Source: Loxodes magnus (Eukaryota; Ciliophora; Karyorelictea; Loxodida; Loxodidae). Taken from it: 64,000 nucleotides of DNA. Below the pieces are notes generated by a model. It was not told the origin of the DNA. It did no database searches and saw only the letters and a list, made by a program, of their open reading frames with translations. This document shows, piece by piece, positions 1 to 64,000 of the stretch (within the stretch, counting starts at the first letter, position 1; each line of letters begins with the position of its first letter). The stretch is from NCBI GenBank assembly GCA_946699065.1, contig CAMPDV010000013.1:62001-126000 (forward strand), written 5' to 3'. The position numbers and the translations under genes were made by a program.

Positions 1-2
1 TA

Positions 3-3000
3 ACAGATTTGAGAGTCTTTTGTGGAATTGTAAGCAAATCTGAATTTTATATCAAAATGAGAAGAAAAACCAAAGGTTTCTTGGTATAATGAAGAGACAG
101 GATAACATGTTAGCAAGATTAAACTCAAAAAGAAGAAGCAATCAATGAAAAAATTTGTGCTCTTTAAAAGAAAATTTGCTATATATTAAATAAAACTGAA
201 AGAGTAAACCAAAGAAAACCATTAATTTGCAGTAAAAAAGCTTTTAATGCAAAATATTATAATCCACATTAATTCAGAAAATATTTTCAATAAATAAAGT
301 AAAGCCAAAGAAATTAGCAACAGCTAATAGAATAAATAGCGATATTATAAATATAGATAGGAAGTTATTGAAGAAATTAACATCCTTTTGAGTAAAAGCA
401 GAGAAAATAGACGGGTTTTCTTTACATAACTTCTAGAAAGGTAATTGAAACTAAATTTGACTATTTGAAGAGTATAAAAAATTACTGAATAACACAGAGC
501 TTAAACAATTATACATATGCAGGATATGAAGGAATAGGCAGAGATAGGTAGAATTTACTATCTAATGTGTAGATTTCTAAAGCAACATTTTCATTAGTAA
601 ATGAGAGCCTAAAATTTGTAAATAATGCTACAAATAAATAATAATCAATATAAATGAATACTGATCTTTCCTTAACTTAAATATAAGAATTGGAAACTTA
701 GAGTTAACTTCTCACTTAGACTTAATAGCAAAGTATAGTAAAACAAGCTATGCTTAGTGAGGAGCTAATGAACATGACACAATCATTTAAACTACAAGAT
801 GAGGCAATACTTGCTTCCAAGTAAGAAGCCCAAAATATTATAAACAACTTGGTTACTCAAATTTAATTCATTCAAGCTGAATTGAGTAAATGTAATTTGA
901 GACATAATGAAGTATAATAACATCTTAGGGAGGTAGAAACTCTTAACTAAAATCTCAAAGGTGAAAATTTTCATTTATTAAGCAAAATAGATCAGATCGA
1001 CTAAAAGGTACATTCACTCACAGTCAATTGCCAGTAACAACAGGCTTAATGTTAATTATTACAAAATGAGAATTATTAAATATCATAGGAACTGAGCTTT
1101 CAAAAAAATAAATATGCCAAATCAGTCAAAAGCATTTTTACATAAACAATCACTCCTCAGGCATAGAATGAACAAACATAAATTGAAATTCAATTCAGCA
1201 ACTAAATTTCTCAAGCAACTATATCGACTTTAGATTCAACTACTGGTACAGACTTATTATTCTTAGATCAATCTACCTAGTGCGACTTCGTTGAATTGAA
1301 GTATACAAAGTTGTAGAATTTATATGATAAATTAAACAAATAATTTATCAATTAAGATATATAGAGTGTCTACTAAAGACTTGTCTCGTGTTAATAAAAA
1401 TAGTTTTGAGAAAAGGAAACACAAACCTGTTTAAAAATTAATAGCAAAGATGCTTGAACATGAACAGAAAAAGGGAAATTAATAAGCAATTATAGTTAGA
1501 CAAGAATCATGGAGTTAAAGAATTAGGTTATTTAAACTTAAAATTCTATCAAGGCTAAGGATGAAGGAACAATAACAGTAGTTACCAATCATTAGCTAGT
1601 TGCTTCTTAACAAGAACTATAAATCACAAAATAGAATAATGGAAAACTGTAAGAGTAATATAATGAATTAAACGGATTATATGTTTAACTCATGCAGGAT
1701 TATGAGCATCAAGTAGAATTGAAGCTAAATGTTTATGCATAAATTTCAGAAATATAGAGAAAATAATAAGATGTTAAAACTCAATCTTACTTGAAAGAAA
1801 TAAAATGAAACGCTTCAACATAAACACTTTTAATTGATTAAATTTAAGAAGATTAGCAGATTGAAATTTTAGAAAATTCAAATATCTAGACATCATATGT
1901 GATGAATTGGGATAGCCAAACAAAATTTGGAAAGAGAAGTTGAAGAGATGCCAAATTTAACCAAGACACTTTAAACTTAAAATAGTCAAAATTTGGGTTT
2001 AATGAAATAAATATTGAAGAGATTTTAAATAAATACGAATTTAAAGACGCCTAACTAATTCAATTTATAAGGTCCAATAAATGATGAAATTAGAATCTTT
2101 TCACTTTAGTAGGCAATAGATTTATAACTTTATCTTGCAAACTAAACCATGCTACGTGTGATGGAAATGAAATAAATATAAAAATCGATAATAAATTGAG
2201 CGAAAAGTACGATTCATTAACATTATTCATTATAATAAATTACAGGTAATATATCAAAAATTGCCCCAAATTGCTTAACATATAAATTCATCAAAATGAG
2301 AAGATTCTCTGTATTTATGAGCCAGGAATAAAAGGAGGAGTTTTGACTTCATCATAAGAAATTCATCGATTTATAAAAAACGGAAATTATATAGTTAAAA
2401 CGCTGCTATAAACTGATTTTAGAATTAACTATATTGTCCTTTAAAAATAACTAAGACTCAAAGGAGGTGTAGAGAACAATGTAGAATAACCATATTAATG
2501 CAAACAAGAATTTGGGAATTAAGAAATAAAGATGCCAATCGATAAGCAAAGAGAGATAGGCATAATAAAGCTTGGACATATTAACATAAATGGAATTGGA
2601 AGCAAGCAATTAAACGTGGAAGAATTTATACGAAATAATGACTTAGACATTTTCTCAATTAATGAAACGTGATAAAAATAAGACTATCCTCCAATACTTA
2701 TTAATGGATATAGGACCTATTTCAAGAACTCAGGAAAAGGAGGAGTTTGCTTAATTGTTAGAGATTAACTTAATAGCACGGAATAGAATAGCATATAACA
2801 ATTAGCTCAAGAGAGGTTCGTTACAATCAAACTAGATAATATATTCATAACATCTTGTTACATGCCAGATAACAGCAAGAGTGAAAATATAAAAGACGAA
2901 GCATATGAATATATAAATGTATTCCTTAATTCTTTTCCTGACAACTCACATATATTATTAGGAGATTTTAACGCTCTACTATAAGACTTTGGGGATAACC

Positions 3001-6000
3001 CTATTAACAACTATGACAATACAAATAGATTCTAAGAATTCATTCTCTAAAACGATTTAGAAATAATAAATGATGCAAATATGAACACATGCTTACATAA
3101 AGGGAATAAAAATATGTATTGCAACGATTATATTGTCATCAGTAATCACTTGAATATGAATTAATTTAGAAATTTTCAGGTTCATAATTATAGCTTATTT
3201 TCAGATCATATTCCATTCACAGTTGAATTTGTATACCATAATCATCTTCAAACTGAAAAAATAAAAGTGAGAAAGTACAAAATAAGTAGACTGTAGGATC
3301 CTATTGATAAATTTATCTATTAGAATTCATTCAAAGATTAAGTAGAAGTATTCTTCCTAATTGATAGAGATAACTTAGAAGATTAATACACTTATATTAG
3401 AGACTGCATTTAAAACAATGCAGATTAAGTTTTAGGCTCATTTATTCCGGACCCGAAGTATAATAGACTTCCTAAGGACCTCACATAAAAATATATCGAA
3501 GCAAAGAGAGCAAATTAATTGTACAAAGAAACTTTAGCATATATAGGGAGGAATAACTAAGAAATCATTGATCTTCACTAAAGAGCGAACACATTATGAA
3601 AAAGCTTTTAGCATCATTTATGAAAATTTAAAAAACAAAAGGCCAAAAACAGATTCCTACTCCTCAATGAAACCACAAAAGATATGTTTTCTTAAGCAAA
3701 GAAAATACTTAACCCTAGACAAAGAAATTTGATGAACTTTAATAAGGAATTGAAGGACTAATTTGTAGAAGCATGGGAAAATTAGGTATTTAGCAAGCAT
3801 TCGAATTTAACTAACCAATAGATTGAACTAAGTAACTAGAAAATAGATGCAATTTATGAAAATAACATAGAAATTCAAAATTAACCCTTTTCTTACTTAT
3901 AAAATTTCGATCCTTTTACAATAGAAGAGATTACCTAATTTATAAGTCTAATTCCTAATGGTAAAGCAGCAGGGCCAGATGGAATAAAAGGAGAACTGCT
4001 AAAATATGCAGGATATTATCTAGCGTTGATGCTTCATTCTTTAATAAATAACATGCTTAGAATTGGAAGGATTCCTGAAGAGCTTAATACTTCTATCATA
4101 ATCCCCATTTTCAAAAAAGGAAGTAAAGACGATTGAAAAAACTGACGCCCTATTTCCCTTATCAATACTATTTTGAAATTATATGATAAGGCCCTTACGA
4201 AGAGACTCTACTCAATAATTTATGAAAGACAGTTAATCCACTCAAGCTAAATGGGGTTTATGAAGAACAAATAAACCACCTAATAAATATGAGTGATCCA
4301 ATAAATCATAGATCTTTATCGAAAACAAGCGAAAGGAAAAACTAAACTGATTGCAACTTTAATTGACGTAGAGAAAATGTTTGATTCTATTGAAAGAAGA
4401 ATTCTTTTTAAATAACTAAGAAGAGTCAAATTACCACTAGGTCTCATCTTGGCTTTAGAATCTTTTTATAATAACTTAACTACTTCCTTTATTATAGACG
4501 GAACAAATTCTAAGAAATTGAAATTTAGCAATGGAGTGATGTAAGGAAGTTCGCATGGACCTGTGCTTGCATTATTATACTATGACATTGTCATTAGACA
4601 TATAGAAAACAAAGGAGAAATATTAGGATTCAGATGTGCTAATTTTAAGAATAGGTTCACTTGTAGAGGTTGAGCTGACGATTTAATCCTATTATCGAAC
4701 TCATAAAAAAATATGTAGTCACTTATTAATGAAGCAAACTCCATTTTCAATTAGACATTTCTTAAAATAAATGTCTCCAAATGCGAAACGTTATAGTTTT
4801 TAAAAAAGAAAAGCAAAGAAACAAAACTAGACTTAAAAATAGGAGACCAAGCAATAATTCAGAAACAACAAGTCACATATTTAGGGGTGATCCTTCACCA
4901 AAAGAAGAATCTAATTAACCATTGCAAATACGTTGCTGCAAACTATCTTTCAGCAATTAAAAAGGCAGTATTTGCATTATCAAGATATAGAAACGTAACA
5001 CCTTGAAATTTCAAAATGCTTTGTAGACTGTTCACGCTTCCTAAAGCAGAATACGGTGGGGGCTTAATACCTTGGACTGTGCAATATGGAATAAATGGAA
5101 TCTTGAACAGAATTGAAAAGAGCATGAGATTAATAGCCAGAAAAGCCTTTTAATCGGCAGGAAATACGTTTAATGAATCATGCTTTGTAGACCTTAACTG
5201 GATGCCATTCAAACACATGATGGCTCTTAAGTATTTCAGGTTTTTCTTTAAGATTAGAAATGAAAGCTAAAATCAACCTTAATCGTCTATTGGAATATTG
5301 TTTGAGAATAATTATAAAGAGGGATATCAATATTATGATGAAGTTTAGAAATTGGCCTCATTTTATAAAATAGAAATTGATAATAAAGAGCACAATAACA
5401 ACTTAATTTAATTCAGTAAATATGTATAGGCATAAATATAAAAGACATATTTTGAATTAGCTCTTTCAAGATTCAGCAGAATGCCTACTGCATAAATATA
5501 TACAGAACAATTTTAAAACCTAAGATAATTCCCCAAAATAACATACACGAAATTAAACAAAAAATATTTGAAAGAAATAATTTGCATCTATAAGATTAGA
5601 AGTTAGTCTTACGCATTTCGAAAGACTCTGAAAGATCGAAATTATATTATTGAAAACCCTTTTTGTATATGCGGAGAATATGACACTCTCCAACATGTAA
5701 TGGAATGTATATATTACATTGATATAAGAGAATGATTGATCTCCAAAATTGGTTAATGTGATATTTTGAAACTAATAAGTTACGATTAACTATATATAAA
5801 CTCTTTTCCTAAGAAAAAAATAGAAATGGTGGATGAATAAATAAAAATATTCATTCAAATGTTTATTAAAAGGAGGCGAGAAATTCTATAACAAGAGAAA
5901 GAAGAAGAGAAATACGAGAAATAATAAAAAGAAGCAAATCTAAGAATAGAAAATGTTAATGAAGAGAATGAAGAATAATAAAAACAAGAAAACAAAGAAT

Positions 6001-6209
6001 AAGATGTCCAGCAAAATTAGATGTAAAATGATGAGGAAGAAGAAGATTGGAACGAAGAGGAAAACGATAGTGAAGATGAAGAAGAAGAAGATTGACAACA
6101 GAAAATAGAAAAAAATGAAAATTAGCTTGAAAATGAACAAGAAAGGAAATACTTAGAAGAAAAAAAAAACCTAAACTAGAAAATTAGTTCTGAAGAGCAA
6201 TAAACTTGA
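3..6209 (+). CDS. LINE polyprotein: coiled coil, AP endonuclease, reverse transcriptase (5' partial)
   Basis: Single frame of 2068 codons when TAA/TAG=Gln and TGA=Trp; residue number is position divided by 3. Residues about 230-370 are Gln/Glu-rich coiled coil. The AP-like endonuclease spans about 850-1090, with GHININ near 857, an INETW glutamate at 888, GDFN at 987 and SDH at 1067. The reverse transcriptase spans about 1300-1600, with KAAGPDG (1321), motif A aspartate (1455), VMQGSS (1513) and WADD (1557-1560). A C-x-C-x7-H-x3-C cluster at 1888-1902 resembles the Cys/His motif found C-terminal in many AP-endonuclease LINEs. A Glu/Asp/Gln-rich tail follows (about 1960-2060). I place the stop at TGA 6207-6209 because the 3' stem-loop follows at once. 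It would nick DNA and prime cDNA on the target. The long N-terminal fusion, instead of a separate zinc-knuckle ORF1, is unusual. Confidence 0.9.
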
Positions 6210-6238
6210 TATATAATAACATTTAAAAACAATATAAT

Positions 6239-6276
6239 ACCTTCAATTGGAAGAACATATTCTGAAAATTGAAGGT
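6239..6276 (+). other. 3'-terminal stem-loop of the LINE
   Basis: ACCTTCAATT at 6239-6248 pairs perfectly with AATTGAAGGT at 6267-6276, with a possible inner AGAA/TTCT pairing. It lies 30 bases after the proposed TGA stop and is followed by ACC and a T-run with TTTTTTAGTT at 6287-6296. LINE reverse transcriptases are known to recognise 3' stem-loops in their own RNA, so this is the likely template-recognition hairpin. The SINE-like elements end the same way. Confidence 0.6.
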
Positions 6277-6306
6277 ACCACAAATTTTTTTAGTTAAATT
6301 TAATTT

Positions 6307-6880
6307 AATAAGAGAATATTGGAATTTAAAATTGATATTTTTATACTTATTATTTCTATAGATGGGCTAAGTAGCTTATTATGATCAGAGATAAAAAAAC
6401 TAGAAACATTTTAGCTGAAATTTTAACTTGATTATATGATAAAAAATCCTTTTAGTCTAAGTAAAGAAATGCTTTAACTGCTACTAAATATATTTTTAAT
6501 ATATGGTTAGGATTGAAAATGCTAAAAGGTATTAGATAACACATTATTAAGCTAAGATAACTACAGAAAAAAATTTGCTAGAGTGAAAAAAAGTTTTTTC
6601 TAGTATTTTTTCTTTTTGATCCAGTGTAGAAATGAAAATTTACCAAGTGTGATAATATAAATATAGAATCAAATTTCAGTATGAAGTATGGTAAAAGGGT
6701 GTAATTTAAGATTGAAAATCTAAAGTATTACGCTGTGCTTAATTACTGAATAGAAAACAGTAAAGATTTAAAGGAATATATTTCTTTCTTCCAAATGAGA
6801 ATAATTAAGCTACATAAAATAATTCAGATACTGTAATTAAACTCCAAAAGATAGAAAAAATATAGAGGCTGTGCTAAAAT
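6307..6880 (+). pseudogene. 3' remnant of array ORF G, 5' part lost to the LINE
   Basis: This stretch is about 96% identical by eye to 20387-20960 and 33704-34268, which are the 3' parts of ORF G in the complete copies. Here the LINE replaces everything upstream. Single-base indels in A-runs separate the three versions (for example the A-run near 6585), so the frame is not secure. It shows that at least one more array copy, or part of one, once lay to the left. Confidence 0.5.
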
Positions 6881-6948
6881 GTCCTTTTTTTCTTGTTTTT
6901 CGGATATTAAAGATTAACAAATATTATGAAATTTTTAAAGCCTATCAA

Positions 6949-7454
6949 ATGTAGGCTTCTAAGAAGTCCGAAGCAGTTGTTCAACCTAGACTTTTGTTTA
7001 TTTGTATTTCTTCTAAATTACTTGTACTTAAATTCAGAATCGTTTAAAAATATTGGATATTAGGATCATAATTCAGGCTTTTTTGCTCTTGATGAAGCCG
7101 ATCTAAATTGCTTGTTTTTAAAAAAATTACTGTGTCATAAAAGAAATATAAAGCTAATCATAATTATATCAACTACATGGCTTGGACATATTTTCCATCT
7201 TCTTTGAGATTTATTTTCTTTTTGCCTCTTCAGTTAATTGAATTTATACGAACTATTTCAAATACTTTAAAATTCTTTGGCAAAGTAATGAAATTACCAG
7301 AGCTTTACTTAAAGTATTACCTATCTTTCAAATTTGAATATTTAATTTCCAGCTTTGTAGAAAGCGCAACCACTATGGTAAAATTTTCGACTGCTATAAT
7401 TATGTCGCTATTCATCAGAACAGTTTACAAATAAATAATTTCCATCTAATTTGA
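6949..7454 (+). pseudogene. ORF P, copy 1, frameshifted
   Basis: Same start, order and TGA end as the 168-codon P frames at 21029 and 34349, but the distance from ATG to TGA is one base short. The missing base is in the A-run near 7272, where copies 2 and 3 read one A more. A C-terminal stretch (7177-7434) therefore reads in another frame. Either a recent inactivating deletion or an assembly error in a homopolymer. Confidence 0.5.
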
Positions 7455-8340
7455 TCAAATAGTACTCCTACTTAAGCTTTTGTATATATTATTATTTATA
7501 TTATTTTAAAGATAAATATATAAAAGTCATTATGACTTTAAAAATATAATAAAATTAAAAATTTTATTTATATTATTCAAAAATTATTGATAATATACTG
7601 CTAGCAATAGTGTTAATATATCTAATTTTAATTTAAATTAAATGTTTTGAATTATTTATTTTATTTCTTTTAGTTTTATATTTCCTTTATGCTCAATCTC
7701 AACTTTTTGTCATTTTTTACGTTTTATTTCATTCTATTAATTCTAATGCTTTAAAATTCCTTTATATGTTTTACTCTTATTATTTTTCTTTTAATACCAA
7801 AATTAAGATTTTTTGCTTTTATATATATTTTATAATGGATATAATTTTATTAAAATATTTTATTTTTTGTAATTATTTTTGTTCATGATTTTGTATATTT
7901 AATCAATTTGTTTATTTATATTATATTTACTTTAATTTAAAATTTGGTTTATGGCTACTGTCAGTTTGGTATTTAAGCTAGCTACTGTAGATAAGAATCG
8001 ACGGTCTCTAGAGGATAGACTTAACTTATTAATATTTATCGCTTGTTTTAAAGCTCGACTGACAGCTTGCTACTATTTTATGATTCTTGGTTTATATTCA
8101 AATCTCCTTACTTCACATGTCGTATAATAAGGCAAATATTAAAGATGATGATGCTAAGTCTTGAGGAAACTTACACTTTTCTAAAATTAATACCTATTTA
8201 AAATAATTGCTTGTTTTGAAAAAATCCAAGATTAAAGATCGCATAAGAATTCCCATTTGGATAAAATGGAATGTCTTAAGATTTAATCGAAATTGAGTCG
8301 AGAAAAATTAAAGAAAGATTCAATAAATTTAAAGACACTT

Positions 8341-9700
8341 TTAATCAGCTAATAATAGTTTATTTACTATTTTGTAATTAAATCAGAGACTGTGAATTAA
8401 TTATATATTTAGACTAACTCCTAGACTTCTCTTCAATAATAGTATTCTTAATTCAGTTAGGTGATCTTTTACATACCCCTTGTTAGTCCTAGCCTCTCTA
8501 GATATTGATAACTCCTTATTTGAGCCTCGAAAATTCATATTTAATCTGTGGCAGATTAATTCATTAAACTGTAAAAATAAAGCAGATAATAATTAAAAAA
8601 AAGCATAATTTATTTCTATAAAAAAGATTGAAATAATTGAATAAAGAACTACTCATTTAATCTAATGCTTTTTATAGGAAAAATAGTTTAAATAGTTATA
8701 ATTAATCAAATAAATCAAAAATCATAATATGAAAGGTAAAGAGAGAAAATAAATTTTGCAAAAATAAATCCCTAAACAGTTGCTATAGTTAGCTTTTCTC
8801 ATTTCTAAACTTTGTGTTAATTTTAAATTATATTATTAAATTTCTTTCTAAATCACTTTATAAATTTAATTTATTAATCATTTTTAAAATTTTTCATATT
8901 ATCAGTTAAATTTAAAATATTAACTAGATAGATAAATTTATTTAAATTGTTGTAAGATTATTAAATTGCTTAAAGTAAACTTGCAAACTAGTTTTTCAGT
9001 TGATTTAAGTTAATTAATAATTAAACAAAATAAATTTTAAATTAAAGCATTAAATTTTACTTTTTATCTTATTAGTTTAAAATTTAAACTTTCTAGTAAT
9101 GTTTTTTAATTTGCAACAAAGTGCTAAAAAAGATATATTGAATTGATTTTTTTAATAAAATTGTTTTAGTCTAAAGAGCGCTTTCATAAGAATATATTCT
9201 TGTTACTTTTATATATTGACATGAAAAAATAAATTGGAGTGAAATGTGTTGGATTAAAGTAGTTTTAAATAAGAAATGTAAAGTAGAAATAAAAAGAAGA
9301 TTATAAAGATATAAGAATAAAGATGAATAGTCTTAAAATGATTGGTTTATTATTTAATTCTATTTAATATTATTTATAAAGCTATTAAATTTTTAGAATT
9401 AAAGTAATTTAAGGTTTTCTTATAAATTGTGGATGATGATTTATTAATTTTAAAATATGAGATCTATTAATAATAATGTTTATATATCTTGTATTTGTTT
9501 ATAAGCTAATTTAAATGTAAGTTTTATATTTAGTTGTATAAATATTAACTAAAATCATTATATATCTAAATTACTAAATTTACTATTATTTAAACTAGAT
9601 ATTTACTCATTTTTATTATACATATCATAGTCTAGAAACTATACCCTATTACTCTCCATCTTATATATTTTACATAAACACCTTATTAACTAATATAAGG
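8341..9700. other. AT-rich spacer in the array unit, no gene seen
   Basis: Copies at 22436-23787 and 36560-37920. The stretch is more than 80% A+T, with poly-T and poly-A runs and no motif or domain in any frame. It is nevertheless nearly identical among copies from about 9000 onward, so its conservation reflects recent duplication or homogenisation, not coding constraint. It may hold the promoter of A1. Confidence 0.5.
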
Positions 9701-9914
9701 CTTAAGACTAAATACTAGAACAAATATCAGAACATTTAACCAATATTAATATCAAAAGTAAAAGAAAACCATCTTATCAAGTGACCGATAAAACCATTTA
9801 TATTATTCTGGAATCAACCTACGCTTTTTGGAATCATCTAATCAAAATAAAAAGCTCCTGATTCAAGCTAACTTTATAACGGTTAGAAATATATCTACAA
9901 AAGATAGAGATTAA

Positions 9915-10334
9915 ATGAAGGCCTTATAAGAAAGAAATTAGAAATCTATAAAAAATTGATTAGAAATTGATGAATTAGAAAAAAGATAGAAAAAGTAATT
10001 GAATAAATTGAATTTAAGCGAGTAAGAATATCAATACTTTAGAAAATTGAGGAAACAATAATTCTCCAAAAAAGAATAAAATTGAGTTGATGTAGCAGCA
10101 AACCTGTTCTCCTATAATAACAATACAAAAAGTATAAAATGACTCTGAAGAAGCATATTAAAAAGACCTAGTAAAATACAACAAGCTTTACTACAATTCT
10201 ATTAGAATTTACAGGAGTAAGATATCATTAGTGTAACAGAACTGACAGAATCAAATATAGATAATGAAAGAGGAAATAGAAAAACTGAAAAAATAAATTA
10301 AAGTTCTAAAGAATAAAATAAAATTAATGAATGA
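9915..10334 (+). CDS. ORF A1, charged coiled-coil protein (copy 1)
   Basis: ATG to TGA, 139 residues; the same frame also reads sensibly upstream (about 9760), so the true start may be earlier. Sequence is Lys/Gln/Glu-rich (LEIDELEKRQKKQLNKL), then a Trp/Ser/Arg-rich middle with TGA-coded Trp. The coding case rests on copy 3: AAG/AAA, TAA/CAA (both Gln), TCC/TCA, CTA/CTG and ATA/ATT are all synonymous. The 3' end overlaps A2 by about 70 bases in another frame, so A1 and A2 could be overlapping genes or one gene joined by an undetected intron. No family recognised. Confidence 0.5.
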
Positions 10335-10758
10335 TAAACTAAAATAAATCCAAGAAGAATTCAATTAGTAAAATTAATGTATTGGATCTGATGGCGAGGA
10401 AGTTACCATTAAGAATGTCGAAACCAGACATTTTATTGATTAAGATGAGCTATATTCGTGAGAGGAGAAACTTTGTTTAAACAGGGAAAATTAATAAGAA
10501 AGAGTACCTATTAACCAAGATATTTTTAGTTAAGTTAAGAAATTAATTATATAATTAATTTAAATATAATTTGAAGCTATTAAATTTAGTAAAAGGATAT
10601 CTATTTAATTTAATAAATATCTATAAAATATTTTATTAATTTTATTGTATATCAATTTCAATTTTATTTTAAATTTTTTATTATCTATTGTTTCATTTCT
10701 TGTAATATACATCATATTAGAAAATTTTAAAAAAGAAATTGAACTATCGAAATATTAA
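10264..10758 (+). CDS. ORF A2, coiled coil plus hydrophobic C-terminal hairpin (copy 1)
   Basis: ATG at 10264 begins a strongly heptad-like N-terminus (EEIEKLKKQIKVLKNKI). A polar middle contains DELYSW, where W is TGA; DELYSW resembles the ELEALYSW end of the Gag-like ORF at 62830. After about residue 115 a long hydrophobic run (NILLILLYINFNFILNFLL, then SIVSFLVIYIIL) could form one or two membrane helices, ending KKEIELSKY. If the TGA in LYSW is a stop, the protein ends near 10461 and the hydrophobic part is untranslated or separate. No strict stop follows until TGA 11101. Function unknown. Confidence 0.42.
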
Positions 10759-10779
10759 TGGCCAACTAAAAATCTTATA

Positions 10780-11567
10780 AATATGTAACTGATTAAGAAA
10801 TTTTAGTTTAATTTAATGAATTTTATATTAATCTATATATTTTTTATTTATGTTATATGTAAAAATAACATAAATACAAATTTATAACTATCTTATTTAT
10901 TTTAATTAATGGTTTCTTTTTATTTGTTTTATTTTTAAATTATAAATATTGTTGCCTTTTATATTTTTAACTTTTTATAAATTAATTTAGACAGAAAGGG
11001 TCTTAAAAAATGCATTTTTACCTTTAGTTTAAAAATTGAATCTAACTTGATAAAATTTAAACATTATAATAATTTTAGTTTCCTTTTTTAACTCTTTTAA
11101 TGAAGTAAAATATTTCTGCAGTTTATAGTTGAATTATTTTAGGTTTAGATGATATTATTTTATAATAATTTATAAATCTATTACTAATACTTGTATTTAC
11201 TAAAAGCATATATATTTTATATCTGTATATTTATATAATTATTTTATTAATTCTTATCTCATATTATATATTTCTCTTTTATTACTTTTCTTTTATTACA
11301 AATTAGATATTTTATTTATTTATCTAAGTTAAAATTATTATTTTATATAAATTTAGATTATCTTTAAATATATTTCTCTAAGTACTAAAAATTATTAAGC
11401 ATAGTTATATAAATAAGCTGTTTATAAATAACTTAAGCTACTAAAGTATAAATAAATATTATATATAAATAATATTATATATTTAAATTAAGTAAAATAC
11501 AACTATATCAAACTATTAATAAACCTTAAATTTACTTTATTTTCATTCAAAATATTATATAAATCAA
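10780..11567. other. AT-rich spacer before ORF B
   Basis: Copies at 24867-25654 and 39000-39788. Poly-T stretches and short AT repeats (for example around 11450-11480); no motif recognised. It ends at a possible alternative start for ORF B (ATG 11568, in a frame that differs by one base from the zinc-knuckle frame across a run of seven A). Confidence 0.5.
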
Positions 11568-11661
11568 ATGCCTCCTAACAAATAATCAACCAAAAACTAA
11601 CACCAAATCCAGTAATCAAACTCTCTAATCGAATATACTCTCTAGAGCGGAAAACAAAAAA

Positions 11662-12351
11662 ATGCAACAATCACTTCTAGACTTTATTTAACGATTAGAT
11701 TCTCAGACTTTTACTGTGCAATAATTATAAAACGAAAATTAATGGTTAAAAACGGAAATAAGCACTAAAGCCTTGATGTTGCAAGGTAATTAAAAACTGG
11801 AAAAAACGGAGCAAAAAATAGTAGAAATTAATAAACCATACAATTCTAATCTTAATAATGATCCTATGGTAATAGAAGAACAAAATTTAAATTCTTTTTC
11901 GGATCGGAAAAAAATTGTCAATTTTTTAAAATTGTAAAAATGCTAAAAATGCTAAAAATGCTTAAAAATAGGACATAACTCGAAATATTGTAAATCAAGA
12001 TGTTTTTATTGCTAAAAGGTTGGACACATCTTTAGAAGATGCTGGTATTTTCAGAAGAAGCAAGAATCTAATAATTGAAAGATATGAAATAATATGACAA
12101 AATTATACTGTTCTCCAGAAGGAAAACTTTACAAGAAAAAATTTTACAGTGGAGATAAATTACTATTGGATATAGTAAATGCTCAAAAAAGAAGGATGAG
12201 GAAGATATTGGGACCTAATTGAGTTTTAAGAAAAATTCCTAAGATCAAGAAAGGTTAAATCTGTGCAACACGATATGCAATAGAAGAAGCAAGCTCTGAA
12301 AAATACCTGAACGATTCATTTACATCTTAAAACTCATAAACTAATTAGTGA
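11662..12351 (+). CDS. ORF B, Gag-like protein with two CCHC zinc knuckles (copy 1)
   Basis: ATG to TGA, 229 residues. The N-terminal 80 residues are Gln/Glu/Lys-rich and likely helical. Two perfect CX2CX4HX4C knuckles follow: CQKCLKIGHNSKYC (11950-11991) and CFYCQKVGHIFRRC (12001-12042), the nucleic-acid binding fold of Gag and LINE ORF1 proteins. Downstream, KLYCSPEGKLYKKK matches the signature after the knuckle in the Gag-only elements at 35214, 57651 and 62830. An ATG at 11568 would add an N-terminus only with a one-base shift in an A-run. It is probably an old Gag-like insertion carried along in the unit. Confidence 0.7.
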
Positions 12352-12582
12352 CAAACCAAATAAAGGTGAAGTCACTTTAATAAATTATTTTATGTTATAT
12401 ATGTTGCTTTCATTAATCATCTAATTTACTTATATACATTTATTTATTTTATACTTATACCAAAATTTATAATTAGATACTAAATAAAGTAATAATGTAG
12501 TTTTAGATACTATTGACTGTATTTTTGATGGTAACTGTTATAAATTACCTTTATAGCTTTTGTAGTCTAAATAATAATAAAA

Positions 12583-13976
12583 ATGTAAGCGTTACCAAAA
12601 TGCTTAATCTGCTTAGAAGATTACAACTTAACTAATGCTCTTCCAACTGTCTTACCTTGTGGACATATTTACTGTGGTTTGTGTTTGAATACTCAGTACT
12701 GATTATAAGGCATAATGTAATGTCCTATTTGTTAAAAAGGATTCCATTTTAGATTTGATGATTTACCTTAAGAAAGTGATTTAATAAGAGTGATATTTTA
12801 AAACTAATAATACATATAAAAGATTTAAGATGCTAGATAGAAATTAAAAGAGATAAGGAGGTAAATTATGGAAAAATCTAAAACCATTACAACCAAATAA
12901 TCAAACATTAGTAATACTCTCATAATACCACTAACTAATATCATCATCAATCATTAACCAACATTTATCTACCAAAAATAACACTCAAATATTATCTAAT
13001 TCTACTAATCACTAAAACCAACTATACTCTAATATAACTCATAACCACCTGCAATACTAAAGTCTAAATTAACTTACAATCTAATAAGATAAAAACTATA
13101 ATACAATACTAAGTAACCAAATAAGATTTAGACTAATTAACATAAACTAAGCTAGCAATTTATATAATCTAACTATATTCACTTTTTTGATTATGGAATT
13201 TAAAAATTAAGTTTATTTAATATTTAAACAGAGTAATTACGATAAGTCTAAGTTTAAATTATAATTCCAGAAAGAAATAATAGTATAGAATATTAAAATA
13301 AGTTATATTAATTGGAGGATTAAACAGAAATTAAAATAAAGGAATAAAAGAAACTTGATAATTTGATTACGAGGGTAATAATATAAAATTTAGTGATCTA
13401 AATGAGGGAAGAGGTGATTTTGGAATAGCAGCTGCTTAAAATTATCTTTATGTAGTTGGAGGATTAACTAATAATCACCAACTTTTAAAATCAGTAGAAA
13501 AGTTAAAGATAGGAAACTAAAGTAAATGATAAAACTGTTCTTAGTTTCCATTTTAAATAGCAAGTTAAACTTTAGTAGTAGATAAAGATGAATAAAATAT
13601 TTATTCTTTTGGAGGTGAAAATTATAAAGGATAAGCTTTAAAAGATATATGAAAGTATAACATATAGAATGATAGATGGGGTAAGTAAATTTTTAGTCTT
13701 CCTGAAAGTGTTGCTATGCCTATAGTTTGCTTAGAGCCTTTTATCATATTTGGAGGTATGAAAAATTATTCTAGTGAAGAATATTCAAGAAGAATATATA
13801 AAAGAAGCAAAGAATAATGATAATAAAGTTAAATTTTTAAAGATGTTATAGCTTTAACGGAGATGAAAATAAGAAATAACTATGGATATGTTTTTGCTAT
13901 AGAATAGGGAAGAATTTCAATAATGAGGATTGATTTAGAAAAATTGAGTTATAGAAGTATTAGAAGTCATAACTGA
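12583..13976 (+). pseudogene. RING-Kelch gene C, copy 1, one-base frameshift
   Basis: The RING half (ATG 12583) and the Kelch half are out of frame because copy 1 reads one T fewer at about 13308, where copies 2 and 3 have three T. Everything else matches copy 2. Either inactivated after duplication or a sequencing error at a T-run. Confidence 0.65.
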
Positions 13977-14518
13977 TAAACATAATAACAATATCTATAT
14001 TATTAATAATAAATATAGTTTTATATGTAAAGAAGTAGTTTAAAGATCTATAATTAGGTAAATATTTTAGTACTTATTAAAATATTTAAAGCGTCTGAAA
14101 TAAATAAAGAATCAAATTTTATCTAAGCCTCTTTAAAAATCTATTATTCAAATATTATCATTATCCAGATACAAACATACAGCTTATAACATACCAAAAC
14201 ATAGTAAAAAAAAGTATCTTTAAATACATTCTTATATTAAAATTATACAAGTACTACTTAGATTATATTATTTATCTAATCAAATCAAAATTATAATCAA
14301 ATTATCATTAAACTATATCTATATCTAAATACTAATTAAATCATAACTACTATCATCAAATCAACATCTTCAAATTTAGAATAAATTAATTCCTTTCGCA
14401 TTTAAACTAACTACTATATATACTTAAAAATGCCCTTCTTAGCTAATAATAAAATCAAACCATTACAACTCTTATACTCTCAATAAAAACTCAATCATAA
14501 TAATTTTTCAAGATTAAT
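13977..14518. other. Spacer between C and relic D
   Basis: Copies at 28065-28615 and 42198-43048. AT-rich, with short direct repeats such as TCTAAATACTAATTAAAT. Copy 2 has about ten extra bases near 28300 relative to copy 1. No gene recognised. Confidence 0.45.
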
Positions 14519-15444
14519 ATGATAGACCAATAAGATTAAAACAACATCGAAATCAAGTTCTTAGGAGGGATGTCTAAGGGTGAAAAAAGCTAGGAAAATA
14601 TGTTGAGCTAATAATATTAGCAGAAAATAAAATTTATAAGCAACTTTTTATAGAAAATAAAATAGAAAACTCCATCTAAAAAATAAGAATAGTCTATCTC
14701 ATCTTAATATAGTGAGACATTTAAAAAGTTATAACACAAGCAAAGCAAAATAAAATAATGAGTATCATTAATGGAACTCTTCAGATGCCTATAGAGAGAA
14801 TTTGGATAACATATAGATTATGTACGAATAATACCAACTAGACTTATTCTAACTGTTTTCTTTGATTAAGAATAACTTAATAAATTCTCTAACATAAAAT
14901 TGATAATATTAATTTTTGATATTTCTATTAAGAAGTGAAATATTAATGGATACTATAATAATAATAGTTACCTAATTAACTACTCTTTAGATATAAACAA
15001 AAGTTTAATTAAAACAAAAAAATAACTAAAAGCCTTCAGAAATATCAAGCAGATAGTTTTACATAAAATAAAAGGAAAATAATAACTTGATGATAGAAAA
15101 ACTATGTATCTAGAATTATCAAAAGCCACTTATACAGAAAATATTATTACTTGACTGTAAGAAAAAATTTAACGGCAAAGTTAAGTCATTCGGCAATAAT
15201 ATGATGTGCAGTCTAAAAATTATAAACAGTACTAAGTAATACAGAAGATAAAAAGCAATCAAGCTAATAATCAGTTATATTAAAATATCAATCAAAGTGG
15301 TAGATTACGTAACAAAAAATAACACTCTAAAATAAAAGATACAGGTACTAAAATAGAAAACCTAAAGAAATTTAAAATAATTATAAGAAATAGTAAAGAT
15401 GAATAGCATGCAAAAATTTGAATCCTAAAGAATAAAATTTACTT
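14519..15444 (+). pseudogene. Decayed Gag-like ORF D, copy 1
   Basis: It aligns with 42740-43620, where a zinc-knuckle ORF is readable. Here the cysteines of both knuckles are lost (the region around 15200-15300 reads VQSKNYKQY instead of a CX2C), and indels scramble the frame. The SINE-like element at 15463 inserted next to it. Probably an old Gag-like element. Confidence 0.4.
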
Positions 15445-15462
15445 AATTAATAATTTGAATGA

Positions 15463-15769
15463 ATAATTGAAAAGATGGTGGGAGCTGAGAATGACCTTCG
15501 TGACAACACTTTCCGGTTTTATGGCTAGGAACAAGTTCCTTTCCTGTCGCTGAGAAAGTCCCTGGTCAGAGTCATTTTCTGAAGGGAATGCTGTCTTTGA
15601 AATTATCCGCTCTTGGTAGGGGATTGAAGCCTGGCTAATCATAGCGATGGAGCTCCCTAGCAGCTGTGCCTGGAGCACAACAGGATATCCCCGTTATTCT
15701 ATAAAAAGAGAGCGTCGGGTCGTGAAATCGGAAAGGAGTTTCCGGTCCAAAAATTTTTTAGTTGAAATG
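15463..15769 (+). mobile_element. SINE-like element of structured RNA, copy 1
   Basis: 307 bp, clearly richer in G+C than its surroundings, flanked by an 18-bp direct repeat (15445-15462 and 15770-15787). The equivalent site in array copy 3 (about 43640-43665) has no insertion. No protein motif; a minus-strand open frame (15439-15678) is incidental. Hairpins: AGGAAC/GTTCCT (15527-15540), CAGA/TCTG (15567-15581), GTGC/GCAC (15666-15678), CGGAAA/TTTCCG (15729-15744). It ends CC, then A- and T-runs and TTTTTTAGTT, as the LINE does. I infer a SINE whose body comes from a structured non-coding RNA not identified here. Confidence 0.75.
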
Positions 15770-15839
15770 AATTAATAATTTGAATGATGGGTGAGATAGG
15801 CAACAATTGATAGAATAATAAAAAATAATTTAACTTAAT

Positions 15840-16680
15840 AAATTCTGCGATAAAATTATTTAAGCTACCTTAATTTATGGAAAAGCCAAAGTTTAACACC
15901 ATGATGAAAAGGTGGAATTGACAAAATCCATTAAACAAAATAGGTTCCAACAAGTAACTAGCTCACTTCCACAACTAATAGATGCAATCCCTTTTAATAA
16001 TAAATAAAAAACCAATATCGTAAAAAATAGCTTTTATTGAGTCTGAACATAAATACAAACATTAGAGTAATTTTGTTTTGAAAAAGACTAAACAAGCAAC
16101 CCTAAATTAATAGTTGATATTAAATAGGAAGAATCAAACTAATTAACTAAAGGAACTTATAATTTAAGAGCAATCAAGTTAAACAAAGAAATGTTATGTA
16201 AATTCATGCTTGAAAAAGATTAAAATATTATGGTAATTAAAGAAATTGCTATAGATTCAATTAAAGATATGCTTTAAATAATCAAAGTAAATAGTTTAGA
16301 CTTATAGCTGATTTTTAAATTAAGAGTTTAATGTAAGATCAATCTCTGAGTAATTGGTTCCAAATTATTTCAGCACCATAAAATTCATATAAACTGTAAC
16401 AAAGAATAAAATTTCATAGACATATGAAGTAGAAATTTTGTTAGGCGAGTATTTAATTTAAAATTATTAATATGATATCAAGTGAGAATGTAGTTATATT
16501 CGTAGTAAAATTCTCAAAACAAGTTTTATCAGGTTCAAAGTAGAAATAAAATACTTTGAATAAATCTAATTATGCTATAATAAAGAAATTTAAAACCAGT
16601 TCAAACAGAATTCGATTTAAAACTAGTCATAGCTATTTAAGATTAAATATTAAAATGCATTTTACTGTTTTTCTTTGACA
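15840..16680 (+). CDS. Possible ORF E, unrecognised (copy 1)
   Basis: A protein-like frame without a clear ATG runs through KAKVQHHDEKVELTKSIKQN (about 15882-15941), then SSLPQLIDAIPFNNK and LRAIKLNKEMLCKFMLEKDQ. From about 16400 another frame (TYEVEILLGEYLIQNYQYD) looks better, so there may be a frameshift or a short intron. Comparison with copy 2 shows one synonymous (AAC/AAT) and two replacement changes only. No family recognised. Absent from copy 3. Confidence 0.35.
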
Positions 16681-16689
16681 ATGAATTAG

Positions 16690-17327
16690 ATATTTATTTG
16701 ATTTATTATAATTTATAAATCCTATTAATTTATCTTTATTTCGGTTAGTAATCGAGTAGGTCAAATAAAAATATAAAAGCTTGAAATAGAACTCTTATTT
16801 TAATTTGACGTTTCTTTAATCCCTTTTTATTCTATCTCTTTACTTTAATAAGTATCCTTAAGCAGATCAGAAGGTAGAAAGTGAAAAAAATCATAGGAGA
16901 TAATGATTAATCCTCAAGAACCTTTTAATTACTTAGCAGTAGCTTGATTAATTCTTCAGTATTACTTTTGCAAGTTTACTTTTAAACACGTTAACTTCAA
17001 ATAAACTTTAAAATTATTCACTTAGTTACTTCGCCAACATCTTGAATTTAATTTTTCAGCTCAAGCTGCTTAAAACAAATTTTTTAAGTTTAGTTTTTTA
17101 TTAATTAAGTTAGTTCTACTCTACTTAAATGCAACCATATTTAATTCTTCTATGCTATTTTAAAATAATTAAACTGTAGTTTGTTTTTAAGCTAGCTGCA
17201 TTTAAACTCTTCTTTTTTACAGTTACTTATATTTTACTAAAATTAGTTAATTTTAGCTGATTCATTTTCTAAAAATATCGTATCTACTCTAAGTTTGAGT
17301 AATATTTACGATAAAAAATTATATCTT
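16690..17327. other. Spacer between E and F
   Basis: Copy 2 at 30787-31447. AT-rich, with several AAGCTGCTTAAA-like short palindromes and T-runs. Copies differ near 17221/31319, where copy 2 has extra bases around ATAAAAATATTACAAATG. No gene recognised. Confidence 0.4.
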
Positions 17328-18092
17328 ATGCTCATCTTTTCAGGACTATCATTCTTTTCAACTAAACCTACGTTTTCTTTTAAGGGTCAATTAATTATAA
17401 AAAACCTCAAGCACCATCAACTAAGTCTAACTCTCAATTCATTTCAGATTAATAAATAATTTTAATAGATTGATAGTTTTAATAACTCTAATAGAGCAGC
17501 ATTTGAAGAAAAATGCTATATGAGATGCAGCTCTTTCATCTTTTGACACACCTTGCGAAATCAATAAGTTTTAGATAATTTCTAGCTCAATATGTCAGGC
17601 TGAAGTAAAGCTCTTTTGAGGACTGTAATTAATTTGGTGTTTTAAGTGAAATTATCTAAAGATATAAAATTCTCGGCTGTAAAATAATAAATTTAGTTAC
17701 TTTCTAATAAAGTTCTCTGACGTTATAAGGAAGTAAAAGAATAACCTCAAAGAATTAATTAGGTAAATATACCATTAAAATTTTAGCTATATATACTTCA
17801 ATTTTAAAATAATCATAAATCGAATGATAATCAGACCAGACGCTCTTTCCTTTCTAAGTTTGAGCCTTGTCTTTAAGTAGATAACCCATACCACCTCATT
17901 AAATGTCAATTTCAAGTTACAAATCAGATCTCTAAATTTCAGGTTGACCATTTTTATTACCCTGGCTCTGCTCCTTTAGTAAACATCTTTCTTTATATGG
18001 AGTCAGCTATAGTAACCTTCTCAAAATTTCTTTATCAATACGATTCAAAACGGAGGAGCTTAACTAGGAAAAGCAAAAATAATTTAATCTGA
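17328..18092 (+). CDS. ORF F, unrecognised 254-residue protein (copy 1)
   Basis: ATG to TGA. It begins MLIFSGLSFFSTKPTFSF, possibly a short hydrophobic leader. The middle is Asn/Gln/Lys-rich, with a Cys pair (CYMRC) near residue 66 and a basic end (YDSKRRSLTRKSK). Coding support comes from copy 2: TAG/TAA and TAA/TAG (both Gln), TAT/TAC, and indels of one and five bases that sum to six and restore the frame. Only the stretch between the two indels is read differently. No family recognised. ORF G starts about 90 bases downstream. Confidence 0.5.
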
Positions 18093-18182
18093 TTCACTCA
18101 GTAGTTGATTATTTTGGATATAAGTGATAGATTTTTATTTATTTTTGGAGTATAATTAACTTAATAAGCTCATTATGGGCAA

Positions 18183-20960
18183 ATGAGAAATGAAAAATTC
18201 ATTAACTTTTTAGAAAATGAATATTGAATAAACCTTTTCTGATCAAATAAAATAGAATTAAATATAAAAACTCTAAGTATATAATTCAATCTAGCTAATT
18301 TTTAAAAGAAAGAGGCTGTGGAACTTCTTGGTCTTAATTAAACTAAAGATTAACAAAAGTAAAATATTATAAGCAAACTTAAATTATAGACACTAAATAA
18401 CTAGCTAACCTAAGCTAATTTACAAACATTGTCAATTAAAATGAAAGATTTTCTGAGAAAAATCAAGATTAAATAAGAAGGTTTAAAAGAGTTTGAAAGA
18501 TAAGAGTAATGTAAGACATAAAATATATAAATTTATAAGTATTCCTTTATTTTCGCCTTCAAATTTTTTGCATAATATCTTATAAAATTGCCAAAGATTC
18601 GATTTAGTTAATATAAGAGAGAATACAGTTATTTTTGCCTTAGATAGTAGATATAATATTTTAAAAGAATAAGATAGAAAAGATGATTATTAGCAAAACT
18701 ATAAATTATAAAAATCTAAAGTTAAATTATATTAAACTTGATAAATAAAAAAAAATGGATGGACAAAAGTTCTGGTGGATTTTCAGAATGGGGTTGAATT
18801 CTGAATTTCACCTGCGTGAGGCTTATATTTTCCCAGCAGCCACTAGAATTGATCAGTTTAGACGAATCCAATTGATTCCGGACTCGGACGTATTTTTTAA
18901 TACTCAGTTTCTGGAAAAATAAATTCCAGAAACTTGCAAAGGTTTCCGTAAAGGACTCTACTACGCTGGGCAGACCATTCCAGCAAATTCCGGAGCTTTT
19001 ATGTGAATTCTAGACTCGATCGTCCAATGTTTAAGTAATCATTTTATGGAAAATTGGCGCCTTTCTGTAGTCGAAAATAAATTCTTACTTAGTCACTTTT
19101 TTTGCAGTCTGGAACTTTTGTTCTGTTAAACTTTTAGTTGGACTATTGCAAAGAAGGTGCTGGGAAGAATTTTTTGGAGACATACAAGTTTTTTGCGGCT
19201 TATAACATGATAGTTGTAAGATTGTCATGCAATATCTTAAGATATTGGCAGTAAAGTTACGCAAGGGATTTTAGTGTTTATATTTCGTGAAGACTTGTAG
19301 AAATGATTATTAACTATAAATTAGGAGCATGCTTTGCAGCAATGGAGCCTTATTGGTAAGTGAAGTTGTTGTAGACATGTGCTTGCATTAACTAAGGTAA
19401 TGTAATGAATCGCAATTGGGAATTGGTGGATTCGGGCCTTATCAAGTTTATGGATTTACTTGGTTTGGCTACAAGATAAATCTTTAGTAAAGCAGATATT
19501 GATGCTTTAGACTATCAATTTAATAATATTAAACTTGATAAATAAAGGAATAAGAGAAAGACTAGGATTAGAATTTACTCTCATTCTAAACTTTATAACA
19601 AACTATACCTATTAAAGAGAGATCTTTTACTTACGATATTTACTAAACTATAAAATGTACTTAACAGACTGTCAAATAGTCATTTGGAGTAAAAGTTAAT
19701 AGCAAATAAGCTATAATTGAAATTAAAGATAGTTTCTTTTGAGATAAGATAAAGCTTGCTAAATAATAAAAGTAATATATACTTAAAAATAGATTAATAG
19801 AAGCTCTTGTTACAAAACTGAGCAAAAACAATTTCTCCTAAGATAAACGTAATTAAAACGGTTATAAAGTAAGATTCTAAATAAGGAACAACTTTTTGCT
19901 TTCATAAAGTTAAAGATACTAAATTCAGAATTGAAATAAAGCAGAATGTTTGTAATTTAATATATTTAATATAAGTTAAAGATCGAAGAATAAGATAAAA
20001 TAGTGTAAAAAAGCCATAATAGAATTTAATAGTATTATTAATAACTTTTCAAAATTTCTTGCATTTTATAATATCGTCACACAGATTACAGGTTTAAAGC
20101 AACCAGTAAAATAAAAATGTAGAATATATTGCTAACAAAAACTAATAATTAAATATTTTAAGAAAATAAAAACTAAACTCAACTTTTATTTAAGATGAGC
20201 AAAGAGAAATTCGGTAAATATAACTAATAACTTAAAATAAGAAATGCAAAAATAATTAAAACTAATATATAAACTTGCTTTGCTTGTCTAATGAGATTTC
20301 TACATTTAAAATCATCTAGAACTAAAATAAGTCTTATTTAATATAAATTAGATAGTTAAAATTTACATAAGTACTAATTAGACCTAAATAAGAGAATATT
20401 GGAATTTCAAATTGATATTTTTATACTTATTATTTCTATAGATGGGCTAAGTAGCTTATTATGATCAGAGATAAAAAAACTAGAAACATTTTAGCTGAAA
20501 TTTTAACTTGATTATATGATAAAAAATCCTTTTAGTCTAAGTAAAGAAATGCTTTAACTGCTACTAAATATATTTTTAATATATAGTTAGGATTGAAAAT
20601 GCTAAAAGGTATTAGATAACACATTATTAAGCTAAGATAACTACAGAAAAAAATTTGCTAGAGTGAAAAAAGTTTATTCTAGTATTTTTTCTTTTTGATC
20701 CAGTGTAGAAATGAAAATTTACCAAGTGTGATAATATAAATATAGAATCAAATTTCAGTATGAAGTATGGTAAAAGGGTGTAATTTAAGATTGAAAATCT
20801 AAAGTATTACGCTGTGCTTAATTACTGAATAGAAAAGAGTAAAGATTTAAAGGAATATATTTCTTTCTTCCAAATGAGAATAATTAAGCTACATAAAATA
20901 ATTCAGATACTGTAATTAAACTCCAAAAAGATAGAAAAAATATAGAGGCTGTGCTAAAAT
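18183..20960 (+). pseudogene. ORF G, copy 1, interrupted by a 776-bp insertion
   Basis: Begins MRNEKFINFLENEYW like copy 2. At 18749 it is split by the insertion at 18750-19525 and resumes at 19526. Insertion plus duplicated target is 797 bp, not a multiple of three, so the frame is destroyed unless the insert is removed. The remainder runs over the unit junction into copy 2. Confidence 0.4.
18750..19525 (+). mobile_element. 776-bp insertion of unknown class with 21-bp target duplication
   Basis: The 21 bases at 18729-18749 recur at 19526-19546, and copy 2 has the uninterrupted site (about 32835-32862). There are no terminal inverted repeats and no poly-A or recognisable 3' tail. The insert starts AAAAAATGG, as the Gag-only elements do, and is richer in G+C than the surroundings. 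An ATG frame reads MDGQKFWWIFRMG onward to a TGA near 19000, but an 11-bp perfect inverted repeat (AGTTTCTGGAA with TTCCAGAAACT, about 18903-18931) suggests RNA structure instead. A retro-inserted RNA or gene fragment is the best guess. Confidence 0.6.
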
Positions 20961-21028
20961 GTCCTTTTTTTCTTGTTTTTCGGATATTAAAGATTAACAA
21001 ATATTATGAAATTTTTTAAGTCTATCAA

Positions 21029-21535
21029 ATGTAGGCTTCTAAGAAATCCAAAGCAGTCGTTCAACCTAGACTTTTGTTTATTTGTATTTCTTCTAAATTA
21101 CTTGTACTTAAATTCAGAAGCGTTTAAAAATATTGGATATTAGGATCATAATTCAGACTTTTTTGCTCTTGATGAAGCCGATCTAAATTGCTTGTTTTTA
21201 AAAAAATTACTGTGTCATAAAAGAAATATAAAGCTAATCATAATTATATCAACTACTTGGCTTGGACATATCTTCCATCTTCTTTGAGATTTATTTTCTT
21301 TTTGCCCCTCCAGTTAATTGAATTTATCAGAACCATTTCAAATACTTTAAAAAATCTTTGGCAAAGTAATGAAATTACCAGAGCTTTACTTAAAGTATTA
21401 CCTAATTTTAAAATTTGAATATTTAATTTCCAGCTTTATAGAAAGCGCAACAACAATGGTAAAATTTTCGACTGCTATAATTATGTTGCTATTCGTCAGA
21501 ACAGTTTACAAATAAATAATTTCCATCTAATTTGA
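21029..21535 (+). CDS. ORF P, small basic protein with a hydrophobic segment (copy 2)
   Basis: ATG to TGA, 168 codons, no recognised domain. The N-terminus is basic (MQASKKSKAVVQPR). Two similar stretches, SKLLVLK and SKLLVFK, lie about residues 22 and 52. A hydrophobic segment around residues 85-103 (SSLRFIFFLPLQLIEF) could be membrane-spanning. The C-terminus is basic and Asn-rich (RKRNNNGK), ending INNFHLI before TGA. Between copies 2 and 3 about half of the differences are synonymous and length is unchanged, which favours real coding. It follows ORF G closely. Function unknown. Confidence 0.55.
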
Positions 21536-22030
21536 TCAAATAGTACTCCTACTTAAGCTTTTGTATATATTATTATTTATATTATTTTAAAGATAAATAT
21601 ATAAAAGTCATTATGACTTTAAAAATATAATAAAATTAAAAATTTTATTTATATTATTCAAAAATTATTGATAATATACTGCTAGCAATAGTGTTAATAT
21701 ATCTAATTTTATTTTAAATTAAATGTTTTAAATTATTTATTTTATTTCTTTTAGTTTTATATTCCTTTATGCTCAATCTCAACTTTTTGTCATTTTTTAC
21801 ATTTTATTTCATTCTATTAATTCTAATGCTTTAAAATTCCTTTATATGTTTTACTCTTATTATTTTTCTTTTAATACCAAAATTAAGATTTTTTGCTTTT
21901 ACATATATTTTATAATGGATATAATTTTATTAAAATATTTTATTTTTTGTAATTATTTTTGTTCATAATTTTGTATATTTAATCAATTTGTTTATTTATA
22001 TTATATTTACTTTAATTTAAAATTTTATTT

Positions 22031-22435
22031 ATGGCTACTTTCAGTTTAGTCTATAAGCTATCCACTGTAGATTAGGATCGACGGTCTCTAGAGGATAGAC
22101 TTAACTTATTCAAGATTATCGCTTGTTTTAAAACTCGACTGACGGTTTGCTCCTATTCTATGATTCCTGGTTCTTGATTCAAATCTCCTTACTTCACATG
22201 TCGTATAATAAAGCAAATATTAAAGATGATTATGTTATGCTTTGAGGAAACTTACACTTTTCTAAAATTAATACCTATTAAGATAGTTGTCTACTTTGAA
22301 AAAATCCAAGATTCAAGATCGCATAATAATTCCCTCTTGGAGAAACTGGAATATCTTAAAATTAAATCAAAATTGAGTCGAGAAAAATACAAGAAAGATT
22401 CAATAAATTTAAAGACATTTTTAATCAGCTAATAA
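22031..22435 (+). CDS. Possible ORF N, unrecognised (copy 2)
   Basis: Open frame from ATG 22031 (MATFSLVYKL) through MIMLCFEETY at 22226 to a Ser/Lys-rich, coiled-coil-like end. A TGA near 22173 could be Trp or could end a 46-residue protein. In copy 3 (36164-36540) the frame is the same up to about residue 125. In copy 1 (7951-8340) two one-base differences break it. The central stretch (DRRSLEDRLNL) is the best conserved part. No family recognised; an RNA element or old coding relic is equally possible. Confidence 0.28.
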
Positions 22436-24001
22436 ATAGTTTATTTACTATTTTGCAGTGAAATCAGAGACAGTGAATTAATTATATATTTAGACTAACT
22501 CCTAGACTTCTCTTCAATAATAGTATTCTTGATTCGGTTGGGTGATCTTTTTATGCCTCCTTGTTAGCCCTAGCCTCTCTAGATATTGATAACTCCTTAT
22601 TTGAGCCTCGAAAATTCCTGATTATATCTGTGGCAGATTATTTTATTAAAATATAAAAATAAAGCAAATATTAATTAAAAAAAAGCATAATTTATTTCTA
22701 TAAAAAAGATTGAAATAATTGAATAAAGAACTACTCATTTAATCTAAAGTTTTTTATAGGAAAAATAGTTTAAATAGTTATAGTTAATCAAATTAATAAA
22801 AAATGATAATATAAAAGGTAACGAGAGAAAATAAATTTAGCAAAAATAAATGCTTAAACAGTTGCTATAGTTAGTTTTTCCCATTTCTAAACTTTCTGTT
22901 TATTTTAAATTATATTATTAAATTGCTTTCTAAATCACTTTATAAATTTAATTTATTTATTAATCATTTTTAAAATTTTTCATATTATCAGTTAAATTTA
23001 AAAATATTAACTAGATAGATAAATTTATTTAAATTGTTGTAAGATTATTAAATTGCTTAAAATAAACTTTGAAACTAGTTTTTCAGTTGATTTAAGTTAA
23101 TTAATAATTAAACAAAATAAATTTTAAATTAAAGCATTAAATTTTACTTTTTATCTTATTAGTTTAAAATTTAAACTTTCTAGTAATGTTTTTTAATTTG
23201 CAACAAAGTGCTAAAAAAGATATATTGAATTGATTTTTTTAATAAAATTGTTTTAGTCTAAAGAGCGCTTTCATAAGAATATATTCTTGTTACTTTTATA
23301 TATTGACATGAAAAAATAAATTGGAGTGAAATGTGTTGGATTAAAGTAGTTTTAAATAAGAAATGTAAAGTAGAAATAAAAAGAAGATTATAAAGATATA
23401 AGAATAAAGATGAATAGTCTTAAAATGATTGGTTTATTATTTAATTCTATTTAATATTATTTATAAAGCTATTAAATTTTTAGAATTAAAGTAATTTAAG
23501 GTTTTCTTATAAATTGTGGATGATGATTTATTAATTTTAAAATATGAGATCTATTAATAATAATGTTTATATATCTTGTATTTGTTTATAAGCTAATTTA
23601 AATGTAAGTTTTATATTTAGTTGTATAAATATTAACTAAAATCATTATATATCTAAATTACTAAATTTACTATTATTTAAACTAGATATTTACTCATTTT
23701 TATTATACATATCATAGTCTAGAAACTATACCCTATTACTCTCCATCTTATATATTTTACATAAACACCTTATTAACTAATATAAGGCTTAAGACTAAAT
23801 ACTAGAACAAATATCAGAACATTTAACCAATATTAATATCAAAAGTAAAAGAAAACCATCTTATCAAGTGACCGATAAAACCATTTATATTATTCTGGAA
23901 TCAACCTACGCTTTTTGGAATCATCTAATCAAAATAAAAAGCTCCTGATTCAAGCTAACTTTATAACGGTTAGAAATATATCTACAAAAGATAGAGATTA
24001 A

Positions 24002-24421
24002 ATGAAGGCCTTATAAGAAAGAAATTAGAAATCTATAAAAAATTGATTAGAAATTGATGAATTAGAAAAAAGATAGAAAAAGTAATTGAATAAATTGAAT
24101 TTAAGCGAGTAAGAATATCAATACTTTAGAAAATTGAGGAAACAATAATTCTCCAAAAAAGAATAAAATTGAGTTGATGTAGCAGCAAACCTGTTCTCCT
24201 ATAATAACAATACAAAAAGTATAAAATGACTCTGAAGAAGCATATTAAAAAGACCTAGTAAAATACAACAAGCTTTACTACAATTCTATTAGAATTTACA
24301 GGAGTAAGATATCATTAGTGTAACAGAACTGACAGAATCAAATATAGATAATGAAAGAGGAAATAGAAAAACTGAAAAAATAAATTAAAGTTCTAAAGAA
24401 TAAAATAAAATTAATGAATGA
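24002..24421 (+). CDS. ORF A1, copy 2
   Basis: Identical by eye to the copy at 9915-10334, including the TGA end and the overlap with A2 at 24351. Copy 1 and 2 identity here gives no information on selection; the copy-3 comparison does. Confidence 0.5.
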
Positions 24422-24845
24422 TAAACTAAAATAAATCCAAGAAGAATTCAATTAGTAAAATTAATGTATTGGATCTGATGGCGAGGAAGTTACCATTAAG
24501 AATGTCGAAACCAGACATTTTATTGATTAAGATGAGCTATATTCGTGAGAGGAGAAACTTTGTTTAAACAGGGAAAATTAATAAGAAAGAGTACCTATTA
24601 ACCAAGATATTTTTAGTTAAGTTAAGAAATTAATTATATAATTAATTTAAATATAATTTGAAGCTATTAAATTTAGTAAAAGGATATCTATTTAATTTAA
24701 TAAATATCTATAAAATATTTTATTAATTTTATTGTATATCAATTTCAATTTTATTTTAAATTTTTTATTATCTATTGTTTCATTTCTTGTAATATACATC
24801 ATATTAGAAAATTTTAAAAAAGAAATTGAACTATCGAAATATTAA
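24351..24845 (+). CDS. ORF A2, copy 2
   Basis: Same sequence as copy 1: coiled-coil start, LYSW motif and hydrophobic C-terminal run. It overlaps the end of A1. Confidence 0.42.
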
Positions 24846-25748
24846 TGGCCAACTAAAAATCTTATAAATATGTAACTGATTAAGAAATTTTAGTTTAATT
24901 TAATGAATTTTATATTAATCTATATATTTTTTATTTATGTTATATGTAAAAATAACATAAATACAAATTTATAACTATCTTATTTATTTTAATTAATGGT
25001 TTCTTTTTATTTGTTTTATTTTTAAATTATAAATATTGTTGCCTTTTATATTTTTAACTTTTTATAAATTAATTTAGACAGAAAGGGTCTTAAAAAATGC
25101 ATTTTTACCTTTAGTTTAAAAATTGAATCTAACTTGATAAAATTTAAACATTATAATAATTTTAGTTTCCTTTTTTAACTCTTTTAATGAAGTAAAATAT
25201 TTCTGCAGTTTATAGTTGAATTATTTTAGGTTTAGATGATATTATTTTATAATAATTTATAAATCTATTACTAATACTTGTATTTACTAAAAGCATATAT
25301 ATTTTATATCTGTATATTTATATAATTATTTTATTAATTCTTATCTCATATTATATATTTCTCTTTTATTACTTTTCTTTTATTACAAATTAGATATTTT
25401 ATTTATTTATCTAAGTTAAAATTATTATTTTATATAAATTTAGATTATCTTTAAATATATTTCTCTAAGTACTAAAAATTATTAAGCATAGTTATATAAA
25501 TAAGCTGTTTATAAATAACTTAAGCTACTAAAGTATAAATAAATATTATATATAAATAATATTATATATTTAAATTAAGTAAAATACAACTATATCAAAC
25601 TATTAATAAACCTTAAATTTACTTTATTTTCATTCAAAATATTATATAAATCAAATGCCTCCTAACAAATAATCAACCAAAAACTAACACCAAATCCAGT
25701 AATCAAACTCTCTAATCGAATATACTCTCTAGAGCGGAAAACAAAAAA

Positions 25749-26438
25749 ATGCAACAATCACTTCTAGACTTTATTTAACGATTAGATTCTCAGACTTTTA
25801 CTGTGCAATAATTATAAAACGAAAATTAATGGTTAAAAACGGAAATAAGCACTAAAGCCTTGATGTTGCAAGGTAATTAAAAACTGGAAAAAACGGAGCA
25901 AAAAATAGTAGAAATTAATAAACCATACAATTCTAATCTTAATAATGATCCTATGGTAATAGAAGAACAAAATTTAAATTCTTTTTCGGATCGGAAAAAA
26001 ATTGTCAATTTTTTAAAATTGTAAAAATGCTAAAAATGCTAAAAATGCTTAAAAATAGGACATAACTCGAAATATTGTAAATCAAGATGTTTTTATTGCT
26101 AAAAGGTTGGACACATCTTTAGAAGATGCTGGTATTTTCAGAAGAAGCAAGAATCTAATAATTGAAAGATATGAAATAATATGACAAAATTATACTGTTC
26201 TCCAGAAGGAAAACTTTACAAGAAAAAATTTTACAGTGGAGATAAATTACTATTGGATATAGTAAATGCTCAAAAAAGAAGGATGAGGAAGATATTGGGA
26301 CCTAATTGAGTTTTAAGAAAAATTCCTAAGATCAAGAAAGGTTAAATCTGTGCAACACGATATGCAATAGAAGAAGCAAGCTCTGAAAAATACCTGAACG
26401 ATTCATTTACATCTTAAAACTCATAAACTAATTAGTGA
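25749..26438 (+). CDS. ORF B, copy 2
   Basis: Identical by eye to copy 1, with both knuckles, the G-x-x-YKKK signature and the TGA end. Confidence 0.7.
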
Positions 26439-26669
26439 CAAACCAAATAAAGGTGAAGTCACTTTAATAAATTATTTTATGTTATATATGTTGCTTTCAT
26501 TAATCATCTAATTTACTTATATACATTTATTTATTTTATACTTATACCAAAATTTATAATTAGATACTAAATAAAGTAATAATGTAGTTTTAGATACTAT
26601 TGACTGTATTTTTGATGGTAACTGTTATAAATTACCTTTATAGCTTTTGTAGTCTAAATAATAATAAAA

Positions 26670-28064
26670 ATGTAAGCGTTACCAAAATGCTTAATCTGCT
26701 TAGAAGATTACAACTTAACTAATGCTCTTCCAACTGTCTTACCTTGTGGACATATTTACTGTGGTTTGTGTTTGAATACTCAGTACTGATTATAAGGCAT
26801 AATGTAATGTCCTATTTGTTAAAAAGGATTCCATTTTAGATTTGATGATTTACCTTAAGAAAGTGATTTAATAAGAGTGATATTTTAAAACTAATAATAC
26901 ATATAAAAGATTTAAGATGCTAGATAGAAATTAAAAGAGATAAGGAGGTAAATTATGGAAAAATCTAAAACCATTACAACCAAATAATCAAACATTAGTA
27001 ATACTCTCATAATACCACTAACTAATATCATCATCAATCATTAACCAACATTTATCTACCAAAAATAACACTCAAATATTATCTAATTCTACTAATCACT
27101 AAAACCAACTATACTCTAATATAACTCATAACCACCTGCAATACTAAAGTCTAAATTAACTTACAATCTAATAAGATAAAAACTATAATACAATACTAAG
27201 TAACCAAATAAGATTTAGACTAATTAACATAAACTAAGCTAGCAATTTATATAATCTAACTATATTCACTTTTTTGATTATGGAATTTAAAAATTAAGTT
27301 TATTTAATATTTAAACAGAGTAATTACGATAAGTCTAAGTTTAAATTATAATTCCAGAAAGAAATAATAGTATAGAATATTAAAATAAGTTATATTTAAT
27401 TGGAGGATTAAACAGAAATTAAAATAAAGGAATAAAAGAAACTTGATAATTTGATTACGAGGGTAATAATATAAAATTTAGTGATCTAAATGAGGGAAGA
27501 GGTGATTTTGGAATAGCAGCTGCTTAAAATTATCTTTATGTAGTTGGAGGATTAACTAATAATCACCAACTTTTAAAATCAGTAGAAAAGTTAAAGATAG
27601 GAAACTAAAGTAAATGATAAAACTGTTCTTAGTTTCCATTTTAAATAGCAAGTTAAACTTTAGTAGTAGATAAAGATGAATAAAATATTTATTCTTTTGG
27701 AGGTGAAAATTATAAAGGATAAGCTTTAAAAGATATATGAAAGTATAACATATAGAATGATAGATGGGGTAAGTAAATTTTTAGTCTTCCTGAAAGTGTT
27801 GCTATGCCTATAGTTTGCTTAGAGCCTTTTATCATATTTGGAGGTATGAAAAATTATTCTAGTGAAGAATATTCAAGAAGAATATATAAAAGAAGCAAAG
27901 AATAATGATAATAAAGTTAAATTTTTAAAGATGTTATAGCTTTAACGGAGATGAAAATAAGAAATAACTATGGATATGTTTTTGCTATAGAATAGGGAAG
28001 AATTTCAATAATGAGGATTGATTTAGAAAAATTGAGTTATAGAAGTATTAGAAGTCATAACTGA
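26670..28064 (+). CDS. RING-finger Kelch-repeat protein, probable E3 ubiquitin ligase (copy 2, intact)
   Basis: 464 codons plus TGA. The C3HC4 RING is at residues 7-55: CLIC, then CGH, YCGLC and CPIC, with spacing CX2C-X15-CXHX2CX2C-X13-CX2C. Residues 56-240 are a Gln/Asn-rich linker with a likely helix. From residue 240 four Kelch-type strands appear (LIGG, VVGG, SFGG, IFGG), each followed by the usual Trp or Tyr positions, several Trp being TGA. RING proteins transfer ubiquitin and Kelch propellers bind substrates, so the fusion would be a single-chain substrate-selecting ligase, probably cytosolic. The TGA follows RSHN with a cluster of TAA behind it. Four blades are fewer than the usual five to seven, so some may be degenerate. 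Confidence 0.8.
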
Positions 28065-28615
28065 TAAACATAATAACAATATCTATATTATTAATAATAA
28101 ATATAGTTTTATATGTAAAGAAGTAGTTTAAAGATCTATAATTAGGTAAATATTTTAGTACTTATTAAAATATTTAAAGCGTCTGAAATAAATAAAGAAT
28201 CAAATTTTATCTAAGCCTCTTTAAAAACCTATTATTCAAATATTATCATTATCCAGATACAAACATACAGCTTATAACATACCAAAACATATTCAACATA
28301 GTAAAAAAAAGTATCTTTAAATACATTCTTATATTAAAATTATACAAGTACTACTTAGATTATATTATTTATCTAATCAAATCAAAATTATAATCAAATT
28401 ATCATTAAACTATATCTATATCTAAATACTAATTAAATCATAACTACTATCATCAAATCAACATCTTCAAATTTAGAATAAATTAATTCCTTTCGCATTT
28501 AAACTAACTACTATATATACTTAAAAATGCCCTTCTTAGCTAATAATAAAATCAAACCATTACAACTCTTATACTCTCAATAAAAACTCAATCATAATAA
28601 TTTTTCAAGATTAAT

Positions 28616-29541
28616 ATGATAGACCAATAAGATTAAAACAACATCGAAATCAAGTTCTTAGGAGGGATGTCTAAGGGTGAAAAAAGCTAGGAAAATATGT
28701 TGAGCTAATAATATTAGCAGAAAATAAAATTTATAAGCAACTTTTTATAGAAAATAAAATAGAAAACTCCATCTAAAAAATAAGAATAGTCTATCTCATC
28801 TTAATATAGTGAGACATTTAAAAAGTTATAACACAAGCAAAGCAAAATAAAATAATGAGTATCATTAATGGAACTCTTCAGATGCCTATAGAGAGAATTT
28901 GGATAACATATAGATTATGTACGAATAATACCAACTAGACTTATTCTAACTGTTTTCTTTGATTAAGAATAACTTAATAAATTCTCTAACATAAAATTGA
29001 TAATATTAATTTTTGATATTTCTATTAAGAAGTGAAATATTAATGGATACTATAATAATAATAGTTACCTAATTAACTACTCTTTAGATATAAACAAAAG
29101 TTTAATTAAAACAAAAAAATAACTAAAAGCCTTCAGAAATATCAAGCAGATAGTTTTACATAAAATAAAAGGAAAATAATAACTTGATGATAGAAAAACT
29201 ATGTATCTAGAATTATCAAAAGCCACTTATACAGAAAATATTATTACTTGACTGTAAGAAAAAATTTAACGGCAAAGTTAAGTCATTCGGCAATAATATG
29301 ATGTGCAGTCTAAAAATTATAAACAGTACTAAGTAATACAGAAGATAAAAAGCAATCAAGCTAATAATCAGTTATATTAAAATATCAATCAAAGTGGTAG
29401 ATTACGTAACAAAAAATAACACTCTAAAATAAAAGATACAGGTACTAAAATAGAAAACCTAAAGAAATTTAAAATAATTATAAGAAATAGTAAAGATGAA
29501 TAGCATGCAAAAATTTGAATCCTAAAGAATAAAATTTACTT
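28616..29541 (+). pseudogene. Decayed Gag-like ORF D, copy 2
   Basis: Same decayed state as copy 1 and nearly identical to it, again followed by the SINE-like element. Confidence 0.4.
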
Positions 29542-29559
29542 AATTAATAATTTGAATGA

Positions 29560-29866
29560 ATAATTGAAAAGATGGTGGGAGCTGAGAATGACCTTCGTGA
29601 CAACACTTTCCGGTTTTATGGCTAGGAACAAGTTCCTTTCCTGTCGCTGAGAAAGTCCCTGGTCAGAGTCATTTTCTGAAGGGAATGCTGTCTTTGAAAT
29701 TATCCGCTCTTGGTAGGGGATTGAAGCCTGGCTAATCATAGCGATGGAGCTCCCTAGCAGCTGTGCCTGGAGCACAACAGGATATCCCCGTTATTCTATA
29801 AAAAGAGAGCGTCGGGTCGTGAAATCGGAAAGGAGTTTCCGGTCCAAAAATTTTTTAGTTGAAATG
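29560..29866 (+). mobile_element. SINE-like element, copy 2
   Basis: Identical to the copy at 15463, with the same 18-bp flanking repeat (29542-29559 and 29867-29884). It was inserted before the array duplication that produced copies 1 and 2. Confidence 0.75.
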
Positions 29867-29936
29867 AATTAATAATTTGAATGATGGGTGAGATAGGCAA
29901 CAATTGATAGAATAATAAAAAATAATTTAACTTAAT

Positions 29937-30777
29937 AAATTCTGCGATAAAATTATTTAAGCTACCTTAATTTATGGAAAAGCCAAAGTTTAACACCATG
30001 ATGAAAAGGTGGAATTGACAAAATCCATTAAACAAAATAGGTTCCAACAAGTAACTAGCTCACTTCCACAACTAATAGATGCAATCCCTTTTAATAATAA
30101 ATAAAAAACCAATATCGTAAAAAATAGCTTTTATTGAGTCTGAACATAAATACAAACATTAGAGTAATTTTGTTTTGAAAAAGACTAAACAAGCAACCCT
30201 AAATTAATAGTTGATATTAAATAGGAAGAATCAAATTAATTAACTAAAGGAACTGATAATTTAAGAGGAATCAAGTTAAACAAAGAAATGTTATGTAAAT
30301 TCATGCTTGAAAAAGATTAAAATATTATGGTAATTAAAGAAATTGCTATAGATTCAATTAAAGATATGCTTTAAATAATCAAAGTAAATAGTTTAGACTT
30401 ATAGCTGATTTTTAAATTAAGAGTTTAATGTAAGATCAATCTCTGAGTAATTGGTTCCAAATTATTTCAGCACCATAAAATTCATATAAACTGTAACAAA
30501 GAATAAAATTTCATAGACATATGAAGTAGAAATTTTGTTAGGCGAGTATTTAATTTAAAATTATTAATATGATATCAAGTGAGAATGTAGTTATATTCGT
30601 AGTAAAATTCTCAAAACAAGTTTTATCAGGTTCAAAGTAGAAATAAAATACTTTGAATAAATCTAATTATGCTATAATAAAGAAATTTAAAACCAGTTCA
30701 AACAGAATTCGATTTAAAACTAGTCATAGCTATTTAAGATTAAATATTAAAATGCATTTTACTGTTTTTCTTTGACA
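29937..30777 (+). CDS. Possible ORF E, copy 2
   Basis: Nearly identical to copy 1, same frame uncertainty near the middle, and no recognised domain. Confidence 0.33.
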
Positions 30778-31447
30778 ATGAATTAGATATTTATTTGATT
30801 TATTATAATTTATAAATCCTATTAATTTATCTTTATTTCGGTTAGTAATCGAGTAGGTCAAATAAAAATATAAAAGCTTGAAATAGAACTCTTATTTTAA
30901 TTTGACGTTTCTTTAATCCCTTTTTATTCTATCTCTTTACTTTAATAAGTATCCTTAAGCAGATCAGAAGGTAGAAAGTGAAAAAAATCATAGGAGATAA
31001 TGATTAATCCTCAAGAACCTTTTAATTACTTAGCAGTAGCTTGATTAATTCTTCAGTATTACTTTTGCAAGTTTACTTTTAAACACGTTAACTTCAAATA
31101 AACTTTAAAATTATTCACTTAGTTACTTCGCCAACATCTTGAATTTAATTTTTCAGCTCAAGCTGCTTAAAACAAATTTTTTAAGTTTAGTTTTTTATTA
31201 ATTAAGTTATTTCTACTCTACTTAAATGCAACCATATTTAATTCTTCTATGCTATTTTAAAATAATTAAACTGTAGTTTGTTTTTAAGCTAGCTGCATTT
31301 AAACTCTTCTTTTTTACAGTATAAAAATATTACAAATGTTTATTATATTTTACTGAAGAAAATTAGTTAATTTTAGCTGATTCATTTTCTAAAAATATCG
31401 TATCTACTCTAAGTTTGAGTAATATTTACGATAAAAAATTATATCTT

Positions 31448-32206
31448 ATGCTCATCTTTTCAGGACTATCATTCTTTTCAACTAAACCTACGTTTTCTTT
31501 TAAGGGTCAATTAATTATAAAAAACCTCAAGCACCATCAACTAAGTCTAACTCTCAATTCATTTCAGATTAATAAATAATTTTAATAAATTGATAGTTTT
31601 AATAACTCTAATAGAGCAGCATTTTAAGAAAAATGCTATATGAGATGCAGCTCTTTCAACTTTTGACACACCTTGCGAAATCAATAAGTTTTAGATAATT
31701 TCTAGCTCAATATGTCAGGCTGAAGTAAAGCTCTTTTGAGGACTATAACTAATTTGGTGTTTTAAGTGAAAGTATCTAAGATATAAAATTCTCGGCTGTA
31801 ATAAATTTAGTTACTTTCTAATAAAATTCTCTGACGTTATAAGGAAGTAAAAGAATAGCCTCAAAGAATTAATTAGGTAAATATACCATTAAAATTTTAG
31901 CTATATATACTTCAATTTTAAAATAATCATAAATCGAATGATAATCAGACCAGACGCTCTTTCCTTTCTAAGTTTGAGCCTTGTCTTTAAGTAGATAACC
32001 CATACCACCTCATTAAATGTCAATTTCAAGTTACAAATCAGATCTCTAAATTTCAGGTTGACCATTTTTATTACCCTGGCTCTGCTCCTTTAGTAAACAT
32101 CTTTCTTTATATGGAGTCAGCTATAATAACCTTCTCAAAATTTCTTTACCAATACGATTCAAAACGGAGGAGCTTAACTAGGAAAAGCAAAAATAATTTA
32201 ATCTGA
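31448..32206 (+). CDS. ORF F, copy 2 (252 residues)
   Basis: Same start and TGA as copy 1, two residues shorter through the compensated indels near 31775-31800. GAA to TAA gives Glu to Gln. Function unknown. Confidence 0.5.
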
Positions 32207-32296
32207 TTCACTCAGTAGTTGATTATTTTGGATATAAGTGATAGATTTTTATTTATTTTTGGAGTATAATTAACTTAATAAGCTCATTATGGGCAA

Positions 32297-34268
32297 ATGA
32301 GAAATGAAAAATTCATTAACTTTTTAGAAAATGAATATTGAATAAACCTTTTCTGATCAAATAAAATAGAATTAAATATAAAAACTCTAAGTATATAATT
32401 CAATCTAGCTAATTTTTAAAAGAAAGAGGCTGTGGAACTTCTTGGTCTTAATTAAACTAAAGATTAACAAAAGTAAAATATTATAAGCAAACTTAAATTA
32501 TAGACACTAAATAACTAGCTAACCTAAGCTAATTTACAAACATTGTCAATTAAAATGAAAGATTTTCTGAGAAAAATCAAGATTAAATAAGAAGGTTTAA
32601 AAGAGTTTGAAAGATAAGAGTAATGTAAGACATAAAATATATAAATTTATAAGTATTCCTTTATTTTCGCCTTCAAATTTTTTGCATAATATCTTATAAA
32701 ATTGCCAAAGATTCGATTTAGTTAATATAAGAGAGAATACAGTTATTTTTGCCTTAGATAGTAGATATAATATTTTAAAAGAATAAGATAGAAAAGATGA
32801 TTATTAGCAAAACTATAAATTATAAAAATCTAAAGTTAAATTATATTAAACTTGATAAATAAAGGAATAAGAGAAAGACTAGGATTAGAATTTACTCTCA
32901 TTCTAAACTTTATAACAAACTATACCTATTAAAGAGAGATCTTTTACTTACGATATTTACTAAACTATAAAATGTACTTAACAGACTGTCAAATAGTCAT
33001 TTGGAGTAAAAGTTAATAGCAAATAAGCTATAATTGAAATTAAAGATAGTTTCTTTTGAGATAAGATAAAGCTTGCTAAATAATAAAAGTAATATATACT
33101 TAAAAATAGATTAATAGAAGCTCTTGTTACAAAACTGAGCAAAAACAATTTCTCCTAAGATAAACGTAATTAAAACGGTTATAAAGTAAGATTCTAAATA
33201 AGGAACAACTTTTTGCTTTCCTAAAGTTAAAGATACTAAATTCAGAATTGAAATAAAGCAGAATGTTTGTAATTTAATATATTTAATATAAGTTAAAGAT
33301 CGAAGAATAAGATAAAATAGTGTAAAAAAGCCATAATAGAATTTAATAGTATTATTAATAACTTTTCAAAATTTCTTGCATTTTATAATATCGTCACACA
33401 GATTACAGGTTTAAAGCAACCAGTAAAATAAAAACGTAGAATATATTGCTAACAAAAACTAATAATTAAATATTTTAAGAAAATAAAAACTAAACTCAAC
33501 TTTTATTTAAGATGAGCAAAGAGAAATTCGGTAAATATAACTAATAACTTAAAATAAGAAATGCAAAAATAATTAAAACTAATATATAAACTTGCTTTGC
33601 TTGTCTAATGAGATTTCTACATTTAAAATCATCTAGAACTAAAATAAGTCTTATTTAATATAAATTAGATAGTTAAAATTTACATAAGTACTAATTAGAC
33701 CTAAATAAGAGAATATCGGAATTTAAAATTGATATTTTTATACTTATTATTTCTATAGATGGGCTAAGTAGCTTATTATGATCAGAGATAAAAAAAACTA
33801 GAAACATTTTAGCTGAAATTTTAACTTGATTATATAATAAAAAATCCTTTTAGTCTACGTAAAGAAATGCTTTAACTGCTACTAAATATATTTTTAATAT
33901 ATGGTTAGGATTGAAAATGCTAAAAGGTACTAGATAACACATTATTAAGCTAAGATAACTACAGAAAAAAATTTGCTAGAGTGAAAAAAAGTTTTTTCTA
34001 GTATTTTTTCTTTTTGACCGAGTGTAGAAACGAAAATTTACCCAAATGTGATAATATAAATATAGAATCAAATTTCAGTATGAAGTATAGTAAAAGGGTG
34101 TAATCTAAGATTGTAAATCTAAAGTAGTACGTTGTGCTTAATTACTGAATAGAAAACGGTAAAGATTTAAAAGAATATATTTCTTTCTTCCAAATGAGAA
34201 TAATTAAGCTACATAAAATAATTCAGATACTGTAATTACACTCCAAAAAGATAGAAAAATATAGAGGC
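32297..34268 (+). CDS. ORF G, large unrecognised protein (copy 2, spans the unit junction)
   Basis: Starts MRNEKFINFLENEYW. Residues 30-105 are helical and Lys/Gln-rich (KEAVELLGLNQTKDQQKQ, then KDFLRKIKIKQEGLKEFE). Near 32620 the best frame shifts by one; a GT...AG segment of 34 nt at 32620-32653 would join them. The next part (IRENTVIFALDSRYNILKEQ, VTKLSKNNFSQDKRNQNGYK) is also protein-like. Past the junction at 33704, A-run indels among copies make the frame unsure. Overall a protein of up to 650 residues with no known domain. Confidence 0.42.
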
Positions 34269-34348
34269 TGTGCTAAAATGTCCTTTTTTTTCTTGTTTTT
34301 CGGATATTAAAGATTAACAAATATTATGAAATTTTTTAAGTCTATCAA

Positions 34349-34855
34349 ATGTAGGCTTCTAAGAAATCCAAAGCAGTCGTTCAACCTAGACTTTTGTTTA
34401 TTTGTATTTCTTCCAAATTACTTGTACTTCAATTCAGAAGCGTTTAAAAACATTGGATATTAGGATCATAATTCAGGCTTTTTTGCTCTTGATGAAGCCG
34501 ATCTAAATTGCTTGTTTTTAAAAAAATTACTGTGTCTTAAAAGAAATATAAAGCTAATCATAATTATATCAACTACTTGGCTTGGACATATCTTCCATCT
34601 TCTTTGAGATTTATTTTCTTTTTGCCTCTTCAGTTTATTGAATTTATCAGAACCATTTCAAATACTTTAAAAAATCTTTGGCAAAGTAGTGAAATTAACA
34701 GAGCTTTACTTAAAGTATTACCTAATTTTAAAATTTGAATATTTAATTTCCAGCTTTATAGAAAACGCAACAACAATGGTAAAATTTTCGACTGCTATAA
34801 TTATGTCGCTATTCATCAGAACAGTTTACAAATAAATAATTTCCATCTAATTTGA
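34349..34855 (+). CDS. ORF P, copy 3
   Basis: Same 168-codon frame and TGA end as copy 2. Differences include synonymous TCT/TCC, AGA/AGG, TCA/TCT, CCC/CCT, CTC/CTT, AAG/AAA and GTT/GTC, and replacements such as Tyr to His, Asn to Ser and Arg to His. Keeping the frame through 507 bases while the copy-1 version has lost it supports recent coding function. Product unknown. Confidence 0.5.
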
Positions 34856-35205
34856 TCAAATAGTACTCCTACTTAAGCTTTTGTATATATTATTATTTAT
34901 ATTATTTTAAAGATAAATATATAAAAGTCATTATGACTTTAAAAATATAATAAAATTAAAAATTTTATTTATATTATTCAAAAATTATTGATAATATACT
35001 GTTAGCAATAGTGTTAATATATCTAATTTTATTTTAAATTAAATGTTTTAAATTATTTATTTTATTTCTTTTAGTTTTATATTCCTTTATGCTCAATCTC
35101 AACTTTTTATCATTTTTTACATTTTATTTCATTCTATTAATTCAATGCTTTAAAATTCCTTTATATGTTTTACTCTTATTATTTTTCTTTTAATACCAAA
35201 ATTAA

Positions 35206-36006
35206 ATAAAAAAATGGAATAATCTATTCGCCTTTCCAAAAACCAAATTAAGAACGCAAAAAGGAAAGCTGCGAAACAAATGCAGAGACAACAACAAGAA
35301 GAAGATAAATCAAGTTCCTCCTCTGAAGGAAAAATCATAATCGGAACAATAGAATCGAATCCAGTAAAGGTATAAAAATAATCCGAAATATAAATATAGC
35401 TTGACCAAATGAAAACAATAATACAAAATTATTAGGAAACAATTTACAACCAAGGGGAAAAAATAAGAGAACTAATGAATACTATCGAAGATTAAAATAA
35501 CGAGCTTCTAATAATTAGACGATAATTGATTTAGAATAATCTAGTCACGGAATAGTAACTATATGAATAATCTCAATCGAATTTTAAGCAAGAACAAAAT
35601 ATGATTATCGAAAATGTTTCTACATAAGCAAACGTTTAAGAAAAATAGAATGACTAAAAGATTAATATAGATTTAATCAAAAGAATCGATTAACTTGAAA
35701 AAAAAGTATTTCTGAAGAGATTCAAGAAAAAACAAGGCAAACAATGCTATTATTGCAAATCAAAGTGACACTTATTACAAAATTGCGATTAGTGAAGATA
35801 AATTTAGATAAAAGAACAATAAAGAACGTTAAGCATACTCAGCAGACTCTGAATAACCTAAACAGGGATTTACAAGAGAAAACTATTCACATAAAAGACA
35901 GAAGATCCTCTGTGGTTCCATCCACGCTAAAAAAATGGTAGCAAAAACCTGGTTGAAAATCCAGGGAATGCTAAACTTTAATTACTTTTAGTTTACTATT
36001 ATTATT
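35206..36006 (+). mobile_element. Gag-only retroelement with 13-bp target duplication
   Basis: ATACCAAAATTAA at 35193-35205 is repeated at 36007-36019; array copies 1 and 2 have one copy and no insert. The element starts ATAAAAAAATGG, so the start codon lies within ten bases of its 5' end. The 3' end has two hairpins (GTGG/CCAC and CCTGG/CCAGG), then CTTTTAGTTTACTA and a TTA microsatellite. No reverse transcriptase is encoded, so it must move in trans. Confidence 0.85.
35214..35981 (+). CDS. Gag/ORF1-like protein with CCHC knuckle
   Basis: About 255 residues. Basic N-terminus rich in Lys/Gln, then coiled coil with KIRELMNTIEDQNNELL (around residues 90-107), which is almost repeated in the elements at 44324 (minus) and 57651. 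The knuckle CYYCKSKWHLLQNC at 35745-35786 is CX2CX4HX4C and its Trp is TGA. It ends HPRQKNGSKNLVENPGNA. The last codon given is a TAA one codon from where the 57651 relative has TGA. TAA is either a stop here or is read through. It likely binds the element RNA and chaperones its insertion. Confidence 0.8.
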
Positions 36007-38135
36007 ATACCAAAATTAAATTTTTTTTACTTTTACGTATATTTTATAATGGATAATGTTATTAAAATATTCTATTTTTTATAATACCTTTTTGTTCATA
36101 ATTTTGTATATTTAATCAATTTTTTTATTTATATTATACTTATTTTAAGAATTTAAAATTTGGTTTATGACTACTGTCAGTTTGATCTATAAACTAGCTA
36201 CTGTAGATAAGAATCGACGGTCTCTAGAGGATAGACTTAACTTATTCAAGATTATCGCTTGTTTTAAAACTCGACTGACGGTTTGCTCCTATTCTATGAT
36301 TCCTGGTTCTTGATTCAAATCTCCTTACTTCACATGTCGTATAATAAAGCAAATATTAAAGATGATTATGTTATGCTTTGAGGAAACTTACACTTTTCTA
36401 AAATTAATACCTATTAAGATAGTTGTCTGCTTTGAAAAAATCCAAGATTCAAGATCGCATAAGAATTCCCTCTTGGAGAAACTGGAATATCTTAAGATTT
36501 AATCGAAATTGAGTCGAGAAAATTAAAGAAAGATTCAATAAATTTAAAGACACTTTTAATCAGCTAATAAATAGTTTATTTACTATTTTGCAGTGAAATC
36601 AGAGACTGTGAATTAATTATATATTTAGACTAACTCCTAGACTTCTCTTCAATAATAGTATTCTTGATTCGGTTAGGTGATCTTTTTTATACCCCTTGTT
36701 AGTCCTAGCCTCTCTAGATATTGATAACTCCTTATTTGAGCCTTGAAAATCCTGATTTAATCTGTGGCAGATTATTTTATTAAAATATAAAAATAAAGCA
36801 AATATTAATTAAAAAGAAGCATAATTTATTTCTATAGAAAAGATTGAAATAATTGAATAAAGAACTACTCATTTAATCTAAAGTTTTTTATAGGAAAAAT
36901 AGTTTAAATAGTTATAGTTAATCAAATTAATAAAAAATCATAATATAAAAGGTAACGAGAGAAAATAAATTTTGCAAAAATAAATGCTTAAACAGTTGCT
37001 ATAGTTAGTTTTTCCCATTTCTAAACTTTCTGTTTATTTTAAATTATATTATTAAATTGCTTTCTAAATCACTTTATAAATTTAATTTATTTATTAATCA
37101 TTTTTAAAATTTTTCATATTATCAGTTAAATTTAAAAATATTAACTAGATAGATAAATTTATTTAAATTGCTGTAAGATTATTAAATAGCTTAAAATAAA
37201 CTTTGAAACTAGTTTTTCAGTTGATTTAAGTTAATTAATAATTAAACAAAATAAATTTTAAATTAAAGCATTAAATTTTACTTTTTATCTTATTAGTTTA
37301 AAATTTAAACTTTCTAGTAATGTTTTTTAATTTGCAACAAAGTGCTAAAAAAGATATATTGAATTGATTTTTTTAATAAAATTGTTTTAGTCTAAAGAGC
37401 GCTTTCATAAGAATATATTCTTGTTACTTTTATATATTGACATGAAAAAATAAATTGGAGTGAAATGTGTTGGATTAAAGTAGTTTTAAATAAGAAATGT
37501 AAAGTAGAAATAAAAAGAAGATTATAAAGATATAAGAATAAAGATGAATAGTCTTAAAATGATTGGTTTATTATTTAATTCTATTTAATATTATTTATAA
37601 AGCTATTAAATTTTTAGAATTAAAGTAATTTAAGGTTTTCTTATAAATTGTGGATGATGATTTATTAATTTTAAAATATGAGATCTATTAATAATAATGT
37701 TTATATATCTTGTATTTGTTTATAAGCTAATTTAAATGTAAGTTTTATATTTAGTTGTATAAATATTAACTAAAATCATTATATATCTAAATTACTAAAT
37801 TTACTATTATTTAAACTAGATATTTACTCATTTTTATTATACATATCATAGTCTAGAAACTATACCCTATTACTCTCCATCTTATATATTTTACATAAAC
37901 ACCTTATTAACTAATATAAGGCTTAAGACTAAATACTAGAACAAATATCAGAACATTTAACCAATATTAATATCAAAAGTAAAAGAAAACCATCTTATCA
38001 AGTGACCGATAAAGCCATTTATATTATTCTGGAATCAACCTACGCTTTTTGGAATCATCTAATCAAAATAAAAAGCTCCTGATTCAAGCTAACTTTATAA
38101 CGGTTAGAAATATATCTACAAAAGATAGAGATTAA

Positions 38136-38555
38136 ATGAAGGCCTTATAAGAAAGAAATTAGAAATCTATAAAAAATTGATTAGAAATTGATGAATTAGA
38201 AAAAAGATAGAAAAAACAATTGAATAAATTGGATTTAAGCGAGTAAGAATATCAATACTTTAGAAAATTGAGCAAACAATGATTCTCAAAAAAAGAATAA
38301 AATTGAGTTGATGTAGCAGCAAACCTGTTCTCCTATAATAACAATACAAAAAGTATAAAATGACTCTGAAGAAGCATATTAAAAAGACCTAGTAAAATAC
38401 AACAAGCTTTACTGCAATTCTATTAGAATTTACAGGAGTAAGATATCATTAGTGTAACAGAACTGACAGAATCAAATATAGATAATGAAAGAGGAAATAG
38501 AAAAACTGAAAAAATTAATTAAAGTTCTAAAGAATAAAATAAAATTAATGAATGA
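38136..38555 (+). CDS. ORF A1, copy 3
   Basis: Same length and TGA end as the other copies. It carries CAA at 38217-38219 where copies 1 and 2 have TAA, which is a direct sign that TAA reads as Gln. Replacements include Asn to Asp, Arg to Ser and Gln to Trp (TAA to TGA). Frame unbroken. Confidence 0.5.
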
Positions 38556-38980
38556 TAAACTAAAATAAATCCAAGAAGAACTCAATTAGTAAAATTAATG
38601 TATTGAATCTGATGGCGAGGAAGTTACCATTAAGAATGTCGAAACCAGACATTTTATGGATGAAGATGAGCTATATTCGTGAGAGGAGAAACTTTGTTTA
38701 AACGGGGAAAATTAATAAGAAAGAATACCTATTAACCAAGATATTTTTAGTTAAGTTAAGAAATTAATTATATAATTAATTTAAATATAATTTGAAGCTA
38801 TTAAATTTAATAAAAGGATATCTATTTAATTTAATAAATATCTATAAAATATTTTTATTAATTTTATTGTATATCAATTTCAATTTTATTTTAAATTTTT
38901 TATTATCTATTGTTTCATTTCTTGTAATATACATCATATTAGAAAATTCTAAAAAAGAAATTGAACTATCGAAATATTAA
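38485..38980 (+). CDS. ORF A2, copy 3, frame change before the hydrophobic part
   Basis: The coiled-coil part matches copies 1 and 2 with replacements (Gln to Leu, Phe to Leu, Gly to Glu, Gln to Glu). One extra T near 38854 shifts the frame ahead of the hydrophobic run, which then reads from an alternative ATG at 38792 (MKLLNLIKGY). Either the two parts are separate proteins, or this copy is broken, or this is a homopolymer error. Confidence 0.35.
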
Positions 38981-39882
38981 TGGCCAACTAAAATCTTATA
39001 AATATGTAACTGATTAAGAAATTTTAGTTTAATTTAATGAATTTTATATTAATCTATATATTTTTTATTTATGTTATATGTAAAAATAACATAAATACAA
39101 ATTTATAACTATCTTATTTATTTTAATTAATGGTTTCTTTTTATTTGTTTTATTTTTAAATTATAAATATTGTTGCCTTTTATATTTTTAACTTTTTATA
39201 AATTAATTTAGACAGAAAGGGTCTTAAAAAATGTATTTTTACCTTTAGTTTAAAAATTGAATCTAACTTGATAAAATTTAAATATTATAATAATTTTAGT
39301 TTCCTTTTTTAACTCTTTTAATGAAGTAAAATATTTCTGCAGTTTATAGTTGAATTATTTTAGGTTTAGATGATATTATTTTATAATAATTTATAAATCT
39401 ATTACTAATACTTGTATTTACTAAAAGCATATATATTTTATATCTGTATATTTATATAATTATTTTATTAATTCTTATCTCATATTATATATTTCTCTTT
39501 TATTACTTTTCTTTTATTACAAATTAGATATTTTATTTATTTATCTAAGTTAAAATTATTATTTTATATAAATTTAGATTATCTTTAAATATATTTCTCT
39601 AAGTACTAAAAATTATTAAGCATAGTTATATAAATAAGCTGTTTATAAATAACTTAAGCTACTAAAGTATAAATAAATATTATATATAAATAATATTATA
39701 TATTTAAATTAAGTAAAATACAACTATATCAAACTATTAATAAACCTTAAATTTACTTTATTTTCATTCAAAATATTATATAAATCAAATGCCTCCTAAC
39801 AAATAATCAACCAAAAACTAACACCAAATCCAGTAATCAAACTCTCTAATCGAATATACTCTCTAGAGCGGAAAACAAAAAA

Positions 39883-40572
39883 ATGCAACAATCACTTCTA
39901 GACTTTATTTAACGATTAGATTCTCTAACTTTTACTGTGCAATAATTATAAAACGAAAATTAATGGTTAAAAACGGAAATAAGCACTAAAGCCTTGATGT
40001 TGCAAGGTAATTAAAAACTGGAAAAAACGGAGCAAAAAATAGTAGAAATTAATAAACCATACAATTCTAATCTTAATAATGATCCTATGGTAATAGAAGA
40101 ACAAAATTTAAATTCTTTTTCGGATCGGAAAAAAATTGTCAATTTTTTAAAATTGTAAAAATGCTAAAAATGCTAAAAATGCTTAAAAATAGGACATAAC
40201 TCGAAATATTGTAAATCAAGATGTTTTTATTGCTAAAAGGTTGGACACATCTTTAGAAGATGCTGGTATTTTCAGAAGAAGCAAGAATCTAATAATTGAA
40301 AGATATGAAATAATATGACAAAATTATACTGTTCTCCAGAAGGAAAACTTTACAAGAAAAAATTATACAGTGGAGATAAATTACTATTGGATATAGTAAA
40401 TGCTCAAAAAAGAAGGACGAGGAAGATATTGGGACCTAATTGAGATTGAAGAAAAATTCCTAAGATCAAGAAAGGTTAAATCTGTACAACACGATATGCA
40501 ATAGAAGAAGCAAGCTCTGAAAAAGACCTGAACGATTCATTTACATCTTAAAACTCATAAACTAATTAGTGA
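39883..40572 (+). CDS. ORF B, copy 3
   Basis: Full length with both knuckles intact. All differences from copies 1 and 2 that I see inside the ORF are replacements (Gln to Leu, Phe to Leu, Met to Thr, Val to Asp, Leu to Trp, Ala to Thr, Tyr to Asp), with no synonymous change. That pattern fits a sequence no longer under purifying selection, although the frame is unbroken. Confidence 0.65.
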
Positions 40573-40803
40573 CAAACCAAATAAAGGTGAAGTCACTTTA
40601 ATAAATTATTTTATGTTATATATGTTGCTTGCATTAATCATCTAATTTACTTATATACATTTATTTATTTTATACTTATACCAAAATATATAATTAGATA
40701 CTAAATAAAGTAATAATGTAGTTTTAGATACTATTGACTGTATTTTTGATGGTAACTGTTATAAATTACCTTTATAGCTTTTGTAGTCTAAATAATAATA
40801 AAA

Positions 40804-42197
40804 ATGTAAGCGTTACCAAAATGCTTAATCTGCTTAGAAGATTACAACTTAACTAATGCTCTTCCAACTGTCTTACCTTGTGGACATATTTACTGTGGTT
40901 TGTGTTTGAATACTCAGTACTGATTATAAGGCATAATGTAATGTCCTATTTGTTAAAAAGGATTCCATTTTAGATTTGATGATTTACCTTAAGAAAGTGA
41001 TTTAATAAGAGTGATATTTTAAAACTAATAATACATATAAAAGATTTAAGATGCTAGATAGAAATTAAAAGAGATAAGGAGGTAAATTATGGAAAAATCT
41101 AAAACCATTACAACCAAATAATCAAACATTAGTAATACTCTCATAATACCACTAACTAATATCATCATCAATCATTAACCAACATTTATCTACCAAAAAT
41201 AACACTCAAATATTATCTAATTCTACTAATCACTAAAACCAACTATACTCTAATATAACTCATAACCACCTACAATACTAAACTCTAAATTAACTTACAA
41301 TCTAATAAGATAAAAACTATAATACAATACTAAGTAACCAAATAAGATTTAGACTAATTAACATAAACTAAGCTAGCACTTTATATAATCTAACTATATT
41401 CACTTTTTTGATTATGGAATTTAAAAATTAAGTTTATTTAACATTTAAACAGAGTAATTACGATAAGTCTAAGTTTAATTTATAATTCCTTTAGGCAATA
41501 AAAGTATAGAATATTAAAATAAGTTATATTTAATTGGAGGATATAACAAAAATTAAAATAAAGGAATAAAAGAAACTTGATAATTCGATTATGAAGGTAA
41601 TAGTATAAAACTTAGTGATCTAAATGAGGGAAGAGGTGACTTTGGAATATCAGCTGCTTAAAATTATCTTTATGTGGTTGGAGGAATTACTAATAATGTC
41701 AAGCTTTATAATCAGTAAAAAAGTTAAAGATAGAAAACTAAAGTAAATGATAAAACTGTTCTTAGTTTCCATTTAGAATAGCTTTCTAAACTTTAGTAGT
41801 AGATAAAGAAGAATAAAATATTTATTCTTTTGGAGGTGCAAATTAGAAAGAATAAACTTTAAAAGATATATGAAAGTATAACATATAGAATGATAGATGG
41901 AGTAAGTAAAATTTTAATCTTCCTGAAGCTGTTGCTTTTCCTATAATTTCTTTAGAGCCTTTTATCATATTTGGAGGTATAAAAAATTATTCTAGTGAAG
42001 AATATTTAAGAAAAATATATAAAAGAAGCAAAGAATAATGACAATAAAGCTAAATTTTTAAAGATGTTGAAGCTTTAACGGAGATAAAAATAAGAAATAA
42101 CTATGGATATGTTTTTGCTATAGAATAGAGAAGAGTTTCAATAATGAGGATTGATTTAGAAAAATTGAGTTATAGAAGTATTAGAAGTAATAACTGA
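40804..42197 (+). pseudogene. RING-Kelch gene C, copy 3, diverged with one-base deletion
   Basis: The RING is identical to copy 2. The Kelch half differs at many sites, and in its first part changes are mostly synonymous (TTT/TTC, TAC/TAT, GAG/GAA, GTA/GTG, GAT/GAC), showing past constraint. One base is missing near 41706, just after the second Kelch strand, so the ATG-to-TGA distance is not a multiple of three. Later changes are mostly replacements. Confidence 0.65.
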
Positions 42198-43048
42198 TAA
42201 ACATAATAATAATATCTATATTATTTATAATAAATATAGTCTCATATGTAAAGAAGTAATTTAAAGATCTATAATTAAGTAAATATGTTACTACTTATTA
42301 AAATATTTAAAGCGTCTGAAATAAACAAAGAATCAAATTTTATCTAAACATCTTTAAAAATCTATTATTCAAATATTATCATTATTCAGATACAAGCAAA
42401 CAACTTATAACATACCAAAACATATTCAACACAGTCAAAAAAACTATCTTTAAATACATCCTTATATTCAAATTATGCAAGTACTACTTAGATTACTATT
42501 TATCTAATCAAATCAAAATTATAATCAAATAATAATTAAGCTATACCTATATCTAAATACTAATTAAGTAATCACTACTTTCATCAAGTCAACATCTCAA
42601 GTCTAAAATACATTATTTCCTTTCATCATTAAAACTAGCAACTTTGAATAATTAAAAATGTTCCATAGCCAAAAATAAAATCAAGCCAGTATAACCATTA
42701 TACTCTCGATAAAAACTCAATCATAATAAATTTTCGATATTAATATGATAGACCAGTAAGATTTAAATAACATCATAATAAAACTTTTAGAAAGACCGTC
42801 TAATGATGAAAAAAGCAAGGAAAATATGATGAACTAAAGAATTAGCAGAAATTGAAATTTTATAAAATAAGCAATAAAAAAATAAAGTAAAAAACTTCAT
42901 CAAAAAAATAAGAATAATCTATCAATTTATAGAGAGACGATTTTAAAAAATTAAAATTCAAGCATAATAAAAATAAAATAATGTGCCACATTAATGGAGC
43001 TTTTCAGTACGATATAAAGATTTTAGATAATTAGATTAAGTAAGAATA

Positions 43049-43561
43049 ATGTCATCTACACTTTTTCTACTTTTTTATCTGATAAAGAATAACTTAATAA
43101 ATTACTATAGCATAAAAAATGATAATATTAATCTTATGATATTTCTATCAAGAAGAGAAATATTAACTGAATATTACAATAATAATAGCTACCTAATTCA
43201 CTACTCTAGGCTTAGAAAATGTTTAGTCCCAACAGAAACATAAGCTAAAAATCTTAGAAAATATCAAAAAAACATCTTTACATTTAATAAAAGGAACAAC
43301 ATGACTTGATGGTAAAACTATTATGTACCTGAAATTATCAGAAATAATTTATCCAGAAAATATTTCTACTTGACTGGAAGAAAAAATTTACGTTAAATGT
43401 AAGTTAATGGTCATCCAGCAATGTATGATGTCTAAACTGTTAAAAAAATTGGACACAAGACTAAGTATTGTAGAAGATAAAAAAGAAATAAAGCTAATAA
43501 TCTATTTTGCTGAAAGTGTTAAGATAAGTAACACTGAATAACACACTAAAATAAAAGATCC
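43049..43561 (+). pseudogene. Gag-like ORF D, copy 3, best preserved
   Basis: From ATG 43049 a 170-codon frame reads MSSTLFLLFY then a charged region and GRKNLRQMQVNGHP. It ends with GHKTKYC (43451-43471) and CWKCQDKQHWITH (43508-43546). The second is CX2CX4HX3H. The first knuckle lacks its CX2C in frame, but the next frame reads CLNCQK immediately before it, so a one-base insertion in an A-run split CLNCQKIGHKTKYC. This shows D was once a two-knuckle Gag/ORF1-type protein. Confidence 0.5.
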
Positions 43562-43715
43562 ATAAATAAAAATAAAATATCTAAAGAAATAATAAAGACG
43601 AGTAGCAAGCAAAAATTTTAATCATAAAGTATAAAAATTACTAAAATAATTATTTAAATTACACCTGAGATAGGTAACAATTGATAGAATAATAAAATCT
43701 CATAATAATAGTATT

Positions 43716-44324
43716 AACTAAATGTTTAAAAGTTTTGGAGTTCTCCGGGTTTCAACCGATTTCGCTCCGCCTTTTTTTAACGTGGATATATACCACGGCC
43801 TTTTTTAAAGGTGGGTGTCTACCATAAAAATTTTTCATATTAATATTAAAAAACTTCTCTTTATAAATCCAGAATCGGTTTATCAAAGCTTGTTCAGCAT
43901 CGTTCATGTTTTGATTTCTTCTCTTTTTGCAAATTTTATCATTTTTTGTATTTTTTTAATAAGTGATATTTCGAGTTACAGCATCAACAATTTTTTATCT
44001 ATTTTTTCTTAATCCACTATGAAAAAAAAGTTTTTTCTATTTTTCTATTCTTTGAATTAAATTTTTATCATTATTCTATTCATTAATTATTTCTTGATCT
44101 TTAGCTTAAGAAGTGAGGAATAGATTACTCATATTTACTCCTTGCTTGAAATTTTTCTAAGACTGAATATAGAGCTATTGTTCTGTCACAACATTGCTTT
44201 ATATAAGTTATTGCTTAAGAATTAGCAATTCGTTATTTTAGTCTTCGATGTTATTCATAAGATCTCTAATTCTTTCTTCTTGATTACACATTTGTTCTTC
44301 ATACTTAGAAATTAGATTTTTCAT
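43716..44324 (-). pseudogene. Truncated Gag-like protein, last knuckle Cys replaced by Tyr
   Basis: From ATG 44324 leftwards the frame reads MKNLISKYEEQ, then RIRDLMNNIEDQNNELLILK, closely matching the coiled coil of the 35214 protein, and VVTEQQLYIQSQKNFKQ. The knuckle CWCCNSKYHLLKKY (43989-43948) has Tyr where the last Cys should be. The tail YPRQKKAERNRLKPGEL is homologous to HPRQKNGSKNLVENPG. The missing N-terminus and lost zinc ligand suggest a dead copy. Confidence 0.65.
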
Positions 44325-44345
44325 CTTTTCTTTTTATCAATTTTC
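43716..44345 (-). mobile_element. Minus-strand Gag-only element, 5'-truncated
   Basis: Read on the minus strand, the end (43716-43830) carries the same 3' hairpins as the elements at 35206 and 57644, including CGTGG/CCACG around 43780-43797, and the family 3' end in a variant form. It begins directly beyond the breakpoint of array copy 3. Compared with 35206 it lacks the first 60-70 codons, as expected for incomplete reverse transcription. I could not find a convincing target duplication. Confidence 0.65.
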
Positions 44346-45928
44346 CAAAGAAAAGTTAATTACAAAAGATAGTTAAAAAAAGGAATATATAAATATAATT
44401 TAAATTTAGGAAAATTATAAATAATCTAAAATTCAAACTTATTTTAATAGCTAAGTTTCAAATAATTCTATAACTATCTATATCATCTTTTTATATTTTA
44501 ATCTTTTATAATGTATAAGATTAATAAATGATGATGTCCTATAGAGCAAAACATGTAGAATTGTTGATTAGGAACAGAAAGATATAGAATAGTAGACTAA
44601 TAAAATGTATTAAGAGTAAATAATAATCTGTTAGATTAGTTCTAAATAACTTATATTAGCTAATCTAATACTTATATCATCTCATGCTTATTACAAAGAA
44701 ATACATTGTTCTAAGTTTACTCTTTCTATTAATTCAGAAAATAATAATAGAAGATATTAAAAATATATTTTCTTTCTTAAAAAAGCTAATAATTTTCTTA
44801 ATAGCAAACAAATAATTTTAAGAAAGATAGTATTAATAGTGGTAACTATGTTTTTTGGATAAGTATAGAATAATAGAATTAAGTTTTTATCTTTAAATAA
44901 TCTAGAATAATTTAGGTATTATTAATTTAAAATGATAATTACAAAAATAACATAAATAATAAATATTAGTTTGCTATAAAAAGAGAAAGATATCTAAATG
45001 TATTAATTATAACTAATCTAATATCTAAATTAATTAAAGAGAAATTTAATTAATAACTAATAAAGCTAAAAGGATAAAATATTAAGTATTTAATAGACAT
45101 AATTAAACATATTAAAGCTTATTTTAATAATAAAATTAAATATTACTATTTAATAATTGTAAGATAAAATTAGTGATACACCATTTCTAGTTAGTTTAAA
45201 TATTTAATTTCTACTACTTCTATTTATTACATTTATATATTTTGCTTAGAATCAACATTAAAATAAATTATATTAGTTTATTATTATAAGAGAGACCTTT
45301 ATAAATAAAAAGTTTTAATGAAATAGTAGTAAGAAAATGGACAATTAAAAGATTTTATCTTGTAAGTTCTAAAAATAATTTGATGTTTTTTAATATTTAT
45401 TTAAGCTAATTTATAAGAAACTTATTTTGTTTCATTTTTTTAATTAGTAAATAGCTTAAATAAATATTTTTTTGATTAAATGTAAGTGAAAAGCAATAAT
45501 TAATAACAGTAGATTTAAAAGAATTGTAATATTTTATTTATAATTTAAAAGGGTTTATAAAGAAATAAGGTTTTCTTATTAAGAGTCTTTGATTTAAAGT
45601 ACAAATAAGTTGTAATTAATGGATGCATATTAAAGTTATTATAATAAGGATATAATTCTTCGTTATAAAACTTTTGAAATAATAATTTATCCTTTTATTT
45701 AAAAGTAAAAAGATATAAAATAATTAAAATTGTAAAAGCTTATAAACTATTAGTTTAATATCTTGTCTTGTTTTAAGACAAAAATAGAAAAATCAATGTT
45801 TAAGAAATGAGATATTTATAAGTATGCTTAATAAATAATTTAATTGTTTACTTGTATTGAAATTAAGTAAGTAAAATTAATTGAGTTATTTTAATTAAAA
45901 ATTTATAGAAGTAAGTTATAAAATTAAA
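44346..45928. other. Non-coding 5' flank of WD40 gene A
   Basis: AT-rich. From 44640 it is alignable with 58999-60161, but indels of one and two bases fall at random, so I see no coding constraint. Shared blocks such as GATACACCATTTCTA and AAGGTTTTCTTATTAAGAGT may include the promoter. Nothing else recognised. Confidence 0.5.
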
Positions 45929-46997
45929 ATGGAGAAAAAAGAAGAGCAATTTACTAAAAGTATTTTTTTAAGAAAACTCTTAAGAGCGAGAAACCACATT
46001 CTAGGGAAAATATCTCTACTTCATTTCAGGTATGAAATTCTGCCTAACTTATGCTACTAAAAGTTAATAAATAAGATCAGTTATGACCAAAGTAAAGGTA
46101 TTTCTTTAATATTTTTTAGACTAAGTCCTTACTGACACTTCAGTTGTTAACTCCGTAGCCATATCAAGTGACCTGAATTGAATTGTATCAGGTTCAGGAT
46201 ATCCTGAGTATTCAATAAAGATTTGGAATTTCCAGACAGGTGCTCTCCAAAGAACTATAACGGGACATACTGGTTCAATTTACTCGGTAGTAATCTCCTA
46301 TGATTCTAAATATATTATATCAGGATCTTACGATAACACAATCAAGATCTGAAACTTATAGACTGGTTCTCTCATAAGAACTATAACGGGACATACTGGC
46401 TCAGTTAACTCGTTAATAATCTCCTATGACTCTAAGTATATTATATCAGGATCTGATGACAAAGCTATAAAGATCTGAAATTTCCACAATGGAACTCTCC
46501 AAAGAACTTTAACGGGACATTCTTCATATGTTTGATCTGTAGTAATCTCCTATGGCTCTAGATATATTATATCGGGATCTTGGGATAGAACTATAAAGAT
46601 TTGGCATTTCTAGACTGGTCAGCTTGTGTGAACTCTTACTGGGCATTCAGACTATGTTTATTCGGTAAAAGTGTCTAAGGATAATAGGTATATAATATCG
46701 GGTTCTCTTGACAGGACTATTAAGATATGGGACTTCTCATCTGGTTAGTGTTTTCGTACTCTTTCAGGTCATACAGGTGTTGTATCAATTATATAGTTAA
46801 GTGTAGATTCAAGTGTTATATTTTCTGGTTCTTATGATAGAACAATTAAGATATGGAACTTTGATAGGGGTGAGTGCATATAGACTTTATAAGGTCATTC
46901 AAGTTCAATAGAATCTATAGCATTGAGTGTTGATAATAGATGGCTGGTATCGGGAGCTAGAGACAGGATAATTAGAAAGTGGAGAGTTTCGAGTTGA
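45929..46997 (+). CDS. WD40-repeat protein A, two exons
   Basis: Exon 1 is 45929-46097 and exon 2 is 46120-46997; spliced, 348 codons plus TGA. The N-terminal 60 residues (KSIFLRKLLRARNHILGKIS, then RYEILPNLCYQKLI) are basic and unclassified. Seven WD40 units follow, each with GH near the start and a KIW-type end (SIKIW, TIKIW, AIKIW, TIKIW, TIKIW, TIKIW, IIRKW), enough for a complete seven-bladed propeller. Several of these Trp are TGA, and LQTG has TAG for Gln. Such propellers are protein-interaction scaffolds; the partner is unknown. The TGA right after KWRVSS is taken as stop because copies A and B diverge immediately after it. Confidence 0.88.
46098..46119 (+). other. 22-nt spliceosomal intron in WD40 gene A
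   Basis: Begins GTATTTC and ends TTTTTTAG. It joins the N-terminal frame to the WD40 frame (codon GAC across the junction). The paralog has a 21-nt version at the same place and yet keeps the same downstream frame, which is possible only if the segment is removed. Confidence 0.85.
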
Positions 46998-48928
46998 GTA
47001 ACTTGCTATTTGACTTAATTAAATTTTACGATTAAAGATATAAGATATTGGTTATTCATTTAAATGAATGTTTAATGGTAATTACGTTTGTAATTTTATG
47101 AAGTGTTTGGTTTATATTTATTTAAAATTTTTATATTCTTAAATATTCTTGGTATAAAAAAAGGTTGAGTAATATTGGTTATTGAAATTAGTGAGGTATG
47201 TGATTTAAAGTATCTATGTTTAAAAATATTTTAAATATAATTTTGTTAAATAAAGACGTATAATAAGTTTAAGTTTAATTTTATTCTATAAAATTTTATA
47301 GATTTATTTTCAGATTTTGTAAATATTTAAAGTTGAGATAAATTTTCATTTTTTTTGTGGAGTAGTTAAAATATTATTTATAATGGCAAAGTAAGTTTAA
47401 AATTTTGATTATAATTAAAAAATTTAATTAAGTATTTTATTTATTTTATTTTAAATTAAATTTTGTTTTTTATTATTTATTTTTATGATTGATATTGATT
47501 ATAAATTATTATTAATTATTATTAATTATTATAATAATTATTATTTATTATAATATAATAAATTTTTAAGTTTATGTTTAATATTTTATGTATCTGATTG
47601 GAAAAATAAATTTTCTGATATTAAGTTTTTTATTAATCATTATCTTTCAATTTTAGAGCTTAAATTTCATGAAAGCCAAAAATTTGTTTTTTGCTTAGCG
47701 TTTTACACTACCAAAGATTTTCGGCACGGAATAAATTTTTGATTTCTGGATAAAAAATTTTAAAATTGGAATAAATTTTCAAAAAAAATTCCAAATATAA
47801 AAGATTTTTGAGAAAAAAATAGGAATAAAAAAATTTTATATTCAAAATAGAAATTGGAAATTTTTTTTGTTGAAATGGTATTTTTTAAAAATAAAAAACA
47901 TTTTTTTTGTTAGGAAAATTTTTTGATTTGAAGAATTTTGAACAAAATTGTTTTGCTTTTGATTTAAAAATATATTTTTGATAATGTAAATTATTTTTGA
48001 AATGATAAAAAAAATTGTTGTTTATGCTTTGGAAAAAATACAATTTTTAAATTTGAACTTCTTTTCGAGTAAATGAAAAAATTCGCTTTTAAAATTTTTA
48101 ATGCTATAAGAATTTACTTAAAAGAAAAGGATCTCAAGAAAAAGGAGATATAATAAAATAAACCGTGAAATCGTTAAAATATTATCCTTTTTTCACTCTG
48201 AGTTATTCGTTACAAATGATTTTCGGGTGGATAAATCCTTTTCTTAAAGGGATAGAATTTTAAAAGATTTTAAAAGTTTTTTAAATTACTTTTAAGAAGT
48301 AAATATAAAAAAATAAATGACAATTTTAGGAAGAAAAAAAATCAGTAAACATTTTTTTCTATAAGAGGGCTTAAAACTAACTTTTTAATAGATATTGCGA
48401 ATTTTTTAAAATAACTAATCTTAAAAGAGCTAAAAAATCTCTTTATAAAAATATGATCAATCAAATAGAAAAAATGAAGTACAACACATCTGTAATAATA
48501 AATTTTAGGCCAATCTACAAAGAATCTAGAAAAAGTAATTAAACAAGGATCTAAATAATATATCTAACCTAACTATATAAAATATTAAAAAAAAATTTAT
48601 TAATCAAGTTTAAAAATATTCTTTTTTATTATAATAATTAGAAAAACATTAAAAATCGAAAAGATGAGTAAAAGAATTTTGAAAAGAGCTTACTATGACT
48701 AACTATCTGTTTTTAATTTGCGAAAAGATGTTAATTTAGAAGAGAAAAATTAGTTTTTAAGAAAAAATTATTATATTAAGTATTTTTTCTCTTTAAAATT
48801 TGTTCTCATTTCGTAATATTAAAATGAATAACTTTAAAGATAAGCTTTCTGATTTAAAGCAACTTGAATATATCTACTATGTATAAAGAAAATTGAATTT
48901 ATTTATTAATCTTAAAATTTGAATTTTT
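46998..48928. other. AT-rich 3' flank of WD40 gene A
   Basis: Contains an ATTATTA-rich microsatellite at about 47495-47570 and long A/T runs with a recurring GG-A-GGAATAAATTT block (47727 and after) that is also found twice in copy B. After 48222 the duplication is no longer visible. No gene recognised. Confidence 0.5.
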
Positions 48929-49229
48929 ATAATTAAAAAGATGATGGGAGCTGAGATTGACCTTCTGAATCATACTTTCTGGTTTTATGGCTAGGAACAA
49001 GTTCCTTTCCTGTCGCTGAGAAAGTCCCTGGTCAAAGTCAACCTTTGCAAGGGAACGCCTTCCTTTTGATTATCCACTTCTGGTAGGGGCTTGAAGCCTG
49101 GCTGCCCATAGCGATGGAGCTCCCTGGCAGCTGCTTTTCGAAAGCAACAGGATATCCCCGTTATCCCATGAAGGGAGTGTTGGGGTCGTTAAACTGCAAG
49201 AAGTTGCAGTCCAAAACTCTTTAAGTTTA
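48929..49229 (+). mobile_element. SINE-like element, independent diverged copy
   Basis: Shares the start ATAATT-AAAAGATG, the long conserved blocks (GGTTTTATGGCTAGGAACAA, GATATCCCCGTTAT) and the 3' tail with the array copies, but at an unrelated site. Where it differs, stems are kept: CAAAG/CTTTG, GCTTT/AAAGC with a TCG loop, and CTGCAA/TTGCAG with a GAAG loop. No clear target-site duplication is visible. It lies in the spacer between the first WD40 gene and the large membrane gene. Confidence 0.7.
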
Positions 49230-50347
49230 AAATTAATTAATTTTCGAAATTTTAAAAAGTCTAATTATTTTTTAATATGTTGCATATAAATAAGAAAAAT
49301 GGAAAAATTTGATAAAAAATAAAAAAATTAATACATTTGTAGAATAAAAAATCCTTAAAATTAAAGAATTTCATTAAACATAATATTTTTAATGCCAAAA
49401 ATCTTAATATCTTTGTTAAAAAAGTAAGCATTTCTTTATATAAAAGTGATTTTACTTAAATAATTGAATTATTAAAAAAAAAACTTCACTTTATAATAAT
49501 AATAATTTATCTAATTTACAGTAATAAAAATAATTAAAGCTAAAATCTAGTATAATTAGTCAAAATAAAAATAAAATTTAAATTCCACTTGCAATCTTTT
49601 GGATGCGTTCTCTTCAAGATATTAATTCGAATTAGAAATCACTTTAAGTTTATGAATTAATAAGAAAATATTTAATATTTTTGCTAATTACGATTTTGTT
49701 CATATGATAAAAAACTAATGGAAAACTTAAGAAACTTTTCCCAAAAACCTTGAAGTGTATCTGTATCATTTGCAGATAATTTTGAGGCTTAAGGAAAATT
49801 GATTTCTAAACTTAGCTTTAAACACAATAAGTTTGACTTTTGCTTGCACTAAAATTTTATTGTAAAATAAGCAAAGAATCAAATCTAAAATATCGAGAAA
49901 TAAACTATCTAAAGAAAAATTCGCAAAAGAGACTTCCTTAAAGAAAATATTTTTCTCTTTAAGATTAAAACTTAAGTCTCTCAGGAATTGTCATTTTACA
50001 ATTAAGGTTGAATTATTTTATTTTAGTTCTTTTTATTAGTTTAATAAATTTATATTTAAATAGAAATTAAAATTAATTCTCTTTTTAATATTCTTTAAAG
50101 AGTGCTTATATCTCTTTCTATTTATTATAAGAATTTATTTACTTTTTTAGATTGTTTAAATTCTAATTTTTAATTTAATTTTATATAGTATAATTTGTTA
50201 ATCATAGTTAATTAATTTTACAAGTTATTTGCTTTATTATTATTTTGATATTTTTATAAGTATTATAATCTATTTATTGATCTTGCTCATTCATAAAAGT
50301 TTATGTTTCTGTATAATGTTTCAATTTTAAATAATGTCAGTAAATAT
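49230..50347. other. Spacer between the SINE copy and the large gene
   Basis: Mostly AT-rich. A frame from ATG 49718 (MENLRNFSQKPWSVSVSFAD) is protein-like for about 60 codons but has no second copy to test it. No domain recognised. Confidence 0.35.
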
Positions 50348-50769
50348 ATGAAACTTATTAGTTTAGATTTTTTACTTATGCTATAATCTTTAAATCTTAA
50401 CCATCATCTATTTTTTAATTCTAACAATGTGCAGAATAAACTTAATGAAAAACTAATTTTTTTATTTAACTCTTATAAGTAACAAAACTATCTATATTTA
50501 CTAATAAATATTTAACTAATGAAACTATAAATTCTCTCCATTTAGTAAAGTATCTGTTTAAATAATAATTTTAATGATTAGAAATTTATAGTAAATATAC
50601 TATTTTAAACTATAAAAAGTAATAAAAATTATAAATTTAGAGTAAGTAATTTAAACATAGCAAAGATATTCTAGATAATAGAATATTAATAGATAATATA
50701 TTAAACTTTTACTAATCAAATTATTATTTAATATAGGAAAATAGGTATTATGAGCAAAACAATAAACAT

Positions 50770-53700
50770 TTGGTAAACTTAAATATGATAAATAAATTAA
50801 TAAAGTGGTAGCATACTTTTATTTAAGATTAAAATAAATCAAAATTAAAGATATTTTAACTCAAAATAAACGCTTAATTTGAAAATTGAAATAATTACTG
50901 ATTAGTCATAGTAATAAACAATCTTGCTAAGTTTTAGATATAAAACTTAATAATAGTATCGAAGTTAGAAAAATGTTTTAAATGCTCATAAATTAATAAT
51001 ATCTTATGTCATTTAGATAATTCTCTTATAATAGTAAAGTATCATATATTGATTCTCACTTTTATATAAATAATAAGAATATAAAAACTCATAAAGAAGG
51101 AGATTGCTTATAAATTACTTGAAAAGCAAGTAAAATTTAGAATGCTTTGAAAGGGCTATCTAGATAATTGAAAATCGAAAAACTCAAACCAATTAAATAT
51201 TTTATTTAAAATCTTTGAAATATCTGGAAAAAAATTAAAAATTAAAGGTAACAATTAAGTTTTAATTTGATATCAAGTTAGAAAGAAAAAATTGTTTCTA
51301 TAATTTAAAAATAAATAGAAAAATGAATTACCACTGAAATTTCTTATTTAAATCTCTTAAGGATGAAAAATCCTTAAAAATTTAAGAAAGGTTATTATAA
51401 CTAAGATAATTCGCTAAGTAGCTGAAAGATTTATCAAGTGAATAAATTATTTTAATTAAAGGACTGATTGTTGATATAACTATGCTTGAATATCTTAAAG
51501 TTAAATTATAATTATTTATTATTTGATAAATCTTAATCCACTTAAGGTATCTATTTTAACTATATGGTTTTTAAGTAAAATATTATATTAAATGGTTTAT
51601 TATTAGGATAATTAAGTGAATATGTGAGAATACTATTATTTCTCTTTGTTATAATTATTTTACCTAAGATATTATAAACTCTAATGTTAATAGCTTACTT
51701 TATAAAGTGTTAAATTAATTTTATAGACTTTAGTATATATTGTTTTGATAATTTTCTATTTAGAACTAATTATCTAGGCCCAAAAAGTCATTCTTGATGC
51801 CTTAATTTAAGCCTGGCTTATTATTATATTGGTTCAACTTATGTAAGATTAATGGTAATAGAAAATAAATGAAAAGTATGATAGATTGAGTATAATTGTT
51901 TACTAATAATAACTGCAAGTATTATTATTATATCATACAATTACTTATTATAATCTCTTTAACATTAATTTTAATTATTATATCCTTTTATAAACTGGAT
52001 ACTATTTCTATTTTTAATTCCTATATCATTTTATAAAATTTAACATTAGTAACAGCATTCTAAAATTATTTAGTTAAAAGTATTAGGGATTTCAATAGCT
52101 CTAAGTTTCATTATAACTTAGATTATTAAAAAGAATATTCAATTACAAAGAAATTTAAAAAAGTGCTTAAGTATAAAATAAAAAAGTCTGAAGAAGTATC
52201 ATTATGTGCTTCTCTCAATCTTAGTATACTAAATAATCTCCACAACCCTTAAAAAGATTAAACACATACCTAGGAGGAAATAAATCTATGCTCTAAGAGA
52301 GATTCTTAATATGGTTGTCTTGAGGTCTGTAGCTATGTTTACTTTATGCTTTAATGAAACTTACTCAAAGTTAATAATGTAACGTAAGGCAAGACTTATA
52401 GTGGAATATTTCTTGTACTAATGAGATTGTCAATTATCTTTCCGAATTAAATTAATCCTTATATCTAATCTATTATATCCTTAATAGGTATTTTCCTTTC
52501 TTATCTAGCAAAGTTTAAGGTTTTAAAATATTGTAATTTAATAATAGTTTAAAATTATAAATTATAGAAGCTATTCTATTAGTTTTAGCTTTAATAAATG
52601 AGATTTATTTTATTTTAAGTTATTTAGTTTAAAAATAACTAAAAATAGATGAGAATATCTAGATTATATAAAAAGGGATATGTAATAAATTAAGTAGCAG
52701 TTAGTAAAATAGCAAAACTAGTTACTTTAATAGAGAATTATAGGGAAATTTCTCTTCACTAAATTATAATAAAGATTAATTTAGATTTGAATTATAAGTA
52801 TAAAGCATATATTACATAATACATTTTATATCATTAATCATATTAATTATATATAAGTATAAACAGCAACATTAGAGAATACTACTTTAATTTTAGCTAA
52901 AATAAAACATCATTATTGGTGTTATAAAATTAAATTAATCAAACAAATTAGAATTATAATTAATATCATTTTACACTAATGCAGCTAAGATTAAATAAAA
53001 ACTAAATAAACCTAGAAATTATAAAGGAAAATCGATAAAAATAGCAAAAATACTGAACCGTAAATTAAGATTATATGTTAAGATATAAGAAATTGGCTTT
53101 TTTTATTAAAAGGCAATTATAAAATCCTGACGGAATGATAAATTTATATTATCATTTATGAAACCTTAACTTGAATTATGAATAACCAATTAGGATGCTT
53201 AGCTTGTATTAGATATTAATAATGTACTAAAGTACAAAATCAAAAACATAGCAAAAAGTAAAGCTAAAAATAATGGATTGTAAGGGATTTTGTAAATAGA
53301 TATTTATTAAATCTTATAACATAGAATAGTAAATTAAAATATATTTGAATTAATCCTTTTTTGAGAAATATAAAACTTTAGAAATACTGAGAAGTTTGCA
53401 AAGTAGAATAATTTGCAAATGTTCTCATTAGATGTAAAACTAAGCCAAGATAAATAAAGAAAGCCTAAATTTAATAAAAATTAATCTAATCTAATATCTA
53501 ATAATATTTATTAATTTGAAAGATATAAATAATAAACATTATTTTCTGAAGATAAATTACGATATTTTTTGCATATAACTCAAAACAAACTTTACTCCGA
53601 ATCGTTTATTTGAGAGTAGCAGCAAAGAATTTAAAAAATATATCTAGTTATGAATTGATTCTATTATTTAGTATAGAAAAAAAGTAATTACTATAAGAAC

Positions 53701-56700
53701 TAAAAATTAAAAAAATAATAATCTAATAAGTTACTTTTTTAGATTCTAAAAGTATAAACAAAAATCTTTTACCTAAAATTGCTAAAATTAACTTATTTTT
53801 ATATAAACTGTGACATTAAGAAGATACTGACTGCATATTTAAAAGAAATAATACTACGAAAAGTTACAATGAATATGCGTTTTAAATATTTGATACAGAA
53901 TTAATAAACAATAAGTATTATCCAACAAAATTAGATTATAAATTAAGAAAAAAGACTAGAAAATGAAAATAAAAAAATAAAGTTAAACTTAAACTATTAG
54001 AAATTATAGATATTCAACTATAAATAAATTAAAAATTAGCAATTTAATTTATTTAATTTTGCAAAGCAAAATATCGAATACATATTTCTTCCATTAGGAT
54101 CAATTGGAATAGGAAAATTTAAACTAATAAAAATATTTAACAATATGATACTACTAATTAAGTAAAATCCTGGAAATTACAAGAAATTGGCATAATTCCT
54201 AAACATACTAACACCTTATTCATTACATAATTTACCAGCTTTTAGTAATTGATTAACTCTTTCAAAATAAAAAATAAAGAAAGAGTGAAAATAATTAAAA
54301 TGAGGTAGATTTTTAATAGTAGACTAAATAAGCAAGCTAGCATCATATATTTGAAAATTTATAGATATAAGATTGAAAGAAATCACTAATAAATAGGTAC
54401 CAATCGGAAATTATAATATAATATATGTTGGTGCCTTAGGATGAATACTACCTATATGAAATTTAATGATATTGATTTAAAACAGTTAAAGATTGTTCAG
54501 ATTTAATAGTTGGATTGTTATGCTCCAATTTAATAAATATAATAATTTACTTACGATAAGAAATAAGGTAATAAATTAAGAATTTTATGAGTTCATATGA
54601 TTGCTGAAAAACTAGAAATTAACAGATTCATTCGTTAATAAACGCATTGATAGTTAATCTTAGATCTATTGTCAGCAATACATTAAGTAAAGTAAATTTA
54701 AATGGAGTTTGATTAAATAACTTTTGATGCGAAAGATGATTGTATATGCTTCCAAAATATCAGATAAGATAAATTAAATCATAAAGTCAGTTAGATTATT
54801 CATAGCGTACTTTTAGACACTCATATCTTTCTTGTACTTTTAAATATTTAATCTTATAAATGAATCTATATAAAAATTAATATTCTAGTCTACCTCTTTA
54901 ATGTCTTCAATAAAAGTTACTATTTTTATCTAAATAGGGACATAAAAGCCTTACTCTATATATATTATAGCCTTTCTATTACTTTTATGTATATCCTAGA
55001 ATGTATCTCTTATAGTTTTTAAATTAAAGCTACTAAATATATAATAATAATAAGCTGCTTTGCTAAAATAAAGGGTTGCTAATAGTCTTATTGACTGTAA
55101 TATAATAATGCTGGATATTAAAATTAGGATATAGTGATTAGTTAATTAAAGCTAGATTGTTAATCTTATATCACTGCTACTTAAATATCTAATTATTTGT
55201 CTATTTAGGTTAAAATAAGTTGCTATTAGTATAAGAAGATTTTTCTTCTTTTAAATATATTAAGGTTTAGCATTATTTGTAGTTATAGTGAGTGAGGTGT
55301 AATTAGGTTATTACGTTTGAATAGCAATCAGTTGAGTAAACTCAAGATAGTGAGATCTAATATAAAGCATCGTCTAGATTAGTAATATGTGAAGCTTAAA
55401 AAGTTACTTGAAGTCGTTGATTGGAATTCCTCAGATCTTAGTATGGTGATAAAGGAATTGTAATTGAAAAATCTGCAAGATAAAAAGTTATCCTATCTTA
55501 ATAAGAAACAGTGCTCTAAAAGACAGAGTCAGATATCAATTTCTATAGTCTAAATTTTAGTAAAAAGTAGAGAATGATGAATGAAGCAAATAATAGACAC
55601 TAAGAATGTGCTTAAAATTAAGATAAAGCGAGGTATTTGGACAATCTCATATTTATTATTAGTTGTTTGACTGGTTGTGTCTATGAATTTATCTAAGAAA
55701 TATTTGAAAGCCTCAAATACTTCCAAACGAGAAATTCTTATTAGTGATGTTAATTTCTCTAAGGATTGCTAAAAATTTTGAACTCTTTGATGAAGGCTGC
55801 AGAGAACATTAAATTGCTGTCTGATTTCTAATTAACTTCATTGATAGAATTGCGATATGTTTTTGTTAGAAATGCTTGATAAACAGAAAAATAAAATATA
55901 TAGAGGACTAATCAAGCTTTGGAAGTTTTTTCGCTATATTTTGATATATATAATATTAAGCCTGATACCTAGATAAAAATCAAAGAACAGAAAAAGATAA
56001 AATACCAAAAATAAAACATTCCAAGTATGAAACTTTATCTTTAAAATAAAGTCACATCTTCAAAGATAGAAACGAAATAGACAGTTAGCTTTTAATCCAG
56101 ACCTCATTGGTTATAAACTGGTAAATTTGAAAAGAAGTTAAATATAATTTAAAGATTAACTGATAAAACCATCAGAGGTTTAGAAGAATTATTACTATGA
56201 AAGAATAGTTTGAGCTAAAGGAATTAAGAAAAGAAAAAAGTATAGGAATGTCCCATCAACGCAAGAAAATCGATCTCCTATTGTTTTTAACATGCTGAAT
56301 ATAACTACCAAGTAAAGCTGACTAGTATAAAAAATTTAACCTGCCTGCTTTCAATTTTATATATCACAAGTTTAGTCTCGGAACTACGCTACAATGACTA
56401 GCAGTAAAAAGATACTAAGCAATTTTCTTTATAAGGGAGGAAAAAAGCAAAAAAATAATAAGTCTAAGCTATAAGATTTAAGGATTAAGGAACATGTATA
56501 TCATTTACTTATCTAATAAGTAGAATCTGGAACTTAAAACGAAAAACATTTGATATATTTATTTTTAAGCTTTTCGTAAAAGAAAATAAACAACTTCATA
56601 TTATTCTCTTTTAGAAGATTTACAATATTGAGGCTAGGAAGTAGATTTACCTTCAAAGTAGCTGCTTGCTTATATGAATCAATTAAGATAGTTTAGTTGC

Positions 56701-57643
56701 TGGCTTAGTTCCTTTCAGTTTATCTTCTTAAAATTTATGTTAAAGAAAGACAAGCTATGTGTAAGAGCAAGGAACTATATATCAATGAACAATAAATTGA
56801 AACGATCAGAGAAGAAAGCAAGTTCAAACTGACCAAAAAAAACTTTCAAGTACTATCCTCAGAGTTAATAAATCCATTAAAATATTTAATTGATTATTTA
56901 TTATATTGGAGCATTACTAGTTAAATTAATTGATTATTAAGATTACTAGACTCAGTATCTTTAATTAAAGATAGTCTAATTCTGTATAATACTTCTTATT
57001 TATGTATCTTAATAAATTAACAAGATACATTAAACCTTTAAATATACGATATATTTCATTCTAAGCTTTTATTTGCAAGAGATTTGCTAATAAGTATATT
57101 AAACTAATTTATAAATAAAATTTAGCTTACATGCTTTTTTATGGTAGTTAATATTTTAGGATTATTTTAGCTTAGAGATATAAGGAAAATCAAAATAGAG
57201 TAGTATGATCTAAATTAAGAAAAGAGAAATTAAGTAGATAGAATTTTAAAAGATTTGATAGATAATGTTTTCAAGAGACTAAAGTATGAATGTTGTTGTA
57301 GTTTTTGGATTTAAATTTATGCCTATTGAATAGTGTAGTGAATGAAGCAGCAAATGCAATCTAAGATATTGCAAAGTTGGAGAAAAAGACAGCAATTTTT
57401 TATATTCCTAAGAAAATAAAAAATAAACGCAACTGAAAATTTTTGATTTAAGATAATCAAGAAATTGAAAAACTTAAATAGTGTGTACAATTATGCTACT
57501 TTGAGAATTTAAATCTCAAACTATTGCATGAATATTTCAATCTAAATTTTATAAAGGCCATTAAATATTTGTCATTCTAGAAGGATTTATATTTTTTCAT
57601 TTTTTCAAAAGGACAATTCTTAGATTTATAAGTTCAAAGCAAA
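50770..57643 (+). CDS. Large multi-segment membrane-protein gene, exon structure unresolved
   Basis: The most protein-like frame changes along the stretch, as in a gene with short introns or old frameshifts. About 50770-51300 reads KLEKCFKCSQINN. 51330-52550 reads KSLKDEKSLKIQERL and then hydrophobic SGIFLVLMRLSIIFPNQ. 52567-54580 reads EAILLVLALINEIYFILSYL and VPIGNYNIIYVGALGWILP. 54440-57300 reads GIWTISYLLLVVWLVVSMN (about 55632), NPDLIGYKLVNLKRSQ, and RNQVDRILKDLIDNVFKRLK. 57310-57643 reads NEAANAIQDIAKLEKK. Several likely membrane helices and Lys-rich cytosolic parts. Ciliates have large families of such proteins, but I recognise no domain. Each segment could instead be a separate gene. 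Confidence 0.4.
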
Positions 57644-58467
57644 TAAAAAGATGTTAAGCAAGCAGTAGAAAATTGAAGCAAAGAAAGCCAGAAAGCATGC
57701 ATAAAAGCAAATAGAACATCAAATAAAAGAACTTACCGACCCTGACTCTCCTCCATCGGTAAAAGGAAAGCGCCTTGAAGGGAATACTAAGGAGCAGGAA
57801 TCTGATACAATCGAATCATTAAGCAATCAAATTTGACTTATGAAGAAAAATTTCTAAAAGCAGGATGAGGTAATATTTAATCTCGCGGAAAAGATAAGGG
57901 AACTCCTAAATACAATCGAAGAACTTAATTAGGAAACAAACTGTTTAAGGAATCAACTGATACAAAGTCAAGTAGTGACTAAAGAACAACTCTGACTATA
58001 ATCCTAATCTAGATCTAACAAAGTTGACAGAATGGACATTGAATAAGAATAAAAAACATAGAACTAATAGAATTAATAAGAATTGAAATAAGAATAGAAT
58101 CTAATAGCTAGAATAGAAAAGATAGAGAGCCACTTATATCCAGAATTCAAGCCTTAAATCACCAAATATAGAAGATGCTGGTTCTGCCATTCAAATAACC
58201 ATTTACTGAAGACTTGCCAAAGCTTTAAGTAACTAAAGAGAAAGGAAGATCAAAAGACGTGAAGATAACTTACAAGACTATACGTAACTCCATAAGGAGT
58301 ATTCAAGAAGAAGATTTCCAACGGAACAAGAAGATTATCATAGTGGTTACCTCCCACTTAAAAAACTTGGTCGTGGTTTCCACCACGTTAAAAAACTGGC
58401 AGCGAGAACCTGGTTTAGATTCCAGGGAACGCAAACTTTTTTTGACTTTTAGTTTACTATATATATA
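57644..58467 (+). mobile_element. Gag-only retroelement with 17-bp target duplication
   Basis: TATAAGTTCAAAGCAAA at 57627-57643 recurs at 58468-58484. It starts TAAAAAGATG, so the leader is seven bases. The 3' end has CGTGGT/ACCACG and CCTGG/CCAGG hairpins (about 58373-58427), CTTTTAGTTTACTA and a TA microsatellite that runs into the target repeat. It encodes no enzyme. Confidence 0.85.
57651..58445 (+). CDS. Gag/ORF1-like protein with CCHC knuckle
   Basis: 264 residues, ATG to TGA. Lys/Gln-rich N-terminus, an acidic Pro patch (TDPDSPPSVKGKR), then coiled coil with KIRELLNTIEELNQETN. The knuckle CWFCHSNNHLLKTC is at 58176-58217 (CX2CX4HX4C). RLYVTPQGVFKKK follows, the family signature, and the end PPRQKTGSENLVQIPGNA matches the 35214 protein. 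Probably an RNA-binding particle or chaperone protein of a trans-mobilised element. Confidence 0.85.
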
Positions 58468-58484
58468 TATAAGTTCAAAGCAAA

Positions 58485-58751
58485 CATTTTGGCAACCCCT
58501 TTGGACATGTACATTTCTCATTTAATAGCAGCTTTTTTATTTAAGACTTTGATTAATTAAATTTTAGTGACTTCTTTTTTATTCATTTAGAAAAACTGGA
58601 ATTCTATAATTATTTAATTCTTCTGTAAAACTTTTATTACTCTATTTTATCTATAGAAACACTTGTTAAACCATGCTTAATATCCAATCTGTTACTACTT
58701 GAAAGCTTAAATATTTTTTAAATATCAAGCATGCCTTTTGATTGCAATTGA
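58485..58751 (+). pseudogene. 3' part of the large gene, cut off by the Gag-only element
   Basis: Removing the insertion at 57644-58467 and one copy of the target joins the left frame ending LDLQVQSK directly to HFGNPFGHVHFSFNSSF in the same phase. The frame then continues through LEKLEFYNYLILL to a TGA at 58749-58751. The insertion plus duplicated target is 841 bp, so the frame is lost as it stands. Confidence 0.4.
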
Positions 58752-60161
58752 TTATTTCAGTTTATTAAGAAAAATTGTAATTTAGCAGTTATTTCATTCA
58801 AGATTGCAAATGATATTCTTAAATCTTTTAATTAATAAACTTCAATTTAAGATTTAGAACTCTTTTCTTGTAAGTTTAATTTGCTTATTTTTTTCTTTAT
58901 GTTTATTTAAATCCTTTCTTATTACTACTAAAGATTGTATTCTTTTTAAATTTTATGTCTAAAACCAACTAGGAATTCTTGTGACATTCATTTTAGTTTT
59001 AAATAGTTTATATTAGCTAATCTAATACTTATATTATCTCATGCTTATTACAAAGAAACATATTATGTTAAGTTAACTCTTTCTATTAATTCAGAAAATA
59101 ATAATAGAATATATTATAAATATGTTTTCTTTCTTAAAAGCTTATAATTTTCTTAATAGCAAACAAATTATTTTAAGAAAGATAGTATTAATAGTGGTAA
59201 CTATGTTTTTTGGATAAGTATAGAATAATAGAATTAAGTTTTTATCTTTAAATAATCTAGAATAATTTAGGTATTATTAATTAGAAATGATAATTACAAA
59301 AATAACATAAATAATAAATATAATATTAGTTTGCTATAAAAGAGAAAGTTATCTAAATGTATTAATTATAAATCTAATATCTTTATAGCTTAAAGAGAAA
59401 ATTTAAATTAATAACTAATAAAGCTAAAGGGATAAAATATTAAGTATTTAATAGACATAATTAAACATATTAAAGCTTATTTTAATAATAAAATTAAATA
59501 TTACTATTTAATAATTGTAAGATAAAATTAGTGATACACCATTTCTAATTAGTTTAAATATTTACTTTCTACTACTTATATTTATTACATTTATATAACC
59601 TATTTTGCTTAGAATCAACATTAAAATAAATGATATTAGTTTATTATTTTAAGAGAGACATTTATAAATAAAAAGTTTTAATAATGAAAAGCTTAAAGAG
59701 CTCAATTTTTTGATTAAATGTAAGTGAAAAGCAATAATTAATAAGAGTAGCTTTAAAAGAATTGCAATATTTTATTTATAATTTAAAAGGGTCTACAACG
59801 AAATAAGGTTTTCTTATTAAGAGTCTTTGATTAAAAGCCCAAATAAATTGTAATTAATAAATAAATATTAAAGTTATTATAATAAGGATATAATTCTTCA
59901 TTATAAACTTTTGATATAATAATATATCCTTTTATTTAAAAGTAAAAAGATATAAAATAATTAAAATTGTAAAAGTTTGTACACTATTAGTTTAATATCT
60001 TGTCTAGTTTTAAGACAAAAATAGAAAAATCAATGTTTTAGAAGATATTTATAAGTATGCTTAATAAATAATTTATTAGTTTAATTGTATTGAAATTAAG
60101 TAAGTAAAATTTATTGATTTATTTTAATTAAATAGTTATTGAATTAAGTTATAAAATTAAA
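58752..60161. other. Non-coding stretch upstream of WD40 gene B
   Basis: 58752-58998 is AT-rich with no gene seen. 58999-60161 is the flank shared with copy A, with scattered indels and no coding constraint. Likely holds the promoter of WD40 gene B. Confidence 0.45.
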
Positions 60162-61247
60162 ATGGAGAAAAAATAAATGGAGAAAAAAGAAAAGCAATTT
60201 ACTAAAAGTATTTTTTTAAGAAAACTCTTAAGAGCGAGAAGCCACATTTTAGGGAAAATATCTCTACTTCATTTTAAGTATGAAATTCTGCCTAACTTAT
60301 GCTACTAAAAGTTAATAAACAAGATTAGTTATGACCAAAGTAAAGGTATTTTTTTATATTTTTTAGACTAGATCCTTACTGGTCACACTTCACCTATTTA
60401 CTCGGTAGCCATATCAAGTGACCTGAATTGAATTGTGTCAGGTTCAGGAACTCCTGAATATTCGATAAAGATCTGGAATTTCTAGACAGGTACTCTCCTA
60501 ACAACTATAGCAGGGCATACTTATGATGTTTACTCGGTAGTAATCTCCCTTGACTCTAGCTATATAGTATCAGGATCTTGGGACAAGACCATAAAGATCT
60601 GAAACTTATGGACTGGTGCCCTCATAAGAACTATAACAGGGCATACTTCGTATGTTACCTCGGTAGTAATTTCCCCGGACTCTAACTATATTGTATCAGG
60701 ATCTTCTGACTACTCCATAAAGATCTGAAATTTCCACAATTGTGCTCTCCAAAGAACTATAACGGGCCATACTTCTATAGTTTTCTCGGTAGTACTCTCC
60801 TATGACTCTAGATATATTATATCGGGATCTCGTGATACAACTATAAAGATTTGGGATTTCTAGACTGGTCAGCTTGCGCGGACTCTTACTGGGCATTCAG
60901 ATTGAATTTAATCGGTGATAGTGTCTAAGGATAATAGATACATAATATCAGGTTCTCGGGACAGTACTATTAAGATATGAGACTTCTCTTCTGGTTAGCG
61001 TATTCGTACTCTTTATGGTCACTCAAGTTATGTATCAAGTATTCAGTTAAGTGTTGATTCAAGAGTAATATTTTCTGGTTCATGGGATAAAACAATCAAG
61101 ATCTGGAACTTTGATAAAGGTGAGTGTATATAGACTTTGTAAGGGCATGCAGGATCAATAAATTCTATAGCATTGAGTGTTGATAATAGATGGTTGGTAT
61201 CGGGAGGATGGGACAATACGATAAGAAAGTGGAGAGTTTCGAGTTGA
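60162..61247 (+). CDS. WD40-repeat protein B, two exons
   Basis: Exon 1 is 60162-60345 and exon 2 is 60367-61247; spliced, 354 codons plus TGA. A 15-bp tandem duplication repeats the start (MEKKQMEKKEK), so ATG 60177 is an in-frame alternative. Seven WD40 units parallel those of gene A, but with a canonical first GH (LTGHTS), where gene A has lost three bases. The last blade reads SGGWDNTIRKW, more canonical than gene A (SGARDRIIRKW). Many differences fall in the variable loop residues of the propeller, so the two paralogs may bind different partners. Confidence 0.88.
60346..60366 (+). other. 21-nt intron in WD40 gene B
   Basis: Begins GTATTTTT and ends TTTTTTAG at the position of the 22-nt intron in gene A. 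Its removal is needed to join MEKK...QSK to DQILTGHTS. Confidence 0.85.
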
Positions 61248-61799
61248 GAAATTTATGATTTGACTTAATTAAATTTTACGATTAAAGATATAAGATATTG
61301 GTTATTCATTTAAATGAATGTTTAATGGTAATAATGTTTTAAGTTTTATGAAGCGTTTGCTTTATATATTTATTTAAAATTTGTTATATTATTAAATATT
61401 ATTGGTTTAAAAAAGAATAATATAAGTTATTAAAATTAGTGAGGTATGTTGATTTAAAGTGGTAATGTTTAAAAATATTTAAAATATAATTTTGTTAAAT
61501 GAAGACGTATAATAATTTAAGTTTAATTTTATTCTATAAAATTTTATAGATTTATTTTTAGATTTTGTAAAAATTTTAAGTTGAGTATAATTTTTTTTTG
61601 TGGAACAGTTAAAATATTATTTATAAGGTTTAAGTTAGTTTATAATTTTGATTATTATTTAAAAAATTTAATTAAGTATTTTATTTATTTTATTTTAAAT
61701 TAAATTTTGTTGCTTATTGTTTATTTTTTATGATTGATATTTAATATTAATTATTAATTATTAATTATTATAATTATTAAATTTTAATATTTAAGTTTA

Positions 61800-62822
61800 A
61801 TATTTTTCGTTTCCGGTTGGAAAATTAATTTTTCTGATGGTAAGTTTTTATTTTTCAATTTTATAGTATGGATTTCATGAAAATGAAAAATTTGTTTTTG
61901 CTCAGCGTTTTACACTACCAAAGATTTTTGGGACGGAATAAATTTAATTATTTTGAGATAAAAAATTCTAAATAGGAATAAATTTTTTAATTTCGAAATA
62001 AAAAATTTTAAAATTGGAATAAAAATTTTGCAACTAGTTTATAAAAAAGTTTTTAAAATTTCTTTGAAAAATATTTCTAAAATAATTTTGAAAATATTTA
62101 TCTAAAATCGTTTTGAAAATAAAATTTGGAAATTAATTTTAAAAGCCTTTTAATTTTTTTTAAGGAATCTTTTTTAAAACTTTTTTTGATAAATATTTCT
62201 GGGACGGGATAGATTTTTTTTAATGTGTAAAAAAGGGAATTTTTTTTAATAGACTTAAAAAGAGAAAAAATTTGAATTTTGGGATGCTAATTTAATTTTT
62301 TAAGTTATATGTTATATAAATTTATTTAAATATGTTTATTCTTTTGTTTAAGTTCAATAATAAATTTTAATTTTAATGTTTAATATGTTTCGTTTCCGAT
62401 TGGAAAATGGAATTTTCTTATATTAAGCTTTATATTTATCATTATTTTTCAATTTTAGAGTTTAAATTTCATGAAAATACAAAATTTTTTTTTTCTTAGC
62501 GTTTTATACTACCAAAGATTTCTGGGACGGAATAAATTTTTTGATTTCGGGATAAAAAATCCTAAATAGGAATAAAATTTCAAGAAAAAATTCCAAATAT
62601 AAAAGATTTTTGAGAATAAAATAGGAATTAAAATCAAAATTTATATTAAAATAGAATTTGGAAATTTTTTTGTTGAAATGGTATTTTGCAAAAATAAAAA
62701 ACATTTTTTTTGTTAGGAAAATTTTTTGATTTTAAAAATGTTTAACAAAATTTTTTTGTTTTTGATTTAAAAATATATTTTTGATAAGGTAAATTATTTT
62801 TGAAATGATAAAAAAAATTATT
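61800..62822 (+). repeat. Two imperfect tandem copies of the WD40 3' flank
   Basis: A block beginning near 61800 (TTTTTCGTTTCCGGTTGG) and containing ACTACCAAAGATTT and GGGACGGAATAAATTT recurs from about 62385 (GTTTCGTTTCCGATTGG). Copy A of the segmental duplication has only one such block (47580-48000). Runs of GGAATAAAATTTTGAAAA-like words dominate. No coding content seen. Confidence 0.6.
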
Positions 62823-63787
62823 AAAAAAAATGGTTGAAGGTTTCAATAAGGGCTTTATGACCACCTCTTCCTAAGCTAAAAAGGAAGGGAGGATGCAAGA
62901 AACCAATTCTCGGCAGTCTTCTTAACTTTAACCCCAACTTTTTTCTTGACATCCTGGAACCTAGGGCAACCAGGAATAATATAAAGAAATTAAAAAAATC
63001 TAACATTCGGAAACTCCAACTTCAACTTCAACTTCAACTTCAAGCGAGAAGCCAAGGAAGCAGATGAAGTCTGCCCTTCACCAGGAGGTTTCTTAATTCA
63101 ATCCTTCTGGCTAGATGAGCATGGAGCAGCTCATAAAAGTGGTCCTAAACCTCCAGGAAGAGGTTTAAAAATTGAAGCATTTGAACGAAAAACAAATGAT
63201 AAAACTAGAAGAAAAGAACTAAATGGACGAGTCTCGTATAGACAACTACGAGCGCTAAATGGATACATTCTACAACATCCAAAATCACTAGGATATGAAC
63301 ACAACTAAGCTAAAGGATCTTGTTATGAAATAAGAATAGGAGATTCAACTTCTTAAAGAATCAAGAATGGAACAACTGAATACTGGATCGATCCCAATGG
63401 TTGTCGAACACTAAGTTTAACCTCGGATGAGACTAATCCCGATTAGGAAGAGATGCTTCTGCTGCGGAAACCAACAACATCTTTATCGGAACTGTCGGAA
63501 ATTCCAATAGAAACAACGGGATTTCTGATAAGCAAAGCGAATAGAAAAAATTAGATTAAACAAGATTTTTTACAACAAGAATGGAAGAATGTACAAGAAG
63601 AAGATGGAGCTAAATACAAGACTAGACTGGAATTTAGGACGGAAAACCTAATTTAAAAACCCGCGGATGGGAACGCGTAATCTTCCTATCGACCCAAACA
63701 TTTTAATTAACAGCGAGGAGCTTGAAGCTCTGTACTCCTGAAAATCCCTAAAAACGGAGAAACTTTTTAGTTATTAAATTAAATAAA
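62823..63787 (+). mobile_element. Gag-only retroelement with 14-bp target duplication
   Basis: TAAAAAAAATTATT at 62809-62822 recurs at 63788-63801, and copy A of the duplication shows the empty site near 48010-48022. It starts AAAAAAAATGG, so the ATG is almost at the 5' end. The 3' end has CTTTTTAGTT (63763-63772), then a TTAAATTAAATAAA tail. G+C is well above the flanks. No reverse transcriptase encoded. Confidence 0.85.
62830..63741 (+). CDS. Gag/ORF1-like protein with CCHC knuckle (third subtype)
   Basis: 303 residues from ATG to TGA 63739-63741. A Gln/Ser/Thr-rich N-terminus includes a TSTSTSTS run from an ACTTCA microsatellite (63017-63042). Coiled coil follows (KVVLNLQEEVQKLKHLNEKQ, LKDLVMKQEQEIQLLKE). 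The knuckle CFCCGNQQHLYRNC is at 63454-63495. KIFYNKNGRMYKKK is the family signature. The C-terminus EELEALYS before TGA resembles DELYS before TGA in ORF A2, which hints that both TGA are real stops. It lacks the RELMNTIED block of the other elements, so it is a distant member. Confidence 0.82.
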
Positions 63788-64000
63788 TAAAAAAAATTAT
63801 TGTTTATGCTTTGGAAAAAATACAATTTTTAATTTTGAACTTCTTTTCAAGTAAATGAAAAAATAAGCTTTAAAAATTTTTAATGTTATAAGAATTTATT
63901 TAAATGAAAAGGATCTAAAGAAAAAAGGAGATATAATAAAATAAACCATGAAATCGTGAAAAAATTATCCTTTTTTCGCTCTGAGTTATTCACTACAAAA

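Follow-up and report, generated by a model that had tools for sequence, protein, structure and literature searches.

Gag-only retroelements in the ciliate Loxodes magnus and their probable mobilisation in trans by a LINE

How does a retroelement that encodes a structural protein and no enzyme spread, and why does it keep that gene? The question is raised by a 64-kb stretch of Loxodes magnus DNA, referred to here as the window, in which a first-pass annotation had described four short elements encoding only a Gag-like protein. The published account of L. magnus repeats, in the part available to us, covers autonomous LINEs and repeats that for the most part are unclassified, with no mention of Gag-only elements (PMC11441545); a search of the open-licence literature, with some papers judged by title, for Gag-only LINE relatives or Gag retrotransposons in Loxodes found none. 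In this report, we find that the observation is real, goes beyond chance and is mostly as described, which partly confirms the annotation. We consider it likely that the four elements (E1-E4), and probably a fifth (E5), are one-gene, non-autonomous non-LTR retrotransposons, copied through target-primed reverse transcription by the endonuclease and reverse transcriptase (EN-RT) of a LINE acting in trans.

The window has a GC content of 20-27% per 4 kb. It holds no ORF of 120 aa under translation table 11 and 112 of at least 150 aa under table 6; long frames appear only when TAA and TAG are read as glutamine. There is also good evidence that TGA is sense here and specifies tryptophan. The clearest case is a host WD40 gene (45441-47780, with a second copy at 59675-61990; Pfam WD40), read from 45441, in which the repeats end in IKI-W-[NHD] and the W is TGG in some sister repeats and TGA in others. 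In the LINE described below, a single frame continues for several kb with scattered TGA codons, three of which align with His, Phe and Phe of human L1 ORF2p (in NET-x-QK, KN-x-RPISL and G-x-ADD); these positions fit an aromatic residue, but do not by themselves name Trp. That frames are closed by TGA is ruled out mainly by the WD40 gene, with the long LINE frame in addition. The code of the window is TAA/TAG = Q and TGA = W, and every codon can be sense, which fits table 27, the code of karyorelicts, or table 28, that of Condylostoma. For L. magnus, UGA has been reported to encode tryptophan provided that it lies at a sufficient distance from the poly(A) tail (PMC11441545).

Much of the window is duplicated. 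By alignment, a unit of ~14 kb is present in three tandem copies (6307-18749, 20387-32863 and 33704-43659); two further segments, 44636-48216 and 58993-63999, are duplicates of each other. These segments provide natural empty sites for insertions. Identity among the tandem copies is a mosaic (7771-15460 against 21851-29557 and 36007-43659), with long identical runs beside runs that are 5-25% different, as gene conversion, or the assembly of haplotypes, would give. No Rfam family matched the window at gathering thresholds.

Three of the Gag-only elements are full-length, and all lie on the forward strand. E1 (35208..36006, 799 bp) has an ORF from the ATG at 35214, read with TAA/TAG as Q and TGA as W, and a CCHC knuckle at 35745. 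It is bounded by an exact 15-nt target-site duplication (TSD), ATACCAAAATTAAAT, at 35193-35207 and 36007-36021, and is absent from tandem copies 1 and 2, where the empty sites lie near 7771-7806 and 21851-21886. E3 (57644..58467, 824 bp; ATG at 57651, CCHC at 58176) is related to E1 over nearly its whole length, and its exact 17-nt TSD, TATAAGTTCAAAGCAAA, occurs at 57627 and 58468. E4 (62823..63786, 964 bp; ATG at 62830, CCHC at 63454) is more divergent; its exact 15-nt TSD, ATAAAAAAAATTATT, at 62808 and 63787, is composed of A and T only and is weak alone, and is backed by an empty site in the paralogue at about 48005-48016. Thus, the earlier counts of three elements with target duplications and two with an empty paralogous site both hold. 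E1, E3 and E4 begin 6-7 nt ahead of the ATG, end in short A/T repeats, which are (ATT)n in E1 and (TA)n in E3 rather than poly(A), and have a GC content of 28-37% against 17-23% in their 500-nt flanks. Their TSDs of variable length (15, 17 and 15 nt) and their lack of LTRs are LINE-type traits.

The remaining two elements are less complete or less well delimited. E2 (43697..44370, reverse strand), recognised by phmmer, translation and alignment of its 3' end and uncertain at its 5' boundary, is a degraded relative of E1 and E3. Its N-terminal part is missing, a frameshift splits the coil from the knuckle, and the last knuckle Cys has become Tyr; the 3' RNA is retained. No direct repeat of at least 10 nt was found at its ends. 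E5, found by phmmer from E3, is a relative with two knuckles that occurs in every one of the three tandem copies. Copy 1 lies on the forward strand at 11569..12400 (boundaries approximate), with knuckles at 11950 and 12001 and LYCSPEGKLYKKK at 12103; the other knuckles are at 26037/26088 and 40171/40222. A clear TSD is absent, the only repeats being A/T-rich and 10-11 nt long. Domestication of E5 as a host gene was considered and rejected, for copies 1 and 3 conserve E5 no better than its neighbours, which are themselves mosaic. Adjoining E5, at 12500-14600, RING-finger and Kelch domains occupy separate frames of the tandem unit and probably represent one or two host genes interrupted by an intron or a frameshift. 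The four CCHC elements first reported thereby become three that carry a knuckle with no enzyme found and one that is degraded and frameshifted, with E5 added as a fifth relative.

No Pfam enzyme domain was detected in E1, E3, E4, E5 or the knuckle frame of E2. Among E1-E4, no Pfam match reached its curated cut-off, and a weak match of E1 to Head_binding (0.065) was taken as chance; E5 matched zf-CCHC only at an E value of 0.87, below the cut-off of that family. Weak phmmer matches to the Gag-like proteins (E 0.026-0.093) lie at 15753-17252, at 30003-31502 and, on both strands, at 48249-50251. The E3 and LINE proteins had no relatives in prokaryotic contigs, nor did the LINE and E1 proteins in viral contigs, results that say little because the collections are prokaryotic or viral and back-translated patterns may miss TAA, TAG and TGA as sense codons.

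The knuckle itself is hard to ascribe to chance. The pattern C-x2-C-x4-H-x4-C occurs at nine sites in the 64 kb (six frames, all codons sense), namely in E1, E3 and E4 and twice in each of the three E5 copies, and at none in 40 first-order Markov sequences. In our alignment (A1), identity to E3 is 42% for E1, 20% for E4 and 25% for E5, and the invariant residues are the four of the knuckle plus one G and two K of a motif that follows it. A signature had been proposed for this motif. With the spacing originally written it matches E4 only (one match in six frames), whereas the mended form, [LI][YFW]-x4-G-x(1,2)-[FY]-K-[KR]-K, matches E1, E3, E4 and the three E5 copies and nothing else in the window, with one match in 40 Markov sequences; having been fitted to these same sequences, it is not an independent test. 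A TGA of E1 (in LWITQTG) aligns here with the Tyr of LYVTPQG in E3. E2 lacks the signature: its FWIYKEK, considered as a match, sits in the coil frame and not in the knuckle frame. The predicted coiled coil fares unevenly. Shuffled sequences did as well in heptad count in 15 of 1000 cases for E1, 0 for E3, 279 for E4 and 336 for E5, which supports a coil in E1 and E3 and not in E4 or E5; the coil of the original description thus gains support in the first two.

Is the protein under selection? The first-pass annotation had argued so from the intact ORFs. E1, E3 and E4 are open only when TGA is read as W, and, because TAA, TAG and TGA can all be sense, an intact ORF is weak evidence; E2, moreover, is broken. 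Better support for the same claim comes from codon-level constraint among E1, E2 and E3. On nucleotide alignments, the differences between E1 and E3 at codon positions 1/2/3 number 79/70/121 (571 in-phase of 655 aligned sites, p=1.3e-7). For the coil, the counts are 26/24/46 between E1 and E2 (291 of 291 sites in phase, p=1e-3) and 24/23/44 between E3 and E2 (205 of 289 sites in phase, p=2e-4). The NG86 method gives a dN of 0.53 and a dS of 2.6 for E1 and E3 over 244 codons, and an infinite dS for both coil pairs with E2, so that dN/dS values are rough, the synonymous sites being near saturation. In protein-guided control frames (two shifted, three reverse), pn/ps was 0.86, 1.18, 0.80, 0.63 and 0.91 against 0.56 in the true frame; the gap is modest, and alignment bias, which in protein-guided alignment favours a low dN, accounts for part of it, not all. 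The codon-position test argues against neutrality for E1-E3, and a dN/dS near one was not seen in the window. Between E4 and E3, the differences (164/134/161) have no third-position excess, and the claim of constraint is therefore confined to E1, E2 and E3; protein-guided counts for E4 and E5 are 136/98/159. The frame seems to run on into the 3' RNA for 28 codons (5/5/15 between E1 and E3), a pattern that RNA pairing could also give. Since E1, E2 and E3 pass from gag into one 3' RNA with no room for a reverse transcriptase, it was most likely as Gag-only elements that they were constrained.

If the elements lack enzymes, these would have to come from elsewhere, and the window contains a candidate partner. 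A LINE occupies 3..6306 on the forward strand, its 5' end probably lying outside the window, and comprises a coil-rich upstream region, an APE-type endonuclease and a reverse transcriptase (Pfam Exo_endo_phos, 1.1e-9, and RVT_1, 5.3e-32; 3e-29 against L1 ORF2p), followed by a 3' hairpin and TTTTTTTAGTT. The 3' junction falls at ~6306, where the alignment of tandem copy 1 starts, and copies 2 and 3 have the empty site. The hairpin is of 11 bp (z -2.94) and is followed by AAATTTTTTTAGTTAAA. No CCHC pattern (six frames, all codons sense) and no detectable similarity to gag were found in the 6.3 kb of this LINE that the window covers. Upstream of the endonuclease, an 810-aa frame (3-2432) is continuous with ORF2 and has neither a Pfam match nor a CCHC pattern; it could represent a different kind of ORF1, or else a fused N-terminal region.

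Shorter insertions accompany the LINE. Two SINE-like elements of ~300 bp, S1 (15463..15769, forward strand) and S2 (48929-49231), have a GC content of 45%, are about 80% identical and match no Rfam family at E values up to 1. S1 has an 18-nt TSD, AATTAATAATTTGAATGA, and carries TTTTAGTT at 15756, 14 nt from its end; no TSD was found for S2. Their 3' hairpins differ on both strands (CGGAAA..TTTCCG and CTGCAA..TTGCAG). A further insertion, E6 (18750-19525), is found in tandem copy 1; an exact 21-nt TSD flanks it, and copy 2 has the empty site near 32836. It begins with AAAAAATGG, and none of its six frames has a Pfam match at the curated cut-off. The exact 3' octamer discussed below is missing, and E6 is possibly an mRNA retrocopy or another type of element. 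Several of these kinds of element open with oligo-A and then (G)ATG, as AAAAATGG in E1, E4 and E6 and as AAAAGATG in E3, S1 and S2, possibly a common 5' feature or start site.

Several of these elements resemble one another at their 3' ends. E1 (35893..36006, forward strand) ends in a structured RNA of two hairpins, TTTTAGTT and the (ATT)n tail, and E3 (58350..58467, forward strand) has the same architecture with a (TA)n tail. The two hairpins, a repeat tail and a ACTTTTAGTT block, which E2 has with a single change, are common to E1, E2 and E3; E1 and E3 are 72.5% identical over 120 nt here, continuous with gag. Over 14 pairs, drawn by hand on these three sequences, 95.2% of cells are paired and four pairs have changed on both sides; when the pairs are slid by 1-3 columns, 27-41% of cells pair and 0-1 pairs have changed on both sides. 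The observed values were reached by 0, 4, 4, 53 and 4 of 500 shuffles over five measures, the weak one being further pair types (53/500). Folded singly, the 3' ends of E1-E4 and S1 are not unusual (z -0.4 to -1.5).

The octamer TTTTAGTT extends this resemblance to the LINE. At five of eight ends (LINE, S1, E1, E3 and E4) it is found no more than 50 nt from the 3' junction, and it is absent from E6 and S2; E2 has only TTTAGTT. With one end per family (LINE, S1, E1, E4 and E6), four of five share it. The octamer was chosen after the ends had been seen. When five 50-nt windows were drawn at random 20000 times, an 8-mer of any kind recurred in at least four of the five in 7 draws, and one containing G or C in none (0/20000), which counters mere AT-richness as the explanation. 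In sum, the LINE, E1 and E3 have the hairpin plus TTTTAGTT and E4 has TTTTAGTT, on the evidence of one LINE and a motif defined post hoc. The Gag-only elements thus keep LINE-like 3' ends and have no reverse transcriptase downstream, and simple 3'-deleted parts of a longer LINE were not seen in the window.

An octamer common to the LINE, S1, E1, E3 and E4 points to trans-mobilisation by one machinery, and, given the shared 3' end and the TSDs, we regard trans-mobilisation as the most likely explanation. The EN-RT of a LINE would recognise the 3' hairpin followed by TTTTAGTT and the simple-repeat tail, nick the target, and copy the element RNA into DNA starting at the 3' end. The LINE of the window, or a sister of it, is the likely partner. 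The encoded protein would be of the ORF1p/Gag type: its N-terminus is basic, and it has a putative coiled coil, the CCHC knuckle and the conserved basic motif. Most likely, it forms a coat on its own RNA and helps to bring this RNA to the partner reverse transcriptase; it may do so preferentially in cis, as the first-pass annotation had proposed. Such a ribonucleoprotein role is probable from the domain make-up and the selection described above.

A possible, though on balance unlikely, alternative is that the elements are by-products in the manner of HAL1, that is, internal deletions of a two-ORF LINE located elsewhere, with gag having been selected in that parent only. In mammals, HAL1 is reported to have had several origins (PMC5753468). 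Judged by eye, E4 (beyond the octamer) and E5 (wholly) differ from E1-E3 at the 3' end, and here too several origins are therefore possible. However, E1, E2 and E3 have a single gag-to-3'-end junction and yet an excess of third-position differences, and most of their divergence probably postdates loss of the reverse transcriptase. Nor does the LINE in the window look like such a parent, as the 6.3 kb seen have no CCHC and no detectable similarity to gag.

That same deficit suggests another arrangement, which we view as doubtful: an autonomous LINE without a CCHC Gag could use the protein of the Gag-only elements, making the two mutually dependent. Mutual dependence has been discussed for HeT-A and TART, and here the LINE and the Gag-only elements have one type of 3' end. 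Further, the LINE part seen, without a CCHC, is 6.3 kb long, similar to the LINE consensus lengths of 5-6 kb reported for L. magnus (PMC11441545). On the other hand, the 810-aa region upstream could already provide an ORF1 of a different kind, and, because the LINE 5' end is outside the window, a knuckle-bearing ORF1 further upstream is possible. Equally speculative is the full system that this would imply, in which an EN-RT LINE without a CCHC Gag is supplied by long-lived and diversified Gag-only elements, all parts, the SINE-like ones included, are joined by one 3' tag (hairpin plus TTTTAGTT), and every codon can be sense. Least probable is that LINE machinery has moved processed mRNA copies of a host CCHC protein family: E1, E3 and E4 do start 6-7 nt before the ATG, and E6, flanked by a 21-nt TSD, may be an mRNA copy of unrelated origin, but the tails of (ATT)n in E1 and (TA)n in E3 in place of poly(A), the covarying 3' RNA in E1-E3 and the LINE octamer in E1, E3 and E4 are unexpected for simple mRNA copies.

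If our preferred reading of trans-mobilised Gag-only elements is correct, a ciliate branch joins the few known enzyme-free, Gag-coding relatives of LINEs, and its gag was apparently selected after the reverse transcriptase was lost. With a LINE, a SINE-like element and Gag-only elements bearing a common 3' tag in one 64-kb stretch, the question of why a LINE parasite keeps a structural gene becomes directly testable. Should the LINE lack a Gag of its own, it would constitute a divided retrotransposon outside Drosophila telomeres.

How do these elements compare with known systems? A SINE is short and non-coding and has an RNA polymerase III promoter, whereas E1, E2 and E3 show coding constraint, and no tRNA was found in the window (ARAGORN, bacterial code). 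In stringent LINE-SINE pairs, such as UnaL2/UnaSINE, the SINE partners to our knowledge code for nothing, whereas one partner set here codes for a Gag-like protein. For ZfL2, a stringent-type LINE, recognition of a 3' stem-loop by the encoded protein has been described (PMC4176376), and LINE-SINE pairs are described as sharing 3' ends that include a stem-loop (PMC6510757).

HeT-A is not known to make target duplications, whereas the E elements are single interior insertions between duplicated segments, with TSDs of 15-17 nt; its tails are oligo(A), those of the E elements short A/T repeats. This telomeric element of Drosophila encodes only a Gag-like protein, and it transposes to chromosome ends alone, where it forms tandem arrays (PMC3776773). 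The E elements resemble it in having Gag only and lacking the enzymes for transposition; their interior sites with TSDs exclude an element of the telomeric HeT-A kind. HAL1 (half-L1), a non-autonomous LINE derivative of mammals, encodes ORF1p only (PMC5753468), and so is likewise a LINE-type element with an ORF1p/Gag-like protein alone. It had been offered as the precedent for the Loxodes elements; it is a valid one, but not the sole one, as HeT-A is also Gag only. HAL1 derives from L1, whereas a gag-bearing parent LINE for the E elements was not found within the 64-kb window, and the E tail is a short repeat that follows a hairpin. We suggest, by analogy, that the E elements may work like HeT-A, HAL1 and the stringent-LINE systems, a likeness that implies no membership in any of them. 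Enzyme-free, Gag-coding relatives of LINEs are already known in HeT-A and HAL1; what the Loxodes elements would add to them is a ciliate branch.
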